DNA of 64,000 nucleotides from an uncultured Luminiphilus sp. (GTDB lineage: Bacteria; Pseudomonadota; Gammaproteobacteria; Pseudomonadales; Halieaceae): the NCBI GenBank assembly GCA_943787485.1, contig CALSMP010000013.1, forward strand, positions 1-64,000, in the 5' to 3' direction. A model generated the notes under the pieces. That model ran no database searches and had not been told where the DNA came from. It saw nothing but the letters and a program-made list of their open reading frames with translations. The stretch's first letter is position 1. Every line of letters starts with the position of its first letter. The position numbers and the translations under genes are program-made. This document shows positions 1-64,000 of the stretch, one piece after another.

Positions 1-16
1 ACCTAGGAGCCGAACT

Positions 17-331
17 GTGCCTGTTATTACATTTATTGAATTCGACGGAACCGAGCATCAGGTTGATGCGGACGCAGGAATCTCCATCATGGAGACAGCG
101 TTAAAGCACAACATACCGGGTATCGACGCGGACTGCGGGGGCTCTGCCGTCTGCGGGACCTGCCATTGCTTTGTACAGGCGGGTGGTCCCTTGCCAGCTG
201 TCGATCCTCAAGAGGAATCAATGCTTGGACTCAGACCCGATCGTGCGGAGGACTCTCGACTAGGGTGTCAGGTCGTCATCTCCGATGAAATGGGGGATTT
301 AACGGTAAAGTTGCCAGAGTTTCAGATGTGA
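17..331 (+). CDS. [2Fe-2S] ferredoxin, P450-partner type
   Basis: Small cytoplasmic electron carrier of the adrenodoxin/putidaredoxin class, 104 aa, normal length. The cluster ligands are visible: Cys in DADCGG, then CGTC, and a last Cys in GCQV near residue 85. It starts at a GTG with TAGGAG seven bases upstream. A CYP153 P450 begins 110 bp downstream on the same strand. CYP153 enzymes are commonly encoded with such a ferredoxin and a ferredoxin reductase, so it probably supplies electrons to that P450 (inference). No reductase gene is in the window; it may lie upstream of base 1. The gene itself is intact although its neighbour is broken. Confidence 0.9.
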   Translation: MPVITFIEFDGTEHQVDADAGISIMETALKHNIPGIDADCGGSAVCGTCHCFVQAGGPLPAVDPQEESMLGLRPDRAEDSRLGCQVVISDEMGDLTVKLPEFQM

Positions 332-440
332 TTGCCGGGTTAGCACTAGATTTAGAGTCGTCTTTTACGTCTTTTCGCGTGACTTCGAAAGCGAAATAGA
401 GATAGGTAAAGCCATACCGGATACAAGTGGGGTGTTCCGA

Positions 441-1731
441 ATGAATCAGGCCGTTACGCAAATCGATGGTTTACCCGATCCACTAACCACGCCCGCTGGA
501 TGAGCTCGATGTCTCCGACCCCCCCGGCGCTTTGAACACGACACCTGGCAGCCCCTTTTTGAGCGCCTGCGCCGAGAGAGTCCGGGTCCATTATCAGTCG
601 TATGGGCCCGGCGGTGAGGGCAGTGAGGGAGATTTCTGGTCCATCACTCGCTTCCGCCGACATTATGGACGTGGAAAAAAACTGGCAGAGGGCATTCTCC
701 CTCAGAACCCTCGATCGCCATTCTAGATCCAGAGCCCGACATGGTGGTGCAGATGTTTATCTCCACCGACCCGCCGCTGCACGGACGATCAGAGGCGGGC
801 CGTGCAAGGTGTGGTAGCGCCACGAAACCTGCAGGAGTTCGAAAAATTAATTCGTCAGCGAACCCAGGATACCCTCGACGCACTGCCCGTGGGCGAGACC
901 TTTAACTGGGTAGAGAAGGTTTCTATTGACCTCACAACAAAGATGTTGGCGACCCTGTTCGACTTTCCCCTACGACATGCGCCACAAACTTACCGAATGG
1001 TCTGATGCGGCGACTTCGGACGAACGGATTACGGCGGGAGAGGGCCTTACAATTGATGAGCGTCGAGTCATCATGATGGAAATGTTGGAGGCGTTTACAA
1101 CGCTCTGGCATCAGCACAAAGCGAGTGATCAGGAATCCTTCGATCTCATCCGTATGCTGCAGAAAGACCCCAAAACTGCCGACATGGTAGATGATCCGCT
1201 GTCCTATATGGGCAATCTGATGTTGCTTATCGTTGGTGGTAACGACACGACCTCGTAATTCGATGACGGGCGGTGTGTTTTATCTCAACGAAAATCCTGG
1301 CGAGTACCACAAGCTCAAAAAAGACGTGGGCCTCATTCCCTCGATGGTGTCTGAGATCATTCGTTACCAGACCCCGTTACCTCATATGCGCCCGCACAGC
1401 GACCCGAGACGTAAGAGCTTGGGGGCAAGTTGATTCCAGAAAGGCAGCCGCGTTGTCCTTTGGTATGCGTCTGGCAACCGTGACAGCGATGTCATCCCGA
1501 GGCCGACAGCTTTATCATTGACCGACCCAATGTGCGCAATCATTTGTCATTTGGGATGGGCATTCATCGGTGCATGGGTAACCGTCTCGCGGAGATGCAG
1601 CTGCGTGTTCTATGGGAGGAAATAATGAAGCGCTTTGAGCATATCGAGGTTGTTGGAGCTCCCAAGCGCATCTGTAACAATTTCGTTCGCGGTTATCACG
1701 AGCTGCCGTGCGGGTGCATCCAAGACGCTAG
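441..1731 (+). pseudogene. Cytochrome P450, CYP153 family (alkane hydroxylase), multiply frameshifted
   Basis: CYP153 enzymes hydroxylate the terminal carbon of alkanes using electrons from a ferredoxin. The reading frame changes about a dozen times. Read across frames, the protein is nearly complete: DTWQPLFERLRRESPVHY at the N-terminus, DMVVQMFISTDPPLH, ELTT-like SIDLTTKMLATLFDFP, the I-helix GGNDTT, the ExxR region EIIRYQTPLPHMR, and the heme loop [10 protein letters not shown] with its Cys ligand. Almost every shift is one extra base, for example in the C run at 519-525, GGG at 584-586 and CCCC near 970. Deletions appear only near 1497 and 1705. Restoring the last gives a C-terminus LPVRVHPRR and a TAG stop at 1729-1731. 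The motifs are not eroded, so this is either sequence error or very recent damage. Family assignment is firm; function as written is not. Confidence 0.85.
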
Positions 1732-1763
1732 ATTTGTAGGCCGAGACCAAAAACGAAATTACT

Positions 1764-3093
1764 TTATAGAGTACGTCCGCCTGTTTCCTCCAGTGCTGAC
1801 AGCGACCACAGGGTAAGCAGTGCCGCTATCAGGATGTAGACCGAAACAAAAATAATTCCCAGCTCATTCCACAGCAGTACGGGCGATGGTGGGTGCCAAG
1901 GCACCGCCTAGGATGGCGCCGATCTGATAGCCGAGGGACGCGCCCGAATAGCGTACTTCCGTTGAAAATAGCTCGGTGAAGTAGGCCGCTTGTGGGCCGT
2001 ATTGCATGCCTACAAATACAAGACCCAGCGTGATTGCCACAATGATCAGCTCGATTGACCCGGTGTCGATCAGGGGGAACAGAGCAAAGCCCCAGAGACC
2101 GGGTTAACAACGCCCCCGCGCGATAGACATTTTTTTCTGCCAATGGCGGTCTGAAAGACCTGAAAAATAGAATTGGGTAGGCACCATGATCGCGCTCGCA
2201 ATGAGCACCGCAGTTAGCATTTGATCCCGGCTGAGGTCGACGGTGGGGAGAGTTCAGGCCGTAGGCCACCAGCAAATGCGATCAGGATATAAAACGTCAC
2301 CTGAACCGATAGAAAAGCGCCAGCGGCCAAGTGCGATGCGGCGTGGATAGCGCTGTAACGCTTCAATCACTGGCGAACGTTTTACCTGTGCTGCAGCGTC
2401 GCCACTGTCTTGGGCGGCTTTCCAGGCTCTTGAAACGCTTCGGTATCTTCAAGCCGTAGCTGCACATACAGCGAAATAATGATGAGCACAATTGAAGCGA
2501 TGAAGGGCAGTCGCCAGCCCCAGGCCATAAAAGCCTCATCGCTCATACTTAGGCTGACGCCGATGAACGCCAGATTAGCCAGTATAACTCCCACCGGCGC
2601 TCCCGCTTGTGCGTAGGCACCATACCAGCCTCGCTTGTCGGCGGGTGCGCTTTCCGTTACCAAGAGCATGGCGCCGCCCCATTGGCCGCCAATCGCGAGA
2701 CCCTGAATGAAACGCAGCAATACGAGTAACAGTGGCGCTGCTACACACCTATGGTGGCGTAGGTCGGCAGCAATCCGATCAAGGGTGGTGGCGGCCCCCA
2801 TCATCATGCAGTGCGACCACGAGGGTTCGCTTACGGCCAATGCGATCGCCAAAATGGCCAAAGATCACGCCGCCGACTGGTCGAGCAATAAACCCCACAG
2901 CAAACGTGCTGAATGAGATGATCAGCAAGACCATCGCGGGTAGGTCTTGCGGAAAGAACAGCCTTTTGGAAAACATCACCGCCGCTGCTGTGCCGTACAG
3001 AAAGAAGTCATACCAACTCGATGCTGGTGCCCCGCGAGCGAGGTAAGCGCAACCTTGCGCATGCTTTGGTTGCTGCCCTTCCGACACGTGCAT
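1764..3093 (-). pseudogene. MFS transporter, MHS (metabolite:H+ symporter) type, frameshifted
   Basis: Inner-membrane secondary transporter of the KgtP/ProP/ShiA-like subfamily; substrate not predictable. The N-terminal part reads WYDFFLYGTAAAV, then the signature GHFGDRIGRKRTL. After frame changes near 2760-2820 it continues RFIQGLAIGGQWGGAMLLV and WGWRLPF. Further shifts follow near 2380-2100 and at about 1875. Repairing these one- or two-base insertions gives a normal last helix and an ending [12 protein letters not shown] with TAA at 1764-1766. The gene therefore converges on the P450 with a 32 bp gap. As with the P450, conserved motifs are intact and the lesions are mostly insertions. 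Confidence 0.8.
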
Positions 3094-3149
3094 GTTCTAA
3101 TCCTTATTATTGTATGCTGACTTACCGCCCACGATGCGGCCTTGCGTTC

Positions 3150-3225
3150 TGGTGCCCTCGCCAGGACTCGAACCTGGAATCACCGCTTAGGAGGCAGTAG
3201 TTATATCCTGTTTAACTACAAGGGC
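3150..3225 (-). tRNA. tRNA-Arg (CCT anticodon)
   Basis: A complete 76-nt cloverleaf on the minus strand. The acceptor arm is GCCCTTG pairing with CGAGGGC (one G-U). The anticodon stem ACTGC/GCGGT encloses the loop CTCCTAA, giving anticodon CCT for codon AGG. The T arm is CCAGG-TTCGAGT-CCTGG. The discriminator is A, and the CCA end is encoded in the DNA at 3150-3152. It lies between the broken transporter and sulfatase genes, in a spot typical of tRNA-flanked accessory DNA, although no integrase or attachment repeat was seen beside it. Confidence 0.96.
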
Positions 3226-3378
3226 GTTCCGGTATTATGCCAAAAGATTGTGTCACATTGAAAATCGCTGGGTTAAAAGACTGTCGATCCCTCCCGCGTG
3301 CTCAAAACAGGTGACGATTCAAAGAGATTTTTGGCAACACTAAAACCTTGGTGTGACGCACGCGTCTAGATTTGTGGT

Positions 3379-5012
3379 TCATTTGCATAGGCCCCCGCCA
3401 ACCCACCGATATGGCTCGCAGTTGTAAATTAGACGCCCCCGCCTCTCCGTACTGCCAGTCTAGGGCTTTTACCGCATTTTCCGGTGCCATGCCCGACGCT
3501 GCTTTGCCCTGCAGTTCTTCCAGCGGTATGGGGTAACCAGCCCAGTCAATTGGTGCTCGCCACCCAGGGGGAGGAACCAGCTCTGATCGCGTGCCCGCCA
3601 CCGGATACAGGGACCGCCAAGAACCGGATTTCCTCTGAAAGATCGGCAAACAACTCCCGGGGTGGCTGCTGCGGCGAGGTTGTTTGTCTCGTAGGGATCC
3701 CTTTTTTATCTTGAACAGGTGAGTTTTCGACGTCAATCGAATTCAGCCCGGCGTGAATTTTTTGGACCAACTTCCAATCCTCGTCAAACACTGTTGCGTT
3801 TATACGGTTTTTGAAGGGCGTTTCCGAAATAAAGAAGAGGGGCTTGTCCTCGGGGGATGTAGGCCTGCCCAGTGATTGCGGCGAGCATATTGTTTCCATC
3901 CAGTGGGTAGTGAGTGGTTGCCTCGATTCCTGCTGCAGCCATTAACGTTGGTAGTACGTCCATCACGGAGATGATTGAGCTCGCCCTGCCTCCCGCGGGA
4001 AATTGCCCCCCGGCCAGCGCGCGACAGCAACAACGCGAATACCCCCCTCAAAGGCATCTCCCTTTCCCCCTCGGAGTGGCGAGTTGTCTGCGCCCCCCGA
4101 GGCATAGGTAGCGCCGCCGTTATCTGAAAAAAACAGGACAATGGTGTTGTCGCTAATGCCTTGCTCATCAAGGGTCTCTAGGACCTGATTGATAGCCTGA
4201 TCCATAGCGTCAACGACAGCCGCATAAACTGGACGGGCTGACCCGCGCCCAGACATTTTGCTGATAAGTCGGGTTCTGTCCGCCATCTCGCTCCTACTTG
4301 GAGGACGTTCATCCTCCAGATCTGCGTATTTGGCCATCAAATCAGCAGGGGCCTCTAGCGGAGTGTGAGGTGCAAGCATGGGCAGGTAGATGAAAAAAGG
4401 CTTGGTGACATCTCGCTCAACGATATAGCGGCTCACTTCATCAGCCAACAAAAACGTCTCATAGCCCGAGTCGTCGATGGATTTACCATTGCGTTGAAAA
4501 TCCTTGCCTCCGAGGCTGGCGAAAGGCGGAAAATAGCCTACTTCGGTATGAAGGTGGCCGTAAAAATGATCAAATCCACGTGCGTTTGGGTGATAGCTAG
4601 CCTGTGCATGCCCCAAATGCCATTTTCCCACCATTGCTGTTTGATATCCCGAGGTTTTCAGGAGCTCGGGTAGAAAGGTTTCATCAGGGTGCACGCCATT
4701 ATTCTGCCAGGGCATGATCGTGGAATAGGCCACACCGAGTCGCATGGGGTCACGGCCAGTCATGAGTGCAGCGCGGGTGGGGGAGCAAATAGGCGTGGTA
4801 TAGAAGCGATCTAGTTGCACACCCTCTGCTGCTAAGCGATCCAATGCTGGCGTGGCAATCTGCTCGTTGCCGTGGAAGCCCACGTCTGCCCAGCCCAAAT
4901 CGTCTGCGACAATGACGATAATATTAGGCTGATCGTCGGCAAAAGAGGGGGAAATAATCAGGAAGCTCAGCACCCAAAAAATAATTAACAAACGGCTTAA
5001 GCGGTGTGACAT
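3379..5012 (-). pseudogene. Secreted arylsulfatase-family sulfatase, frameshifted in its last third
   Basis: Type I sulfatase for sulfate esters, probably periplasmic. Starting at ATG 5012 it has a signal peptide (LLIIFWVLSFLIISPSFA), the metal-binding VADDLGWADVG, and the CSPTR motif whose Cys becomes formylglycine (C-x-P-x-R). LFFSDNGG follows. The frame is intact for about 315 codons and then breaks near 4010 (a run of six G), 3855 (a run of five C), in several places from 3740 to 3600, and near 3440. Repairing single extra bases gives the normal downstream segments VMDVLPTLMAAAGIE, LFFISETPF and WKLVQKI, and an end RLIYNCEPYRWVGGGLCK with TGA at 3379-3381. A formylglycine-generating enzyme is not in the window. 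An alkylsulfatase-like gene is transcribed divergently 76 bp away, suggesting a shared theme of sulfate-ester use. Confidence 0.85.
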
Positions 5013-5088
5013 TAAATGGCCCTGTATGATGGTCTGGATGCTGAGTTGAGTTGCTTTGTTAATCCACCCTAAACGACGAGGGTAGAAG

Positions 5089-6480
5089 ATGTCCTCAAGA
5101 AGATCCACTGCGATTGCCATACTTGTTAGCTTGGGTGTTGTTGCGCTCGTTGTTTTTGGCGACCGAATACAGCGCGAAGTCAGACATTTTCTGGTTGGTG
5201 AGCTGGGTGATGTTGCTGTCGCCCGCATGCAACGGCTTGCGGCTGATGACGACTCAGACCATATGGCGGCAGCGGAGATGATCACGTTACCTATATTGGT
5301 TAGCGAGCCCGCCCCGGGCATTTTCGCGGCGAGTGGTGTCGGAAATACCTTTGTTATACGCACTGATGATGGCGACATTATTTTTGATACAGGGTTGATT
5401 ATTCAGGCCGCCAAGCAATACGACCTGATCAGTGAACAACTTGATTCCCTTAAACCAGTGAAAATTTTCCTGAGTCATGCACACGCTGACCATGTCGGGG
5501 GGGTGAGAATTTGGTCTTCTCCCGAAACTGAATTGGTTGCCTCTTCGGAATTTCTTGAGGAGCAGCGCTATCTCACCGAGCTCAACCCATATTTACACCA
5601 GCGAAATCGTATGCTTTTTCCGTGGCTACCTGACGAGCCAAGAGAACTCCCCGGTATGAATTTTCGCGGTCTCAAGCCCGATACTGTTGTTGAGCGAGGA
5701 CGGCCTTTGCGTTTTACCCAGGGGGGTAGGGTTTTCGAGGTATGGTCGCTACCTGGCGCCGAGGGGGCAGATAATTTGCTGTTATGGCTTCCTGAGGAGA
5801 AAATTCTTTTGTCGGGCGATTTTTTCGGACCTCAGTTTCCGCAGTTCCCAAATATTTTTACGATGCGGGGTGAGAAAGTTCGAAAGCCTATTGAATATAT
5901 CGAGTCGCTCAATACGGTTATCAATTTTGCTCCCAGGCTGATTTTGCCTAGCCATCTGGTGCCCGTGCAGGGATCAGAACAAATAGTCGCCGACTTGGTC
6001 CGTATCCGCGACGCTGTGCAATGGGTTCACGATCAGACGGTGGCGGGCATGAACGAGGGAAAGACAGTGGGCGAGCTCATGGAGGACATAAGACTGCCAC
6101 CTCAACTCTCCCTAGCTCAAACTCATGGCAAGGTAAGTTGGGCCGTAAAAAGTATTTGGGAGTATTACGCCACTTGGTTTCACTTCGACAGGACCTCGGA
6201 GTTATACGCTACCCCTCAGTCAGCTGTGCTCGCGGACCTAGCTTCAGCAATCGATCATGCGAAAGTCACGGTTGGCATTGACGCCGCTATTGAAAGGCGC
6301 GAGTGGGAGCGAGCACTTCATTTACTCGAATTGCTCGAGGGAGATGAGATCCTCACCGAAGCTCTGAAAAGTCGGTGGATTACGGTTGTTAGGGCGTTGC
6401 GAGAGCGTGCGCTGGCTAATGAGAAAAATGACTATGAGCTGTACTGGCTCGATGCGCAGTTACGTAGGTTAGAACAATGA
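5089..6480 (+). CDS. Metallo-beta-lactamase-fold alkylsulfatase-like hydrolase
   Basis: Probable zinc hydrolase of the SdsA/BDS1 alkylsulfatase group. One N-terminal membrane helix (residues 7-23) suggests it is anchored and faces the periplasm. The zinc motif H130-A-H132-A-D134-H135 is clear, followed by a second metal site region LSGDFFGPQFPQFPN. From about residue 330 the sequence matches the alkylsulfatase dimerisation region (GKVSWAVKSIWEYYATWFHFDRTSELY). At 463 aa it is shorter than SdsA1 and lacks its usual C-terminal sterol-carrier-like domain. ATG 5089 has GAGGGTAG upstream. It is divergent from the arylsulfatase gene. Substrate is not provable; a lactonase-type activity is the main alternative. 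Confidence 0.8.
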   Translation: MSSRRSTAIAILVSLGVVALVVFGDRIQREVRHFLVGELGDVAVARMQRLAADDDSDHMAAAEMITLPILVSEPAPGIFAASGVGNTFVIRTDDGDIIFDTGLIIQAAKQYDLISEQLDSLKPVKIFLSHAHADHVGGVRIWSSPETELVASSEFLEEQRYLTELNPYLHQRNRMLFPWLPDEPRELPGMNFRGLKPDTVVERGRPLRFTQGGRVFEVWSLPGAEGADNLLLWLPEEKILLSGDFFGPQFPQFPNIFTMRGEKVRKPIEYIESLNTVINFAPRLILPSHLVPVQGSEQIVADLVRIRDAVQWVHDQTVAGMNEGKTVGELMEDIRLPPQLSLAQTHGKVSWAVKSIWEYYATWFHFDRTSELYATPQSAVLADLASAIDHAKVTVGIDAAIERREWERALHLLELLEGDEILTEALKSRWITVVRALRERALANEKNDYELYWLDAQLRRLEQ

Positions 6481-6592
6481 ATAGAGGTTGCCCTTTAGAT
6501 CCGGTCGCGATATTTCAACCTTTTGTTTCCAACGCTCTCAGTAATCGAAAATTATAGTCGACGCCTAGGTTGGAAGTCGGTCGAAGAAATCA

Positions 6593-7831
6593 GTGAAAGC
6601 AAATAAAAGACATCCAGAGCGCCGGCCCTCGCGTCGAGAACCTGCCTTCGAAGGGGTTGTAGTAGATATTGCGAGCGATGGCCGTGGCGTGGTGAAGCGC
6701 GACGACGGTAAAGTCTTTTTTGTGAAGGGTGCCTGGCTCGGGGAGCGGGCCTTGATCAAGCCGACCGCTGCTAGAGGTAGCATCGGTTTCGGTGTCGCTG
6801 CCGAGGTAATAGAAGCAAGTCCCGCCCGTCAACAGGCGCCCTGTGATTACCATGGATTTTCTTCCGCTGAGTGCGGCGGATGCCCATGGGCTTTTGTGAG
6901 TTACGGGGCGCAATGCGAGGCTAAGCGACAGCGCGTAAAAAAAGCTCTCGATAAATTGCAGCCGAAATCTGGTGTGGAGGTAGATCTCATCAAAGCGGAC
7001 GCGCCGTGGGGTTATCGCAATAGAGTGCAATTCAAGACCGACGGTAAAAAACTGGGTTTCTTTGGTAGCGGAAGCAACGAACTCGTCGATATTTGGGATT
7101 GCCCGGTATTGTCTCACAAGAATCAAAAAACGCTTGCAAGTTTGCGCCAGACGCTACCTAACAAGCATTGGTCCAGCGACAAGCGCAGGGGGAAGCATTG
7201 GGTCAATCTCCACATTGACGAGTCTTCCGAGCAGCCGTCCATAGACGTGCGACTGCCTTTTCGTCAGGCTAATGACGCTCAAAACGCGCGAATGCTCGAT
7301 TGGCTGGAGCAAGTTGTCAGCCCAGTAGATGACTCTGCTGAGGTGCTGGAATTGTTTGCGGGCAATGGCAATCTGACGCAAGTACTCGCCGCCAAGTTTG
7401 CCGCGGTGACTGCCGTCGAAGCCGACATGAACAGTGTGCAGTCGATAGCGGGGAATCACTGGCCTGGCGTAGAAACCAAGGTCTGCGATCTTTTTCAAAA
7501 GAAAGAGGTTGATGCGCTGGTGGCCGCTATGACGTCAACCGATGTGTTGGTTATGGATCCTCCCAGGGAGGGGATGACTCTGACGCCCGCGCTGGTGGGT
7601 GGCTTAGAGCGGCTGCGAACCGTTGTTTATATATCCTGTGACGTGGCAACCTGGGCGCGAGACAGCGCCGCATTTATCGACGCGGGTTTCTCGTTCACAC
7701 GGGTTGCTGCCCTCGATATGTTTCCACAGACACCGCACGTCGAGATCCTTAGTGTACTCGAATCGCCAATGGCTAGCCCGATTCTCGGTCACCGCTTTTT
7801 ATCAACCGAACAGCGAGTGCTCGATGACTAG
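6593..7831 (+). CDS. rlmD: 23S rRNA (uracil-C5)-methyltransferase, RlmD/TrmA family
   Basis: SAM-dependent enzyme that methylates C5 of a uridine in RNA, most probably U1939 of 23S rRNA. An N-terminal TRAM-like domain (residues 18-78) is followed by Cys residues of a [4Fe-4S] site (CDYHGFSSAECGGC, with a further Cys in AQCEAK). The SAM site is LELFAGNGNLTQ, then DPPREG. The catalytic Cys is C349 in YISCDVATWARD, and the terminal general-base motif is PQTPHVE. Length (412 aa) fits the family. The GTG start at 6593 has only a weak ribosome site. Its 3' end overlaps the convergent transporter gene by 30 bp. RlmC is the alternative specificity. Confidence 0.85.
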   Translation: MKANKRHPERRPSRREPAFEGVVVDIASDGRGVVKRDDGKVFFVKGAWLGERALIKPTAARGSIGFGVAAEVIEASPARQQAPCDYHGFSSAECGGCPWAFVSYGAQCEAKRQRVKKALDKLQPKSGVEVDLIKADAPWGYRNRVQFKTDGKKLGFFGSGSNELVDIWDCPVLSHKNQKTLASLRQTLPNKHWSSDKRRGKHWVNLHIDESSEQPSIDVRLPFRQANDAQNARMLDWLEQVVSPVDDSAEVLELFAGNGNLTQVLAAKFAAVTAVEADMNSVQSIAGNHWPGVETKVCDLFQKKEVDALVAAMTSTDVLVMDPPREGMTLTPALVGGLERLRTVVYISCDVATWARDSAAFIDAGFSFTRVAALDMFPQTPHVEILSVLESPMASPILGHRFLSTEQRVLDD

Positions 7832-9109
7832 AAGCAGACTGGACGCGGCAACGCCTAAAAGTGTAACGGGGATACCAACCTTTACGTAGGTCCAGAGCTT
7901 GAACTCAATACCACTTGCAGCCAGCATTCGTAGCCACATCATTGCAGCCAAAGACCCCACTGGCAGCATTTTTGGTCCTAGGTCTGCGCCGATCAACGAC
8001 GCCATTACTATCGCCTGTTCCAGACTTTGCTCCAACGCCAAATCTTCAACAACCCAGATCATAAGGCTGACCGTCGAGTGATTGTTGATCACCGCTGCGA
8101 CGACCGCTGATAAGAAAGACATGCCGAGAATGGAAAGTTCGGTACTGGTGTCTAGTAGCTGCCGAGACACAACTGCGACTTCGTCGGTCAGGCCGGCGTT
8201 GCGAACCGCCACGGCTACGATGGCAACCGCGGTCATAAACACGAGTATTGGAATGTCCACGCGGGATGTGATCACACGCGCCTTGCGTGTGACGGCGTAC
8301 GCATAGGTGCACGTTATAACTGCACCGGTCACAGCCACTATCCAAATTGGGAATCCTGTAATTTGTTCCAGTGTGAAAAAGGTAAGGACGACGAATAACA
8401 GACTACCAACGATCCATTGATGCCGGACCTCCGTCCTTTTGTCCTCGCTGATGTCTAGGCCGGCATCGACGATGAAATCAGGTTTGGCTCGGAGCTCTCG
8501 CCGAAAGAAGATCATCAGTCCCATCCAGGTGACTAACATTGAAACGAAAGCTGGGAGCGCCATCCAGAAAAAGTAGGTGAGAAAGGGGATGTCAAAGTAG
8601 GAAGCGGCGATGATGTTAATTGGATTGGAGATGACCAGTGTGCCTACCAGGTTGCCTATGTATAAAACTGCAAAGAGAAAGGGAAGGTGGTCCTGATCAG
8701 AGTGCTCGCCTTTTCTGTTTTTGCATAGCTGAATGGTGAGCGGCGTCAGGAGAAGAATTGCGGCATCGTTGGTGAAGAGTGCGCCAAAGCCGGCACCAAT
8801 CCAAAACAGCAGAGACATGAGGCGCCGGCTACTGCCCCTCGATGACCTCACGATTAAACTGGTGATTCTATCCAGCAATCCGACGCTGCGGCATGCCCCG
8901 ACGAATAACATGAGGCTGGCGATTGTGAGTACAGCAGGCACCATGCTCGCGGTGGTTTCCCACACCAGCGCCGGGGGTACTCCCCCTGTTACCACGCTCG
9001 CGACGACGCCGGCTATACCAATGGCCCCAAAGCCTACTTCCTTCCCGCCAAATATCTTCGGCCGGATAAGTGCGGCGGCGACCATCAGGCCTAAAATGAT
9101 GTACTGCAA
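7802..9109 (-). CDS. ArsB/NhaD-type (ion transporter superfamily) membrane protein
   Basis: Inner-membrane transporter with about ten to twelve predicted helices over 435 aa. It matches the ArsB/NhaD/SLC13-like fold: two similar halves, each with a re-entrant region, here FTNDAAILLLTPLT in the first half and INNHSTVSL plus GADLGPKMLPVGSLAAMMWLR in the second. The last segment resembles the ArsB signature GANLGP-x-x-x-x-GS. No arsR or arsC is adjacent, so arsenite export is not supported by context; a Na+/H+ antiporter or a small-anion transporter is equally possible. The gene stands alone and converges with rlmD. Confidence 0.75.
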   Translation of the reverse strand: MQYIILGLMVAAALIRPKIFGGKEVGFGAIGIAGVVASVVTGGVPPALVWETTASMVPAVLTIASLMLFVGACRSVGLLDRITSLIVRSSRGSSRRLMSLLFWIGAGFGALFTNDAAILLLTPLTIQLCKNRKGEHSDQDHLPFLFAVLYIGNLVGTLVISNPINIIAASYFDIPFLTYFFWMALPAFVSMLVTWMGLMIFFRRELRAKPDFIVDAGLDISEDKRTEVRHQWIVGSLLFVVLTFFTLEQITGFPIWIVAVTGAVITCTYAYAVTRKARVITSRVDIPILVFMTAVAIVAVAVRNAGLTDEVAVVSRQLLDTSTELSILGMSFLSAVVAAVINNHSTVSLMIWVVEDLALEQSLEQAIVMASLIGADLGPKMLPVGSLAAMMWLRMLAASGIEFKLWTYVKVGIPVTLLGVAASSLLLVIEHSLFG

Positions 9110-9547
9110 ACGATCCCCTTCTACGAAGCAAATTGTGTTTAACCGGTATGCTTGAGTGGCGGTTCAAAGCTAGCCATATCCCCGCACAGCCGAAGACGCT
9201 CGAGTCGTCTTTGCGGCATTGGTCCACACTCACCCCCGCCGGCGGGTAGCAGGGTACCGCATCAAGAGTTTATGTGTCACCTTTGATTGCTGATAACCGA
9301 ACATTCAATTCGAGAAAGCTAAATTCCTGTTTTGACAAAGGTTGGGCAATTTAGGGGTTACATTTTTTCTCAAACCCTAATACATTTTGCGGTGCTGGAT
9401 GTTGCGCAGCTTCGCCTACGTAGGAGAGAGTGCGTTGGGAGAGGGGAGCAGGCCCTTGGTAAGGCGCTATCCGGGCTAAGGTTTGCGCCCTGCGTCGAGA
9501 CTTGAAATCAGAAAACAGTAACCAAGCGATGAGGGTAATCTATCTCC
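9110..9547. other. Intergenic region, no gene recognised
   Basis: About 440 bp between the transporter start and the surface-protein remnant. It contains a TTGACA hexamer at about 9333 and an imperfect inverted repeat around 9350-9382 (TTAGGGGTT facing AAACCCTAA across a T-rich centre), perhaps an operator or promoter area. No clear -10 box at proper spacing, small RNA or conserved reading frame was found. Confidence 0.4.
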
Positions 9548-10034
9548 ATGGCGAATCACGACCCTTGAGATCCTCGATCCGGCGTCTGCGGAGTATCTAA
9601 CCGAGGAGGAAGCTAGAGGCGGACTGTTGTCGTTCAATGCGGTTTATGACCCGCAAAGCGATGAAACTCCAAGGGCAGCGCCAGAGGGCGGGTACCCAAA
9701 TCTGAATGTTGTGTTGCGATTGAAGGTTGATGGCGAGCGCGTGCTGGGCCTGATCAAAGACCTGGAGAGCAAGACAGATCTGATGCCGACCATTACGGCA
9801 ACTGAGGATGGTGCGACGCAGATGACTTTCACGGTGACGGATAACGACGACTCGAAGGATCTAGATGCAACAGACGGCGTCATTCGGGATCCCGCAGGAA
9901 TCTCAATGGCATTCGCTGCGTTAGTACCCCCTAGTGTTCCGGTGCCGCTGATGGGTCAGTTCTTCCTGTTTTTGTTGGGTGGCCTGGTCTCCTTGATTGG
10001 AGGCCTGCGAAGCTTGCGGCGCCGGGCGACGTAG
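9548..10034 (+). pseudogene. C-terminal remnant of a surface protein with sorting-type tail
   Basis: The frame is open from 9522 to 10034. An ATG at 9548 enters it only if one extra C near 9561-9564 is removed; otherwise only TTG/CTG starts are available near 9624-9627. No signal peptide is present, which is odd because the C-terminus is a classic envelope sorting tail: PVPLMGQFFLFLLGG, a hydrophobic helix, then RSLRRR. Before it comes a segment DNDDSKDLDATDGVIRDPAG that resembles the end of so-called choice-of-anchor domains. The likely explanation is a truncated or frameshifted remnant of a longer secreted protein. A Rho-independent terminator follows directly. Function unknown. Confidence 0.45.
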
Positions 10035-10061
10035 CCGGGGTTGAGCGGTCAACCACACTAA

Positions 10062-10088
10062 AAGCCGGCCTTGTGCCGGTTTTTTTTG
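10062..10088 (+). terminator. Rho-independent terminator
   Basis: Stem CCGGC/GCCGG, extended by A-T and G-U pairs, with the loop CTTGT, followed by eight T. It lies 30 bp after the surface-protein remnant and ends its transcript; the opposing mnmH gene ends 46 bp further on. Confidence 0.8.
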
Positions 10089-10133
10089 TGGCATCAATCT
10101 GTTTATTTAGCGCCGCGTTTGTTCGTGGCCTGC

Positions 10134-11264
10134 TTATACCCCGGTCCCCCATTGGGCGTTTTGGAGGTCTTGTAGATAGCCCATCACTTCTTCTCGGTTA
10201 CCAGAGAAGATGACCGATTGACGGCGATTGGCGAGTTGATGGTCGTACATCGGATCGTAATAGCTCACCAAAAGCGCTCGAATCCACTCTTCATGCAGTG
10301 AATCGTCACCCTGGGCATGCGCGTCCAGCGCGTGCTTAAGAAGACCGCTTAGCTCTTTATGTTTCATGCCGCCCAGGCGCTTTTGAATTCGATCGAGTCC
10401 GTCACGCAGGCTTTGTGAAAAGCGCTCAAAAGCTTGCTCTCTCGTTGTCGCCATGCCGATCAACTCATTAAAGTTCGCCAGAATGTAGTTCTCCACAGTG
10501 TGTGTCACCCGTGATTGAAGGCTGGCGTCAATCACCACTAGTGGAGACTGGGCTAGGCGGTCCTTCAGTGCCGCAGGCAGGGCGCAGCGTCCAATGAGGC
10601 GGCTCTCGTCCTCAATAATGATAGGTCCTGCGTAGTCCCGTTCGATTTTCAGCAGCGCTATGGCGAGTGCGTGCTCAAAGTTGATCTGCGTTGGTTGCGC
10701 GGAGGCTCGTCGACCAAATGCCGATCCCCGATGGTTTGCCAGGCCCTCCAAGTCCACACTTCCCGCGAAAGGCCCTCCAGCATTGCCCTTATTGATCAGC
10801 CGGGTCTTTGCGGAGCCGGTCTTGCCGCTGATAACGATAAACTCACACCGTGCGCAAATCCGATCTAGTTGGGCCATGAGCCAGTGCCGCATGGCCTTGT
10901 AGCCGCCTTCTATTCGCGGATATTCAATGCCCCGATCAGACAACCACGACTGGCTTATTTGAGATCGCATGCCCCCGCGAAAGCAAAATAGAGCGCCGTC
11001 TTGATGCCGGTCGACGAAGTCGATCCACGCATTGACCCGCTCTTCCTTAATAGCGCCCGACACCAGCTGGTGACCCAGTGCAACCGCTGCATCTGATCCT
11101 TGCTCCTTGTAACAGGTGCCGACTGCGGAACGCTCGCGGTCAATCATTAACGGTAGATTAGTGGCACTAGGCACGCTACCTCGATTGAATTCAACGGGCG
11201 CTCGTGTATCGATCAACGGAATGTCATTGAGAAATATTTCGTTAAAATTATTGACTAGTTTCAT
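10134..11264 (-). CDS. mnmH: tRNA 2-selenouridine synthase (SelU/MnmH)
   Basis: Converts 2-thiouridine at wobble position 34 of tRNA-Lys, Glu and Gln to 2-selenouridine, using geranylation and selenophosphate. The N-terminal rhodanese domain holds the catalytic Cys94 in CFRGGMRS. The P-loop GKTGSAKT and the family block VDLEGLANHRGSAFGR follow, and the conserved YYDPMYDHQL lies near the end. Length (376 aa) is normal. It lies 46 bp downstream of selD on the same strand, so the two very likely form an operon, with SelD providing the selenophosphate. Confidence 0.95.
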   Translation of the reverse strand: MKLVNNFNEIFLNDIPLIDTRAPVEFNRGSVPSATNLPLMIDRERSAVGTCYKEQGSDAAVALGHQLVSGAIKEERVNAWIDFVDRHQDGALFCFRGGMRSQISQSWLSDRGIEYPRIEGGYKAMRHWLMAQLDRICARCEFIVISGKTGSAKTRLINKGNAGGPFAGSVDLEGLANHRGSAFGRRASAQPTQINFEHALAIALLKIERDYAGPIIIEDESRLIGRCALPAALKDRLAQSPLVVIDASLQSRVTHTVENYILANFNELIGMATTREQAFERFSQSLRDGLDRIQKRLGGMKHKELSGLLKHALDAHAQGDDSLHEEWIRALLVSYYDPMYDHQLANRRQSVIFSGNREEVMGYLQDLQNAQWGTGV

Positions 11265-11310
11265 GCATCTATTTTAAACCCGGCTCCACACGCTTGGTCC
11301 CCACGGCGGA

Positions 11311-12390
11311 TCAGCTTGGAGAATCACTCAGACCAATGAGGGTGGCACTGTCCTTTAAGGGGAGAAGTTCACCGATTTGAAAGCCCTCGATTCCCGCGTT
11401 CTGAAAGCATTGCCGCAGTGCTGCTACCGATTCTGGTGCCACGGCAATTAATAGCCCGCCACTTGTTTGAGGATCGCACAGAAGTGTCCTCGTCTCATGA
11501 TCTGTTGGATCGATCCTATGTCCATAGGCGGAGAAGTTGCGCTCGCTTCCCCCGGGGATACAGCCTTTGCTGATATAGGACTTAACATTGGGCAGCGTCG
11601 GGATTAGCGCTCTCGAAAGCATGGCTCGCACCTCACTACCCTCGCACATTTCAACAAGGTGTCCCGCCAGGCCAAAGCCGGTGACATCGGTCATGGCATG
11701 AACACCCTCTATGGCGCCAATATCGGTGCCCACTCGGTTTAGTTGGCACATATGTCGTGTTGCCACGCCCTGATCAACCTGTTCCAGCTTGTCCTGTTTT
11801 TCCGCGGTGGTGTAGATCCCCACACCGAGGGGTTTGGTCAGGAACAAAAGATCCCCCGGTTGGGCGCCCACATTTTTCTTGAGGTGGCTGTGACTCACTT
11901 CTCCGGTCACAGCGAGGCCAAAAATGGGCTCAGGGCTGTCGATGCTGTGGCCTCCGGCCAGCGCAATACCGGCCTCGGCACAGGCGGCTCGACCGCCGGC
12001 AATGACTCGATTGGCGACGCTCGCGGGCAGCGACTGAATGGGCCAGCCGAGAATGGCCACCGCCATGAGCGGTGTACCGCCCATGGCATAAATATCACTC
12101 AGGGCGTTGCTGGCGGCGATACGACCGAAATCAAAAGGATCATCGACAATGGGCATGAAGAAATCTGTCGTGCTGAGTACTGCTCGCCCATCGCCTATAT
12201 CAACAGCTGCGGCGTCATCCCGGGTGTTGTTGCCTATCAGTAGTTTCGATGTGCTGTCGCTTTCGACAACGCTTCCCTGCAGGATAGTGGCGAGTACGTC
12301 GGGGGCGATCTTGCAGCCACAGCCGGCCCCATGACTAAACTGAGTCAAGCGGATAGGTTGGTCGATTGTCTCTGCCTCTGGCGTTTTCAT
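11311..12390 (-). CDS. selD: Selenide, water dikinase (selenophosphate synthetase)
   Basis: Makes selenophosphate from selenide and ATP. The catalytic loop GAGCGCK gives C24, C26 and K27, matching C17, C19 and K20 of the E. coli enzyme, so this form uses Cys rather than Sec. The ATP-site segments ([23 protein letters not shown]) are present. An upstream start at 12465 is open but would add 25 residues not seen in the family and would run into the divergent transglycosylase, so ATG 12390 is preferred. With mnmH next to it, and no selA, selB or selC in view, the evident use of selenium here is tRNA modification. Confidence 0.93.
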
Positions 12391-12473
12391 AATCGAAATA
12401 GCGTCTCGAATTTCTGCTTTGTCGTGGTTACTGTGTCGTTTGAAAATTATCGCTGCTCGGGGCATTCTGCGTC

Positions 12474-14438
12474 ATGCTTGTTGAGAGCCAAATGGATAGA
12501 GGGCGGCATAGCGTGTTAGCGCAAACGGTTTCATGGTTTTGTGGCATTGTCTTACTCCTCTCCCTTGAGACAGCCGCACAGAATGGTACCACTCTGGCTG
12601 TTTCTCTCGAGATCCAGCGTGAGATGTTTCTGCGAGCGTCGTCGGAGCTGAAAACCGGCGCGGGGCCAGCCTTTAGACGGCTACGTGGGCAGCTCGATGG
12701 CTATCCCTTGCTTCAGTACCTTGAATACGAGCGTCTCTTGTCGACGGTGGATACCGTGACCCCCGCTGAGGCGCATCGGTTTCTCGCCGAGGTGCAATCG
12801 ACACCGCTTCATGACAGCTTTCTTCATCGATATCTGCAGAACAAAGGCCGTAACCGTCATTGGCAGGCGTTTTTGGCGATCGCGAGCGATGCGCCTAACG
12901 ACACCGAGCTGCAGTGCTATTTCTATCGGGCCAAGCGTAGCGCCGGCGATGTCGCGACGGCATGGCTGGGCGCGGAGCGATTGTGGAATGTGGGGAGGTC
13001 CCAGCATGAGGCCTGCGACCCCTTATTCAAGCGCTGGATGGTCGATGGGCCGGGCCCGACTGATCCATTGATCTGGTCGCGGGCGTTAAAGGCCTTTGAT
13101 GGCCGCTCCCCGCACCTTATTGCCTACGTCGGTCGGTTTGCCAGCGAGCAGTTGCAGCCGTTGCTGACCGAGTTGGCGGAGGTTTATCGCTATCCCGAGG
13201 GCTTGCTTCGCGATACCCATTCGCCAAGCCCAGTTCACGCGCAGCTGGTCACGGTTGGGGTTCGCCGGCTGGCTCGGGTGAATCCCGAAAAGGGGCGCCT
13301 CGCCCTTGAGCGAGTCCGAGCACGCCAACCCCTCTCTGATCAGCAAATTGAAGCCGTTGAAGCAATGATTATTCGGCACAGCTTATTTGCTAAAAGTTCG
13401 CCGGTCGAAACCTGGATTGGTGAAAGACTAGCCCGACTGCGCGATGATGAGCTCACAGAAATCTATCTGCGCAATCAGGTAGAGGAAAGCCACTGGCAAG
13501 CGCTCCTTGACGGCGTGCAGTGGCTGAGCCCAGAGCGACGATTTTCTGACACGTGGCGCTACTGGGCGGCACGCGCGATGAATTCCTTAGGTGATCAGCA
13601 GGCCGCTGAGGCCATTTTTATCGAGCTTGCAGGCAAACGCAGTTTCCACGGTTTTTTGTCGGCACAGCGGATGGGGACACACTACCAACTGGCGATCGAG
13701 CAGCGCCTAATAGATCTCTGGCAGCCCGCATCGCACGCTCGCGATGTACTCGCCAGAATGCAAGAACTGGCGCTATTGAATCGCTGGCCTGAGGCGAGGG
13801 CGGAATGGTTGTTCCTGGTCGACACACTGGATCGTGCCGAGCGAGAGCAGGCGATGCGCTATGCGCTGGAACAAGAGTGGTTTGATCTCAGTATTGCGAC
13901 CTCGCTTAGAGCTGGCGCATGGGATCACATCGACGCCCGGTTTCCTCTGGCCTTCGAGGAACTCTTGAGCGAACTGGCCGCAGCAGAGGGCGTCACGACC
14001 AGCGAGCTTCAGGCCATTGCACGTCGCGAGAGCGCCATGTACCCAGAGGCCGAGTCAGGAGCGGGCGCCTTGGGTTTGATGCAAGTGATGCCGAGCACGG
14101 GCAAGCAGGTTGCCGGGCAGCTCAAGCTCCCCTGGAAGCGGGCTAAGTTATTTGTCTCTGAGTACAACGCCCGAATCGCCAGCCACTACTATCGTCAGCT
14201 CCTGGATCGTTTTGACGATAACCGCGCGATGGCGTTGGCGGGGTACAACGCGGGACCCCATCGTGTTGATCGATGGCGGACGGCCATGCCGGCTGACCAG
14301 TGGATCGAGAGTTTGCCCTTTAAGGAAACCCGCGACTACGTGCAGGCGGTGTTAGCGTACACGGTGATTTACGACCTGCAGTCGGGCAGGAAACCTGACA
14401 TACTTCGGCCCCACGAATGGCGAATCACATCAGGTTAA
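12474..14438 (+). CDS. slt: Soluble lytic murein transglycosylase (Slt70 type)
   Basis: Periplasmic enzyme cleaving the MurNAc-GlcNAc bond of peptidoglycan to give 1,6-anhydro products. A signal peptide (WFCGIVLLLSLETAAQ) precedes a long alpha-helical superhelical U/L region. The SLT catalytic domain near the C-terminus has E519 in ARRESAMYPEAES, then GALGLMQVMPSTG and AGYNAGPHRV, the classic motifs. At 654 aa it matches Slt70. A second ATG at 12492, behind GAGAG, is an equally good start. The gene is divergent from selD with only about 85 bp between the preferred starts. Confidence 0.92.
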   Translation: MLVESQMDRGRHSVLAQTVSWFCGIVLLLSLETAAQNGTTLAVSLEIQREMFLRASSELKTGAGPAFRRLRGQLDGYPLLQYLEYERLLSTVDTVTPAEAHRFLAEVQSTPLHDSFLHRYLQNKGRNRHWQAFLAIASDAPNDTELQCYFYRAKRSAGDVATAWLGAERLWNVGRSQHEACDPLFKRWMVDGPGPTDPLIWSRALKAFDGRSPHLIAYVGRFASEQLQPLLTELAEVYRYPEGLLRDTHSPSPVHAQLVTVGVRRLARVNPEKGRLALERVRARQPLSDQQIEAVEAMIIRHSLFAKSSPVETWIGERLARLRDDELTEIYLRNQVEESHWQALLDGVQWLSPERRFSDTWRYWAARAMNSLGDQQAAEAIFIELAGKRSFHGFLSAQRMGTHYQLAIEQRLIDLWQPASHARDVLARMQELALLNRWPEARAEWLFLVDTLDRAEREQAMRYALEQEWFDLSIATSLRAGAWDHIDARFPLAFEELLSELAAAEGVTTSELQAIARRESAMYPEAESGAGALGLMQVMPSTGKQVAGQLKLPWKRAKLFVSEYNARIASHYYRQLLDRFDDNRAMALAGYNAGPHRVDRWRTAMPADQWIESLPFKETRDYVQAVLAYTVIYDLQSGRKPDILRPHEWRITSG

Positions 14439-14452
14439 TAAAAGAGGCCTCC

Positions 14453-15574
14453 ATGAAAAGTCTCCAACTGCAGTCATGCCTGCACGAGAGTGGCACGATC
14501 GAGTGCGCGTTTTTTGAGGTAGACATACCCGAGCCGGGTCCCGATGAGGTGATGATTCAGGTGCAGGCGGCACCGATTAATCCCTCCGATCTGGGTCTCA
14601 TGTTTGGTGTCCTCGACACCGATGCGGTGGAGCAGGGCGAGCGCAACGGTTACCCGTCGGTCACTCTGGCAGCACCCGAGCCCATGCTGCGAGCCATGGC
14701 CAGTCGTTTAAATCAGTGGCTTCCGGTCGGCAATGAGGGGGCAGGCACTGTGGTCGCCGCAGGAAATTCTGATGCTGCGCAGGCGTTGATGGGGAAGCGA
14801 GTAGGCGTCTTTGGCGGCGAATTATTTGCCCATTACCGCGTACTACCGGCTATGCAATGCTTGCCCCTGCCCGATGGCGTGAGCGTTGAGGAGGGAGCGT
14901 CTTGTTTCGTCAATCCAATGACCGCGCTGGGGTTTGTTGAAACCGCGAAGATGGAGGGACACAAAGCCATTATTCATGCGGCGGCAGCCTCCAATCTGGG
15001 GCAGATGCTCAACAGGATTTGCATTGAGGACGGTATTCCGCTCGTCAATATTGTGCGCTCACAAAAACAGGTTGATTTGTTAGCCAGCCAGGGTGCCACC
15101 TATGTTCTGGATTCCAGTCAAGCATCCTTCGCGCAGGACCTGTTGGCCGCCATTGAAGCCACCGGTGCAACTCTGGCGTTTGATCCGATAGGTGGCGGAA
15201 CACTATCCAACCAATTGTTTGGTGCGATGGAGACGGCGGCCCAGAAGCGGATGACCACATGGAGCCGCTATGGGTCTGACGAGCACAAGCAGGTTTATAT
15301 CTATGGCATGCTGGATCCGTCACCGACAACCTTGACCCGGGGTTATGGTTTTTCTTGGAGTCTGGGCGGCTGGTTGCTATTTCCTTTCCTCCAACGCCGT
15401 GCCGGGCTTGAGCGGATGATTGCGATGCAGCAGCGTGTGCTTGCGGGCCTGAAGACAACGTTCGCAAGCGATTATTCCGACAAGGTCGCGCTCACTCACG
15501 CGCTGGATAGCGAGGCGGTGAAACTCTACGGCAAGAAAGCGACGGGGCAGAAGACATTGATCGTGATGGACTGA
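14453..15574 (+). CDS. Zinc-independent medium-chain dehydrogenase/quinone oxidoreductase family protein
   Basis: NAD(P)H-dependent oxidoreductase of the MDR superfamily, cytoplasmic, 373 aa. The N-terminal GroES-like fold (PGPDEVMIQVQAAPINPSD) and GNEGAGTVV are present; the nucleotide-binding half holds an altered Rossmann motif (HAAAASNLGQMLNRI, where AxxGxxG is usual). No Cys/His zinc ligands of true alcohol dehydrogenases are evident. ATG 14453 is chosen over an upstream in-frame ATG inside slt because the MDR fold begins here and AAAGAGG lies just before it. The substrate cannot be deduced. Confidence 0.75.
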   Translation: MKSLQLQSCLHESGTIECAFFEVDIPEPGPDEVMIQVQAAPINPSDLGLMFGVLDTDAVEQGERNGYPSVTLAAPEPMLRAMASRLNQWLPVGNEGAGTVVAAGNSDAAQALMGKRVGVFGGELFAHYRVLPAMQCLPLPDGVSVEEGASCFVNPMTALGFVETAKMEGHKAIIHAAAASNLGQMLNRICIEDGIPLVNIVRSQKQVDLLASQGATYVLDSSQASFAQDLLAAIEATGATLAFDPIGGGTLSNQLFGAMETAAQKRMTTWSRYGSDEHKQVYIYGMLDPSPTTLTRGYGFSWSLGGWLLFPFLQRRAGLERMIAMQQRVLAGLKTTFASDYSDKVALTHALDSEAVKLYGKKATGQKTLIVMD

Positions 15575-15582
15575 CCAGTAAT

Positions 15583-16759
15583 ATGACATCTTCTACCCCC
15601 GCAATGCCTCTGGATACGGCGACGGAGTCTCCGGTGCATTGGCGTAATCCGCTCACTGGCAATTTGTTTTGGCCGCTGCAGGTGATGGGTTGGTTGGGTC
15701 TCTCGATCATTACTTATTTGAGTCTCAGCTTGCCTTACAATCAGTTCGAGCTGTCGTACCTTGCGCATAACGCTACCCAGTCCCTACTCGGCATTGTGCT
15801 CACCTTACCCCTTCGATATTGCTACCAGCGTATTTGGCATTGGCCGGTGTGGCGGCGGGTGGTGGTAGCGGTCGCTGCCGCCCTGCTTTTGTCGGCGCTT
15901 TGGGCGGTCATGCGGCTCGTTATCTTCATGGCGTTGACCGGAGAGACTGGCCTGTGGCCGGATTTTGGGCGGCTGGCTGTTTCCCTCCATCTTCGTTTTT
16001 GTGACGTGGGCCGCGCTGTACCACGGTATCAAGTACTACCAGCTGCTTCAGCGGCAGCGGCAAACGTTACTCGAGTATGAGTTGCGGCAGCGGCGTGAGG
16101 CGATGGATATGATTATCGCCAAGTCCGAGACCCGGGATGCCCAGCTCAAGCTTCTTCGGTACCAGCTGAACCCGCACTTTCTATTTAATACCTTAAATTC
16201 CGTTACGGCCCTGATTGCAGCAGAGCGTCATGATGATGCTAAGAGTATGTTGGCCAAGCTCAGCGCTTTTCTCCGTTTTTCATTGGACAGCGATGGCAAG
16301 TACGTTGTCTCGCTCAACGAAGAGTGTGATGCTTTGGAGCTATACCTTGATATCGAGCGTGTGCGTTTCGCGGATCGGTTGGAGGTAGAATTTTCTATCG
16401 ATCCAGCGGTGAGCCATCTGGCGGTGCCGAGTTTCTTGCTTCAGCCCCTGGTAGAAAACTCGATAAAGCACGCTATTGGACGCAGCGAAGAGGGCGGCAA
16501 AATTCGCGTTAGCGCGCAGGCTATTGATCAAGGCATTCAAATTCGGGTCGAGGATACTGGGAACACAGAAGCCGCGAGCCGCGGTGACTCGGCTGTGCTC
16601 GAGAAGGTGGACGGGGCCGGGGTTGGCTTGCGAAACACCCGTGAACGGCTCAAAAATCTGTACGGCGACAGCGGCGATGTGAGCTCATCGCGTTCCGAGC
16701 TTGGCGGACTACAAATAAACATTACCATGCCCGCTGTGGAGGTGCTTCAGTATGGCTGA
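15583..16759 (+). pseudogene. LytS/YehU-family sensor histidine kinase with one frameshift
   Basis: Membrane sensor kinase. The first part (15583-about 15962) encodes about three membrane helices. The second part continues GGWLFPSIFVFVTWAALYHG and then the His_kinase core, with the phosphoacceptor motif RYQLNPHFLFNTLNSV, the N-box FLLQPLVENSIKHA and the G-box GAGVGLRNTRERL. The frames join at TTTTGGG (15963-15969): removing one base makes a single protein of about 392 aa. The partner regulator overlaps its stop codon and is intact, so the pair was functional recently or still is. A sequencing error is the simplest explanation; no known slippery signal is recognised. Confidence 0.85.
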
Positions 16760-17573
16760 CATCATGACTGTAGCGATCGTCGATGACGAGCCGCTGAGTC
16801 TCGATTACCTCAAGGGGATTGTCGCAAAAGTCCCGGACACTGAGGTGGTCGGTCTCTATAAAAATGGCCGAGAAGCGCTAACAGGCCTGCTCACGACCCC
16901 GGTTGATGTGCTATTCCTGGATATACAAATGCCTGGATTCAACGGTTTTGACGTGGTCAAACGACTTCAGAGTGACGCCATGCCGCTCATTGTTTTCGCC
17001 ACCGCCTTTGATGACTTTGCGCTGCAAGCTTTTGAGCTGCATGCGGTTGACTACATCTTAAAACCCTTCGAAAACCCGCGGGTGGAAGAAGCGCTGGGGA
17101 GGGCGCGGGAGCGTTGGTTGTCGCAACGCTATCTCGACGACATGGAGGACCGCGCCGCTGAGTCAGGCAAAGCGCCGGCTTTGGCGGCGATGGAGGCGGC
17201 TCGGGTAAAAGTGGGCGCTGATGCCAAGTTCTCTGGGTTGAGCGCCGACCACATCGCGAAGCTGCCAATCAAGGACGGGCAGCAAACGGTTTTGCTCGAG
17301 TATGAGATGATCGATTGGATAGATGCCGCGGGGGATTACATGTGTGTCCACGCCGGGGGCGAGACGCATATCCTCCGCTCCACCATGAAAGAACTGGAAC
17401 AGCGATTGCCCGCGTACTTTGCGCGGATTCACAGGTCGACAATCGTCAATGTCAATCGTATAGAGCGGGTAGAGGGCCTGCCCAAGGGCGAGGCATTGCT
17501 CCACACCTCGTCGGGGTCGGCGCTCAAAGTTAGTCGAAATTACCGGGTAGCAATCCAACATTTGCTGGCCTGA
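16752..17573 (+). CDS. LytTR-type response regulator
   Basis: Transcription factor of a two-component system (AlgR/LytR/YehT-like), 273 aa. The receiver domain has acidic residues in IVDDEP and the phosphoacceptor D57 in LFLDIQMPG, with the conserved KPF near residue 107. A linker of about 50 residues leads to a C-terminal LytTR DNA-binding domain (IDWIDAAGDYMCVH, then FARIHRSTIVNVNRI). The start overlaps the kinase stop by 8 bp, a typical translationally coupled pair. Targets are unknown; the beta-glucan locus starts 190 bp downstream, but nothing proves it is controlled by this regulator. Confidence 0.92.
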   Translation: MADIMTVAIVDDEPLSLDYLKGIVAKVPDTEVVGLYKNGREALTGLLTTPVDVLFLDIQMPGFNGFDVVKRLQSDAMPLIVFATAFDDFALQAFELHAVDYILKPFENPRVEEALGRARERWLSQRYLDDMEDRAAESGKAPALAAMEAARVKVGADAKFSGLSADHIAKLPIKDGQQTVLLEYEMIDWIDAAGDYMCVHAGGETHILRSTMKELEQRLPAYFARIHRSTIVNVNRIERVEGLPKGEALLHTSSGSALKVSRNYRVAIQHLLA

Positions 17574-17760
17574 TCTGGGTCATAAACTGAGGTTTAGGCT
17601 GCGCTGAAAGCCGCTTAAAACCAACGAAGAAAGGACGTGCGAGGCTTGTCCTGCTCATCCTACTGACAGTCCAGATTGTCGACTTTCAGTTAATCCAAGC
17701 TCTTGGGTATGGGTTAATTGCGTTATCACTCCCATTAATCTTAACGTGGCGGTTTTCCTC

Positions 17761-20700
17761 ATGTCTTTAGCCATCGCGCGTGTGCGCCTTTTGTTCGTGT
17801 CCACAGTGTCGGCGGCGCTCATCGCCTGCGGCGGCGGCGGTGCCGAATCCCCAGTGGTGGATCCCTTCTACCCGGAGGCTAGCGCTGAGTGGACGCTGAT
17901 TTGGAGTGATGAATTCGATGGCGATGCGCTAGACACGGGTAACTGGGATATCCAGACGGGAGATGGCAGTGAGTACGGCCTTGCCCGCTGGGGTAATGAT
18001 GAGCTGCAGTGGTACACCGAAGATAACCTTGTTGTAGGCGACGGCATATTGAGAGTGGAGGCTCGCGCTGAACAAGTTGTCGCTGGTTTTCCGTACACCT
18101 CTGGTCGAATTCGAACCCTCGGTAAGCTCGATTTCCAATACGGTCGGGTCGAGGCCCGTATCAAGTCAGCCACGGGTAAGGGCTTGTGGTCGGCCTTCTG
18201 GATGCTGCCCAGCGATGATCGCTTTGGCGGGTGGGCATCCGGCGGCGAGATCGACATTATGGAGGTGGTGAACGCGGGCACCACGGAGGAGAACTACTAC
18301 GCATCCCTGCATCATGGTTTCGCGTGGCCCCTTAACCAGACCACCACCGAAAGCATCGGCGTTGATAACCCCGGCGAAGATTTCCACATCTACGCTATCG
18401 AATGGACTGAAGATTACGTCCGCTGGTTTGTCGATGATCGGAACTTTATGACGGTGGATGCCGAGCACTGGTACTCCTATTACTACGGTGGTACCAACGT
18501 CGGCTATGAGCGCGGCGCCGGTGCAGCCCCGTTCAATCGAGATTTTCATTTGTTACTTAACCTGGCGGTAGGTGGCAACTTGCCGGGGTAACGTCGGCCC
18601 CGGCGCTATCCCCTCGGCGATGGAGGTGGACTACATTCGCGTCTACGAGTGTGCCTATAACGAGGCCAGCGGTTCTGGCTGTAATAGCGAGGCAGACCGC
18701 ACGGTAGAGTCGCCCGGCGCACAAGCGCCCTACGAAATCGCCTTCCCGCTCTACACCAACGGCGCCGATGCTCTGTCCTGGGTGGTCGGTGCCGATACGA
18801 TCACCCGCGAGCTCGTAGTCTCTTCGCCTTGGGACAACGACGGATCGCTGACCTTTGCCGAAATAGAAACCGAAACGGATCGAGGCGCCGTGATTGAGGT
18901 AGTCACCTCCAATGCTGGCAATATCGCTATTTCGGCGGTGGATGAGGAGCCGACAGCGCTATTTGGTTTTGGCAATAACCCGTTGTATTACCAAATTCAT
19001 GCCGGTGAACTGAAGTTTGATATGTACATCGATTCGGCGGGCACCGACCTCGACAGCACTATCCAGGTGAAGATGGATAGCGGGTATCCGGCCCTTGGTT
19101 TTAAGGAGCTTCAGGTGAGTGATATGCCGCTGGATCAGTGGTTCACCATGAGCGTGCAGGTAAACGACCTGCTCGCGAATTCGGGACAACGTCGCCTCGA
19201 CACCAGCCGCGTTATGAATTTGTTTGTTTTAGAGCCCAGCTCAAGCGCCCACGTCATGATCGACAATGTGGAGCTGGCTTGCGGCCACCCCAGCCGCCGA
19301 GGCTGTGGCATTCGTCCACCCGGCGGATCCGTGGACGGCTCGTTGGTGCCTGTTTTCACCACCGACGGTAACGTCGGCCCACTTTGGGATCGCGGCATTT
19401 GCGGCTATGACACGCTGGTCAACGGTGATTACTGCGGCGACGGTAATACGACTAACCTGATTACATGGACGGTGACCGATTCGGGAAATCCCGAAATTGG
19501 CGCCGCACTCAACGTCAATTTTGCCAACAGCGGCGCTGACGGCGTGCTCTTCATCGGGTCTGCGGGCGGGGTCGACCTCAGCGATTTTGTCCGAGGTGGC
19601 AAGCTTCTGTTCGACATGCGGTTACCAGAATCCACCGTCGCATCAGGGATGGTCTACAAGGTCGATTGCTTTTATCCCTGCGGCACCGGCGATCAGCAGA
19701 TTGATCTGTCCGACTACGAGGCCAACACCTGGCAGACCTTTGAGGTGCCCGTAGCCCAGTTAGTGGGCTCGGGACTCGACGTCACGTCGGTTAATGCCGG
19801 CATCGTCCTGTTTCCCACTTGGGGCAATCAACAGGGGCTGTCCTTTGAGGTTGCCAATGTGCGCTACGAAGGCGAGGGCGAGGGCGAGCCCGAGGTGCCC
19901 GCCGCGGCAGTATTCACTGACGGTGTTGTGGGCGAACGATGGGAGGCCGGCATCGGCGCCTTTGATGAGGCCTTGGAATACGGTGAGTGTCTCGATGACG
20001 GCGGTGCTGGCTGCCCAAGCATTGATTGGGAAATTGTGGAAGACGATGACCGCGGTCCGGTGCTAGAAGTGAGTCATGGAGCCCAATTTGCCGGCCTGTT
20101 TTTTAAGACTGAGTTTGGTGCTGACATGAGCGAATACGCTGAGGGCGCGGTGCGGTTTGATATTCGCGTGCTTTCCGAGGGCGTTAACACCAGCGGGTTT
20201 GTCATGAAGGTAGATTGCTTCTATCCCTGCAGTTCAGGGGATCAGGCCATCGGTAATGTCGGCCTCGAGGGCTGGCAGACAGTGCAGGTGCCGGTAAGTC
20301 AGCTGGTAGACGGGGGGCTGGATGTCACTCTCGCCAATACGGGTCTTGTTCTGTTTCCCGCCTTCGGCGAAACCGACGGGGTGGTTTATCAGCTCGATAA
20401 TGTGGAGTGGGTGGCCGATGACACGCCGCCGATTCAGGCGCAGGTGCAGCTGGTGTTTGAGGACGGCGTTGTCGATCCTATGTGGGACATCGGGCTCGCC
20501 GGCTTTGATGAGGCGATCAACTACAACAGCTGTGTCGGTGCCGGCGGTGCGGGTTGTCCTAACCTGGGTTGGGAAATCGTCGGTGACGCAGAACGTGGCG
20601 ATGTGCTGGAGATCACGCACGGTGCGCAATTTGCGGGCTTGTTCTTCGAGTCCTCTCAGGGGCGCGACTTGACCAGCTACGCCGCCGGCTATGTCAGTTT

Positions 20701-20965
20701 CGACATCAAGGTGATGGAGGAGGGTGTCAACTACGGTGGCTTTGTGATGAAGGCCGACTGTTTCTACCCCTGTTCATCGGGTGATCAATCGATCGGCAAC
20801 GTCGGCCTTGATGGTTGGGAGACCGTGACAGTGCCGGTGACTCAGCTCGCAGCCGGTGGTCTCAACCTGACCAAGGTGAATACCGGCTTGACTATTTTCC
20901 CTGTATTTGGGGAGACCGATGGCGTGGTTTACCGGCTGGGCAATGTGAAATGGGTTGTCGAGTAG
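17761..20965 (+). pseudogene. GH16 beta-glucanase (laminarinase-like) lipoprotein with multi-module tail, one frameshift
   Basis: Endo-acting glycosidase, probably on beta-1,3-glucan, and outer-membrane anchored. The signal peptide ends in a lipobox (ALIAC) followed by a glycine run. The GH16 domain spans roughly residues 40-290, with the catalytic signature E163-I-D165-I-M-E168 in GGEIDIMEVV. The frame breaks at GGGG (18585-18588): dropping one G joins GGNLPG to NVGPGAIPSAMEVDYIRVYE, exactly the usual end of a GH16 domain. The remaining 750 residues hold one divergent module (about 18690-19290) and three tandem related modules. Such modules are expected to bind glucan (inference). An alternative GTG start lies at 17746. 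With the shift repaired the protein has about 1068 residues. Confidence 0.88.
19346..20962 (+). repeat. Three tandem protein modules in the GH16 tail
   Basis: Three copies of a module of about 165-180 aa begin near 19346, 19905 and 20450. Each opens with a phrase like FTDGVVGERWEAGIGAFDEA, contains a cysteine pair in KVDCFYPC or KADCFYPC, and ends with VYQLDNVEWV or similar. Copies two and three are the closest to each other (GAQFAGLFF, SSGDQ-IGNVGL, FGETDGVVY shared). Copies one and two are joined by a short acidic EGEGEGEPE linker. The GH3 enzyme at 30.7 kb carries a related domain at its C-terminus. Confidence 0.85.
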
Positions 20966-21147
20966 AGGCGGAGTAGGCTTGCCGCGCCATTTAGTCCTAA
21001 GTTCGGTCCGCTTGGTCCTATTGGGGCGGTTGCAGTCCTGATGTTATCAATATACTCACGGCGTATTAGGCTATGCAATGTAACCCGTTGGGATTAGTTG
21101 TATTCCATATGATAAAATCCGCTAGCAGGCGAAATGAGGAACTAAAG

Positions 21148-22152
21148 ATGAACGTCACTCGAACCTTACCACTTGCAACCCTCTTGGGTGCAATCAGCGT
21201 CCAAGCGCTTGCGGCAGAGAGCATGGTTACGCTGAATGCCGCCTTTAACAACGTCTTCAACTTAAACGGAGATGGTACGGCGGGAGACTACATTTACGGC
21301 GAGGAATACACCGACCTTTCAAGAGCTCAGGTTATTGACATTGAGGCAGGGTCGGCAAGGATGGGTCCGAATACGGGATATTATCAGGACGTTTGTGTCA
21401 ATGGAGACCAAGCCTCATTCTGGTGTGGCAATAATGGTACTACCCCTAACAAGTTTGTAGGGCTAGTTGCGCAAGGCCCGGTTCCCGGTCAGCCACAGTT
21501 CACTGTTACTGCTGACGTCAGCGGAATTCCCGCTGGCTATACGGCTCAACTATCGGCTATTGGTTTTACGGCGGACTTCCAAGGTAACTATCCGTTTCCG
21601 GTCGAACAAACATTGACCGAAGACGGCACGCTCTCTGCGACAATAGATTTTACCGGTGGAACTCTGGTGAATTATTTCGCTCAGATAATTCTTAATGGCC
21701 CCATTATCGATCCGGCGGATGCGGCTAGTGTCGGGTATATGAGTGTTACCAATCTGAAGGCAACATACGATGCCCCCTCGGTGCCTTCTGGGTTGCGAGC
21801 AATACCAGCGTCTAATGGAGATGTCACGGTCGTTTGGACAGCAGGGGACGTAAAGCCCGAGTCCTACGCAATTCAGCGAGACTTGCGACAGGGTGCAGGC
21901 TGGCAGGAAATCGACTCAACTTCTTGGACCGAGGGCAGTTACGACGATGCTACAGGATTGCCCCCAGGGTCGAGGATTGGATACCGAGTTGTTGCCAGGG
22001 GCGCCGGCCAAGCTGAGGCAACAAGTGAGGAAGTTGTTACCGAAATCCCAATAGCGGTTGAGGCTGCTCCCGTACCTACGATGCCAATTTGGGCACTTGC
22101 CCTTTTGGGAGGGTTACTTGGTCTGTTCGGGTATCGCCGAGTCGCCAAATAA
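21148..22152 (+). CDS. Secreted protein with fibronectin-III domain and C-terminal sorting-type tail
   Basis: Not recognised as an enzyme. ATG 21148 follows GAGGA at 21136-21140 and gives a signal peptide (LPLATLLGAISVQALA). Residues about 20-205 form a beta-rich domain with two Cys (DVCVNG, FWCGNN) and YMSVTNLKATYD. A fibronectin type III domain follows (SVPSGLRAIPASNGDVTVVW to YRVVARG). The end, VPTMPIWALALLGG plus a hydrophobic stretch and YRRVAK, is a tripartite sorting signal of the exosortase/IPTL kind. It lies inside the glucan locus, so it may be a surface glycan-binding protein (inference). A weak promoter (TTGCAG, short 15 bp spacer, TATACT at 21051) is possible. No sortase-type partner is in the window. 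Confidence 0.7.
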   Translation: MNVTRTLPLATLLGAISVQALAAESMVTLNAAFNNVFNLNGDGTAGDYIYGEEYTDLSRAQVIDIEAGSARMGPNTGYYQDVCVNGDQASFWCGNNGTTPNKFVGLVAQGPVPGQPQFTVTADVSGIPAGYTAQLSAIGFTADFQGNYPFPVEQTLTEDGTLSATIDFTGGTLVNYFAQIILNGPIIDPADAASVGYMSVTNLKATYDAPSVPSGLRAIPASNGDVTVVWTAGDVKPESYAIQRDLRQGAGWQEIDSTSWTEGSYDDATGLPPGSRIGYRVVARGAGQAEATSEEVVTEIPIAVEAAPVPTMPIWALALLGGLLGLFGYRRVAK

Positions 22153-22174
22153 AGGTATAGCATGATTTTCAAAC

Positions 22175-22201
22175 AGCCCGTCCTTGACGGGCTTTTTTTT
22201 G
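22175..22201 (+). terminator. Rho-independent terminator
   Basis: Eight-pair stem AGCCCGTC/GACGGGCT with a CTT loop, running directly into a T tract. It sits 22 bp after the fibronectin-III gene and separates it from the convergent halogenase operon. Confidence 0.92.
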
Positions 22202-22293
22202 TCTGGAAATGCACGATGGTGGAGAATGCAGCGTGTGGCTCTTTTAAGGTGCTGCCTCAGCCGAACTACTGAATGAACCAACGTTCGGCACGG

Positions 22294-23778
22294 TCAGCGA
22301 GTCTCAGAAAGATGATTTAGGAACCCTTGGTGGTCGGGCAGGCGCCCTAGTGACTGGTCGATACCGACGCGAATATTGGTGAGAAAAGTGTCGAGCTGGG
22401 TGTCCGCCATCGCGTCCGCGATATTGTGGTACCCCTGCGGCATGAGCCCCTGCCCCATCATCACCTGCACCCAGGAGTTTTCAGAAAACACGTCTTCCTG
22501 GGGCTTGAACACTCGCCCTGTGCGTTTGAATAGGGCCATCCGCTGTGCCAGCGAGTCAGGAATAGGCATGTCACGCACATAGTCCCAGAAGGGCTCTGCC
22601 GTGCGCTCGTTGAGTCGGTAATGCAGGACAATAAAATCCCTGATGTGTTCGGCCTCGGTTCGCAGCTTGGTGTTGTACTCGCGCACGGTCGCGTCATCGA
22701 TGCCCATCTCGGGGAACATCAGTAGCAGCCACATGATGCCATTTTGAATGAAGTGAATGCTGGTGCTCTCCAGCGGCTCAATAAAGCCGCTGGCCAATCC
22801 AATCGCTACGCAGTTTTTATGCCAGTAGGCTTTACGTTGGCCGGTGGTGAAACGAATCGGCCGTGGATCGGCTAATGGCTTCTCGGGGATGTTATTCAGC
22901 AGTAGTTGGCTGGCTTCATCCTCTGAGTACGCATCACTGTTGTACACCAGCCCATTGCCCGCGCGATGTTGCAGGGGAATGCGCCACTGCCAACCACCCT
23001 TGTGGGCAATGGCCTTGGTGTAGGGTGGCGGCGGGCCGTCGAGCTCGCTTTGAATCGCCACCGCGCGATTACAGGGCAGCCAGTGGGACCAATCCTCGAA
23101 GCCGGTTTCTAAACTGCCCTCCGAGAGCAGGGCCTTGAAGCCAGTGCAGTCAATAAACAGATCGCCTTCGATGATGTCGTCGGAATCCAGATGCAGCTGC
23201 TTGATATAGCCGCTGTCGCTGTGGCGGCTGACCGCCTTGATCATTCCCTCAAGGCGCTTGACGCCGGCAGACTCGGCGCGCTTGCGCAGGTACTGGCCAT
23301 AACGCGTTGCATCGAGGTGGTAGGCGTAATTAATGGGCGTGTCTGAGAGCAAGCCAAATTTGCCCGCCTGGGCGGCCTTTAACTCGAGACAGTAGTCGCC
23401 GTACTCGCCGCCAAATCCCAACTGCCGAGCGCGCAGCCAAAAATGATGGAAGCCGCCTGCCCAGCACCCTTTACCGGTGTCGCCAAAGGAGTGAAAGTAT
23501 CGATCCCCCGGCCGCGTCCAGTTTTCGAATTGAATGCCTAGTTTAAAGGTGGCAGAGGTCTCTCGAATAAACTCGGGCTCGGGTATTTTGAGCAGTCGAT
23601 TGATCGTGAGAATGGTTGGGATAGTGGCTTCACCCACCCCGACGGTACCAATAGCATCGGACTCGATCAGGGTGATATCCAGTTTGCGCGCGACCAGATG
23701 CGAGAGCGCCGCCGCCGTCATCCAGCCCGCAGTGCCACCACCGGCGATAACAATTTTTTGAATGGTTTGATCGGTCAT
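22294..23778 (-). CDS. Flavin-dependent tryptophan halogenase family protein (first copy)
   Basis: FADH2-dependent halogenase-fold enzyme, 494 aa, intact. The FAD motif GGGTAGW is at residues 13-19. Lys79 in ATFKLGIQF matches the catalytic Lys79 of PrnA in both context and number. The WxWxIP signature is present as GWQWRIP, and the active-site Glu region is FIEPLEST. These residues support real halogenase or related flavin chemistry, but the substrate is unknown and probably not free tryptophan, given the setting. It is the last gene of a run halogenase2-SapC-cupin-halogenase1, 15 bp after the cupin gene. Such halogenase/SapC/cupin sets are known beside TonB receptors and glycoside hydrolases in other Proteobacteria. 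Confidence 0.88.
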   Translation of the reverse strand: MTDQTIQKIVIAGGGTAGWMTAAALSHLVARKLDITLIESDAIGTVGVGEATIPTILTINRLLKIPEPEFIRETSATFKLGIQFENWTRPGDRYFHSFGDTGKGCWAGGFHHFWLRARQLGFGGEYGDYCLELKAAQAGKFGLLSDTPINYAYHLDATRYGQYLRKRAESAGVKRLEGMIKAVSRHSDSGYIKQLHLDSDDIIEGDLFIDCTGFKALLSEGSLETGFEDWSHWLPCNRAVAIQSELDGPPPPYTKAIAHKGGWQWRIPLQHRAGNGLVYNSDAYSEDEASQLLLNNIPEKPLADPRPIRFTTGQRKAYWHKNCVAIGLASGFIEPLESTSIHFIQNGIMWLLLMFPEMGIDDATVREYNTKLRTEAEHIRDFIVLHYRLNERTAEPFWDYVRDMPIPDSLAQRMALFKRTGRVFKPQEDVFSENSWVQVMMGQGLMPQGYHNIADAMADTQLDTFLTNIRVGIDQSLGRLPDHQGFLNHLSETR

Positions 23779-23793
23779 AGGCCCATGTTGTTC

Positions 23794-24817
23794 CTAGCGC
23801 TTAAGCCGGTTGATTAATTCGGCCCGCAACTGTCTTGCAGCGGGTTCATCAATGGCATCCAGCGTGCCGCGCCGCGAGCGGCGGTATATGCTGCAAGTGC
23901 TCGTCGTCCTCGGCAAAGAGATACTGGTCGAACAAAGCCTGCCAGGCGCGCTTCTGCGCCGCCGGCAGCTGCTTAATGCTGAGTAGGCCGTGCTGAAAAA
24001 CATCGGCGGGGCTTCCGTACACTGGCGGGGTCTCGCTCCACCAGTAATTGATCAGGCCATTCATGCTTTCGGTACCCTCGACGTGGTGCCACCACATACC
24101 AGGCAGGTAGATCGCGTCGCCGGGCTCGAGCTCGGTCATGGTGGCGGCCTGCCAAGCCTCGGGAAAACGCGGGAAGCGGTCTATATCGGGGTCGTGAAAA
24201 TCGACCAAGCTAATAGGCTGTCCAGCTGGGGTCAGATCCCAAGGGCCGATGTATAAATTGCCCACTTGCTCGGGGGGGAACACCGTAAATTTTCGTCGAC
24301 CCATGACGCAGCAGGCTAAATTGCGAGGGTAGTCAAAGTGGGCCGCGATACGACTGGCATTGCCCAGCCACAGGCTCACAAGTGGGTTGTTGAGTTCGAA
24401 TGGGAGCGAGAGACTCTCACCCAAGCCGGGCAACCAACCAGTGAGTGGCGTTGAACCGACGTAAAGCCCAGCCGGATCTGGGGTATCGACAAGCGCAATG
24501 AGCTTGTCGACGACTTGGGACAGTCGTGTCTTAACTTGCACAAAGTTGAAGCCATCGAGCGCCTCGTTATAAAAGAAGCGCCCCCGATACTCGGCTTCGC
24601 ATAGAAAAGCCGTAATATCGTGGCCGCTGTCGTGATCTTTTAGGAGCGCGGCCGCCTCAGCGTTACTTTTCTGCGCCGCCTTGACCAGTGGCCAGCTTGC
24701 GCCCAGGCCGCGCACGACCCAAGGCGCATCCGCCAGCAGCCAGTGGTTGGGGTTTGCTGCAAGCTCGGTAAGGCTGACTTCCCGAATGGCGGTGGGGGTG
24801 GGCAGGGGACTGGGCAC
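23794..24817 (-). CDS. JmjC/cupin-like domain protein (Pass1-related), probable terminal frameshift
   Basis: Cupin-fold protein of the JmjC-like type, cytoplasmic, about 340 aa once corrected. The iron-binding pattern is suggested by AAHFDYPRNLACCVMGRRKFTVFPPEQ and the later GDAIYLPGMWWHHVE. The family includes hydroxylases and proteins of unknown role. As written the frame stops at 23849 with a garbled end (LAARHAGCH). Dropping one G near 23870-23876 gives LARGTLDAIDEPAARQ and a stop at 23794, which leaves the usual short gap to the next gene. Its start lies 3 bp after the SapC stop, so translation is probably coupled. Confidence 0.75.
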
Positions 24818-24820
24818 TAC

Positions 24821-25537
24821 TCACTCCAACGTTGCGTTCTTGCGGGCGATCAGGTGTGCGAGCTGGGACAAGGAGGCGAGCATCATATAGGCCGGTGTTA
24901 GAAAACCGTGCTTCTGAAGATCTGCCAAACCCTCTGCCGGTAGCGTTTGAAGCTGCTCATCATCAATCATGTAGTACCCCGAGAGCTTGTGCTGTTGCTG
25001 GTTGCGAAGGGTAACGGCAAGTTCGCAGGGGGTGATAAGGGCGTATTTTTCCAAAGCGTCGATAAACCCAGGCGTCGCTTGGTGACCCGCCTGAATAGTC
25101 TCTAGCAGCTGGGCCATGTGATCCATATGGTCTGACTGGCCCCCTTGGTCGAGAAACAACCGCTCTCCTTCGCTGATGGAGACTTTTGGGTGGGCCATGT
25201 CAATCGCCGCGACGGGCTGTCTGCCTCGGTCCCGAGTTTCTTCAAAGCCGATCATCAGCGGCCCGCGCTGGCTCATGAGGGGAATGTGGGCAGCATCCCA
25301 TGTCCCCGCTGACAGGAACAGATTTTCTGAAGGCTCAAAGCCGAGCAGTGCAATCGGATGGAGTGAGCCCTCGGTGGGATCCTTGTAAAAGAGCAGGGGA
25401 TAGGTAGCTTGCAATCGTCGCATCTCGGCGGGATACACGGGCACAAACATAACATTATCGCCGAGATCCGGGCTAAATCGCGTGATGACTCGGACCTGCG
25501 CGTGATCGATGTTATTGAGCTTCTCAATCTGACTCAT
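24821..25537 (-). CDS. SapC family protein
   Basis: Protein of 238 aa matching the SapC family, named after a Campylobacter S-layer-associated protein; biochemical role unknown. It begins at ATG 25537 (MSQIEKLNN). The open frame continues upstream to 25891, but that part is an out-of-frame shadow of the halogenase 3' end. Typical features are FVPVYPAEMRRL, LFYKDP and HPIALLGF early on, and YYMIDDEQLQTL with a helical end. No signal peptide or membrane helix is seen. It lies between halogenase 2 and the cupin gene in one transcription unit. Confidence 0.85.
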   Translation of the reverse strand: MSQIEKLNNIDHAQVRVITRFSPDLGDNVMFVPVYPAEMRRLQATYPLLFYKDPTEGSLHPIALLGFEPSENLFLSAGTWDAAHIPLMSQRGPLMIGFEETRDRGRQPVAAIDMAHPKVSISEGERLFLDQGGQSDHMDHMAQLLETIQAGHQATPGFIDALEKYALITPCELAVTLRNQQQHKLSGYYMIDDEQLQTLPAEGLADLQKHGFLTPAYMMLASLSQLAHLIARKNATLE

Positions 25538-25550
25538 GGTTGCACCGCTA

Positions 25551-27129
25551 CTAGCCTTGAGCGCCGGGGAAGGATCGCTCGTGAACCTGTTGCAGTAGAT
25601 CACGATTGCTGGGCAAATGGGCGGAAAACTTGGCCACCTGCTGGTCGACTTCCTGCATGAATTGCTGCGCGCGCTGCTGCGCCTGCGAGAAACCCCGTCG
25701 GGCCTGATTGACCCGTGTTTGAAAGCCCATTCCATAAAGCACATATTGATAGCTTGCCGAAGGGAACAGCTCGTCCGAGCGACGCTCGTCCTGATGCCAG
25801 GGCGTGCGCGACTGCCACAAGCGAAGCTTCTCCTTGAGCGATTCGGGTATGGATGACTCGTGTCGGTTATCACGCCAATAGGGGCTGTCATCCCGGGCCG
25901 ACAGGACGTAGTGCAGTTTTAAAAAATCGATAATTTGCTCCCAACGCCCGGTAAACTCCTCGTTGAAGTTCTTTGCGGTTAGGTCCATGAGCGAGCGGTC
26001 TGTGGGCAGATTATCGGCCAAGCGCGCGGGCGCTCAGTTCGATTAACACCAGCGCCGACGCCTCGAGGGGCTCAACGAAGCCCCCCGATAAGCCAATCGC
26101 AACACAGTTCCTGTGCCAGAGTTGTTGTCGATAGCCGGATTGAAAATTAATCATTCGAGGGGCGAGGGCATCGAGACCTTTGGTAACACCCGTTTCTTTG
26201 AGGTAGCGGTCCAATGCGTCGTGGGCTTGGGCGTCACTGCAGTAATCGGCGGCATGAACATAACCCACGCCGCGGCGGTCTCGAAGACCGATGTCCCAAA
26301 TCCAACCGCTGTCCTGGGCTGTAGACCAGGTCGTTGATCGAATGGCCTCGGCCGTGGCTTCGTAGGGCACCTGTACCGCGAGTGCGCGGTTGTTAAAGAG
26401 ATAGCGGTCTACGGGGACTAACGGTACTTGGTAGTGGCCGCTCAGTAGCAGGCTCTCAAAGCCGCTACAGTCAACAAAAAGATCGCCGGCGATGCGCTTT
26501 CCGGTTCGTGTCACAAGAGCATCGATGTCCCCGCTTGATCGGATCTCCACCTGCTCAACATGCTCTTGCAGGTGGGTGACCTCAAACTGCTGGGTGGCTG
26601 TTTGTTGTAGCAAGTCGGCGAAGCGCCCGGCATCCAGATGATAGCCATAATTGAGCACATAGCCGTATTCGGGAATGCCGATCTGTTTTGGCGCCGCGGC
26701 CCTGTCGCAGAGTGCACCCTGCGGTGTGACGGCCTGGGCAAAGGGTTTGTCGCGGCAAAGCCCTGCAAGCCAGTGCTCGGCAAGGTTGGTTTCTGCGTAA
26801 CCTAGCGGTGGCGTGAAAGGGTGGTAGTAGCTGTCGCCTGCAGCATCCTCGCGCCATTGTCGAAAGTAGGTGCCCTGTTTCAGCGAGGCGCCACAGTGCC
26901 GCATAAAAGTGGTTTCTGAAATCCCTATCTTTTTAAGGGTCGAACGCATTGAGGGCCAGGTTCCCTCGCCCACACCGATGGTGGGGGTATCCGGAGATTC
27001 GACTAGCGTTATGGCGAGACCCTGCTCGCCGGATTCGAATTCCGCGCCAAGAATACAGGCGGTTAGCCACCCCGCGGTGCCGCCACCGACAATCACAACT
27101 TGCTGAATGGGCCGATTTGACTCGTCCAT
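25551..27129 (-). pseudogene. Tryptophan halogenase family protein (second copy), one frameshift
   Basis: Second flavin-dependent halogenase-fold protein, about 525 aa when repaired. FAD motif GGGTAGW at residues 15-21; the putative catalytic Lys84 lies in ASLKQGTYF. The tryptophan signature is altered (GWIWDIG rather than WxWxIP), hinting at different chemistry from copy one. The frame breaks near 26021-26032 in an alternating GC stretch: LIELSAR ends prematurely, while the continuation ADNLPTDRSLMDLTAKNFNEEF is in the next frame. Dropping one base joins them. This is the first gene of the operon, about 100 bp downstream of the receptor gene and separated from it by a terminator. Confidence 0.85.
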
Positions 27130-27185
27130 GGTTACGCTCTCGGTCTTTACCCTAGCCCGCCAAGTGTAGGGTGTTCTCGTTGACT

Positions 27186-27209
27186 AAAAAACCGCCACGA
27201 AGGCGGTTT
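27186..27209 (-). terminator. Rho-independent terminator after the TonB receptor gene
   Basis: On the minus strand: AAACCGCC, loop TTCGT, GGCGGTTT, continuing to six T. It lies 25 bp past the receptor stop and upstream of the halogenase operon. It would cap receptor transcripts or, if leaky, set a lower level of the downstream genes. Confidence 0.88.
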
Positions 27210-27233
27210 ATCAGGGCAATCCAGGGGGTTGCA

Positions 27234-30170
27234 TTAGTATACGTAGCGGAAGCCGATGTTATAGCGCGCGCCGATTTGTCCCACGTTATACAGTTGCATG
27301 GGATCGCGCCCGTGGCTTCGGAAGGTCTCGTTGGTGAGGTTTATCCCTTCAACGAATAGGGTAAAGCCATCGGTTACCGCGTAGCTTGCGCTCGCATCCC
27401 ACTGCTCGTACTCCTCGGAGTATCCGGGTTCAGTAACGCCACCGGTGAAGTAGCGATCGCGCCAGTTATACGCCGCTCGCACCTCGAGGCCATAGCCTTC
27501 GTAGAACAAAATCAAGTTGCGGGTGTCGCTGAGGCCGGGGAGCGCGAACTGCGGCTCGTTCGATAGATTGTTGAAAGTCGCGCTGCCATCAGCCAAGGTC
27601 ATGTTCGCGATGAAGCCGAAGCCAGTATCCCAGAAGCTGTGCTGCCAGGCGATCTCCCAGCCATCGATGTTCGCTTCCTGGTCCGAATTGAGTCGGGTTT
27701 GTACGTCAAAATACGCCGCGGCGTCGCGACCATCGACGCCGGTAATGATGCCGTTGGCGACGTCTACGCCGGGCTCATTCGGGTACTTGGTGAAGATAAA
27801 ATCGCGAATGTCAGCGTTGGATGCCGTAATGCCGAGACTGTTAATCGCGTCTTGATAGAGTGGTCCCAGCGCTGGGTGAGCCAGGTTGGGATAAAGCACC
27901 ACGTCTTCGGCTTCCGCCGAGGTCACAAAATTAACCACCGACTTGTCAAAGTAACCGACCGAGATATAGCTGGCATCGTCGTAGTACCACTCCAGCGACA
28001 AATCGAAGTTGTCGGACTCGTGGGGGAGCAGGCCAGGGTTACCAATCGAGCCGTCTGCGATGTGTTCGCCTTCGACAACGCGTAAAACTTGGCCGATGGA
28101 CAGGTTGCCGCGTAGATCACCGTAGCTGGGGCGTGCAATCGTCTGGCTGTAAGAAGCGCGGAAGATCACGTCATCGATTATTTCGATATCGAAATCGATG
28201 TTGGGCAAGCCGACGTCGTATTCGCCGGTCAGTGAGGTTTGCACCGTGCCATCTGCGGGCACGGCCGAGAATTCATTGGTTGACGCCCAGTCGATGCGCA
28301 CATAGTCCTGTGACTCGGCGCTGGAGGTCACTTCCGTTTCTTCGTAGCGATAGCCAGCGCGTATGTTGAAGGGGCGATAAAAAATATCCCCGGCATAGTG
28401 GATCTGGAAAAAGGCGGAGAGCGTCTCCTCCCTGAATTGGTTGCCGAACCCTGGGTTGCCGTCAGCGCAGAAGCCAGTGCCACAGTCCCCCTCGGCCAGG
28501 GCCGTTGCCAGATACATCGGATCGGATTCATTCAGCGCCTGCAGCGCTTCACCCCGCTGGGCGACTTCAATCATGTCGAAGATGAAGAAGTTATTGGTAA
28601 CGTTTTGACCGCCGGAGAGCTCGTCGTACATGCCTTCCAGCGAGGCTGGCACCAGTAGATCAGTAATTGAGCCATACGCCGAGGCCTGGTTCTGCCCCCA
28701 AGTGTTGCGCTGAACGATACTACCGGCCTCAAAATTATCGATGTCGGTGTGCGCAACCCCAAAGTCGAGGGTCAGCGTGTCAGTAAGATCAAAGGCGCCG
28801 GAGAATTGGGTTTGTTCAATGTTCATCTCCGCCCAGCTGTTCGCAAACACGCTACCGGTGATTTGCATGTCGTCCGGGGACAGCGGATCGGCCATATTAA
28901 CCGTGGTGACTGGAATTTCGCTGCGGTAGTCCACCGAGGCAAATTCACGTCCAAAGGCTGCGATCGACAGATTGGCACTGCTGCCGTAGGGGCTGTTGGG
29001 CTCACGCTCGGCGGTTGAATCGTGGTAGTCGAGCTCGAACCGTAGCCGATCGGTTGCATCCCACTCTACGTTAAAGCCAATCGAGGACCGGGTATTCTTG
29101 GAGGCATCGATGCCCGCGCCCATGGGGCGGTCGGGCTGGTTGTCGGTTTCGGTATAGACCATGGGGGATACAATGGGTCCGTCGGTCCAGGTACCGGATT
29201 GACCGGTGGGGCTGAACCAGACCGACATGTTGTTGTAGCGGTGGTCCAGTTCCAACTGCGCCATCGTGTAGTCCAAAGTCGCGGTCAATGAATCAATGGG
29301 TTGCCATTGCAGTGTCAGCTGACCGTTGATACGGGTGCGTTCCCACTCGTCGAGCTGGTAGACCATTTGTTGGGGCATGGCGACCAGATCGCCAGGATTG
29401 GGGGCGTTGGTCTGCTGTCCGTTGTCCGGCACGCCGCTGCCGTCGCGTTCCAGCCAGGCCGTATTAAAGCCTGAGGATTGCCCATTGTGTCGCTCCTGAA
29501 AAGACCCGGTGAGTGCGATACCCACGCGATCATCAAAGAAGGTTTGGGATACCAATGCCGAAATTTCGGGGGTGTAGTCGTCGCCTGTGCGGGTAGACTC
29601 ATCGATTACCGCCTTGGCACTGACGCTCGCCTGAAGCCCGGGACGGTCGAGGGGTCTGGCGGTCAACACGTTGATGGTGGCGCCAATGCCGCCGGTGGCG
29701 ATCTTGGCCTGGGATGTTTTGTAAATCTCCACGCCGGAGACACTTTCAGCCGCGATATCCTGAAAGTCAAAAGACCGACCAAAACCGCTATGGGTGGGCA
29801 TTTGTCGGCCATTCAGCATGACCAGGTTAAAGTCGGCGCCAAAACCGCGAACGGTCACCGTGGTGCCTTCACCCCGTTGGCGATCGATAGCGACCCCGGT
29901 GACCCGCTGTAGCGCTTCGGCGAGGTTGGTATCCGGAAAGTCGCCTATGTCCTCGGCGGTGATGGCATCGACCACGCCCGCTGAATCCCGCTTCTTGTCC
30001 ATGGCACGCTTTAAACTTGTGCGGATTCCCTTGACGACAACCTCTTCAATCACCGCAGGCGCATCGGCGTCGCTAGTTTCTTGCGCTAAGAGCGTCGGAC
30101 TGATTGACAGCCCCAGAGCAATGGACACTGAGGCGGCAATGGGGCGCTTTCGGAAGGCATAACCGGGCAT
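27234..30170 (-). CDS. TonB-dependent outer-membrane receptor (glucan oligosaccharide uptake likely)
   Basis: Large ligand-gated outer-membrane porin, 978 aa. ATG 30170 gives a signal peptide (SVSIALGLSISPTLLAQ); an in-frame ATG 66 bp upstream is less likely because it precedes the signal. The plug domain is clear: EEVVVKGIRTSLKRAMDKK (TonB-box region), DIGDFPDTNLAEALQRVTGV, TVRGFGADFNLVMLNGR, and GIGATINVLTARPLD. The 22-stranded barrel follows, ending in NVGQIGARYNIGFRYVY with the aromatic C-terminal residue needed for BAM insertion. The class is the one linked to carbohydrate loci in Xanthomonas and Caulobacter. The neighbours (GH16, GH3, sugar symporter) suggest beta-glucan oligosaccharides as ligand. 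Confidence 0.93.
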   Translation of the reverse strand: MPGYAFRKRPIAASVSIALGLSISPTLLAQETSDADAPAVIEEVVVKGIRTSLKRAMDKKRDSAGVVDAITAEDIGDFPDTNLAEALQRVTGVAIDRQRGEGTTVTVRGFGADFNLVMLNGRQMPTHSGFGRSFDFQDIAAESVSGVEIYKTSQAKIATGGIGATINVLTARPLDRPGLQASVSAKAVIDESTRTGDDYTPEISALVSQTFFDDRVGIALTGSFQERHNGQSSGFNTAWLERDGSGVPDNGQQTNAPNPGDLVAMPQQMVYQLDEWERTRINGQLTLQWQPIDSLTATLDYTMAQLELDHRYNNMSVWFSPTGQSGTWTDGPIVSPMVYTETDNQPDRPMGAGIDASKNTRSSIGFNVEWDATDRLRFELDYHDSTAEREPNSPYGSSANLSIAAFGREFASVDYRSEIPVTTVNMADPLSPDDMQITGSVFANSWAEMNIEQTQFSGAFDLTDTLTLDFGVAHTDIDNFEAGSIVQRNTWGQNQASAYGSITDLLVPASLEGMYDELSGGQNVTNNFFIFDMIEVAQRGEALQALNESDPMYLATALAEGDCGTGFCADGNPGFGNQFREETLSAFFQIHYAGDIFYRPFNIRAGYRYEETEVTSSAESQDYVRIDWASTNEFSAVPADGTVQTSLTGEYDVGLPNIDFDIEIIDDVIFRASYSQTIARPSYGDLRGNLSIGQVLRVVEGEHIADGSIGNPGLLPHESDNFDLSLEWYYDDASYISVGYFDKSVVNFVTSAEAEDVVLYPNLAHPALGPLYQDAINSLGITASNADIRDFIFTKYPNEPGVDVANGIITGVDGRDAAAYFDVQTRLNSDQEANIDGWEIAWQHSFWDTGFGFIANMTLADGSATFNNLSNEPQFALPGLSDTRNLILFYEGYGLEVRAAYNWRDRYFTGGVTEPGYSEEYEQWDASASYAVTDGFTLFVEGINLTNETFRSHGRDPMQLYNVGQIGARYNIGFRYVY

Positions 30171-30199
30171 TGGGATAATTCTCTGTGGTTGTTGAATAG

Positions 30200-30227
30200 A
30201 GTGTAGAGCTTGTTCTGCATGTGCCAA
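30200..30227 (-). promoter_or_regulatory. Putative sigma-70 promoter for the TonB receptor gene
   Basis: On the minus strand TTGGCA (30227-30222) and TACACT (30205-30200) are separated by 16 bp, with 29 bp from the -10 box to the ATG at 30170. Five of six and four of six bases match consensus. No operator palindrome was recognised over it. Confidence 0.4.
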
Positions 30228-30659
30228 ACTTTGCAATTTTCGCCCGCCTAACGAGCGCTTGGAATCCCCTTGAGATGAGGGGGTCTGGCGTTGCGTTAAG
30301 CGGGATGTCCAGTACCGGGCCTCTTCCAGCCCGCCGCGCGTGTAACCCCCGTCACCGCGTTTGCCCCAGTGCTATGGCTGACGGCAGTGGCGCTGGAGCG
30401 ATACCATGGCCCGGGTAGCGCACTGACGGCAGCCCTGCGCCTTTGTCGTCACGTGCTGCTGCCAGTGGAGCCTGTTCCAGCGGAGCCTGCTTAGGTAACA
30501 GGCGACGCAAAGGCAACCGAAGTAAGAGCAGGGAACTAACTAAGCAAAAAAGAACACGGAACCATGGACGGTGCGGAAGGATTGCCAGAGAGTTTTTGCA
30601 AGTGCTCTGCGGCCTGTTGGTACCTTGAAATGAGAATGACACACAGAAGAGTTGTTGCA
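30228..30659. other. Divergent intergenic region of the glucan locus
   Basis: About 430 bp separating the receptor and GH3 genes; it should hold the promoters and control sites of both. Visible structure: the 10-mer CTGACGGCAG occurs twice about 45 bp apart (near 30378 and 30422), and GGAGCCTG occurs twice within 25 bp (near 30467 and 30482). No complete gene, LacI-type operator or small RNA could be recognised. Confidence 0.4.
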
Positions 30660-33197
30660 ATGCCTCCACGTAATCAAGCAGGAATATTAGTCTCCACGGC
30701 ATGCTGGAAGTCGGTCAGGCGGTCTATTGCGTTGGCCTTTGCCGCAGGCATTCTGTGGGGGTGCGGAGATACGTCGTCCACCAAGACCGAGACGGATGCG
30801 GGCCTCAGTGTTCGCACCACTCTTGCGATGGAGGCCGAGGTCGAGGCGATCCTGGAGTCGTTGTCCCTAGAGCAAAAGGTCTCGCAAATGATTCAGGGGG
30901 AAATTGCCCATGTCACGCCCGAGGACGTCCGTCAGTACGGGCTAGGCAGCGTGCTCAATGGCGGCGGTTCCTTCCCCCAGAGTAATAAACACGCCAGCGT
31001 GAGCGACTGGTTAAACCTCGCAGATGCCTACTGGGAGGCTTCTCTTGATCAATCCGGCGGAGGTGCTGGGATACCGATTATTTGGGGAACCGATGCGGTA
31101 CATGGCCACAACAATGTGCTTGGCGCGACGCTGTTTCCACATAACATCGGATTAGGCGCTGCGGCCGACCCCAATTTGGTGAGCGATATTGCTGCGGCCA
31201 CAGCGAAGGAAGTGCGTGCGACCGGGATAGATTGGATTTTCAGCCCAACCATCGCAGTGGCCATGGACTATCGCTGGGGACGTACCTACGAATCTTTCAG
31301 TAGTGATCCCGAACTGGTCAGGGACTACTCCGCCCCCTTTGTTGAAGCGATGCAGGCCGTGGGTGTGGCGGCAACTGCAAAACATTTTATCGGGGATGGC
31401 GGCACCTTTCGGGGGGATGATCAGGGCGATACGCGCCTCACGTTGGAAAAGCTAATGGAAGGGCATGGAGCGGGTTATATAGAGGCCATTAATGCGGGTG
31501 CTCTGACGGTGATGGCGTCATTTAACAGCTGGAATGGTGAGAAAATTCACGGCAATCGTGAGCTACTGACTGAGTTGCTGAAAGAGGATCTCGGTTTTGA
31601 CGGCTTTGTGGTCAGCGACTGGAACGGGGTAGGCCAGGTGCAAAATTGCCGACCGGATAATTGCGCCCGGGCCATCAACGCAGGGGTCGACATGGTCATG
31701 GTGCCCAAGCACTGGAAGGCGATGCGACAGAATATGATCGATCAGGTGAAGGCCGGCGTTATTAGCGAGGCACGCGTGGATGACGCGGTACGGCGAATAC
31801 TACGAGTCAAGGCCAAGCTAGGTCTTTTCGGCCGCGAAAAACCGTCGGTCGTTGCCGCAGACTTTGCACAGACCGTCGGCAGTGATCCACATCGAGCACT
31901 GGCGCGAGATGCCGTCCGACGCTCGCTGGTGATGCTGAAAAACGATAATCAACTTGTCCCCCTTAATCCCAAGGGCACTTATCTCATCACCGGTAGCGCA
32001 GCTGATGTGATCACGCAGCAATCGGGCGGTTGGACCCTTACCTGGCAGGGAACCGACAACACCAATGGTGACTTCCCGGGAGCAACCTCTATACACGCCG
32101 GGTTTGCAGCGCAAATTGAACAAGCGGGTGGGCGTCTTTATACCGACGCCACCTTGCCGGCGGGCCAAGCGCTTGATGGTGTCATAGCGGTTTATGGAGA
32201 AACCCCCTACGCCGAAGGGGTGGGTGATGTCGATGCGTTGTATTGGCGCTTTGGCAACAAGAACGAACTGGCAACACTCCAAAAATGGCGAGAGGCGGGC
32301 ATCCCAGTGGTGTCGGTATTCATTACCGGCCGCCCTCTGTGGGTCAACGCTGAGATCAATGCCTCGGATGCCTTCGTGGTCGCCTGGCTTCCCGGGAGTG
32401 AGGGGGGTGGTGTGGCAGACGTCGTGTTGAGAGCAGCCGATGGACAGGTCCAGTACGAGTTTGTCGGGCGCTTACCCATGGGGTGGCCGGCGTCGGATGT
32501 AAATGCAGTCGACGATAATCTTGCAGTCGCCGATTTTGCCTTTGAGCGCGGCTACGGATTAAGCGTCGATAGCAACGTACAAACAATTGCCCTGTCCGAG
32601 GAGGCCCTGTGGGAGCCCTTCGATCAGGCCATGCCTATTTTCTCGTTGAGCTTGCAGGACCCGTGGGAAAATTTTGCTGGGGATACGATGGAGTGGAACA
32701 CCCCATTGGGTGCCCGGGGAGGCCAGTCCAAAACCGGGGCATTGACGGTATCGGTAACGGATCATCGCGTTCAGGAGGATGCCAGACAGTTGGTCTGGTC
32801 GGGGTCATCCGATGAGATTGTGCAATTCTTCTATCAAGCCGCAGAGGCTGTGAACATGGCCAAGCTTGAAAAAGGTCACGGCGCACTTGTTTTTGATGTG
32901 CGGGTTGTCGAGCCCCCTACCGGGGAAGTGGCGCTCCGAATGGATTGCGGGTGGCCTTGCAGTGGGTCCCTCGAGGTGAGTGGCCTGTTGGATAGCTTGG
33001 CTCTCGAAGAATGGTTGCGCGTGGCGGTGCCCTTGAGCTGTTTTAAGGTGGCGGGCGCGGATATGCGAACCATCGATACGCCCTTCCTGCTGGCGACAAA
33101 AGACGCCATGGTTGTCGAGGTGGGAGAGGTTATCTTGACGGCGGACACCGCGGGCACGGTATGGTGGGCCTGTGACGACGCGGGTGGCAATGCTTGA
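30660..33197 (+). CDS. GH3 exo-beta-glucosidase lipoprotein with ExoP-type C-terminal domain
   Basis: Removes glucose from the non-reducing end of beta-glucan oligosaccharides, probably in the periplasm or at the outer membrane. ATG 30660 follows AAGAG and gives a signal peptide with lipobox Cys35 (ILWGC). The GH3 catalytic domain spans about residues 70-420: GTDAVHGHNNV, WGRTYESFSSDP, AATAKHFIGDGG, and the nucleophile D320 in FVVSDWNGV. The second alpha/beta domain follows, then about 200 residues of the ExoP C-terminal type with MDCGWPCSG. Longer upstream frames to 30564 lack a ribosome site. The closest known relatives are 1,4-beta-glucan glucohydrolases/ExoP; linkage preference here is inferred from the GH16 partner. 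Confidence 0.92.
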   Translation: MPPRNQAGILVSTACWKSVRRSIALAFAAGILWGCGDTSSTKTETDAGLSVRTTLAMEAEVEAILESLSLEQKVSQMIQGEIAHVTPEDVRQYGLGSVLNGGGSFPQSNKHASVSDWLNLADAYWEASLDQSGGGAGIPIIWGTDAVHGHNNVLGATLFPHNIGLGAAADPNLVSDIAAATAKEVRATGIDWIFSPTIAVAMDYRWGRTYESFSSDPELVRDYSAPFVEAMQAVGVAATAKHFIGDGGTFRGDDQGDTRLTLEKLMEGHGAGYIEAINAGALTVMASFNSWNGEKIHGNRELLTELLKEDLGFDGFVVSDWNGVGQVQNCRPDNCARAINAGVDMVMVPKHWKAMRQNMIDQVKAGVISEARVDDAVRRILRVKAKLGLFGREKPSVVAADFAQTVGSDPHRALARDAVRRSLVMLKNDNQLVPLNPKGTYLITGSAADVITQQSGGWTLTWQGTDNTNGDFPGATSIHAGFAAQIEQAGGRLYTDATLPAGQALDGVIAVYGETPYAEGVGDVDALYWRFGNKNELATLQKWREAGIPVVSVFITGRPLWVNAEINASDAFVVAWLPGSEGGGVADVVLRAADGQVQYEFVGRLPMGWPASDVNAVDDNLAVADFAFERGYGLSVDSNVQTIALSEEALWEPFDQAMPIFSLSLQDPWENFAGDTMEWNTPLGARGGQSKTGALTVSVTDHRVQEDARQLVWSGSSDEIVQFFYQAAEAVNMAKLEKGHGALVFDVRVVEPPTGEVALRMDCGWPCSGSLEVSGLLDSLALEEWLRVAVPLSCFKVAGADMRTIDTPFLLATKDAMVVEVGEVILTADTAGTVWWACDDAGGNA

Positions 33198-33293
33198 CTC
33201 GGGGTGGCGGTTCGCCAATTAAGAAAAAAGCGTGGTGCAATGGCTTTGGTGTCAGCCAAAGACGAATAACAAAAAACAGAAAAAGGAGGCCGC

Positions 33294-34856
33294 ATGGCCC
33301 TGGCCAATATTGATCTTACGATTGTTGCGATTTACGCCATTGCTCTGTTCGCGATCGCGCAATGGGTATCCCGGGAGCAGGCTGGCCATGAGAAGGACGC
33401 CGCCGACTATTTTCTCGCCGGACGCGGCTTGCCGTGGTGGGCGATCGGCACGTCATTAATCGCAGCCAATATCTCCGCGGAACAAATTATTGGGATGTCT
33501 GGTTCGGGCTACGCCATCGGCCTGGCGATAGCCTCCTACGAATGGATGGCGGCCATCACCTTGATTTTAGTTGGAAAGTTTCTCTTGCCGGTGTTTCTCA
33601 AGACTGGCATCTACACCATGCCCCAATTCTTAGAGCAGCGCTACGATGGCCGCGTCAGGACCGTTATGGCGGTGTTCTGGCTTGGGGTTTATGTTCTCGT
33701 GAACCTCACGTCGATTTTATGGTTGGGTGCTCTCGCGATGAACACCGTCGCGGGGGTGCCACTGACCTATGGCTTGGTGCTCCTCGGCGTATTCGCCGTC
33801 GCCTATTCGCTCTACGGCGGGCTCAAGGCCGTCGCCCTCACCGATATCATCCAAGTGGTGTTGCTGGTTCTGGGTGGGCTGCTGATTGCTTATACCCTGT
33901 TGAACTTGGTTTCTGACGGGGCGGGGGTCGTGGTCGGTTTTCAGCTGCTAATGGAACAGGCGCCCGACAAGTTCGACATGATTTTTGAAGAGGGCCATCC
34001 CCACTATGCCGACCTACCGGGCTTGTCGGTGCTGCTCGGTGGCATGTGGATTATGAATATCTCCTACTGGGGCTTTAATCAATACATTATCCAGCGTGCG
34101 CTTGCGGCCAAAAGTGTCAACGAGGCGCAAAAAGGCATCGTTTTTGCCGCCTTCCTTAAGCTGCTGATGCCGGTCATTGTGGTATTACCCGGTATCGCCA
34201 TGTTTGTGCTCAATACGGACTTAGCCTCCCCGGATCAAGCCTACCCCTCGGCAATGACCTTGTTGCCAGTGGGCATAAAAGGGCTTGTCTTTGCGGCCTT
34301 GCTCGCGGCGATAGTCTCCTCGCTGGCTTCTATGTGTAACAGCATTTCCACGATCTTTACCCTCGATATCGCGCCCACCATGATGGCCAGCGCCTCACTT
34401 GAGGGCCGACGCGTGGTTATTGGTCGAACGGTCTCGGTGACGGCAATGGCCATCGCGATGATGGCGGCAAAGCCGCTGTTGGGTGATTTCGATCAGGCCT
34501 TCCAGTACATTCAGGAATTCACCGGTTTTTTCACCCCGGGCATCGTGGTCATTTTTTTGCTGGGTATGTTCTGGCGCGGGACCACGGCGTCTGCCGCTTT
34601 ATTAGCGGCTATCGGGTCGGCGGTATTGTCGGTCGCCTTCAAACTCTGGATGCCGGAGTTGCCGTTCATTGATCGCGTGGGCGTGGTCTTTTTGCTTTGC
34701 GCTGGTATCGCGATAGCGTGGTCGCTTGCCCGTCCCAAAGCGCAACCTGGTTTTGTCGAGCCTTCGGGTGTTGAGTTTGGTACCTCAACGGCATTCAACC
34801 TCAGCACCTTGGCTGTGACACTTATTCTGGTGTTCTTCTACACCGTATGGTGGTAG
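33294..34856 (+). CDS. Sodium/sugar symporter, SSS (SGLT) family
   Basis: Inner-membrane Na+-coupled transporter, 520 aa with about 14 helices. Features of the vSGLT type: DYFLAGRGLPWWAIGTSLIAANISAEQIIGMSGSGYAIG, then the family signature around GGLKAVALTDIIQVVLLVLGG, and FNQYIIQRALAAKS. A strong AAGGAGG lies only 4 bp before ATG 33294. It is 96 bp downstream of the GH3 gene on the same strand, so it most likely imports the glucose that GH3 releases. Confidence 0.9.
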   Translation: MALANIDLTIVAIYAIALFAIAQWVSREQAGHEKDAADYFLAGRGLPWWAIGTSLIAANISAEQIIGMSGSGYAIGLAIASYEWMAAITLILVGKFLLPVFLKTGIYTMPQFLEQRYDGRVRTVMAVFWLGVYVLVNLTSILWLGALAMNTVAGVPLTYGLVLLGVFAVAYSLYGGLKAVALTDIIQVVLLVLGGLLIAYTLLNLVSDGAGVVVGFQLLMEQAPDKFDMIFEEGHPHYADLPGLSVLLGGMWIMNISYWGFNQYIIQRALAAKSVNEAQKGIVFAAFLKLLMPVIVVLPGIAMFVLNTDLASPDQAYPSAMTLLPVGIKGLVFAALLAAIVSSLASMCNSISTIFTLDIAPTMMASASLEGRRVVIGRTVSVTAMAIAMMAAKPLLGDFDQAFQYIQEFTGFFTPGIVVIFLLGMFWRGTTASAALLAAIGSAVLSVAFKLWMPELPFIDRVGVVFLLCAGIAIAWSLARPKAQPGFVEPSGVEFGTSTAFNLSTLAVTLILVFFYTVWW

Positions 34857-34926
34857 TGAAAAAGAGATATCCTGCCCTGAAGGCGGTGCCAATCTTGGTG
34901 GCGGCTCGAGTGATCCTGAGCGAGGT

Positions 34927-35286
34927 CTAGCCACCCGCGAGTTTCACGCGAAAGCCGTCCCCCTCGAGCACGGTGCGACAGGCTTCGCGTTGATCTCCCT
35001 GAATCTCAATTTTGCCCTCCTTGACGGCCCCTCCAACGCCGCAGCGCTGTTTGAGTCTTTTGGTCAGGCTTTTTAGTTCCGTCGGTGCTAGGGATACGCC
35101 TTCGATAACGGTGACAGTCTTGCCGCCACGCCCCTTCGATTCGCGGCGAATTCGGACCACTCCATCCCCCAAGTCAGCGGGTGCGCTTTGTTTGCAAACG
35201 CAGCTTCCGATAGGACGGTGGCATTGGTGGCACAGCCTACCACCGTCGGTGGAGTAGACTGGGCGGGTCTCTGATGATTTGGCCAC
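34927..35286 (-). CDS. yciH: SUI1/eIF1-like translation factor YciH
   Basis: Small cytoplasmic protein (119 aa) related to eukaryotic initiation factor 1, thought to affect start-codon selection. The GTG start at 35286 follows AGGAG; the frame is open further upstream to 35409, but that part overlaps slyX. The N-terminal region has Cys clusters (CHQCHRPIGSCVC). The SUI1 fold is shown by VTVIEGVSLAPTELKSLTKRLKQRCGVGGAVKEGKIEIQGD. It is divergent from slyX with about 60 bp between. Confidence 0.9.
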   Translation of the reverse strand: MAKSSETRPVYSTDGGRLCHQCHRPIGSCVCKQSAPADLGDGVVRIRRESKGRGGKTVTVIEGVSLAPTELKSLTKRLKQRCGVGGAVKEGKIEIQGDQREACRTVLEGDGFRVKLAGG

Positions 35287-35347
35287 AACACGACTCCTTG
35301 GCGACGGGATGATAGTATCGCCTTGGTGAATTCGGGAAGCCAGTGCC

Positions 35348-35554
35348 ATGTCAGAATCGATCGCAGCGCTTGAAACGCAGCTCGCCTTTCTCGAAGATAC
35401 CGTGGCCAATCTGGATGCTGCGCTGGTCGCACAACAGCGGGCCCTGCTGGAGCTTCAGGAGCAGGTCAGGCTGCTCCATCAGCAGTTAACAGAGCAGGGA
35501 GCACGCATTGACGAGGCAGGGAGTACCGTTGATCCACCACCCCCCCACTATTAA
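35348..35554 (+). CDS. slyX: SlyX family protein
   Basis: Short coiled-coil protein of 68 aa. The sequence is nearly all heptad-like (LETQLAFLEDTVANLDAALVAQQ) and ends in the family hallmark PPPPHY. Function unknown in all species. Length and ending are typical. Confidence 0.9.
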   Translation: MSESIAALETQLAFLEDTVANLDAALVAQQRALLELQEQVRLLHQQLTEQGARIDEAGSTVDPPPPHY

Positions 35555-35605
35555 CCCGGGCAGAAGTTTTAACCGCCATGCCCACTAAAGCGATTGAGGT
35601 TACAC

Positions 35606-37318
35606 ATGTCCTTTAGAGTTGGAGCGCTCGTCGCCATTGCATTTTTCGCGGGTATCTTTGTTCTTTTTCAAATTGCGACGCGGCCTCCGGAAGCGCCGGC
35701 CCATCACATTTTTTTTAATGGGGTGGTGCTCACCATGAGTGAGCGCGAACCCCAAGTAGAAGCGGTCAGTATTCGCGACGGCCGAATCGAGCGCTTGGGG
35801 AGTGCTGAACAAATCCTAGCCCTGGCAACCGATCAAACCGAGATGACCGATTTACGTGGCAGGACCTTAATGCCCGGTTTCGTTGACGCGCACGGTCACT
35901 TTCCTGGCTCGGGATGGACGTTGTTTTCCACCGATCTCAACAGCCCGCCGATCGGTACCGTCGACAATATGAGCGAGCTGCTCGGCAAGCTGGGTGAGGC
36001 CCACGTAGCCGATGCTGATGGATGGCTTTCTGGGTTTGGCTATGACGACACCCTACTTGAGGAAGGGCGGCATCCTACCCGTGATGATCTGGATCAAATT
36101 TCTGCGGTACGGCCTATTGTGATAACCCATATTTCCGGTCATCTCGCGGTCGCGAACACGGCCGCTCTCGACGCGCTGGATATCACCGAGCAAACCCCTG
36201 ATCCCGAGGGGGGCGTCATCCAACGGGATGCCGATTCTCCCGACGGGCTGCGCCCCAACGGTATTTTGGAGGAAACTGCAGCGCGGCTTGCGATGAACAA
36301 AGTGTTAGACATGGGGCTCATGGAGGGCATGCAGATGACGACCCACGCATCCCGCGAGTATCTGTCGGTGGGAGTTACCACCGCCTCCGCGGGGGGGATG
36401 TCGCTGGGTCTCGCCAAGCTTCTCGGGCCCCTTAGTCGCTTCAATGTGTTCCCACAGCGAGTGGCGCTGTTTCCCCTCATGGAAGAAATGGAGCAGGAGC
36501 TGTTGAGCGGCACCTGGCGTCCAGAGCAAGTTGCCGGCGGGCGCGTCGTTACGCCGCGAATCAAAATCATCGCGGATGGCAGTATTCAAGGGTATACCGG
36601 ATATTTGAGCGAGCCTTACTACACTCCGTTTAAGGGGGATGCCAGCTACCGCGGTTATCCCTCGGTATCCCGGCAGAAGCTTTTTGAGCAGGTCGAGGGA
36701 TTACACAAGCAAAAAATCCACTACGCGATCCATGTCAACGGTGATGCCTCGGTGGAGGATGCGATTGATGCGGTGGCGGCGGCTCAGCAAAATATTCCTT
36801 GGCCGGAAGCACGGCCGCTGTTTATCCATGCGCAAATGACGCGCGAAGACCAAATACAGCGGATGGCGCAACTGGACATCACCCCGAGCTTCTTTTCGAG
36901 TCATACCTTTTACTGGGGTGACAGGCATGCCAGCATTTTCATGGGCCCTGAGCGAGCGGCCAATATGAGCCCCGCTCGATGGGCGTTGGATGCGGGGCTG
37001 CGCTACAGCTCCCACGCGGATACGCCGGTAACGCCTATGCGGCCCTTGCAAGTGGTGTGGAGTCAGGTCAAGCGGGAAACCACCTCAGGCAAGGTGTTGG
37101 GGCCGCATCAGCAGGTGACCCCCATCGAGGCTTTAAGGGCCGTCACGATCGATGCGGCTTGGCAGGTTTTTATGGATGATGAGATCGGCTCGCTGGAGCC
37201 GGGCAAGCTCGCTGACATGATTATTCTGTCAGCCAATCCCCTCGAGGCTGAAGACGTTAGAGAGCTGGTGGTAGAGAGAGTTTTTATCGCTGGTGCCGAG
37301 GTCTATAGCCGCCGCTAG
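35606..37318 (+). CDS. YtcJ-like metal-dependent amidohydrolase, membrane-anchored
   Basis: Amidohydrolase-superfamily enzyme of the AepA/YtcJ group (570 aa). One N-terminal membrane helix (VGALVAIAFFAGIFVLF) without a clear cleavage site suggests it is anchored facing the periplasm. The metal-binding HxH is in GFVDAHGHFPG; later segments include ITHISGHLAVAN, KIIADGSIQG, IHVNGDASVEDAIDA and the final Asp region YSSHADTPVTPM. It ends with GSLEPGKLADMIILS. The family hydrolyses amides such as N-substituted formamides; the substrate here is unknown. ATG 35606 has GAGG upstream. The next gene starts 17 bp later. Confidence 0.85.
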   Translation: MSFRVGALVAIAFFAGIFVLFQIATRPPEAPAHHIFFNGVVLTMSEREPQVEAVSIRDGRIERLGSAEQILALATDQTEMTDLRGRTLMPGFVDAHGHFPGSGWTLFSTDLNSPPIGTVDNMSELLGKLGEAHVADADGWLSGFGYDDTLLEEGRHPTRDDLDQISAVRPIVITHISGHLAVANTAALDALDITEQTPDPEGGVIQRDADSPDGLRPNGILEETAARLAMNKVLDMGLMEGMQMTTHASREYLSVGVTTASAGGMSLGLAKLLGPLSRFNVFPQRVALFPLMEEMEQELLSGTWRPEQVAGGRVVTPRIKIIADGSIQGYTGYLSEPYYTPFKGDASYRGYPSVSRQKLFEQVEGLHKQKIHYAIHVNGDASVEDAIDAVAAAQQNIPWPEARPLFIHAQMTREDQIQRMAQLDITPSFFSSHTFYWGDRHASIFMGPERAANMSPARWALDAGLRYSSHADTPVTPMRPLQVVWSQVKRETTSGKVLGPHQQVTPIEALRAVTIDAAWQVFMDDEIGSLEPGKLADMIILSANPLEAEDVRELVVERVFIAGAEVYSRR

Positions 37319-37335
37319 CCTGGCGGCAACTTGCA

Positions 37336-38757
37336 ATGGCGGAGTACACCAAGGCAGACAGAGAGCAGCTTGGAGAACAGCTTGCCGCTGTATGCCGTCG
37401 CTGCCTAGGATCGGGGGATGTCTCGGGACTGACTCAGCTCTCGGGCGGAGCCAGCATGGAAAGCTGGCGGTTTTGTTTTGCTTCGCGGGACTGGGTTCTT
37501 CGTCGTTTGCCGGGTCTCAGTGCCAATCTAAATGTGCCTGAGGGGGTGGCGATGCTGTCGCTTGCAGACCAGGCGTTGCTGCTCCAGCATGTTTACCGCC
37601 AGGGAGTCAGCGTCCCTGAGGTACTGACCATCTTGCTGCCCGAGGATGGCGTGGGTGACGGCTTTGTCATGGCCTGTGTGGCGGGAGAGGCCCTGCCGCA
37701 AAAGCTGTTGAGCGATCCGGCCTACACCCGTGCACTGGGCGCTTTAAGTAAATGCTGCGCTGCAGAGCTGGCCAAGATTCATGGCGTGCCCGCCGACGCA
37801 CTGCCAATTGGTTTGACCATGCAAACGCCGAGAGAAGCCGTAAAGGAGCAGGAGTACTTTTACGCGCAACAGGGCTCCCTGCACCCGGTTTTTTCTCTGG
37901 CCTTCGCTTGGCTCTCGGAAAACGCACCAGGCGTAACGCGCCAAGTAGTGGTCCACGGTGATTTTCGATTGGGGAATTTCCTCATGGATCACGCTGGATT
38001 GACTGCAGTGCTGGACTGGGAGCTGTCACACCTAGGGGATCCGATTCGCGACGTCGCCTTTTTCTGTGCCCCTAGTTGGCGCTTTGGCCGCTACCACTTG
38101 GAGGCCGCGGGGGTTGCCCCCAGCGAAACCTGGATCAAGGACTATGAGTCGGCTACGCAAACCGAGGTTGACCGGGCTCACTTCACTTGGTGGCTGGTCT
38201 TTAACACCTTGTGGTGGGGCGTCGCCTGTATGCGAATGGCAGCGACGTTTCGTGACGGTAGCGTAGCGACGATGGAGAGAGCGGTGATTGGGCGGCGAAT
38301 TTCGGAGGTCGCTATCGACTTATTATTGTTACTCGAGCCCTTGAGAGGCAAACCCTTTAACCGCCTTGCGATCAACCCGCCGCAGGGAGAGCCCCCCGCC
38401 GGCGATATTACCCCTGAGGACCTGCTTTTGGCGGTCCGCGCATGGAACAAAGGTCGTTTGAAGGAAGAGCAGGACGAGCACCGGCTTTTCGAAGCCCGGG
38501 TAGCCAATAATGCGATGGGGATTGTGACGAGAGAGCTCGCATTCGGGCATACCCTCAGTCGTCAAGAACAGGCGAGGATGGACGCATTGGGAGCGACCAA
38601 CGAGGAGCTGGCCCAGCGTCTTCGGCAGCGTAGCGAGTTTTTTGCTGATGACCGCCTGTGGGACCATCTCCGCCTCAGCGCCATCGAGCAGCTGTGGATT
38701 GATCAACCCCGCTATGCAGGCTTGACCGCGGCATTGGCTAAGTGGGGGAGTACTTAA
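37336..38757 (+). CDS. Aminoglycoside-phosphotransferase-like kinase with C-terminal extension
   Basis: Cytoplasmic small-molecule kinase fold of the APH/ACAD10 type, 473 aa. The catalytic loop VVHGDFRLGNFL and the metal-binding VLDWELSHLGDP are both present. Residues about 340-473 form an extra helical domain (TPEDLLLAVRAWNKGRLKE) often fused to such kinases. In other bacteria these lie next to acyl-CoA and lipid catabolism genes and are presumed to phosphorylate hydroxyacyl-CoA or related metabolites rather than antibiotics. Its end overlaps the convergent thioesterase gene by 4 bp. Confidence 0.8.
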   Translation: MAEYTKADREQLGEQLAAVCRRCLGSGDVSGLTQLSGGASMESWRFCFASRDWVLRRLPGLSANLNVPEGVAMLSLADQALLLQHVYRQGVSVPEVLTILLPEDGVGDGFVMACVAGEALPQKLLSDPAYTRALGALSKCCAAELAKIHGVPADALPIGLTMQTPREAVKEQEYFYAQQGSLHPVFSLAFAWLSENAPGVTRQVVVHGDFRLGNFLMDHAGLTAVLDWELSHLGDPIRDVAFFCAPSWRFGRYHLEAAGVAPSETWIKDYESATQTEVDRAHFTWWLVFNTLWWGVACMRMAATFRDGSVATMERAVIGRRISEVAIDLLLLLEPLRGKPFNRLAINPPQGEPPAGDITPEDLLLAVRAWNKGRLKEEQDEHRLFEARVANNAMGIVTRELAFGHTLSRQEQARMDALGATNEELAQRLRQRSEFFADDRLWDHLRLSAIEQLWIDQPRYAGLTAALAKWGST

Positions 38758-39443
38758 TCGGCGCTTGTCGGTGTGTCTATGCGGTCCATCCCATCGGTAA
38801 AAATAGCCGACTTCGGTTGAACGAAAACTGCTTCCGCGCGCGCGGTAGTTTCACCTTCGCAGCTTAACTCCGCGGTGACCCGATTTTTGCGGCTACCAAT
38901 GCGCTCAAAAGTGGCCACTAAATCAAGTTTCTTTCCAATTGGTGTTGGTTTTATGTAGCGAACGTCAAGCCCGCCGGTCATCCCCGGGGCCCCCGAGCGC
39001 ATTTGCGCCATCCCCATGAAATGATCGAGCACAGCGGCAACCCAGCCTCCGTGCACATGGTCAGGAGGCCCTTCATAGGCCCAGTCAAACTGCACCGAGC
39101 CACGCACGTTGTCGCCGTCATTCCAGGTTTGGAGCCCCGGCGCCATGGGGTGGCTTGCCCCGCCCACGCAAAGAATTTCATGATTAGCTACCGGGAAACT
39201 GCCATAAGCCCTTGCGTATGAAACGATACCGCGGAGCTGTCTGTTTTGACGAAGTCGCGCAGAAATGCTCTTGAGTTCCTCGCTAATTGCCTCGGCATCG
39301 CCCGGTTGGACATCACTGATGGTGGCGGTCTCAATGAGCTCCCTGACCGAAGCGGCAAGCTTCCGTCGCGCAAGCCAATATTCGGAATTGGTGTTGCTGA
39401 TTTCTTCAGCGAAGAAGGGCGAGGTGTAGGATTTTTTTGTCAC
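38754..39443 (-). CDS. PaaI-like hotdog-fold thioesterase
   Basis: Probable acyl-CoA thioesterase, 229 aa. The hotdog domain is in the second half: DHVHGGWVAAVLDHFMGMAQ (catalytic/CoA region), TGGLDVRYIKPTPIG, and TARAEAVFV. The GTG start at 39443 overlaps the upstream stop as GTGA, so translation is coupled to the epoxide hydrolase; an ATG at 39482 inside that gene is the alternative. The N-terminal 110 residues are helical and less conserved. Confidence 0.82.
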   Translation of the reverse strand: MTKKSYTSPFFAEEISNTNSEYWLARRKLAASVRELIETATISDVQPGDAEAISEELKSISARLRQNRQLRGIVSYARAYGSFPVANHEILCVGGASHPMAPGLQTWNDGDNVRGSVQFDWAYEGPPDHVHGGWVAAVLDHFMGMAQMRSGAPGMTGGLDVRYIKPTPIGKKLDLVATFERIGSRKNRVTAELSCEGETTARAEAVFVQPKSAIFTDGMDRIDTPTSAD

Positions 39444-40609
39444 AGTATTGCACTGTCCCGAAGTCGCTGTTTCCAATGCCATAGTTCTTCGGTGAGTGTC
39501 TGCGGCGCCTCAAGAGCCGCAAAATGGCCGCCAGACTGGATGTCAGCATTAAAATAAATGAGGTTGGTAAAGCGCTGTTGTGCCCAGCGCTTACTGGTTC
39601 GAAAAATTTCTGTCGGAAACAAGGAGATCGCGAGGGGTAGGGTGATTTCCGAAAGATCGGGTTGATTGAAGCTCTCCCAGTACAACTTCGCCGAGCTGGC
39701 CGCAGAGTTGGTGCACCAGTACATCATCACCGTGTCGAGGAGCTCATCCCGTGTCACGGCATTTTCAGGATGCCTTACGCCATCGCGCACGCAGTCACAC
39801 CACTGGGCGTATTTCTCGATGATCCAAGCCATTTGACCCACTGGCGAGTCAGCGAGCCCGTAGCCCAGGGTCTGCGGTCGTGTGCTTTGTTGTTTTGAGT
39901 AGCCTGAGTCCCACTCCTGATAAAAATTAAAGGCTTCTAGCGCCTGCACTTCCTCGGGGGTTAGCTCGTCCATTGTCGCGGGGTCGGGGGATACGACCGG
40001 CAGGGTTATATGGATCGAGGCACATGCTGTCGTTTGTTGTAACGCAATGGCCTGGGTAACCATGGAGCCCCAGTCACCTCCGTGGGCGAGGAAGCGATCG
40101 AAACCAAGGCGCTGCATAAGCGCTTCCCACAGCTGAGCGATTTTCTGGACGCCTGTCCCCGGGGCGGCAGGTTTTCCCGAGAATCCATAGCCCGGCAGTG
40201 AGGGCACCACGACGTGGAACGCATCCTCCACCTGCCCACCAAACCGTGTGGGCTCGGTGAGTCGTTCGATCATGTGGCGAAATTCAAGAACCGATCCGGG
40301 CCAACCGTGGGTAAGTAACAGCGGAGTGGCCTGGCTGTGGGGTGAGCGTTGGTAGATGAAGTGAATATCGATGTCGTCAATCGTCGTGAGAAAGTTGGGC
40401 CAGCGAGAAAGCGTCGAGGCGACTCGGCTGTAATCGTAATCGTGCTGCCAGTGATGCGCTAACTCGCGGGTATACCCGAGCGGCATGCCTTGGCTCCAGT
40501 CTTCAACAGTCTCTGGCTCAGGCCATCGCGCTTTGGCAAGTCGCTCCTGGAGATCGAGGAGGGTGGCTTCATCAAACGCAGGGTGAAATGGGAGGATCGC
40601 TGCTTCCAC
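39440..40609 (-). CDS. Epoxide hydrolase (EHN domain, alpha/beta hydrolase)
   Basis: Opens epoxides to diols. An N-terminal epoxide hydrolase cap (PFHPAFDEATLLDLQERL to HHWQHDYDY) precedes the alpha/beta hydrolase core. The oxyanion motif is HGWPGS and the nucleophile is Asp in HGGDWGS; the terminal His is in NADIQSGGHFAALE. This matches microsomal-type epoxide hydrolases. The frame is open to 40678, but the family begins near GTG 40609, which has AAGAGA upstream; the true start is not certain. It is co-transcribed with the thioesterase downstream. Confidence 0.85.
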   Translation of the reverse strand: MEAAILPFHPAFDEATLLDLQERLAKARWPEPETVEDWSQGMPLGYTRELAHHWQHDYDYSRVASTLSRWPNFLTTIDDIDIHFIYQRSPHSQATPLLLTHGWPGSVLEFRHMIERLTEPTRFGGQVEDAFHVVVPSLPGYGFSGKPAAPGTGVQKIAQLWEALMQRLGFDRFLAHGGDWGSMVTQAIALQQTTACASIHITLPVVSPDPATMDELTPEEVQALEAFNFYQEWDSGYSKQQSTRPQTLGYGLADSPVGQMAWIIEKYAQWCDCVRDGVRHPENAVTRDELLDTVMMYWCTNSAASSAKLYWESFNQPDLSEITLPLAISLFPTEIFRTSKRWAQQRFTNLIYFNADIQSGGHFAALEAPQTLTEELWHWKQRLRDSAIL

Positions 40610-40718
40610 GTAAACGCGTCTCTTGTTGTTGGCAAGGCCGCATGTTAACGCCACGGGGAAGCCGGCGCTATATCGCATGCTAATTTGGCGTGGCTAGTTA
40701 TGCCGCAGGAGCACGAAT

Positions 40719-42155
40719 TCAGGCTGCGTCTTCTTTAGCACCGGTTGCGAACTCCAAGGTGTCGAGCTGATGTTTCAGAAAGACGGAGAGCTGGCTTCGT
40801 TCGGCTGGGGATTCTTTGGTTTTTTTAAGCAGATATGGCGTGCGCGGCTCTCGATCCAAAAACAATTTTCCCGTCACTTGATCTGCCTCGCGAGCCCTTG
40901 CCAACCAAATGATGGTATCAGCCCCTTCGGCGGGGTTTCGAAGGACCCGCTGAGTAATCTTTTTAAAGGTCGGTAGCGCGCTGGCAACGCCAGGGGTATC
41001 GGCCCACCCGGGATGCATGGCGTTGACCACGATGTTGTCTTGAGCCCATTGCGCTGCCCAAAGCTCCGTCATCACCGTCAGACCCCGCTTCGCGCGGGCG
41101 TAAGCCCTCGGCCCGTTGTAACGATCTGGTTTCATGATCAGGCGCTTACAAACGAGTTTTTCTGTGTACATACCCCCCGACACCACGTTGATTACCCGAG
41201 CCGATTGCTGATGTCCAGCGAGTAGCGGATGAAGATTTCGGGTTAGCAAAAACGGGCTAAGCAAAAGCAAAGCAAAGCTTCTCTCGAAGCCCTCGTCGGT
41301 CTCTGCGTAGGAATTAAACAAGGCGCCAGCGTTATTGATGAGCACATCGATTTTTTTGCCCCGCGCGAGCAACCGCTCCGTAAGCAGGTGGACCTCGCCC
41401 ATGAGGGAGAGGTCGGCGATCTCGATGGTTACCTTGTCTTCCTCGGTTACTTGCTGCAGGAGTGACCGTAGTGACCCCTCATTTTCAGGGTTCCTGATCA
41501 CCAGCGTGAGTTCTGCGCCAGCGCGAGCAAGTTCGAGAGCCGTGGCGAGACCGAGGCCGCTATTGGCCCCGGTGATAACAATGTGTTGCTGGTCGAGAAA
41601 ACGGCTGGTGGGCGTCCAGAATGCTCTGCCGCGGCGGTAGCCCCACCGCGTAAACATGGCGACCCCGGGCGCTACCCACGCGTCCGCGGACAGAGAGCTC
41701 GCCAAGGTTGCTGGTGGAAGGGCGCGATCTTCTAGCGCCCTTTGAAGACCGGCAAGACTCTCTCGGCCCATCTGCTGCATCCCTTTGAGAAAGTATTTCT
41801 CAAGGCGCCCGAGTCCCCAGCGGTAGTCAAAGACGGCGGTATAACTTATATGAGTTTTTTCGTCGCGATCGGAGAAAACGATGGTGTCGGTGACGGTGAA
41901 GAGTTTGCATTCGCCCCTGAGTTCGATGGAGTGCCACGGTTGGTAGTCGACAATTTCATACTCGATGGAGATGGTGGTAGGGCCGACCGCGCAGGTGACC
42001 TCAAAGCGAGTTCCTAGACCGATAGGGCCTTCTGAAAGTTTGCGGGCGTCACGGGCAGTGGCGTCCCACTCGTACACTCGATCAAAATCAGCAACGTAGC
42101 GAAAGCAATCCTTCGCAGAGCGTGCAACGGTAATCTCTTCGTGCAAAGTAATCAT
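40719..42155 (-). CDS. SRPBCC domain - short-chain dehydrogenase fusion
   Basis: A 478-aa fusion. Residues 1-145 form an SRPBCC (START-like) ligand-binding fold (EEITVARSAKDCFRYVADFDRVYEWD). From about 190 a complete SDR domain follows: VITGANSGLGLATALELARAG for NAD(P), NNAGALF, catalytic Ser in NVVSGGMY, and YARAK for the YxxxK pair. The arrangement resembles DHRS12-like oxidoreductases. The hydrophobic pocket of the first domain may present a lipid or sterol-like substrate to the second (inference). Its reach into neighbouring lipid and epoxide genes is by position only. Confidence 0.85.
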   Translation of the reverse strand: MITLHEEITVARSAKDCFRYVADFDRVYEWDATARDARKLSEGPIGLGTRFEVTCAVGPTTISIEYEIVDYQPWHSIELRGECKLFTVTDTIVFSDRDEKTHISYTAVFDYRWGLGRLEKYFLKGMQQMGRESLAGLQRALEDRALPPATLASSLSADAWVAPGVAMFTRWGYRRGRAFWTPTSRFLDQQHIVITGANSGLGLATALELARAGAELTLVIRNPENEGSLRSLLQQVTEEDKVTIEIADLSLMGEVHLLTERLLARGKKIDVLINNAGALFNSYAETDEGFERSFALLLLSPFLLTRNLHPLLAGHQQSARVINVVSGGMYTEKLVCKRLIMKPDRYNGPRAYARAKRGLTVMTELWAAQWAQDNIVVNAMHPGWADTPGVASALPTFKKITQRVLRNPAEGADTIIWLARAREADQVTGKLFLDREPRTPYLLKKTKESPAERSQLSVFLKHQLDTLEFATGAKEDAA

Positions 42156-42226
42156 GACGCTTCTGGTAGACGCAATTGGGTAGTGCAGTTACGTGGCTCG
42201 GGGGACACCAGTTCACTTGGCTAACC

Positions 42227-42568
42227 CTAATCAGACCAGACGGTTCTGAGCGCTTCGCCGAAATCGTCATAAATCACCTTTTTACGCTGGGTTGGCTTGC
42301 GAGTGCGTTTGACAACCGGTTTGCGTTTGAGTCGGTTGGCTCGCCGAGCATCGAGCTCTTTCACGACATCCAGAAGGGGGGTACGGTCGGCCTTGGGTTG
42401 ATCAAAGAGTGGCGTCCGAAGGGGCGGCTTGCGGTTGTCGAGGCCCGTCTCCCCAGGCTTAACCTGCTCAATAAGTCCGCCCTTTGATAAAAAAGAGGCG
42501 ACTTGGTGCTCAAGTGCGCGCCGTTGCTCTTGTTTTGATGGGGCTTTCTTAAAGTGAGATGATCGCAT
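42227..42568 (-). CDS. Small basic protein with a SutA-like core motif
   Basis: Unrecognised protein of 113 aa. ATG 42568 is preferred over 42631 because a good -10 box (TATACT) lies just upstream and the longer form would run into the divergent esterase's control region. The first half holds ALEHQVASFLSKGGLIEQVKPG, which resembles the short FLxxGGxVxxI motif seen in the RNA-polymerase-binding protein SutA and small relatives. The second half is rich in Lys and Arg and ends FGEALRTVWSD. A role in nucleic-acid or polymerase binding is only a guess. Confidence 0.6.
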   Translation of the reverse strand: MRSSHFKKAPSKQEQRRALEHQVASFLSKGGLIEQVKPGETGLDNRKPPLRTPLFDQPKADRTPLLDVVKELDARRANRLKRKPVVKRTRKPTQRKKVIYDDFGEALRTVWSD

Positions 42569-42664
42569 AACCGCGTAGTATAGCCTGAGAAGGATCTTGG
42601 ATTGCTGCGAATCGGAGAGCCACGGCGGCACTTTTTACCAAAATTCTGGTTTAATGGCCGCCTC

Positions 42665-43825
42665 ATGGCGTTGGGAAACCCTATGTTTTTTTGGTTGTTG
42701 GCAGCGCTGGCGGGGTGGTTATTCTTGCGCTGGCTTACTGGGGAGAACCTGTCCGGCTTTGATCGAGGTCATCCGGACCCACAGCCCGTGGTGTCCACAC
42801 CTGCGGAGCGTGCTCGCATGGTAGAGCGGGTGACGACCCTAATAACGGCGGCTGACAGTGGTTCCTTGTCGCTGAAGCGCGTGGCCATCTTGCGCAAGGT
42901 CATGGATGGAATGGGTGAGGGGGCTTCCTTTTCATCCCGCTTCGAAGCGGTCGAACAGGATTTCGTCAGGGGTGAGTGGGTGCTGGGACCAGACGCCGAT
43001 CCACAAAAAAGACTGCTTTATATCCACGGCGGCGGTTTCTTTGCCGGTAGCCCGAGGAGTCACCGGCTGTTAACCGACGCGTTGGCCGTCGCGACAGGTA
43101 TGGCGATTTTTTCCCTTGAATATCGATTGCTGCCCGAGGCGAATCAAAAAGCAGCAATTCAGGATGTCGATGCGGCGCTAAAATGGCTTTCTGTCAATGG
43201 TCCTTCGGGGGATAGCAGGACAGCGACGCACATTGTGGTGGCAGGAGATTCCGCTGGGGGCAACTTGACCCTCTCCTGTCTGCAGCGTGCACGAGACGAG
43301 GCTGATGTCACGATTGATGCTGCGATAGCGTTTTGCCCGTCGAGTGATATTACGCTTGGTTCTCCCTCGTTTCGTTACAACCTTGACACCGACCTCATTC
43401 TTGGTAAGTCCCTTCGTCCCCTATTAGCTATCCCGTCATTTCTTCGGTTGATCGTGTTTTTTATCATCAACAGACAGCGCCCCTCTCATCCTGCGTTCTC
43501 ACCCCTGAGAGGGAGCTTGTCAGGACTGCCGCCCACGCTGCTTCAGGCCAGCACCACGGAGTTGCTTCTTGATGACTCAGCGCGTTATTACCACAAAGCT
43601 AAAGCAGCCGGTTCGGCGGTCGAGTTCGAAACCTATCGGGACATGGTGCATGTTTGGCAGTTATTTGCTGCTGAAATTGGGGAGGGGCGGCTTGCTATCG
43701 CCAGCGTTGTCAATTTCCTCGAGCGCGTGGGAGTGTTGACACAGCAAGATCAAAGTTCTAGCGAGCCCCTCAATTGCTCTCAAGAAGCGGATGACTCTGC
43801 TCCAGTGGGTCGGGCGCGATGTTGA
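42665..43825 (+). CDS. Alpha/beta hydrolase, hormone-sensitive-lipase-like esterase
   Basis: Carboxylesterase of family IV. One hydrophobic N-terminal helix (FFWLLAALAGWLFLRW) may anchor it. Oxyanion hole HGGGF, nucleophile Ser in GDSAGG, and a likely catalytic Asp in LLDDS and His in MVHVW are visible. About 386 aa from ATG 42665; ATG 42683 is also possible. The stop overlaps the start of plsC, indicating coupled expression with lipid synthesis. Confidence 0.85.
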   Translation: MALGNPMFFWLLAALAGWLFLRWLTGENLSGFDRGHPDPQPVVSTPAERARMVERVTTLITAADSGSLSLKRVAILRKVMDGMGEGASFSSRFEAVEQDFVRGEWVLGPDADPQKRLLYIHGGGFFAGSPRSHRLLTDALAVATGMAIFSLEYRLLPEANQKAAIQDVDAALKWLSVNGPSGDSRTATHIVVAGDSAGGNLTLSCLQRARDEADVTIDAAIAFCPSSDITLGSPSFRYNLDTDLILGKSLRPLLAIPSFLRLIVFFIINRQRPSHPAFSPLRGSLSGLPPTLLQASTTELLLDDSARYYHKAKAAGSAVEFETYRDMVHVWQLFAAEIGEGRLAIASVVNFLERVGVLTQQDQSSSEPLNCSQEADDSAPVGRARC

Positions 43826-44583
43826 GATCACTGCGTTCTTTCCTGGTATTTACCTGGATGGTCGTGACGGTGATCCCGACCGCGACACTCCTCATTTTTG
43901 CAGCGTTGCTAGTGGGTTCGGACCGTGCCTGGTGGATGTTTGCTCAACCCTGGCTAAGCGCCGCAATTGCGGTGGTTCGGATCATCGGCGGCGTTGATTA
44001 TCGCGTCAGGGGCATGGAAAATTTACCCGATCGGAACACCGGGGGGCGCGTCATTCTGTGCCCGAAGCACCAGTCCACCTGGGAAACCTTTTACTTCCCG
44101 AGTATGACGCCGTATCCGCTGGCCTATGTTTTTAAGCGGGAGCTCCTGTACATCCCTTTTTTTGGTTGGGCATTGGCAAGCCTCGATATGGTTCATATCG
44201 ATCGGAGCGCCAGGGGGGAAGCCTGGAATAAGGTCGCTCGTTTGGGCACCAAGCTGATGGATACCGGAAAATGGATCATTATGTTCCCCGAGGGTACGCG
44301 CACTGAGCGCGGCTCCCAGGGCGCTTACAAAAGTGGTGCCGCCCGACTGGCGCTCGCGACAGAGGCTTGTATTATTCCTATCGCAGTGGCGTCGGGGCGC
44401 TGTTGGCCGCGCAAGTCTTTTAGGTTTATTCCCGGTGTGATTGATGTGTCCATTGGTCCGGCGATTCATTCCTTGCCGGATGAGTCATCCGGTGAGTTGA
44501 TCGCGCGGGTTGAGACTTGGATCGAGCTGGAGATGCGACGGATCGATCCAGATGCTTACAGTGACGAGGCTCATCCAGCGTAG
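43819..44583 (+). CDS. plsC: 1-acyl-sn-glycerol-3-phosphate acyltransferase
   Basis: Makes phosphatidic acid at the inner membrane. Two N-terminal membrane segments lead to the acyltransferase core. The catalytic block is KHQSTWETF, an H-x4-E form rather than H-x4-D. FPEGTR is intact, as are KSGAARLA and IIPIAVASG. 254 aa, typical. It overlaps the esterase by 7 bp. A paralogue role rather than the main PlsC cannot be excluded. Confidence 0.88.
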   Translation: MLRSLRSFLVFTWMVVTVIPTATLLIFAALLVGSDRAWWMFAQPWLSAAIAVVRIIGGVDYRVRGMENLPDRNTGGRVILCPKHQSTWETFYFPSMTPYPLAYVFKRELLYIPFFGWALASLDMVHIDRSARGEAWNKVARLGTKLMDTGKWIIMFPEGTRTERGSQGAYKSGAARLALATEACIIPIAVASGRCWPRKSFRFIPGVIDVSIGPAIHSLPDESSGELIARVETWIELEMRRIDPDAYSDEAHPA

Positions 44584-44637
44584 TATTTTGCCATGGGCGC
44601 GATGCAAATTTTGCTTTTAATCGAAAGGAGTTGAGAC

Positions 44638-45354
44638 ATGACCATCCAGCAACGAGAAGTCTGCTATCAGCACGGCGACGTCACACTGAGGGGCGTTATG
44701 GTTTACGACGACTCCCTGAGCGAGCGACCAGCGGTGCTTGTCGCGCCAACATGGGCGGGTTGTACGGCCTTTGAGATTGAGCAGGCAGAGCGCTTAGCGG
44801 GTCTCGGCTATGTGGGGTTTGCCATCGACATGTATGGAGAGGGCGCCACTGGCGGCGACAAGGAGGAATGTACAGCTCTGATGACGCCGCTCGTCTCGGA
44901 CAGAGCCTTGCTGCAAGCCAGAATGAGTGTCGCAGTGGATGCGATTCGGGCAGAAGCCGAGGTCGCGCAGGCACCAACTGCAGCGATCGGTTACTGCTTT
45001 GGCGGGCTTTGTGTGCTCGACTTAGCGAGAAGCCGTGATGATATCGCCGGGGTGGTATCTCTGCATGGCCTGCTGTCAGCACCCGACAATGAGATCTTGT
45101 CCGGAATTACAGCAAAAGCCCTTGTTTTACACGGCTATGACGACCCGATGGTACCACCAGAACAGGTGCTTGCCTTCGCTGCCGAGATGAGTGCGGCGCA
45201 GTGCGACTGGCAACTTCATGCCTACGGTGGCGTTCTTCATGCGTTCACCAACCCCAGCGCCAATGATCCGGATTTTGGAACCGTTTACAGTGCTACGGCA
45301 ACTCGCCGGGCAAACCATGCGATGGATGATTTTTTGCACGAGGTGCTGGGCTGA
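44638..45354 (+). CDS. Dienelactone hydrolase family protein
   Basis: Cytoplasmic alpha/beta hydrolase of 238 aa. Nucleophile Cys lies in GYCFGGLCVLD, the Asp in GYDDPMVPP and the His in GVLHAFTNP, the classic Cys-Asp-His triad of dienelactone hydrolases. A strong AAAGGAG lies 8 bp before the ATG. Its stop shares a base with the next start (TGATG). The true substrate is not known; other family members act on varied esters. Confidence 0.88.
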   Translation: MTIQQREVCYQHGDVTLRGVMVYDDSLSERPAVLVAPTWAGCTAFEIEQAERLAGLGYVGFAIDMYGEGATGGDKEECTALMTPLVSDRALLQARMSVAVDAIRAEAEVAQAPTAAIGYCFGGLCVLDLARSRDDIAGVVSLHGLLSAPDNEILSGITAKALVLHGYDDPMVPPEQVLAFAAEMSAAQCDWQLHAYGGVLHAFTNPSANDPDFGTVYSATATRRANHAMDDFLHEVLG

Positions 45355-45971
45355 TGGGTATCTACGACCGCTATGTATTACCTCGGTTGGTGACCTGCTG
45401 TTGTGGCACTAAGCCGGTGCTCAAACAGCGCGCCAAAGTGGTGCCCAAAGTGCATGGACGTGTGCTGGAAATCGGGATGGGTGCGGGGCACAACTTACCT
45501 TACTATGACTTTAACCATGTCGATCACGTGGTTGGTCTTGATCCCTGTGAAACCTCTTGGAAACTGGCGCAGCCTCGAGTCCGATCGGTTCCCTTTGACG
45601 TCGAGTTTATGGCGGGTTCGGCGGAAGAGATCCCGCTTGATGATGCGAGTGTTGACTCGGTCCTGCTGACCTTTTCTCTGTGCACCATTCCCAACCCCGC
45701 GCGCGCCTTGAGCGAGGCAAAGCGCGTACTCAAGGCCGGTGGAAAGCTAGTTTTTTGTGAGCATGGAAAGGCGCCCGATCCGGAGGTGGCGAAATGGCAG
45801 GATCGCGTCAACCCCGTGTGGAAGAAGCTTTTTGGGGGCTGCCACCTGAATCGTGATATCCCAGGTTTGATCGAAGAGGGCGGTTTCTCGGTCACCGAAA
45901 TGGAAAAAATGTATTTGCCCAACACCCCGCGTATTGCGGCTTTTAATATTTGGGGTAGTGCTAGCGCGTAA
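45354..45971 (+). CDS. Class I SAM-dependent methyltransferase
   Basis: Methyltransferase of 205 aa, Methyltransf_11 type. Motif I is VLEIGMGAGHN, followed by VGLDPCE and the post-I acidic AGSAEEIPLDDASVDSV. The overall pattern (YDRYVLPRLV at the start, FCEHGKAPDPEVAKWQDRVNP later) resembles METTL7-like small-molecule methylases. Translationally coupled to the dienelactone hydrolase. Substrate unknown. Confidence 0.82.
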   Translation: MGIYDRYVLPRLVTCCCGTKPVLKQRAKVVPKVHGRVLEIGMGAGHNLPYYDFNHVDHVVGLDPCETSWKLAQPRVRSVPFDVEFMAGSAEEIPLDDASVDSVLLTFSLCTIPNPARALSEAKRVLKAGGKLVFCEHGKAPDPEVAKWQDRVNPVWKKLFGGCHLNRDIPGLIEEGGFSVTEMEKMYLPNTPRIAAFNIWGSASA

Positions 45972-46021
45972 CACCACCAGAGCCAACCGCTGGCAGCCTC
46001 ATCCCTCACCTGGAGACAGCA

Positions 46022-47554
46022 ATGCATCGCCCCGAACCTGACATGAACCTAGCGGCCATGATTTTAAGACAGGCCGATCTCAGCCGCGGTCGCACCGCGA
46101 TGGTGTTTGAAGGCGAGTCTTATGATTATGCCGAGTTTGCTCGGCGTGCTAGGACACGCGCTGCACTCTTTCGGGAACATGGGGTCTGTGTGGGCGATCG
46201 GATTGGATTTTTAGGCTTTAATCAGCCGGCGTTTTTAGAAACCATGGTCGCTGCAAATGCCCTCGGCGCGGTTTTTGTACCTCTGAACTTTCGCCTTACC
46301 GGTGAGGAGCTGGCCTTCATTATTGGCGATGCTGGCATACACACTTTGGTGGTCGAACCGGAGTTGGCACCCATCATCGACTCGGTCAGGGAGCGCTTGC
46401 CCTGCCGGGCGTATTTTAGTAGCGGAGAGGATGGCGAGGGCTATCCTTCTCTGACCTCCCTAGCGGATCAAATGGCGCCACTCTCAGAGACGGTGCCGGC
46501 CGGCGTGCATGACACGCTGCTAATCATGTACACCTCGGGTACCACGGGTTTACCGAAAGGGGCGATGCTAACGCATGGTAATTTCGTCTGGAATAATTTC
46601 AATGCCTCCCTGGCGTTTGGCAGCACCCGTGATGACGTGATGATGTGCACGGCGCCGCTATTCCACATTGGTGGGTTAAATACCGGCGTGGTTAGCTCGC
46701 TTCAGCTGGGTAACCCGATCGTGATGACACGGCACTTCGATCCAGGCGTCACGCTTGAGCTGATTCAAAAACACCGTGTTACGCATATGTTTGGTGCGCC
46801 CGCTATGTTTCTCTTTATGAGTCAGCACCCAGAGTTCGAAGCAACGGACCTCAGCTCCATTAATTTTTTCATGGTAGGTGGTGCGCCTGTCCCCGAGCCA
46901 CTCATACACCTGTATGGCTCCCGTGGTGTTCGTTTCTGTCAGGGCTACGGGTTGACCGAGACGGCACCTTTCTCCGCTTTTCTCGGGCCGGATAAAGCGT
47001 TATCTAAAATCGGTTCCGCTGGATTGCCGCCGGTCTTATCGGATGTGCGTATTGTGGATGCTGATAATCACCCGGTTGCTGCCAACGAGCGTGGCGAGAT
47101 ATGCCTGAGAGGGCCCAATATCATGAAGGGTTATTGGAATCGCCCTGAAGCCACTGCGGAGGCCATTGATAGCGAAGGATGGTTTCATTCGGGTGACATC
47201 GGTTACCTTGATGAGGAAGGCTTCCTTTATATTTGTGACAGGGTAAAAGACATGGTTATATCCGGCGGGGAAAATGTGTATCCCGCTGAGGTCGAGAGCG
47301 TTTTATTCGCCCATGAGGCGATAGCGGAGGTGGCCGTCATTGGTCTCCCTGACGAAAAATGGGGAGAGGCAGTGACTGCGGTGGTGGCCCTTCACGAAGG
47401 GCAAACGCTCACCCTTGAGGCGCTGAGGGATTTTGCCGCGGATAAGTTGGCGAAGTACAAGCTACCCATCCAAATGCACACCGTTGACGCCTTGCCAAGA
47501 AATCCCGCGGGGAAAATATTAAAATTTCAGCTTCGTGAAAAATTGCGGGCGTAG
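46022..47554 (+). CDS. Fatty acyl-CoA synthetase (AMP-binding family)
   Basis: Activates a carboxylic acid, probably a fatty acid, to its CoA thioester through an acyl-AMP. The P-loop-like YTSGTTGLPKGAML, the A5 motif QGYGLTET, the A7/A8 region GWFHSGDIGYLDEEGFLYICDRVKDMVISGGENVYP, and the catalytic Lys in NPAGKILKFQLR are all present. 510 aa. It closes the esterase-plsC-hydrolase-methylase group on the same strand. Chain length cannot be told from sequence. Confidence 0.9.
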   Translation: MHRPEPDMNLAAMILRQADLSRGRTAMVFEGESYDYAEFARRARTRAALFREHGVCVGDRIGFLGFNQPAFLETMVAANALGAVFVPLNFRLTGEELAFIIGDAGIHTLVVEPELAPIIDSVRERLPCRAYFSSGEDGEGYPSLTSLADQMAPLSETVPAGVHDTLLIMYTSGTTGLPKGAMLTHGNFVWNNFNASLAFGSTRDDVMMCTAPLFHIGGLNTGVVSSLQLGNPIVMTRHFDPGVTLELIQKHRVTHMFGAPAMFLFMSQHPEFEATDLSSINFFMVGGAPVPEPLIHLYGSRGVRFCQGYGLTETAPFSAFLGPDKALSKIGSAGLPPVLSDVRIVDADNHPVAANERGEICLRGPNIMKGYWNRPEATAEAIDSEGWFHSGDIGYLDEEGFLYICDRVKDMVISGGENVYPAEVESVLFAHEAIAEVAVIGLPDEKWGEAVTAVVALHEGQTLTLEALRDFAADKLAKYKLPIQMHTVDALPRNPAGKILKFQLREKLRA

Positions 47555-47588
47555 CACCAGCATCTCGCGACGGCGGCGGAACAAGGTG

Positions 47589-48281
47589 GTGAAACATCTC
47601 TTGACTCTAGCTGGCTGTGTGACGATCGCACTGATGCTGGTTGCCTGCCAGTCTTCAGCGCCTTCCCCCGTGCGTTATGCTCCTGCGAAACCAGTCGATA
47701 TGACGGGTGACTGGGAGGTCGATTACGCTCGCAGTGATAATGTGCAGCGCCAACTCAACAGCCTTTTTCGCCAGCTCCAGCAAGAAATTGATCGCAGAAA
47801 CCGCGCCGCTGAGCGGGGCCAGACGTATTCGGGTCCGGCGCTTTCCTCGGGTCGCGATTTGATAGCGCTCGCCGAGATGGCGGAGATCATTACAGCTCCT
47901 GAGTTGCTCGAAGTCGTGCAGACGGACAATGAAATTCGTCTTAAACGGGAGAACAGCTTTGCGCTCATCTGCGTTGTCGACCGTCCGGCCCCCATCGTGA
48001 CGCAAACTCCCTTCGGTACCGAGCAATGCGGCTGGGACGGGCACCAGTTGTTTTTCGATATTGCTCTGCCCGACGGCCTACAAATCAGACATCGCATCAC
48101 GCGTTCGTCCCTCGCCGATTCGCTCGTTATGCAAACTGCGGTGTATTCGCCCACGGTGAGCCAGCCTTTTACCGTGAGCCGCGTCTATAATCGTTACAAC
48201 CCCGATAAGGCCGGGTATCGCTGTACCCAAACACTGACTCGAGGCACCGTTTGTACCACCGAAGCGAGTGAAGAGTTGTGA
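47589..48281 (+). CDS. Hypothetical lipoprotein
   Basis: Unrecognised. A GTG start (47586 or 47589) gives a signal peptide with the lipobox LMLVAC, so it is probably an outer-membrane lipoprotein. The mature part includes MTGDWEVDYARSDN, an Arg/Gln-rich helix (LNSLFRQLQQEIDRRNRAAERG), and four Cys in the second half (CVVD, CGW, CTQ, VCT). The SLADSLVMQTAVYSP segment suggests a small beta-barrel-like fold. Its stop overlaps the next start as GTGA, so the two lipoproteins are coupled. Confidence 0.7.
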   Translation: MKHLLTLAGCVTIALMLVACQSSAPSPVRYAPAKPVDMTGDWEVDYARSDNVQRQLNSLFRQLQQEIDRRNRAAERGQTYSGPALSSGRDLIALAEMAEIITAPELLEVVQTDNEIRLKRENSFALICVVDRPAPIVTQTPFGTEQCGWDGHQLFFDIALPDGLQIRHRITRSSLADSLVMQTAVYSPTVSQPFTVSRVYNRYNPDKAGYRCTQTLTRGTVCTTEASEEL

Positions 48282-49408
48282 ATATCGCGACGTGCTTATC
48301 CGCGATGTTGTTGAGTCTGGTTGTGGCTGGGTGTGGCAACGCTCGCCCCGTGACGCAGGTGGGTGATCCTCCGCTGGGATATCAACATGCGCAGCTCGAT
48401 AGGGCCGCGTGGCCTGCGCCTAATTCCGAGGAAGCTTTATTACAAAATGGCGCACCGATTGCTTTGGAGATTGGCGTTGTTGTGTTTGCTGAGGGGCTGA
48501 TCAACCCCGACAGTCGTGATGCGCGTGACAAGTTGCGTTCAGTGGAGAGTCGCCTGGGCGCCGTCTTACTGAGGGATACCTTGACGGCTTCCGCCCTTTG
48601 GGGGCCTGTGAGGGTGTTGCCCAGCGCCAGCCAGTTTGCGGAACTGACTATCACCGCTGAAGTGCGTCATTCGGACGGTCGGGATTTATGGCTTTCTGTC
48701 CGGGCGATCGATGCCACTAATCGGGTTTGGTTGGACCAGGATTTCCGCGCCACCGCGTCGATGGATGACTATGACCGCGATAACGCCGAGCCCTTTCGTG
48801 GGGTTTTTGTCGCCATCGCCAACAGTTTGCGTCGAGTCGCTATCAGACTCTCTTCACAAGCGCTCACTGAGCTTACGCAGGTCGCTACCCTGCGATATGC
48901 GGCTGAGCTCTCCCCGGCACTGTTTGCCCCCTATTTGGTCAGTGCAGAAGGTCGGTTGGTAGCTCAGCGTTTGCCTTCAGTTTCGGACCCCATGCTGCCG
49001 CGTATTGAACGAATACGAAACCAGGAGGCGTTGTTTATCGATACCGTGGACGAGCAATATGTCGATTTGTGGGATGCGGTTGGCCCTACCTATCGACTCT
49101 GGCAGCGCTCAGGTCTGGAGCAGGCGCAATACTTTGAGGACTACACCGCACGAGCATCGGCCAGAGAGTTGACCGCTGATCGTGGGAGTTTCGCTGCGAT
49201 GCAGCAGGTGTACTCCACCTATCGCTCGGTCCGCATTCAAGAGCAGGATTTGTTCGATCTCGCAACCGGCTTCGACAACGAAACGGCGCCCACCGTGCTT
49301 TCGACAGGTGACAGAGTCGTGCGCCTATCCGGAACGTTAGATCAGCAATACGAAGAGTGGCGGCGCCTGCTCGCACAGCTTTTCGACCTTGAATACGGCG
49401 CCCTATGA
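48278..49408 (+). CDS. Hypothetical lipoprotein
   Basis: Unrecognised 376-aa protein. GTG 48278 gives a short signal with lipobox VVAGC. The mature N-terminal half (GVVVFAEGLINPD, LRSVESRLGAVLLRDTL, ITAEVRHSDGRDLWLSVRAID) recalls proteins that report on envelope stress; the second half is helical (RIRNQEALFIDTVDEQYVDLWDAV). No enzyme motif. It ends in an ATGA overlap with rlmKL, so the pair plus rlmKL look like one unit, though a functional link is not obvious. Confidence 0.72.
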   Translation: MNIATCLSAMLLSLVVAGCGNARPVTQVGDPPLGYQHAQLDRAAWPAPNSEEALLQNGAPIALEIGVVVFAEGLINPDSRDARDKLRSVESRLGAVLLRDTLTASALWGPVRVLPSASQFAELTITAEVRHSDGRDLWLSVRAIDATNRVWLDQDFRATASMDDYDRDNAEPFRGVFVAIANSLRRVAIRLSSQALTELTQVATLRYAAELSPALFAPYLVSAEGRLVAQRLPSVSDPMLPRIERIRNQEALFIDTVDEQYVDLWDAVGPTYRLWQRSGLEQAQYFEDYTARASARELTADRGSFAAMQQVYSTYRSVRIQEQDLFDLATGFDNETAPTVLSTGDRVVRLSGTLDQQYEEWRRLLAQLFDLEYGAL

Positions 49409-51591
49409 GTCTCCTTAAATTACAGGCAACATGCCCCAAGGGATTGGGTTCGCTTCTGTTGCCCGAGCTTGAGCAACTGGGTGCGAGCCAGTTGCGTGAA
49501 GGCGTTGCCGGAGTGTCCTTCGAGGGCACCTTGGCTACGGCTTATCGCGCTTGTCTCTACAGTCGCCTTGCCAATCGCGTGTTGCTTGTGGTCGCCGACT
49601 TCGCCGTGGCCAATGCCGAGGATCTGTACCAGGGGGTGGGCCACATCCCCTGGGCAGATCATCTGTCACCGTCAAACACCTTGGCAATTGATTTTTCCGG
49701 TCGAGGGCCCGATATCCGCAACACGCAATTTGGCGCACAGAGGTGTAAGGACGCGATTGTTGATCAGTTCAGAAGCCGCGGTCTAAGTAGACCCAATGTC
49801 GATACCAAAAACCCGGACCTTCGGATTAACGTGCGCTTATATAAGGGCCGTGTAACCGTTTCCATCGACCTCTCAGGTGAGAGCTTGCATCGACGCGGGT
49901 ATCGAACTGACCCTGGCAAAGCTCCGCTCAAGGAAAACCTGGCAGCCGCCATTCTGATCCGGTCGGGCTGGCCCGATGCCGCCAAGGCTGGACTGCCCCT
50001 GATTGATCCTATGTGCGGGTCGGGAACCTTTTTGATCGAAGCGGCGATGATGGCCAAACAAGTGGCTCCGGGTTTGGGTCGGAAACGGTGGGGATTTCAA
50101 GGCTGGGAGGGTCATAATCCCGAGCAATGGCGCGCCATTGAAAGCGATGCACGTGGGCAGGTAGTCGAGCCACTTCCCGGGCTCGAAATCCGTGGTTACG
50201 ACGGTGATATCCGCGCGATCAGACGCGCTGAAGCCATCATTCAGGCACTTGAGCTGGGCGACCTCGTCAGAGTTAAGCCGAAGGCGCTCAATTTACTCAC
50301 TCGACCTTCGCACAAGGCGATGCCGGAGGGGCTGCTGGTTTGCAACCCGCCATGGGGTGAGCGCTTGGGCGAGGAACAGGCGCTGACGTTTCTCTATCGG
50401 GAGTTGGGGGCCTGCTTGCACCGTGAGTTTCAAGGGTGGCGTGCGGGAATCCTGACGTCCAACCCTGAATTGGGGAGAGCTATAGGTTTAAGAAGCCACA
50501 AGCAATATAGCTTCAACAATGGTGCTGTCGATATTCAGTTGCTGCTTTTCGAGATGACCGAGAGTAATCGTCTCAGCCACGATGTGAGCCAGCGCGCCGA
50601 CGCTCAAAGCGTGTCACACAGTGCAGAGCCCCCCTTACTGTCCCCGGGTGCGACTATGCTCTATAACCGATTAGAGAAAAATCGTCGTCGATTGGCCTCT
50701 TGGATCGCGGCGTCGGGGGTAACCTGTTACCGCCTCTACGACGCCGATATGCCCGAGTATGCTGTGGCGATTGATGTCTACGAAGGGCGCGTCCATGTCT
50801 CCGAGTACGCGCCGCCAAAATCGGTAAGCGATGTCGCGGCGGAAAAGCGTTTTGGGGAAGTGCTCGCAGCGGTCCGCCATTTTTTTAACCTTACTAATAG
50901 CGAAGAGATTGCCGCTAAGCGCCGACAGCGGCAGCGAGGTAAAAGCCAATATGAAAAAATGAGCAGCCGGGGAGAGCGTCTTACCGTTCACGAGGGGAAT
51001 GCCCGGCTGTTGGTCAATTTGTTCGATTATCTCGACACGGGGCTGTTTCTCGATCATCGTCCGCTTCGCCAGCGGTTGGCGGAAGAAGCGCGAGGAAAGC
51101 ATTTTCTCAACCTCTTTTGCTATACGGGGGCGGCGACCATACAGGCCGCCCTCGGTGGCGCTGCGACGTCGACCAGCGTGGATTTATCGAATACTTATCT
51201 GCGGTGGCTGCGGGAAAACCTTGCCCTGAATGGCCTTTCCGACAGGCAGCACCGGACCGAGCGTGCCGATTGCTTGACTTGGTTAAAGGGCTGTCAGCGG
51301 CAGTTCGACTTAATCATGCTGGATCCGCCCTCTTTTTCGAATTCCAAAGCGACTGAAGCGAGCTTCGATGTTGAACGCGATCAGAGCGAATTACTGGCGG
51401 CGGCCATGTCGGTTTTGGCGCCCGACGGTGTGATGTATTTTTCAACCAATCGGCGAGGCTTCCAATTAGCGGAATCTATCGAGGGCGATTACCGAGTGGA
51501 AAATATCAGTAAAGTGACAATACCCCCCGACTTCCGACGTAATACCCAGATTCATCAGTGCTGGCGAATCACCCATTGCGCTAGATCCTAG
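49405..51591 (+). CDS. rlmL: Bifunctional 23S rRNA methyltransferase RlmKL
   Basis: Fused enzyme of 728 aa making m2G2445 (RlmL part) and m7G2069 (RlmK part) in 23S rRNA. The N-terminal THUMP region covers about residues 45-160. RlmL motifs: DPMCGSGTFLIEAA and NPPWGERLG. RlmK motifs in the last 270 residues: FLDHRPLRQ, FLNLFCYTGAATIQAALGGA and DPPSFSNS. Length matches the E. coli fusion. It overlaps the preceding lipoprotein stop. Confidence 0.95.
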   Translation: MSLLKLQATCPKGLGSLLLPELEQLGASQLREGVAGVSFEGTLATAYRACLYSRLANRVLLVVADFAVANAEDLYQGVGHIPWADHLSPSNTLAIDFSGRGPDIRNTQFGAQRCKDAIVDQFRSRGLSRPNVDTKNPDLRINVRLYKGRVTVSIDLSGESLHRRGYRTDPGKAPLKENLAAAILIRSGWPDAAKAGLPLIDPMCGSGTFLIEAAMMAKQVAPGLGRKRWGFQGWEGHNPEQWRAIESDARGQVVEPLPGLEIRGYDGDIRAIRRAEAIIQALELGDLVRVKPKALNLLTRPSHKAMPEGLLVCNPPWGERLGEEQALTFLYRELGACLHREFQGWRAGILTSNPELGRAIGLRSHKQYSFNNGAVDIQLLLFEMTESNRLSHDVSQRADAQSVSHSAEPPLLSPGATMLYNRLEKNRRRLASWIAASGVTCYRLYDADMPEYAVAIDVYEGRVHVSEYAPPKSVSDVAAEKRFGEVLAAVRHFFNLTNSEEIAAKRRQRQRGKSQYEKMSSRGERLTVHEGNARLLVNLFDYLDTGLFLDHRPLRQRLAEEARGKHFLNLFCYTGAATIQAALGGAATSTSVDLSNTYLRWLRENLALNGLSDRQHRTERADCLTWLKGCQRQFDLIMLDPPSFSNSKATEASFDVERDQSELLAAAMSVLAPDGVMYFSTNRRGFQLAESIEGDYRVENISKVTIPPDFRRNTQIHQCWRITHCARS

Positions 51592-51800
51592 GCCTCAAAG
51601 TTCTCAAAGTGCCAGCGGTCAACGCCGTTTCGTTGCGGTCCCGTCGACGGGCCTAAAAGGCTGTATTCAAGGGTGAGACTCGGTCTCCAGCGTGCTATCA
51701 TCCGCCCTCGATTTTTCTAGACCTCTCATGGCATCCCCCTAGAATCGTCCGCTAATCGGATGTACGAGGGGGTGCGTGGCGATTCATTGGAGTACCAGTC

Positions 51801-53228
51801 ATGGGTCAGACCCTTTACGACAAGCTGTGGGCGAGCCATCTCGTTGAAGAGCGCGAAGACGGGACCGCGCTGATTTATATTGATCGCCAGTTGCTGCACG
51901 AGGTGACGTCTCCTCAGGCCTTTGAAGGTCTGAGGCTCGCGGGGCGTCAACCTTGGCGAATAAGTGCCAATGTTGCAGTGCCTGATCACAATGTATCGAC
52001 AGTAGCGGCGGAACGTTCCCAGGGGCTCGCCGGGGTGCAAGATGACGTCTCTCGTATTCAGTTGCAGACTTTAGACGATAACTGCGCAGACTTCGGTATC
52101 CCTGAAATCCCCCTTGATGATATCCGCCAAGGTATCGTTCATGTGATGGGGCCCGAGCAGGGGGCCACTCTGCCCGGGATGACCATCGTGTGCGGTGACT
52201 CTCATACCTCAACCCATGGAGCACTGGGGGCATTAGCTCATGGTATCGGCACCTCCGAGGTGGAGCACGTGCTCGCAACGGGCTGCCTCATTCAACGCAA
52301 AATGCAAAATTTCCGTATCACCGTCGAGGGAGATCTCAACCCGGGCGTTACCGCCAAAGATATAGCGCTCGCCATTATTGGCCGGATCGGCACAGCGGGG
52401 GGCACCGGCTGTGCAATCGAGTTCGCGGGCAGTGCCATCACGGGCCTCTCCATGGAGGGTCGTATGACGCTGTGCAACATGGCGATTGAAGCTGGTGCCA
52501 GAGCGGGCCTAGTAGCTGTTGATGACATTACGCTCAACTATGTGCGTGGCACACCTTGGGCTCCAACGGGGGAACAGTGGGAGAAGGCGGAGAACTACTG
52601 GGGCACCTTGCGCAGTGATGCCGACGCGGTATTTGATCGGGAGATAGCGGTACCTGCCAAGGAGATCGTGCCACAAGTCACCTGGGGAACCTCGCCAGAG
52701 ATGGTTGTCGGCGTTGATGGGCGGGTGCCCACGTTGGATGAAATGCCGTCTGAAACAGCTCAGTCAGGCCTTCAGCGCGCTCTCGAGTACATGGGCTTGG
52801 AGCCGGGCATGCTGATTACCGACATCCGGCCCGACGTTATCTTCATTGGCTCCTGTACCAACTCCCGAATTGAGGATATACGTGCCGCTGCTGCGGTCTT
52901 GAAGGGGCGGCAAATTGCCAGTTCTATCAAGCAGGCGCTCGTGGTGCCGGGTTCGGGTGTGGTCAAGGCACAGGCCGAAGCAGAAGGCCTGCACCAGATT
53001 TTTATTGACGCAGGCATGGAGTGGCGCGAGCCAGGCTGTTCTATGTGCCTGGCGATGAACGCGGACAAGCTGGAGCCGGGTCAGCGCTGTGCGAGCACCT
53101 CAAACCGGAATTTTGAGGGCCGTCAGGGGGCCGGTGGCAGGACCCACCTTGTCAGCCCCGCGATGGCTGCCGCTGCCGCCGTGGCGGGCCATTTTGTTGC
53201 GGTAGAGCATTTGGAGGAGGCTGTCTAA
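51801..53228 (+). CDS. leuC: 3-isopropylmalate dehydratase, large subunit
   Basis: Aconitase-like isomerase subunit of leucine synthesis, converting 2- to 3-isopropylmalate with LeuD. The [4Fe-4S] ligands are in GSCTNSR and in [33 protein letters not shown] and the DVIFIGSC block are standard. 475 aa. The 209 bp before it shows no leader peptide or clear attenuator. Its last base starts leuD, as in many gammaproteobacteria. Confidence 0.97.
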
Positions 53229-53878
53229 TGGAGTCATTCGTTGTTCACGAGGGACTTGTAGCGCCGATGGATCGCGCTAATGTCGATACTGATTTGATCA
53301 TGCCCAAACAGTTTTTAAAGTCGATTCGTCGCAGCGGATTTGGACCGAATCTTTTTGACGATCTGCGCTATCTCGATGAGGGGGTGCCCGACGCTGATAA
53401 TAGTAATCGACCTATCAACCCGGATTTTCCCCTCAATTTTCCACGATACCAAGGTGCTTCTATTTTGCTTACGCGCGAGAATTTCGGGTGTGGCTCTAGT
53501 CGCGAACACGCACCCTGGGCTTTGGTGGACTATGGATTTCGCGCGATAATTGCGCCCAGTTTTGCCGACATCTTCCGCTCTAATTGTTTCAAGAACGGCC
53601 TTCTGCCCATCGCCCTGGATTCGTCGGTCGTTGACCAGCTGTTTGCCGCGCTCTATGAAAATGAAGGCTTCAGTTTGTCAATCGATTTAGAGCGCCAGGT
53701 AGTAGCAGGTTCTGGATTTGATCGGATTGCTTTTGAGGTCGATGCCTTCAGGAAGGATTGCCTTCTCAGGGGTTTGGATGACATTGACATTACCTTGCAG
53801 AGTGAAGCGGCGATTCGTCGTTTCGAGGCAAAGCATAAGGAGCTGTTTCCCTGGGTGTTTGACAAGGTGTCGATCTGA
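53228..53878 (+). CDS. leuD: 3-isopropylmalate dehydratase, small subunit
   Basis: Swivelling domain partner of LeuC, 216 aa. The N-terminal [19 protein letters not shown], the substrate loop [15 protein letters not shown], and the later [21 protein letters not shown] are diagnostic. It overlaps leuC and leuB by one base each, ensuring matched amounts of the two subunits. Confidence 0.97.
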
Positions 53879-54972
53879 TGACGCAGCGCGTTCTTCTTTT
53901 GCCGGGGGATGGTATCGGCCCAGAGGTGGTGGCGCAGGCCGAGCGAGTTGTTCTCGCCGTCGCGCAGCTTTTCGACCTGCCATTGTCCTTGGACACCGCA
54001 AATTTGGGGGGGGTGGCCATCGAGGCTGAGGGGGTCGCGTTCCCTCAAACGACCCGCGAAAAAGCTCTGGCGGCGGATGCTATCTTGTTGGGTGCAGTGG
54101 GTGGCCCACGGTGGGACGGGCTGCCTGCGTCAGAGCGCCCTGAGCGGGGTTTGCTCGCCATTCGTTCGGCCCTCGACCTTTTTGCCAACCTACGCCCGGC
54201 GATTTTATTTCCTCAGCTGGCGTCTGCTTCAAGCCTTAAAGCCGAGCTGGTGGCGGGTCTTGATATTTTGATTGTTAGGGAGCTGACCGGTGGCATCTAT
54301 TTCGGTGAACCACGGGGCATTGCTGTTCGTGAGGACGGGCAACGTGAGGGTTACAACACTTATCGCTACAGCGAAGGCGAAATTATGCGAATTGCGCGTC
54401 TCGCTTTTGAGCTTGCCGGGAAGCGCGAAGGAAAGCTGACCTCAGTGGACAAAGCCAATGTCTTGGAGGTTACGCAGCTCTGGCGCGAGGTTGTGACCGG
54501 TCTCGGTGCAGACTATCCGGAGGTGGCACTCGACCACATGTATGTTGATAACGCCGCGATGCAGTTGGTTCGTGCGCCCAAGCAGTTTGATGTGTTGGTG
54601 ACGGGCAATATTTTTGGCGACATCCTGTCAGATACTGCGGCTATGCTGACGGGATCTATCGGCATGCTGCCATCGGCATCACTCAATGAACAATCAAAGG
54701 GCCTGTACGAGCCTGTTCACGGGTCGGCGCCGGATATTGCAGGTCAGGACAGAGCTAATCCGTTGGCTACCATTCTTTCGGTCGCCATGATGTTGCGTTA
54801 TTCCCTGAACGCAGCCGCCGCCGCACGGGCTATTGAAGAGGCGGTGGCGACTGTTCTCGATCAGGGTCTGAGGACGGCAGATATCGTCGACAAGGGTCAG
54901 TCTGCCGTGGGAACGGTGGCGATGGGTGACGCGGTGATAGCGGCGCTTATGTCGCAAAAGGAGAACAGTTGA
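53878..54972 (+). CDS. leuB: 3-isopropylmalate dehydrogenase
   Basis: Oxidative decarboxylation of 3-isopropylmalate to 2-oxoisocaproate with NAD+, the third leucine step. [11 protein letters not shown], the substrate-binding [10 protein letters not shown], metal-binding [19 protein letters not shown], and NAD-site [16 protein letters not shown] are present. 364 aa. It completes the leuCDB operon and overlaps asd by one base. Confidence 0.97.
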
Positions 54973-55994
54973 TGGCGACTACCTTTGACGTTGCCCTTGT
55001 AGGTGCCACGGGTGCTGTTGGCGAGGCAATGATCGAAATTTTGGAGCAGCGTGATTTTCCGGTGGGTATCTTGTATCCCCTCGCTTCAGCCCGCTCCGCC
55101 GGCAAGACTGTCCGCTTTAAAGGTAAATCCCTGAAGGTGCAGGACCTCGCAGAATTTGATTTCACCCAGGCTCAAATTGGACTGTTTTCCGCCGGCGGTG
55201 ATATTTCGGCCGAGTTCGCACCAAAGGCCGCTGCGGCCGGCTGTGTAGTGGTCGACAATACATCACACTTTCGAAGGGACGAAGATATTCCTCTTGTTGT
55301 TCCCGAGGTTAACCCGCATGCGGTAGCCGGTTACAAGGCCAGAGGAATCATCGCCAATCCCAACTGCTCGACGATACAAATGTTGGTCGCCCTGAAGCCA
55401 ATTTACGACGCGGTAGGTATCGCCCGAATTAACGTAGCGACTTACCAAGCTGTTAGCGGCACAGGGAAAGAGGGTATTGAAGAGCTGGCGACACAAACAG
55501 CGAAGTTACTTAATGGGCAGGCTATAGAAACCCGGGTTTACCCGCGTCAAATTGCCTTCAATTTGCTGCCACATATCGATAGTTTTCAGGACAATGGTTA
55601 CACCCGTGAAGAGATGAAGATGGTCTGGGAGACGCAAAAAATATTCGAAGATGATACGGTCGAGGTCAATCCGACCTGCGTGCGCGTCCCCGTCTTTTAT
55701 GGACATAGCGAAGCCGTACATATTGAGACTCGATCAAAATTGACCGCGGAGGATGCCCGTAAATTACTGGAACAGGCGCCGGGCGTTGTTGTGCTTGACG
55801 ACCAGAGCGATGGTGGCTATCCCACCCCAGTCGTCGATAGTGCCGGGACAGATCCTGTCTACGTTGGGCGAGTGAGGGAGGACATTTCCCACCCGATGGG
55901 GCTCAACTTGTGGGTCGTTTCCGACAATGTTCGCAAGGGTGCCGCACTAAACAGTGTGCAAATTGCCGAGCTACTGGTCACTTCCTACCTGTAA
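54972..55994 (+). CDS. asd: Aspartate-semialdehyde dehydrogenase
   Basis: Reduces aspartyl phosphate to aspartate semialdehyde for lysine, threonine, methionine and diaminopimelate. VGATGAVGEAMIEIL binds NADP, and the catalytic Cys is in NPNCSTIQM. RVPVFYGHSEAVHIE follows. 340 aa, typical. ATG 54972 shares a base with the leuB stop. The leuCDB-asd-fimV-truA order is a well-known gammaproteobacterial arrangement. Confidence 0.96.
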   Translation: MATTFDVALVGATGAVGEAMIEILEQRDFPVGILYPLASARSAGKTVRFKGKSLKVQDLAEFDFTQAQIGLFSAGGDISAEFAPKAAAAGCVVVDNTSHFRRDEDIPLVVPEVNPHAVAGYKARGIIANPNCSTIQMLVALKPIYDAVGIARINVATYQAVSGTGKEGIEELATQTAKLLNGQAIETRVYPRQIAFNLLPHIDSFQDNGYTREEMKMVWETQKIFEDDTVEVNPTCVRVPVFYGHSEAVHIETRSKLTAEDARKLLEQAPGVVVLDDQSDGGYPTPVVDSAGTDPVYVGRVREDISHPMGLNLWVVSDNVRKGAALNSVQIAELLVTSYL

Positions 55995-56211
55995 CATAGG
56001 GGCCTCGCGAAAGACTTGCTCCAGTGTAGAAGAAGGTTTCGACCTGTTGGAAATAGTGGTAAAAGTCAGGTGTAGGGGTATCGCGAGGCTGGTTGCCGTG
56101 ACGTTTCGGGGTGGGCGCGAGCTTGGCCGGTGCATTAACGACTGGTCCGCTTGGGATTTTTGATGCAGGGAGCAGGGAATGCTCGGACGCATGTTCAGGG
56201 GATACGGATAT

Positions 56212-58416
56212 ATGAATACCTGTAGAAAGGCATTACTCACTATTACGCTTGCTGTTCTCTCGCAGACAGCACTGGGGCTCGGGCTGGGTGATATAACCTT
56301 GAAGTCCTACGTTAATGAGCCATTCGAGGCCACTATTGATTTGCTCGACGTTGGCGCGCTGCGACCTGAGGACATTCGTATCCGTCTAGGTACCCAGGAG
56401 GACTTTGATCGTCTCGGCGTTGAGCGGGCGTATTTTTTGACCGGCATTCAGTTTGAGATTTTGCTGGAGGAGGGTGGAGCAAGAATCTTGCTCACTACTG
56501 GCGAGGTGCTGGTCGAGCCCTACCTAGACTTTTTGCTTGAGGCCAGATGGCCTTCAGGGCGGTTGTTACGTGAATATACGGTGCTTGTAGACCTGCCCCC
56601 AATGCCCTCGAGCATTGCCACTAGCGCGCCTCAAGAGGCCATGGAATCGACGGATGTCGCCGCCGCCGCGGAGATCCCACCAGCCGGCTCGGCGGGGCAG
56701 GCCGGAGGTAAGCGAGATTATGATAGGGACGCTAAGCCAACGCCGACGGCGGGTGGCAACTATTTGGTCGCCCGAGACGATACCTTATGGCAAATCGCTG
56801 CCTCTGCGGCGCTGCCCGGGGTCTCTGTGGAACAGACAATGCTGGCGACGGTCGCCAAGAATCCCAGGGCATTTACTCGCGGTAACATCAACGGACTAAA
56901 AGCGGGGTATGTGCTCTCACTACCGACCGAGGCTGATTTATCGATGACCCTATCAGAAGCAACCAGTGCGGTTGCTTCACAGAACAGTGATTGGGCGTCT
57001 GGCGTTGTCAGCCAGCCGGTTCTTCGCGTCGTTGCCGACAACGATCTGGAGGCTGACGACAGCTCTTTCGTGGATGACGATCCCTGGACGAGCACAAGCA
57101 CGCCATTGGGTGGCGATGAGCAGAGTCAGGAAGAGGCTGAGGCCCTGACACCGGCCGCAAATACCCCGGCGCAAAGTAGCGATCAGGGACAAGAGGCAAA
57201 GGTCGCTGAAAAAGAGTTTGCCGCAGAGAACGGTGCTGGAGAAGAACAGGGTGAGCCCTCTACGCCCGATGTCTCACTAGGTGCGCTAGCGGATATTGAG
57301 GCGCAGGTGGCTGAATTATCGGGACAACTCGGCAATCTGCGGGAGCTTGTTGCGATCAAGGACAAGCAGATTGCAGAGCTCCAGGCGTCACTCGCCGCTA
57401 AACAGACATCGACCCCGGCGGCGTCCGTAACCTTTGCTTTGTCGTCGCTCCTTTACCTTGCCGCTGGCGCTGCAGTTGGTGCACTTGTACTGTTCCTCGT
57501 ATTGCGATTACGCAACATCCCTGAATCGCCAGAGCCAAGCCCGGATACTGTGGAGACGGAGCCAGTCATGGCGCCCGTGCCGGCAGAAGAGGATTCACAG
57601 GCAGCGAGTGAAGGCACAAAACCCTCAGGCGGCGCCATTCAAGAGGCGCTGGCCGAGGCGGAGATTTACGTATCCTTTGGTCGTCATCAGCAAGCTCTCA
57701 ACCTGCTCGCCGCTGTGACCAAAAAGACATCAGGCGCAGAGGCCGCAGAGGCCTATTGCAAAATGATTGAGATAGCGTTGGCCAACGACCGCCCGGAAGA
57801 GGCCGCGCAGTGGTTGACTCAGGTAGAGGCAATTGGAACCCCCGAGCAAGTCGCATCTGCCACCAGTGCAGTGCGGAGCGTTGCCGCAACGCCGCCAGAT
57901 TTGGGTGAGCTTGGTGATGGCGTGGCGCGATCCGAGGTCGATGAGCTGGAAATGCCACCGACAGTGGATCCAGCGTTTGATGTGCGGACAGAGGGAGACG
58001 AGCTTCAGCCAACAGATGTTACCGATGCCACACAATCGGCGCAGCTTTCACAAGAACCACTTGAATTCCAAGACTTGGAGTTGAGCGAGTTGCCGGCCGA
58101 TGACTCCTCGGACCCTGCTGTGGCTATCCTCAGCGAGACGTATGAGAAGGATGTGCCGGTTAAACTGCCTCCTGAACTTGCCGCAGTACTAGGCACGGAT
58201 GTCGTTCCGCCTGTTGAAGAAGTAGTAGAGAGTGAGGCAGAGACGCTCGTCTATGCCAGTGAGACCGATCCGATGGATGCCAAACTTGACCTGGCCAGGG
58301 CCTATATCGATATGGGTGATGAGGAAGGTGCCCGCCCGATACTTGAAGACGTTGTGGTAAATGGTGATCTGCGTCAGCAGGCTGAGGCTAGAGAGCTACT
58401 CGTCCACATTGTCTGA
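56212..58416 (+). CDS. fimV: FimV/HubP-family polar hub protein
   Basis: Inner-membrane polar organiser linked to type IV pili and chemotaxis proteins. A signal peptide (KALLTITLAVLSQTALG) precedes a beta-rich domain starting GDITLKSYVNEPFEATIDLL. A LysM-like peptidoglycan domain lies near NYLVARDDTLWQIAASAALPG. Acidic linkers, a coiled coil (IEAQVAELSGQLGNLRELVAI) and a membrane helix follow. The cytoplasmic C-terminus carries TPR-like parts and the FimV motif DPMDAKLDLARAYIDMGDEEGA. ATG 56179, with GGAG upstream, is an alternative that adds 11 residues. 734 aa. Confidence 0.9.
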   Translation: MNTCRKALLTITLAVLSQTALGLGLGDITLKSYVNEPFEATIDLLDVGALRPEDIRIRLGTQEDFDRLGVERAYFLTGIQFEILLEEGGARILLTTGEVLVEPYLDFLLEARWPSGRLLREYTVLVDLPPMPSSIATSAPQEAMESTDVAAAAEIPPAGSAGQAGGKRDYDRDAKPTPTAGGNYLVARDDTLWQIAASAALPGVSVEQTMLATVAKNPRAFTRGNINGLKAGYVLSLPTEADLSMTLSEATSAVASQNSDWASGVVSQPVLRVVADNDLEADDSSFVDDDPWTSTSTPLGGDEQSQEEAEALTPAANTPAQSSDQGQEAKVAEKEFAAENGAGEEQGEPSTPDVSLGALADIEAQVAELSGQLGNLRELVAIKDKQIAELQASLAAKQTSTPAASVTFALSSLLYLAAGAAVGALVLFLVLRLRNIPESPEPSPDTVETEPVMAPVPAEEDSQAASEGTKPSGGAIQEALAEAEIYVSFGRHQQALNLLAAVTKKTSGAEAAEAYCKMIEIALANDRPEEAAQWLTQVEAIGTPEQVASATSAVRSVAATPPDLGELGDGVARSEVDELEMPPTVDPAFDVRTEGDELQPTDVTDATQSAQLSQEPLEFQDLELSELPADDSSDPAVAILSETYEKDVPVKLPPELAAVLGTDVVPPVEEVVESEAETLVYASETDPMDAKLDLARAYIDMGDEEGARPILEDVVVNGDLRQQAEARELLVHIV

Positions 58417-59254
58417 CCCTCGGTACAGGTTTGATCCGACTCCCTTGGCTATCGGCACGCGGGTCGCGCTGCGCATTGAATATCTAGGAACCAGCTACTG
58501 CGGATGGCAGGCGCAACCCCATTTGCCAGTTGCCACTGTTCAGGAGTGTCTTGAACAGGCACTCGGAAAAGTAGCGGACCAGCCGGTGACGACCCACTGC
58601 GCGGGACGAACCGATACCGGCGTGCATGGATTTGCACAAATCGCGCACTTTGATGACCCCGTGGGCCGCAGTGGCAAGGCTTGGGTGATGGGAGCGAATG
58701 GCCAATTGCCCCCAGATATCAGGATACATTGGGCGCATCCGGTCGATCAGAGTTTTCACGCTCGCCACAGTGCCTTGGCTAGGCGTTATCGCTATGTCGT
58801 TGCCAATACCACTGTGCGCCCTGCGCATCTGGCCTCTTTGGTCACGTGGCAGCGCCGGCCCCTTGCGGTGGAGACGATGTCTGCGGCTGCTGAGGCGCTG
58901 GTAGGTAGCCATGATTTTTCGGCTTTCCGCGCGGCCCAATGTCAGGCAAACAGCCCGATACGCGAAGTGTATAGTTTGGAGGTACGGCGCTGGAATGACT
59001 TTGTGGTGCTCGATATTGCGGCGAATGCCTTTCTCCATCACATGGTTCGAAACATGGCGGGTGCTTTAATGTCCGTTGGCACCGGTTCGCGACCGGTTGA
59101 CTGGCTCCACGAACTCCTGGCGAGTCGGGATCGCACCTTGGGCGCCGATACCGCCTCCAGCGCGGGGCTCTATTTGGTCGGCGTGGACTATCCAGCAGAT
59201 TATGGACTGCCATCGACGCCAGCAGGCCCCTCCTGGCTAACCGGGTACGTCTAA
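58409..59254 (+). CDS. truA: tRNA pseudouridine(38-40) synthase
   Basis: Isomerises uridines 38-40 in the anticodon stem. The catalytic Asp lies in CAGRTDTGVHG; early YLGTSYCGWQAQP and late NAFLHHMVRNMAG are hallmarks. The start is uncertain: no ATG lies close before the conserved part. TTG 58409, overlapping the fimV stop, is chosen; ATG 58361 would add 16 residues inside fimV. About 281 aa, close to the family norm. Confidence 0.93.
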   Translation: MSDPRYRFDPTPLAIGTRVALRIEYLGTSYCGWQAQPHLPVATVQECLEQALGKVADQPVTTHCAGRTDTGVHGFAQIAHFDDPVGRSGKAWVMGANGQLPPDIRIHWAHPVDQSFHARHSALARRYRYVVANTTVRPAHLASLVTWQRRPLAVETMSAAAEALVGSHDFSAFRAAQCQANSPIREVYSLEVRRWNDFVVLDIAANAFLHHMVRNMAGALMSVGTGSRPVDWLHELLASRDRTLGADTASSAGLYLVGVDYPADYGLPSTPAGPSWLTGYV

Positions 59255-59372
59255 AGGCTTTTTTTTGGCTAGAGGTTTGTGCAACACGGTTTTATACCAA
59301 TTGGAGTGCTCTCGGTAGCCCGGAGTTCTGATAAACTCCGCCCCCGCGATAGTTCGGTGGGACGGGGTGTTG

Positions 59373-60008
59373 GTGAGAGTCCAGGTTAAAATGTGTGGCA
59401 TTACCCGTCCCGAGGATGCGGTAACCGCTGTGGCCCACGGGGTCAGCGCGCTGGGCCTGCTGTTTTGGTCAGGTAGTTCTCGCTTCGTATCAATTGAGCA
59501 GGCGCGGGAAATATGTGCGGCAGTGCCGCCGCTGACGCCCGTGGTTGGTCTCTTTGTTGATGCCACCGAGGCGGAGGTCGAACGGGTTTTGGCTGATGTG
59601 CCGATCAATCTGTTACAGCTGCACGGTGATGAGACGCCGTCTTTTTGCGAACAGTGGCAAGTGCCTTATATCAAGGCATTGAAGGCGCTGCCTGGAGCAA
59701 ATCTGTTAGATCAGGCCGCGGCTTTCCCGCGGGCGCGGGGCTTTTTGTTGGATGCCGTGCACAACGGCCAGTTTGGGGGTACCGGTCAGACCTTTGACTG
59801 GAGCTTGGTTCCGCCAGAATTCGACCGCCCGCTTGTTTTGGCAGGAGGGCTCAACCCCGCTACTGTAGGGGAGGCAATATCACGCCTACGCCCCGTGGCA
59901 GTCGACGTAAGCTCAGGGGTTGAGGTGTCGCCGGGGGTAAAAGACCCCGAAAAAATCAGGCAATTCATGCAGGCCGTTCAAGCGGCGGAAGAGGTGAGAG
60001 CGACATGA
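59373..60008 (+). CDS. trpF: Phosphoribosylanthranilate isomerase
   Basis: Amadori rearrangement in tryptophan synthesis, TIM barrel of 211 aa. The catalytic Cys is in [11 protein letters not shown] and the Asp in [15 protein letters not shown] and VSSGVE phosphate-binding regions are present. The start is one of two GTG codons, 59367 or 59373. A CGGAGTT/AACTCCG inverted repeat at 59321-59340 lies just before it without a T tract. The last bases overlap trpB. Confidence 0.94.
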
Positions 60009-61225
60009 CCGAAATGCACAGCCCCGAGTTTTTTGCGTCGGTACCCGATCCCCAGGGTCGGTTTGGCCCCTATGGGGGTAAGTTTGTGGCCGAAACGCTG
60101 ATGACCGCACTGGCTGATCTGGAAGCATTGTATCGGGATCTTTCGACAGACCCGGCGTTTCAGAGCCAGTTCGATTCCGACCTGGCACACTACGTGGGTC
60201 GTCCTTCGCCCCTGTATGAGGCAGCACGCATTTCTGATGAGATCGGCGGCGCGCGCATCTTTTTGAAGCGCGAGGATTTAAATCACACCGGTGCGCATAA
60301 AGTAAACAACACCATTGGTCAGGCGTTGTTGGCGAAACACATGGGCAAGAAGCGGGTGATTGCGGAGACAGGTGCAGGGCAGCACGGCGTCGCGAGTGCG
60401 ACGGTTGCCGCTCGCCTCGGACTTGAGTGTCACGTGTTTATGGGCGCTGAAGACGTGCAACGCCAATCGCTCAATGTGTATCGCATGAAGCTTTTGGGTG
60501 CTGAAGTGATCCCGGTGACCTCGGGGTCAAGAACGCTTAAGGATGCCATGAATGAGGCCTTGCGGGACTGGGTCACCTACGTGGACAACACCTTCTATAT
60601 TATTGGCACTGTAGCGGGACCCCACCCATACCCCATGTTGGTGCGAGATTTCCAAAGTGTGATCGGTCGGGAGGCCCGACGGCAATGCCTCGAGCGCAAT
60701 GGCCGTTTACCCGATGCACTAGTCGCTTGTGTCGGCGGGGGCTCCAACGCAATCGGTCTTTTTCATCCGTTTTTGCCCGACGAGGGTGTTGCGATGTATG
60801 GGGTAGAGGCTGGCGGGCATGGCGTGGAGACCGGCGAGCACGCGGCGCCTCTTTCGGCCGGGACGCCCGGGGTTCTACACGGCAACCGAACCTATCTCAT
60901 GCAGGATGAAAATGGGCAGATCCTGCATACCCATTCTGTATCGGCTGGTTTGGATTACCCGGGAGTGGGCCCCGAGCACGCCTGGCTTAAGGACATCGGG
61001 CGCGTGCAGTATGTTTCGGCAAATGACGATGAAGCGCTGACCGCGTTTCATCGCTGGACACGAATGGAAGGCATCATGCCCGCATTAGAGACAGCTCATG
61101 CGTTGGCTTATGCAGAGAAACTCGCGGCGGATATGTCCCCTGATCAACACATTGTGGTCAACCTCTCGGGCCGCGGCGACAAAGATATTCTCACCGTCGC
61201 TGCAATTGATGGTATTGAGCTGTAA
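60005..61225 (+). CDS. trpB: Tryptophan synthase, beta chain
   Basis: PLP enzyme joining indole and serine to tryptophan. The Schiff-base Lys99 is in [27 protein letters not shown] and the phosphate-binding [10 protein letters not shown] are complete. 406 aa. Its ATGA overlaps the trpF stop; trpA follows after 21 bp, so the three form one unit. Confidence 0.97.
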
Positions 61226-61246
61226 ATTGGGTAAACAGGACATAGC

Positions 61247-62074
61247 GTGACCAGACTCTCCACATGCTTTGACGCTTTGCGCGCGGACAACCGAAAGGCC
61301 GTTATTCCCTACATTGTGGCGGGTGATCCGTCGAGAGAGGGCACGGTCACGCTAATGCATCGTTTGGTCGACGCTGGCGCTGACATTGTAGAGCTGGGCG
61401 TCCCGTTTTCTGACCCTATGTCAGAGGGCCCCGTCATTCAAAAAGGCCACGAGCGGGCGCTGGCAAACGGAATTAGTCTCCGGGATGTCTTGGCTATGGT
61501 GACCGAGTTTCGAGAGCACAACACGGATACCCCGGTTGTTGTGATGGGGTATGCCAACCCCGTGGAGCGAATGGGCTATGCGTCGTTCGCTGATGCCTGC
61601 GCACAGGCAGGTGTCGATGGTTTGATCACCGTAGATTTACCGCCCGAGGAGGTGAAACCTCTGAACGCCGAGCTGACCCGGGTCAGTATTGACAATATAT
61701 TTCTTATTTCACCCACAACACCCGAGGCGAGAATCAAAACAATCGTTGAATCGGCATCGGGCTTTATTTATTACGTGGCGGTCAAGGGCGTTACCGGCGC
61801 CGGGCACTTGGATACCGCTGAAGTGTTTTCCTACATGAGCAAAATCAAGGCCGAGACTGCACTCCCAGTTTGCGTGGGCTTTGGCATCAAGGATGCGGCG
61901 TCGGCCTCTTCTATAGCCAGCGTTGCCGATGGCGCGGTGGTGGGGAGTGCGCTCATCGACATTATGGCCCAGGCTATGGCTGATGGTGACACCGAGCAGA
62001 CCGCTGCTGACCATGCTATCGCCTTGCTCGCCGACATCCGTCAAGGTGTTGATCACGTATCTAGGGGTAACTAA
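61247..62074 (+). CDS. trpA: Tryptophan synthase, alpha chain
   Basis: Cleaves indole-glycerol phosphate and channels indole to TrpB. Catalytic Glu49 is in VELGVPFSDP. The second catalytic position, Asp60 in the Salmonella enzyme (LADGP), reads Glu here (MSEGP), a conservative swap. The phosphate-binding region near GVTGAGH and VGFGIKDA is normal. 275 aa. The GTG start at 61247 lies 21 bp after trpB. Confidence 0.95.
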   Translation: MTRLSTCFDALRADNRKAVIPYIVAGDPSREGTVTLMHRLVDAGADIVELGVPFSDPMSEGPVIQKGHERALANGISLRDVLAMVTEFREHNTDTPVVVMGYANPVERMGYASFADACAQAGVDGLITVDLPPEEVKPLNAELTRVSIDNIFLISPTTPEARIKTIVESASGFIYYVAVKGVTGAGHLDTAEVFSYMSKIKAETALPVCVGFGIKDAASASSIASVADGAVVGSALIDIMAQAMADGDTEQTAADHAIALLADIRQGVDHVSRGN

Positions 62075-62118
62075 CTTCCTAGGGGTATAATCGCGCTCAA
62101 GAGAGCACGGAGTTCGCT

Positions 62119-63000
62119 ATGAGCTGGATTGACAAGATATTGCCATCAGGGGTGCGCAAGGATGAAACCCCGTCGCGTCGAGCAAGCATCCCCGAGGGCC
62201 TGTGGAAGAAGTGCGTCAAGTGCGATTCAGCCCTCTATCGCCCCGACCTCGAGAGAAATCAAGAGGTATGCCCGAAGTGTGATCATCATATGCGGATTGG
62301 AGCGCGCCAGCGGCTTGATATTTTCCTTGATAATACCGGCAGGGAAGAGCTCTTCGCCGATCTCGAACCCATCGACCGCCTTAAATTCAAAGACAAACGG
62401 CGATACAAAGAGCGGTTGGTCGCGGCCCAGAAAAGTACGGGTGAGAAAGATGCCTTGATCGCCATGGCGGGCAAGCTAAAGGGGCTGTCGGTGGTAGCCG
62501 TTGCCTTTGAGTTTAATTTTCACGGCGGGTCCATGGGCTATGCGGTGGGTGAGAAATTTACCCGGGCGGCAACGTATGCGCTTGAACACCGACTGCCCCT
62601 GATTTGTTTTGCCGCATCGGGTGGCGCTCGTATGCAGGAGGCGTTGATATCGCTGATGCAGATGGCCAAAACTTCAGCGGTACTCGAGCGGATGAAGGGT
62701 CAGGGTGTTCCTTTTATATCCGTGCTAACCGACCCAATTTACGGCGGAGTATCAGCCTCGCTAGCCCTCCTCGGTGATATTAATGTTGCAGAACCTGAGG
62801 CAAGAGCAGGATTCGCTGGGCCTAATATCATCGAGCAAACGATTCGCCAGAAGTTACCCAAAGGGTTTCAGCGAAGCGAATTTTTGCTTGAGCATGGGGC
62901 AATCGATATGATCGTACACCGCTCTGACATGAGGGATACCCTGGCACGCCTGCTTGAAAAGTTGACGGGCCTGGTGACTGCGGTTGAGGTCGAGGCGTAA
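62119..63000 (+). CDS. accD: Acetyl-CoA carboxylase carboxyltransferase, beta subunit
   Basis: Transfers the carboxyl from biotin to acetyl-CoA in the first step of fatty-acid synthesis. The N-terminal zinc ribbon has Cys pairs in KCVKC and VCPKC. The crotonase-like core has [23 protein letters not shown] and [14 protein letters not shown]. 293 aa. The zinc ribbon also lets the E. coli protein bind its own mRNA, which may apply here. Confidence 0.97.
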
Positions 63001-63042
63001 ACTGGCGCTGGTCGCCCCGCATTGTTGTAGCGAAGGAGACAG

Positions 63043-64000
63043 GTGACCCCGTTGACCGCGTTCGAGGATCTGCCGGCCTGGCTATCACATCTCGAGACCC
63101 TGCACCCAAAAACCATCGATCTTGGCCTGGCGCGCGTGCGAACGGTCGCCGAGCGCTTGGATGTGCTTGGGGGCGGTGTTCCGACGATCATCGTTGCCGG
63201 CACTAATGGCAAGGGCACCACAGTGGCCGCTTTGCAAAGTTTGTTGCGGCAGCTGGGTTTTTCTGTGGGTGCTTACACTTCCCCCCACCTTATTGATTTT
63301 AACGAGCGCATCGTCGTCAATGGGCAGCCCGCGGTGGATTCTCGCATCCTCGACGCATTTGCAGAGATAGAATCTGCTCGGGGCGAGATCACACTGAGCT
63401 ACTTTGAGTTTGCGACGCTGGCTGCGCTGTTGGTCTTCAAACAGTCGGCTGTTGACTGGCAAGTGTTGGAGGTCGGACTCGGTGGTCGACTTGATGCCGT
63501 CAATTGTGTTGATGCCGATCTTTCCATTATCACGAGCATCGGTATCGATCACACGGAGTGGTTGGGTGAAACTCGCGAAGCAATCGCGCCCGAAAAAGCG
63601 GGGGTTGCCAGAGCGGATAAACCGGTAATTGTCGCTGAGTCGGCACTGCCTGATACGCTTTTGCCTGCCTTGAATACTATCGGGGCAGTGCCTTGGGTGA
63701 TCGGTAGAGATTGGCACTTGAACCAATGGGCAGTGGTATTGCCTGACGGGCAGCAGATCTCGCTGCCCCCCTCGGAGTCGTTGCAGCCGTCCAATCTTTC
63801 GGCAGCGGTGATAGCCCTGAAGGCGCTGGGGTTAAAGCCCACTCAAGAGCACGTCAATGCGGCGTTCAAAGCACTAAGCGTCGCTGGTCGGCAGTTTCGT
63901 CTCCACCACCGAGGTCGGGAGTGGTGGTTGGACGTGGCCCATAATCGTGAGTCGGTGGCTGCCTTGGTCAGCTCGATAGCGGCAAGCCCCCCGACAAACG
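63043..64000 (+). CDS. folC: Folylpolyglutamate/dihydrofolate synthase (partial, runs off the window)
   Basis: Adds glutamate to dihydropteroate and tetrahydrofolate. The GTG start at 63043 follows AAGGAGA at 63033-63039; because of this start it is easily missed. The protein begins TPLTAFEDLPAWLSHLE. The ATP P-loop is IVAGTNGKGTTVAA, then YTSPHL, FEFATLAAL and VGLGGRLDAVN, SIGIDHTEWLG, and AGRQFRL late on. At least 319 residues are encoded; about 100 more are expected beyond 64000. accD-folC is the standard gammaproteobacterial order. Confidence 0.95.
   Translation, partial: MTPLTAFEDLPAWLSHLETLHPKTIDLGLARVRTVAERLDVLGGGVPTIIVAGTNGKGTTVAALQSLLRQLGFSVGAYTSPHLIDFNERIVVNGQPAVDSRILDAFAEIESARGEITLSYFEFATLAALLVFKQSAVDWQVLEVGLGGRLDAVNCVDADLSIITSIGIDHTEWLGETREAIAPEKAGVARADKPVIVAESALPDTLLPALNTIGAVPWVIGRDWHLNQWAVVLPDGQQISLPPSESLQPSNLSAAVIALKALGLKPTQEHVNAAFKALSVAGRQFRLHHRGREWWLDVAHNRESVAALVSSIAASPPTN

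Follow-up and report, generated by a model that had tools for sequence, protein, structure and literature searches.

The described proteins closest to the locus reported here are the halogenases Xcc4156 and BrvH. Both are published to act on indole and to refuse free tryptophan, and both have open sites for which peptides were proposed as substrates. Crystal structures and laboratory activities are at hand for this subfamily; according to the papers on the two enzymes, its native substrate is not known. A second halogenase gene adjoins brvH. The term TonB is absent from the main texts on both enzymes, and the context of receptor, SapC and cupin described below comes from the present analysis. 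More distantly related are the flavoproteins QhpG, LodB and GoxB, which mature tryptophylquinone cofactors on protein partners. QhpG dihydroxylates a peptidyl tryptophan in a protein whose gene belongs to its own operon. In the open literature, judged by titles and the openings of abstracts, no description of the gene cassette was found; open papers naming both tryptophan halogenase and TonB-dependent receptor concern other matters.

A summary of the features is given in Table 1. In the window, which is the whole stretch of 64,000 nucleotides that was analysed, a PF04820 gene, a Cupin_8 gene, a SapC gene and another PF04820 gene share one orientation on the minus strand and adjoin head to tail between positions 22294 and 27129, directly behind the gene of a TIGR01782 TonB-dependent receptor. 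Profile matches give the cassette order receptor, WxWDIG enzyme (halogenase 2), SapC, FIH-like cupin and WxWxIP halogenase (halogenase 1). The setting is a GH16/GH3 locus of the laminarin type, whose GH16 gene seems to be interrupted by a frameshift near 18572-18591. Across the loci compared, the median gap is 3 bases between SapC and cupin and 17 between cupin and halogenase. In the window, 104 bases that include a terminator-like hairpin separate the receptor gene from halogenase 2. The initial annotation, read from the letters, had named two halogenase-fold genes with SapC and a cupin, in agreement with the matches to PF04820 (twice), PF07277 and PF13621, and the short gaps among the enzyme genes bear out the tight coupling it had described. 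Its gene identities stand as well; that halogenase 2 is one frame had to be given up, and so, it seems, had the ending of the cupin within its own frame.

Table 1. Features of the cassette and its surroundings, with positions in the window.
Feature	Position	Strand	Evidence
GH16, laminarinase-type, carbohydrate-binding-like tail	17746..20965	+	PF00722 77.4 bits; Exop_C stretches in second ORF
Halogenase 1, K79	22294..23778	-	PF04820 610 bits
Cupin_8, FIH/JMJD5-like Fe(II)/2-oxoglutarate oxygenase type, HxD...H	23849..24817	-	PF13621 208 bits
SapC family protein	24821..25537	-	PF07277 212 bits, cut-off 28.9; alignments
Halogenase 2, last part, other frame	25551..26021	-	PF04820 positions 356-448, 77.2 bits
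Halogenase 2, first part, K84	26011..27129	-	PF04820 positions 1-350, 316.8 bits
Terminator-like hairpin and T run, gap between receptor and halogenase 2	27190..27208	-	sequence reading and hairpin script
TonB-dependent receptor, TIGR01782	27234..30236	-	607 bits, cut-off 310
GH3, beta-glucosidase type	30564..33197	+	PF00933 270.7 bits, PF01915, Exop_C
Sodium:solute symporter	33294..34856	+	PF00474 199 bits

Halogenase 1 shows the hallmarks of a flavin-dependent halogenase, namely the profile, the FAD-binding glycines (G13-G15, G18), the lysine K79 and the motif W263-x-W265-x-I267-P268. All these residues are invariant among 12 aligned sequences, so the retention of Lys79 and WxWxIP proposed initially is confirmed. 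The best PDB chains are 6y1w (Xcc4156, 579.9 bits), 9luq and 6frl (BrvH, 443.1 bits); Xcc4156 and BrvH match over nearly the full length and have the conserved lysine and WxWxIP in common with halogenase 1.

Halogenase 2 is broken by a frameshift with no residues missing. The relatives compared have a single frame, and the proteins of three of them match across both frames, in which the PF04820 profile and the catalytic lysine are found. K84 and W276-x-W278-D279-I280, like the FAD-binding glycines, are invariant among 11 aligned sequences, consistent with the K84 and WIWDIG read beforehand. WxWxIP itself is missing (WIWDIG in the window, W-x-W-D-I in 11/11 aligned), and the protein is thus filed as a halogenase-fold flavoprotein rather than a canonical halogenase. 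Being invariant in the alignment, WIWDI is a subfamily pattern and not special to the genome of the window; it is also present in the alignments with PDB 2pyx and 9lu2, which together with 9ltb, under the name tryptophan halogenase, are the closest solved relatives. 2pyx is described in the literature as unpublished structural-genomics work. Where halogenase 1 has EPLES(T), halogenase 2 has EPLEA(S/T). This exchange and the loss of WxWxIP, a motif suggested in the literature to prevent monooxygenase action, would fit one or both flavoproteins being non-halogenating, with a redox, regulatory or chaperone role in receptor production. We regard such a role as unlikely, given that halogenase 2 shows no variation at K84 or at the FAD-binding glycines in the 11 sequences, so that some oxygen chemistry is likely to have been kept.

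SapC probably starts with the ATG at 25537, the longer open reading frame being mechanical. Its AF2 model is confident (pLDDT 97) and gave no PDB match. The cupin carries an iron triad (H160, D162, H244) which is invariant among 17 aligned sequences and corresponds to HxD...H. Its frame ends with ...ARHAGCH*, and a family-like C-terminal stretch seems, from the letters, to continue in the next frame to ~23794. Its best PDB relatives by sequence are the protein hydroxylases FIH and JMJD5, whose HxD...H is kept, the cassette cupin being bacterial. Members of DUF6445, likewise oxygenase-like (HxD...H...R), are encoded at 21 of the 87 distinct cassette loci. A comparative genomics study of peptide-modifying dioxygenases (Iyer et al. 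2010, NAR) reportedly may mention neighbourhoods like that of the cassette.

The association with the receptor is pronounced. Within the order, a strong PF04820 match is present in 20 of 145 genomes, and 19 of these 20 also have a TIGR01782 receptor (Fisher p 1e-9). In 11 genomes picked for carrying SapC, 46 of 52 halogenase genes have a receptor of this subfamily no farther than 10 kb away, where 3.5 would be expected. A query with the receptor only returned a cassette gene directly downstream at 48/53 assessable places in the order, the window included, and in two other orders the same holds for 41/41 receptors examined (81 listed). For five receptors of this query, the 6-7 kb read downstream hold none of the cassette genes; all five genomes have PF04820 elsewhere. 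Hence the co-occurrence, which the initial annotation had suggested to count, is well above chance. The recurrence beside TonB receptors and glycoside hydrolases it had assumed holds for the former, while the latter are variable. The receptor is the constant partner and the surrounding glycan enzymes change, GH16 or GH3 being found in 43 of the 87 loci. As a unit, the cassette recurs in Gamma-, Beta- and Alphaproteobacteria.

Only part of the TIGR01782 subfamily is concerned. A halogenase lies within 10 kb of 30/93 such receptors in the 11 genomes and is missing there from 63/93, so these receptors do not generally need one. In a tree of 143 receptors, one branch of 68 members consists of linked receptors only and holds none of the 44 unlinked ones. 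The SapC/cupin form is found mostly, not only, in one receptor clade. In the genome of the window the cassette receptor, which likely starts with the ATG at 30170, is the single TIGR01782 match above the cut-off, and the two cassette genes are the only strong PF04820 matches. The relatives G506, G467 and G012 have exactly two strong PF04820 matches each, at the equivalent locus.

These counts bear on the function suggested by the family name, and by nothing else, i.e. halogenases that take free tryptophan within a natural-product pathway and stand beside the receptor by chance. With 46/52 against 3.5 and 41/41, no other strong halogenase gene in these four genomes to indicate a separate natural-product pathway, and nearest relatives (Xcc4156, BrvH) that refuse free tryptophan in published tests, this is hardly credible. 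The substrate tests of these relatives also fit the initial view of a target other than tryptophan.

We tentatively favour the cassette as an oxidative tailoring unit dedicated to the receptor, with the receptor precursor or a peptide partner as the likeliest substrate, which we consider possible rather than probable. This is based on the linkage counts, the 68-member branch and the constancy of the receptor, as well as on the open sites and substrate preferences published for Xcc4156 and BrvH, the protein hydroxylases among the cupin's relatives and the DUF6445 genes. In addition, the cassette flavoenzymes give weak partial matches to the QhpG, LodB and GoxB families, the first of which acts on protein-bound tryptophan. 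The scores stay far below the NCBIfam equivalog cut-offs (34.2/240, 26.4/400 and 19.5/400 bits, respectively), and unlike those systems the cassette genes include no dehydrogenase or radical-SAM partner.

No signal sequence was seen by eye at the enzyme starts, and the enzymes would presumably act in the cytosol. There, a side chain of the indole or phenol kind might be halogenated by halogenase 1 and halogenated or hydroxylated by halogenase 2. The cupin might hydroxylate another side chain and SapC might hold or present the substrate. This substrate would most likely be the precursor of the receptor, still unfolded, or a peptide working only with the receptor, prior to export; the purpose, as a guess, could be an adjustment of the receptor's stability or of its ligand-binding face. 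Against receptor tailoring, cytosolic enzymes would need access to the precursor before export, and the conserved residues of the receptor clade may simply bind glucan. It is weakened further by the five receptors lacking the cassette, the 63/93 lacking a halogenase within 10 kb and the finding that, of 40 SapC regions examined (55 found), 22 have SapC without other cassette genes.

A serious, if rather unlikely, alternative is that the enzymes make or alter a small molecule, aromatic or derived from a peptide (a signal, siderophore-like carrier or antifeedant), which is released or imported via the receptor. The characterised halogenases of the PF04820 fold mostly take small aromatics, and a receptor beside the biosynthesis genes of its own ligand would likewise be tightly linked. 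Xcc4156 and BrvH do halogenate indole; BrvH is slow on it, however, and its authors doubt that indole is the natural substrate. Moreover, a survey of 95 flank proteins (154 listed) gave 97 Pfam families, and the 25 most frequent include no acyl-carrier or peptide-synthetase family. They do include GH3 (15 proteins), GH16 (12), LacI (9) and transporters of sugar or general type, namely SSF (4), MFS (2) and SBP (2). The glycoside hydrolases at 43 of the 87 loci, together with some hosts that are marine going by record names, would also suit a modification of the imported beta-glucan or of phenolics bound to it by flavoproteins and cupin. The receptor however releases its cargo into the periplasm and the enzymes seem to be cytosolic, neither GH16 nor GH3 is present at 44/87 loci within the DNA examined, and isolates named after leaf and root also have cassette genes. 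We therefore consider this quite improbable.

In its boldest form, the proposal of receptor tailoring would extend to an entire clade of TonB-dependent receptors, whose side chains would be halogenated and hydroxylated before export by a dedicated set of two flavoenzymes, an FIH-like oxygenase and sometimes a DUF6445 oxygenase, with SapC as escort. This remains doubtful; if true, it would represent post-translational tailoring of outer-membrane transporters and could alter how the receptor is recognised from outside. With the receptor as target, bacteria equipped for glucan degradation would possess a form of outer-membrane protein maturation that, to our knowledge, is known from nowhere else. 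In any case, the siting behind one receptor clade, with few exceptions and alongside SapC and a hydroxylase of the FIH-like type, makes the question of these orphan enzymes specific and testable.

A target residue was sought by a covariation scan of 618 receptor columns using tree-independent pairs. Position 651, beside Trp650, ranked first for halogenase 2 (9.4 the same way and 0.5 the other, 15 pairs), and it kept this rank among 631 columns when the scan was confined to well-flanked loci (8.4 against 0.5, 14 pairs). The scans for halogenase 1, cupin and SapC yielded no receptor column more outstanding than this one. Trp650 is present in 78/82 receptors near the WxWxIP enzyme, in 0/4 with halogenase 2 only (from few lineages) and in 6/6 with neither enzyme. 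The prediction for position 651 was fixed beforehand and then tried in two further orders, with 41 receptors, where it failed: V/I/L occurs in 2/19 with halogenase 2 next versus 12/17 with SapC next. Trp650 is not universal there, W being found in 11/19 with halogenase 2 next. The lead is hence rejected as chance or a clade effect, and the failed replication is a further point against receptor tailoring.

The gap behind the receptor was evaluated for a special attenuator between receptor and enzymes. Terminator-like hairpins are found in 71/86 gaps between receptor and halogenase (9.4 expected from shuffling) and in 28/42 between receptor and SapC (6.4 expected), and in 0/79 and 0/72 gaps within the enzyme operon. 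The hairpin of the window is not among the 9 sites of a separate terminator scan (8.7 expected). Such a hairpin follows the receptor about equally often with no cassette gene next (42/67) and with one (123/174). It thus seems an ordinary element of receptor genes, and a special attenuator is rejected.

The receptor and the cassette behind it occupy the minus strand of the window at 22294-30236. They are flanked on the plus strand by a GH16 gene, a GH3 gene and a sodium:solute symporter, and owing to these surroundings laminarin-type is a fair label for the locus. A protein encoded next to the GH16 gene (21073-22152) bears an IPTL-CTERM sorting motif (PF18203). By tree path the closest relative of the receptor stems from a Halieaceae MAG (73% identity), which makes a marine gammaproteobacterium of this type the probable host.

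Receptor and cassette genes of the window with their supporting matches
Feature	Position	Strand	Support
TonB-dependent receptor, TIGR01782	27234-30236	minus	607 bits vs cut-off 310
Halogenase 2, PF04820 halogenase-fold	27129-25551, in two frames	minus	profile match
SapC	25537-24821	minus	profile match
Cupin_8 protein	24817-23849	minus	profile match
Halogenase 1, second PF04820 gene	23778-22294	minus	profile match

Searching by similarity to halogenase 1, the best 80 of at least 590 confirmed candidates were taken as loci. Within the fetched DNA, 68 of these 80 show a receptor, 52 SapC, 53 the cupin and 47 all three. The exact order receptor, WxWDIG enzyme, SapC, cupin, WxWxIP enzyme is exhibited by 32 of 106 receptor entries compared; 17 have none of the cassette genes downstream. 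Since these samples are biased by the query, the search was reversed using the receptor of the window alone against 390 genomes of the order Pseudomonadales (E-value limit 1e-110, no more than two candidates scored in any genome). Among the matches listed were 55 places in 41 genomes, of which two cut by contig ends (L261, L292) were set aside. A cassette gene lies directly downstream of the receptor in 48 of the remaining 53, a set that includes the window's own place and G144:2981415. Five loci (L293, L294, L306, L308, L309) show no cassette gene in the 6-7 kb read downstream of the receptor, and all five genomes carry PF04820 elsewhere. In two more orders, with 109 and 397 genomes searched at E up to 1e-130, 81 places were listed. 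Of these, 41 were examined (11 of the 12 in one order and, in the other, the 30 of 69 with the best scores), and in all 41 a cassette gene directly follows the receptor: the WxWDIG enzyme in 19, SapC in 17, the cupin in four and a halogenase of unclear type in one.

A FastTree phylogeny of 143 receptors, with linkage classes assigned by a scripted rule on the downstream genes, contains a branch of 68 members (SH-like support 99) that has cassette genes downstream of every member and none of the 44 unlinked receptors inside. SapC is accompanied by the WxWDIG enzyme in 38 members and by another halogenase in 22; five have the WxWDIG enzyme with no SapC called, two the WxWxIP enzyme only, and one has only SapC downstream, the cupin and halogenase of that locus being upstream. 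Judged by alignment, the clade is not entirely free of unlinked receptors, as the five unlinked ones of the receptor-only search, found later, share its signature residues. Outside the branch, a few SapC-linked receptors occur as well as other receptor branches with the WxWxIP enzyme alone. Six loci (L131, L136, L137, L140, L149, L151) show a different TIGR01782 branch followed by a WxWxIP halogenase, with no SapC or cupin in the DNA fetched. Locus L058 (12160-18039) has two tandem receptors with F or Y at the Trp650 position; a WxWDIG enzyme and SapC come next, and the DNA fetched shows neither a WxWxIP enzyme nor a cupin.

The recurrence of such genes beside TonB receptors, proposed in the initial annotation, held beyond chance. 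In a sample of 145 genomes of the order PF04820 is found in 20 (E up to 1e-80) and TIGR01782 in 49 (E up to 1e-95), 19 carrying both (Fisher p 1e-9), while SapC is present in 41, 18 of these with a halogenase (p 6e-10). In 11 genomes chosen for carrying SapC, 46 of 52 halogenase genes lie less than 10 kb from a TIGR01782 receptor vs 3.5 expected under random placement, leaving six with no receptor within 10 kb. Counted from the receptors, 30 of 93 are near a halogenase and 63 are not. These counts cover the matches listed for each genome, and some genes may be missing. An expansion is seen in genomes G566 and G531 with 20 and 22 PF04820 matches, respectively.

As first noted, halogenase 1 keeps Lys79 and WxWxIP, both invariant across 12 aligned sequences; Lys84 of halogenase 2 is likewise invariant in 11. 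The change of the tryptophan motif to WIWDIG in halogenase 2 is present but not peculiar to the window: W-x-W-D-I is invariant in the 11 aligned sequences and W-I-W-D-I is common to PDB 2pyx and 9lu2, so that on this alignment the altered motif is the mark of a subfamily. In a few members of a wider set D is replaced by E (WIWEIG) or G by A (WIWDIA). Given the altered motif, hydroxylation by halogenase 2 is thinkable. H160-x-D162 and H244 of the cupin are present in 17 of 17 aligned sequences; among solved structures its best relatives are FIH and JMJD5.

All families of the cassette are already known. No description of the cassette was found among the open-literature papers listed, judged mainly from titles and the beginnings of abstracts. 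A 2010 paper on peptide-modifying dioxygenases may have reported neighbourhoods of this type. New are the counted, order-spanning bond of a receptor clade with this enzyme set and the WxWDI pattern across the whole halogenase 2 subfamily.

A target other than tryptophan, as initially suggested, fits what is published on those relatives of halogenase 1 that come closest among crystal structures: Xcc4156 (PDB 6y1w) and BrvH (PDB 6frl) do not halogenate free tryptophan, an open site is described, and peptides are raised as substrates. QhpG is described as a flavoprotein whose target is a tryptophan in a protein encoded by its own operon; the flavoenzymes of the window match QhpG, LodB and GoxB weakly, below cut-off. 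Based on the Xcc4156/BrvH and QhpG precedents, the FIH-like cupin and the receptor as the most constant partner, our best single guess, a tentative one, is that the cassette enzymes would modify the receptor precursor or a peptide that functions with the receptor. A serious rival, judged somewhat less probable, is that their product would be a small molecule for which the receptor is the route of delivery. With regard to the receptor as target, we scanned tree-independent pairs for receptor positions whose residue changes as a given enzyme gene is gained or lost. The top position for halogenase 2 was 651, beside Trp650 of the clade. A prediction on this position, written beforehand, failed on new receptors; hence position 651 was rejected as tracking halogenase 2, and no target residue is claimed. 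In a study of seawater exposed to oil, an unknown halogenase of the family is speculated to modulate virus-host receptor interactions; this deals with other genes and is no evidence for the window's cassette.

Of 87 distinct cassette loci, 43 contain GH16 or GH3 (with one repeat still counted, 44 of 88), whereas in 43 receptor-only regions GH16 and GH3 were found in two each, a contrast that is indicative only because the latter regions are shorter (~10 kb vs mostly 20 kb). DUF6445 is present in 21 of the 87 loci (e.g. L038, 6234-6941), often directly behind the WxWxIP enzyme. H115-x-D117, H207 and R225 are constant in an alignment of 13 members, a pattern which we take to be that of 2-oxoglutarate oxygenases. 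DUF6445 may be an additional oxygenase of the cassette. The window's genome gave no DUF6445 match, though the controls of that search gave none either. Solo SapC genes in three genomes (L049, L052, L055) have flanking ORFs of matching lengths; in the flank set as a whole, taken together rather than by locus, the polynucleotide phosphorylase and type VI secretion VasJ families have three matches each.

As a correction to the initial annotation, halogenase 2, whose PF04820 identity stands, is split in two frames, the first matching the profile over 1-350 and the second over 356-448. Proteins of two genomes of the same genus (G594, G577) and one of the same family (G467) span both frames with no residues missing. 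Similarly, the Cupin_8 assignment of the cupin was correct, whereas its called frame is incomplete: it ends early and the C-terminus apparently lies in the next frame, which resembles the family's C-terminal stretch as judged by eye. Matches of relatives' cupins to the window stop at 23882, 23882 and 23858. The GH16 gene likewise appears split. A sensor histidine kinase at 15583-16759 also appears split, into frames at 15583-16080 and 15965-16759 that overlap, with Pfam matches in the latter only. Counting halogenase 2, the cupin and GH16 as well, about four frame changes are apparent within 12 kb. As several changes fall in a short stretch and four fetched relatives (L285, L287, L288, L289) are intact, the frame changes look like sequence errors rather than decay.
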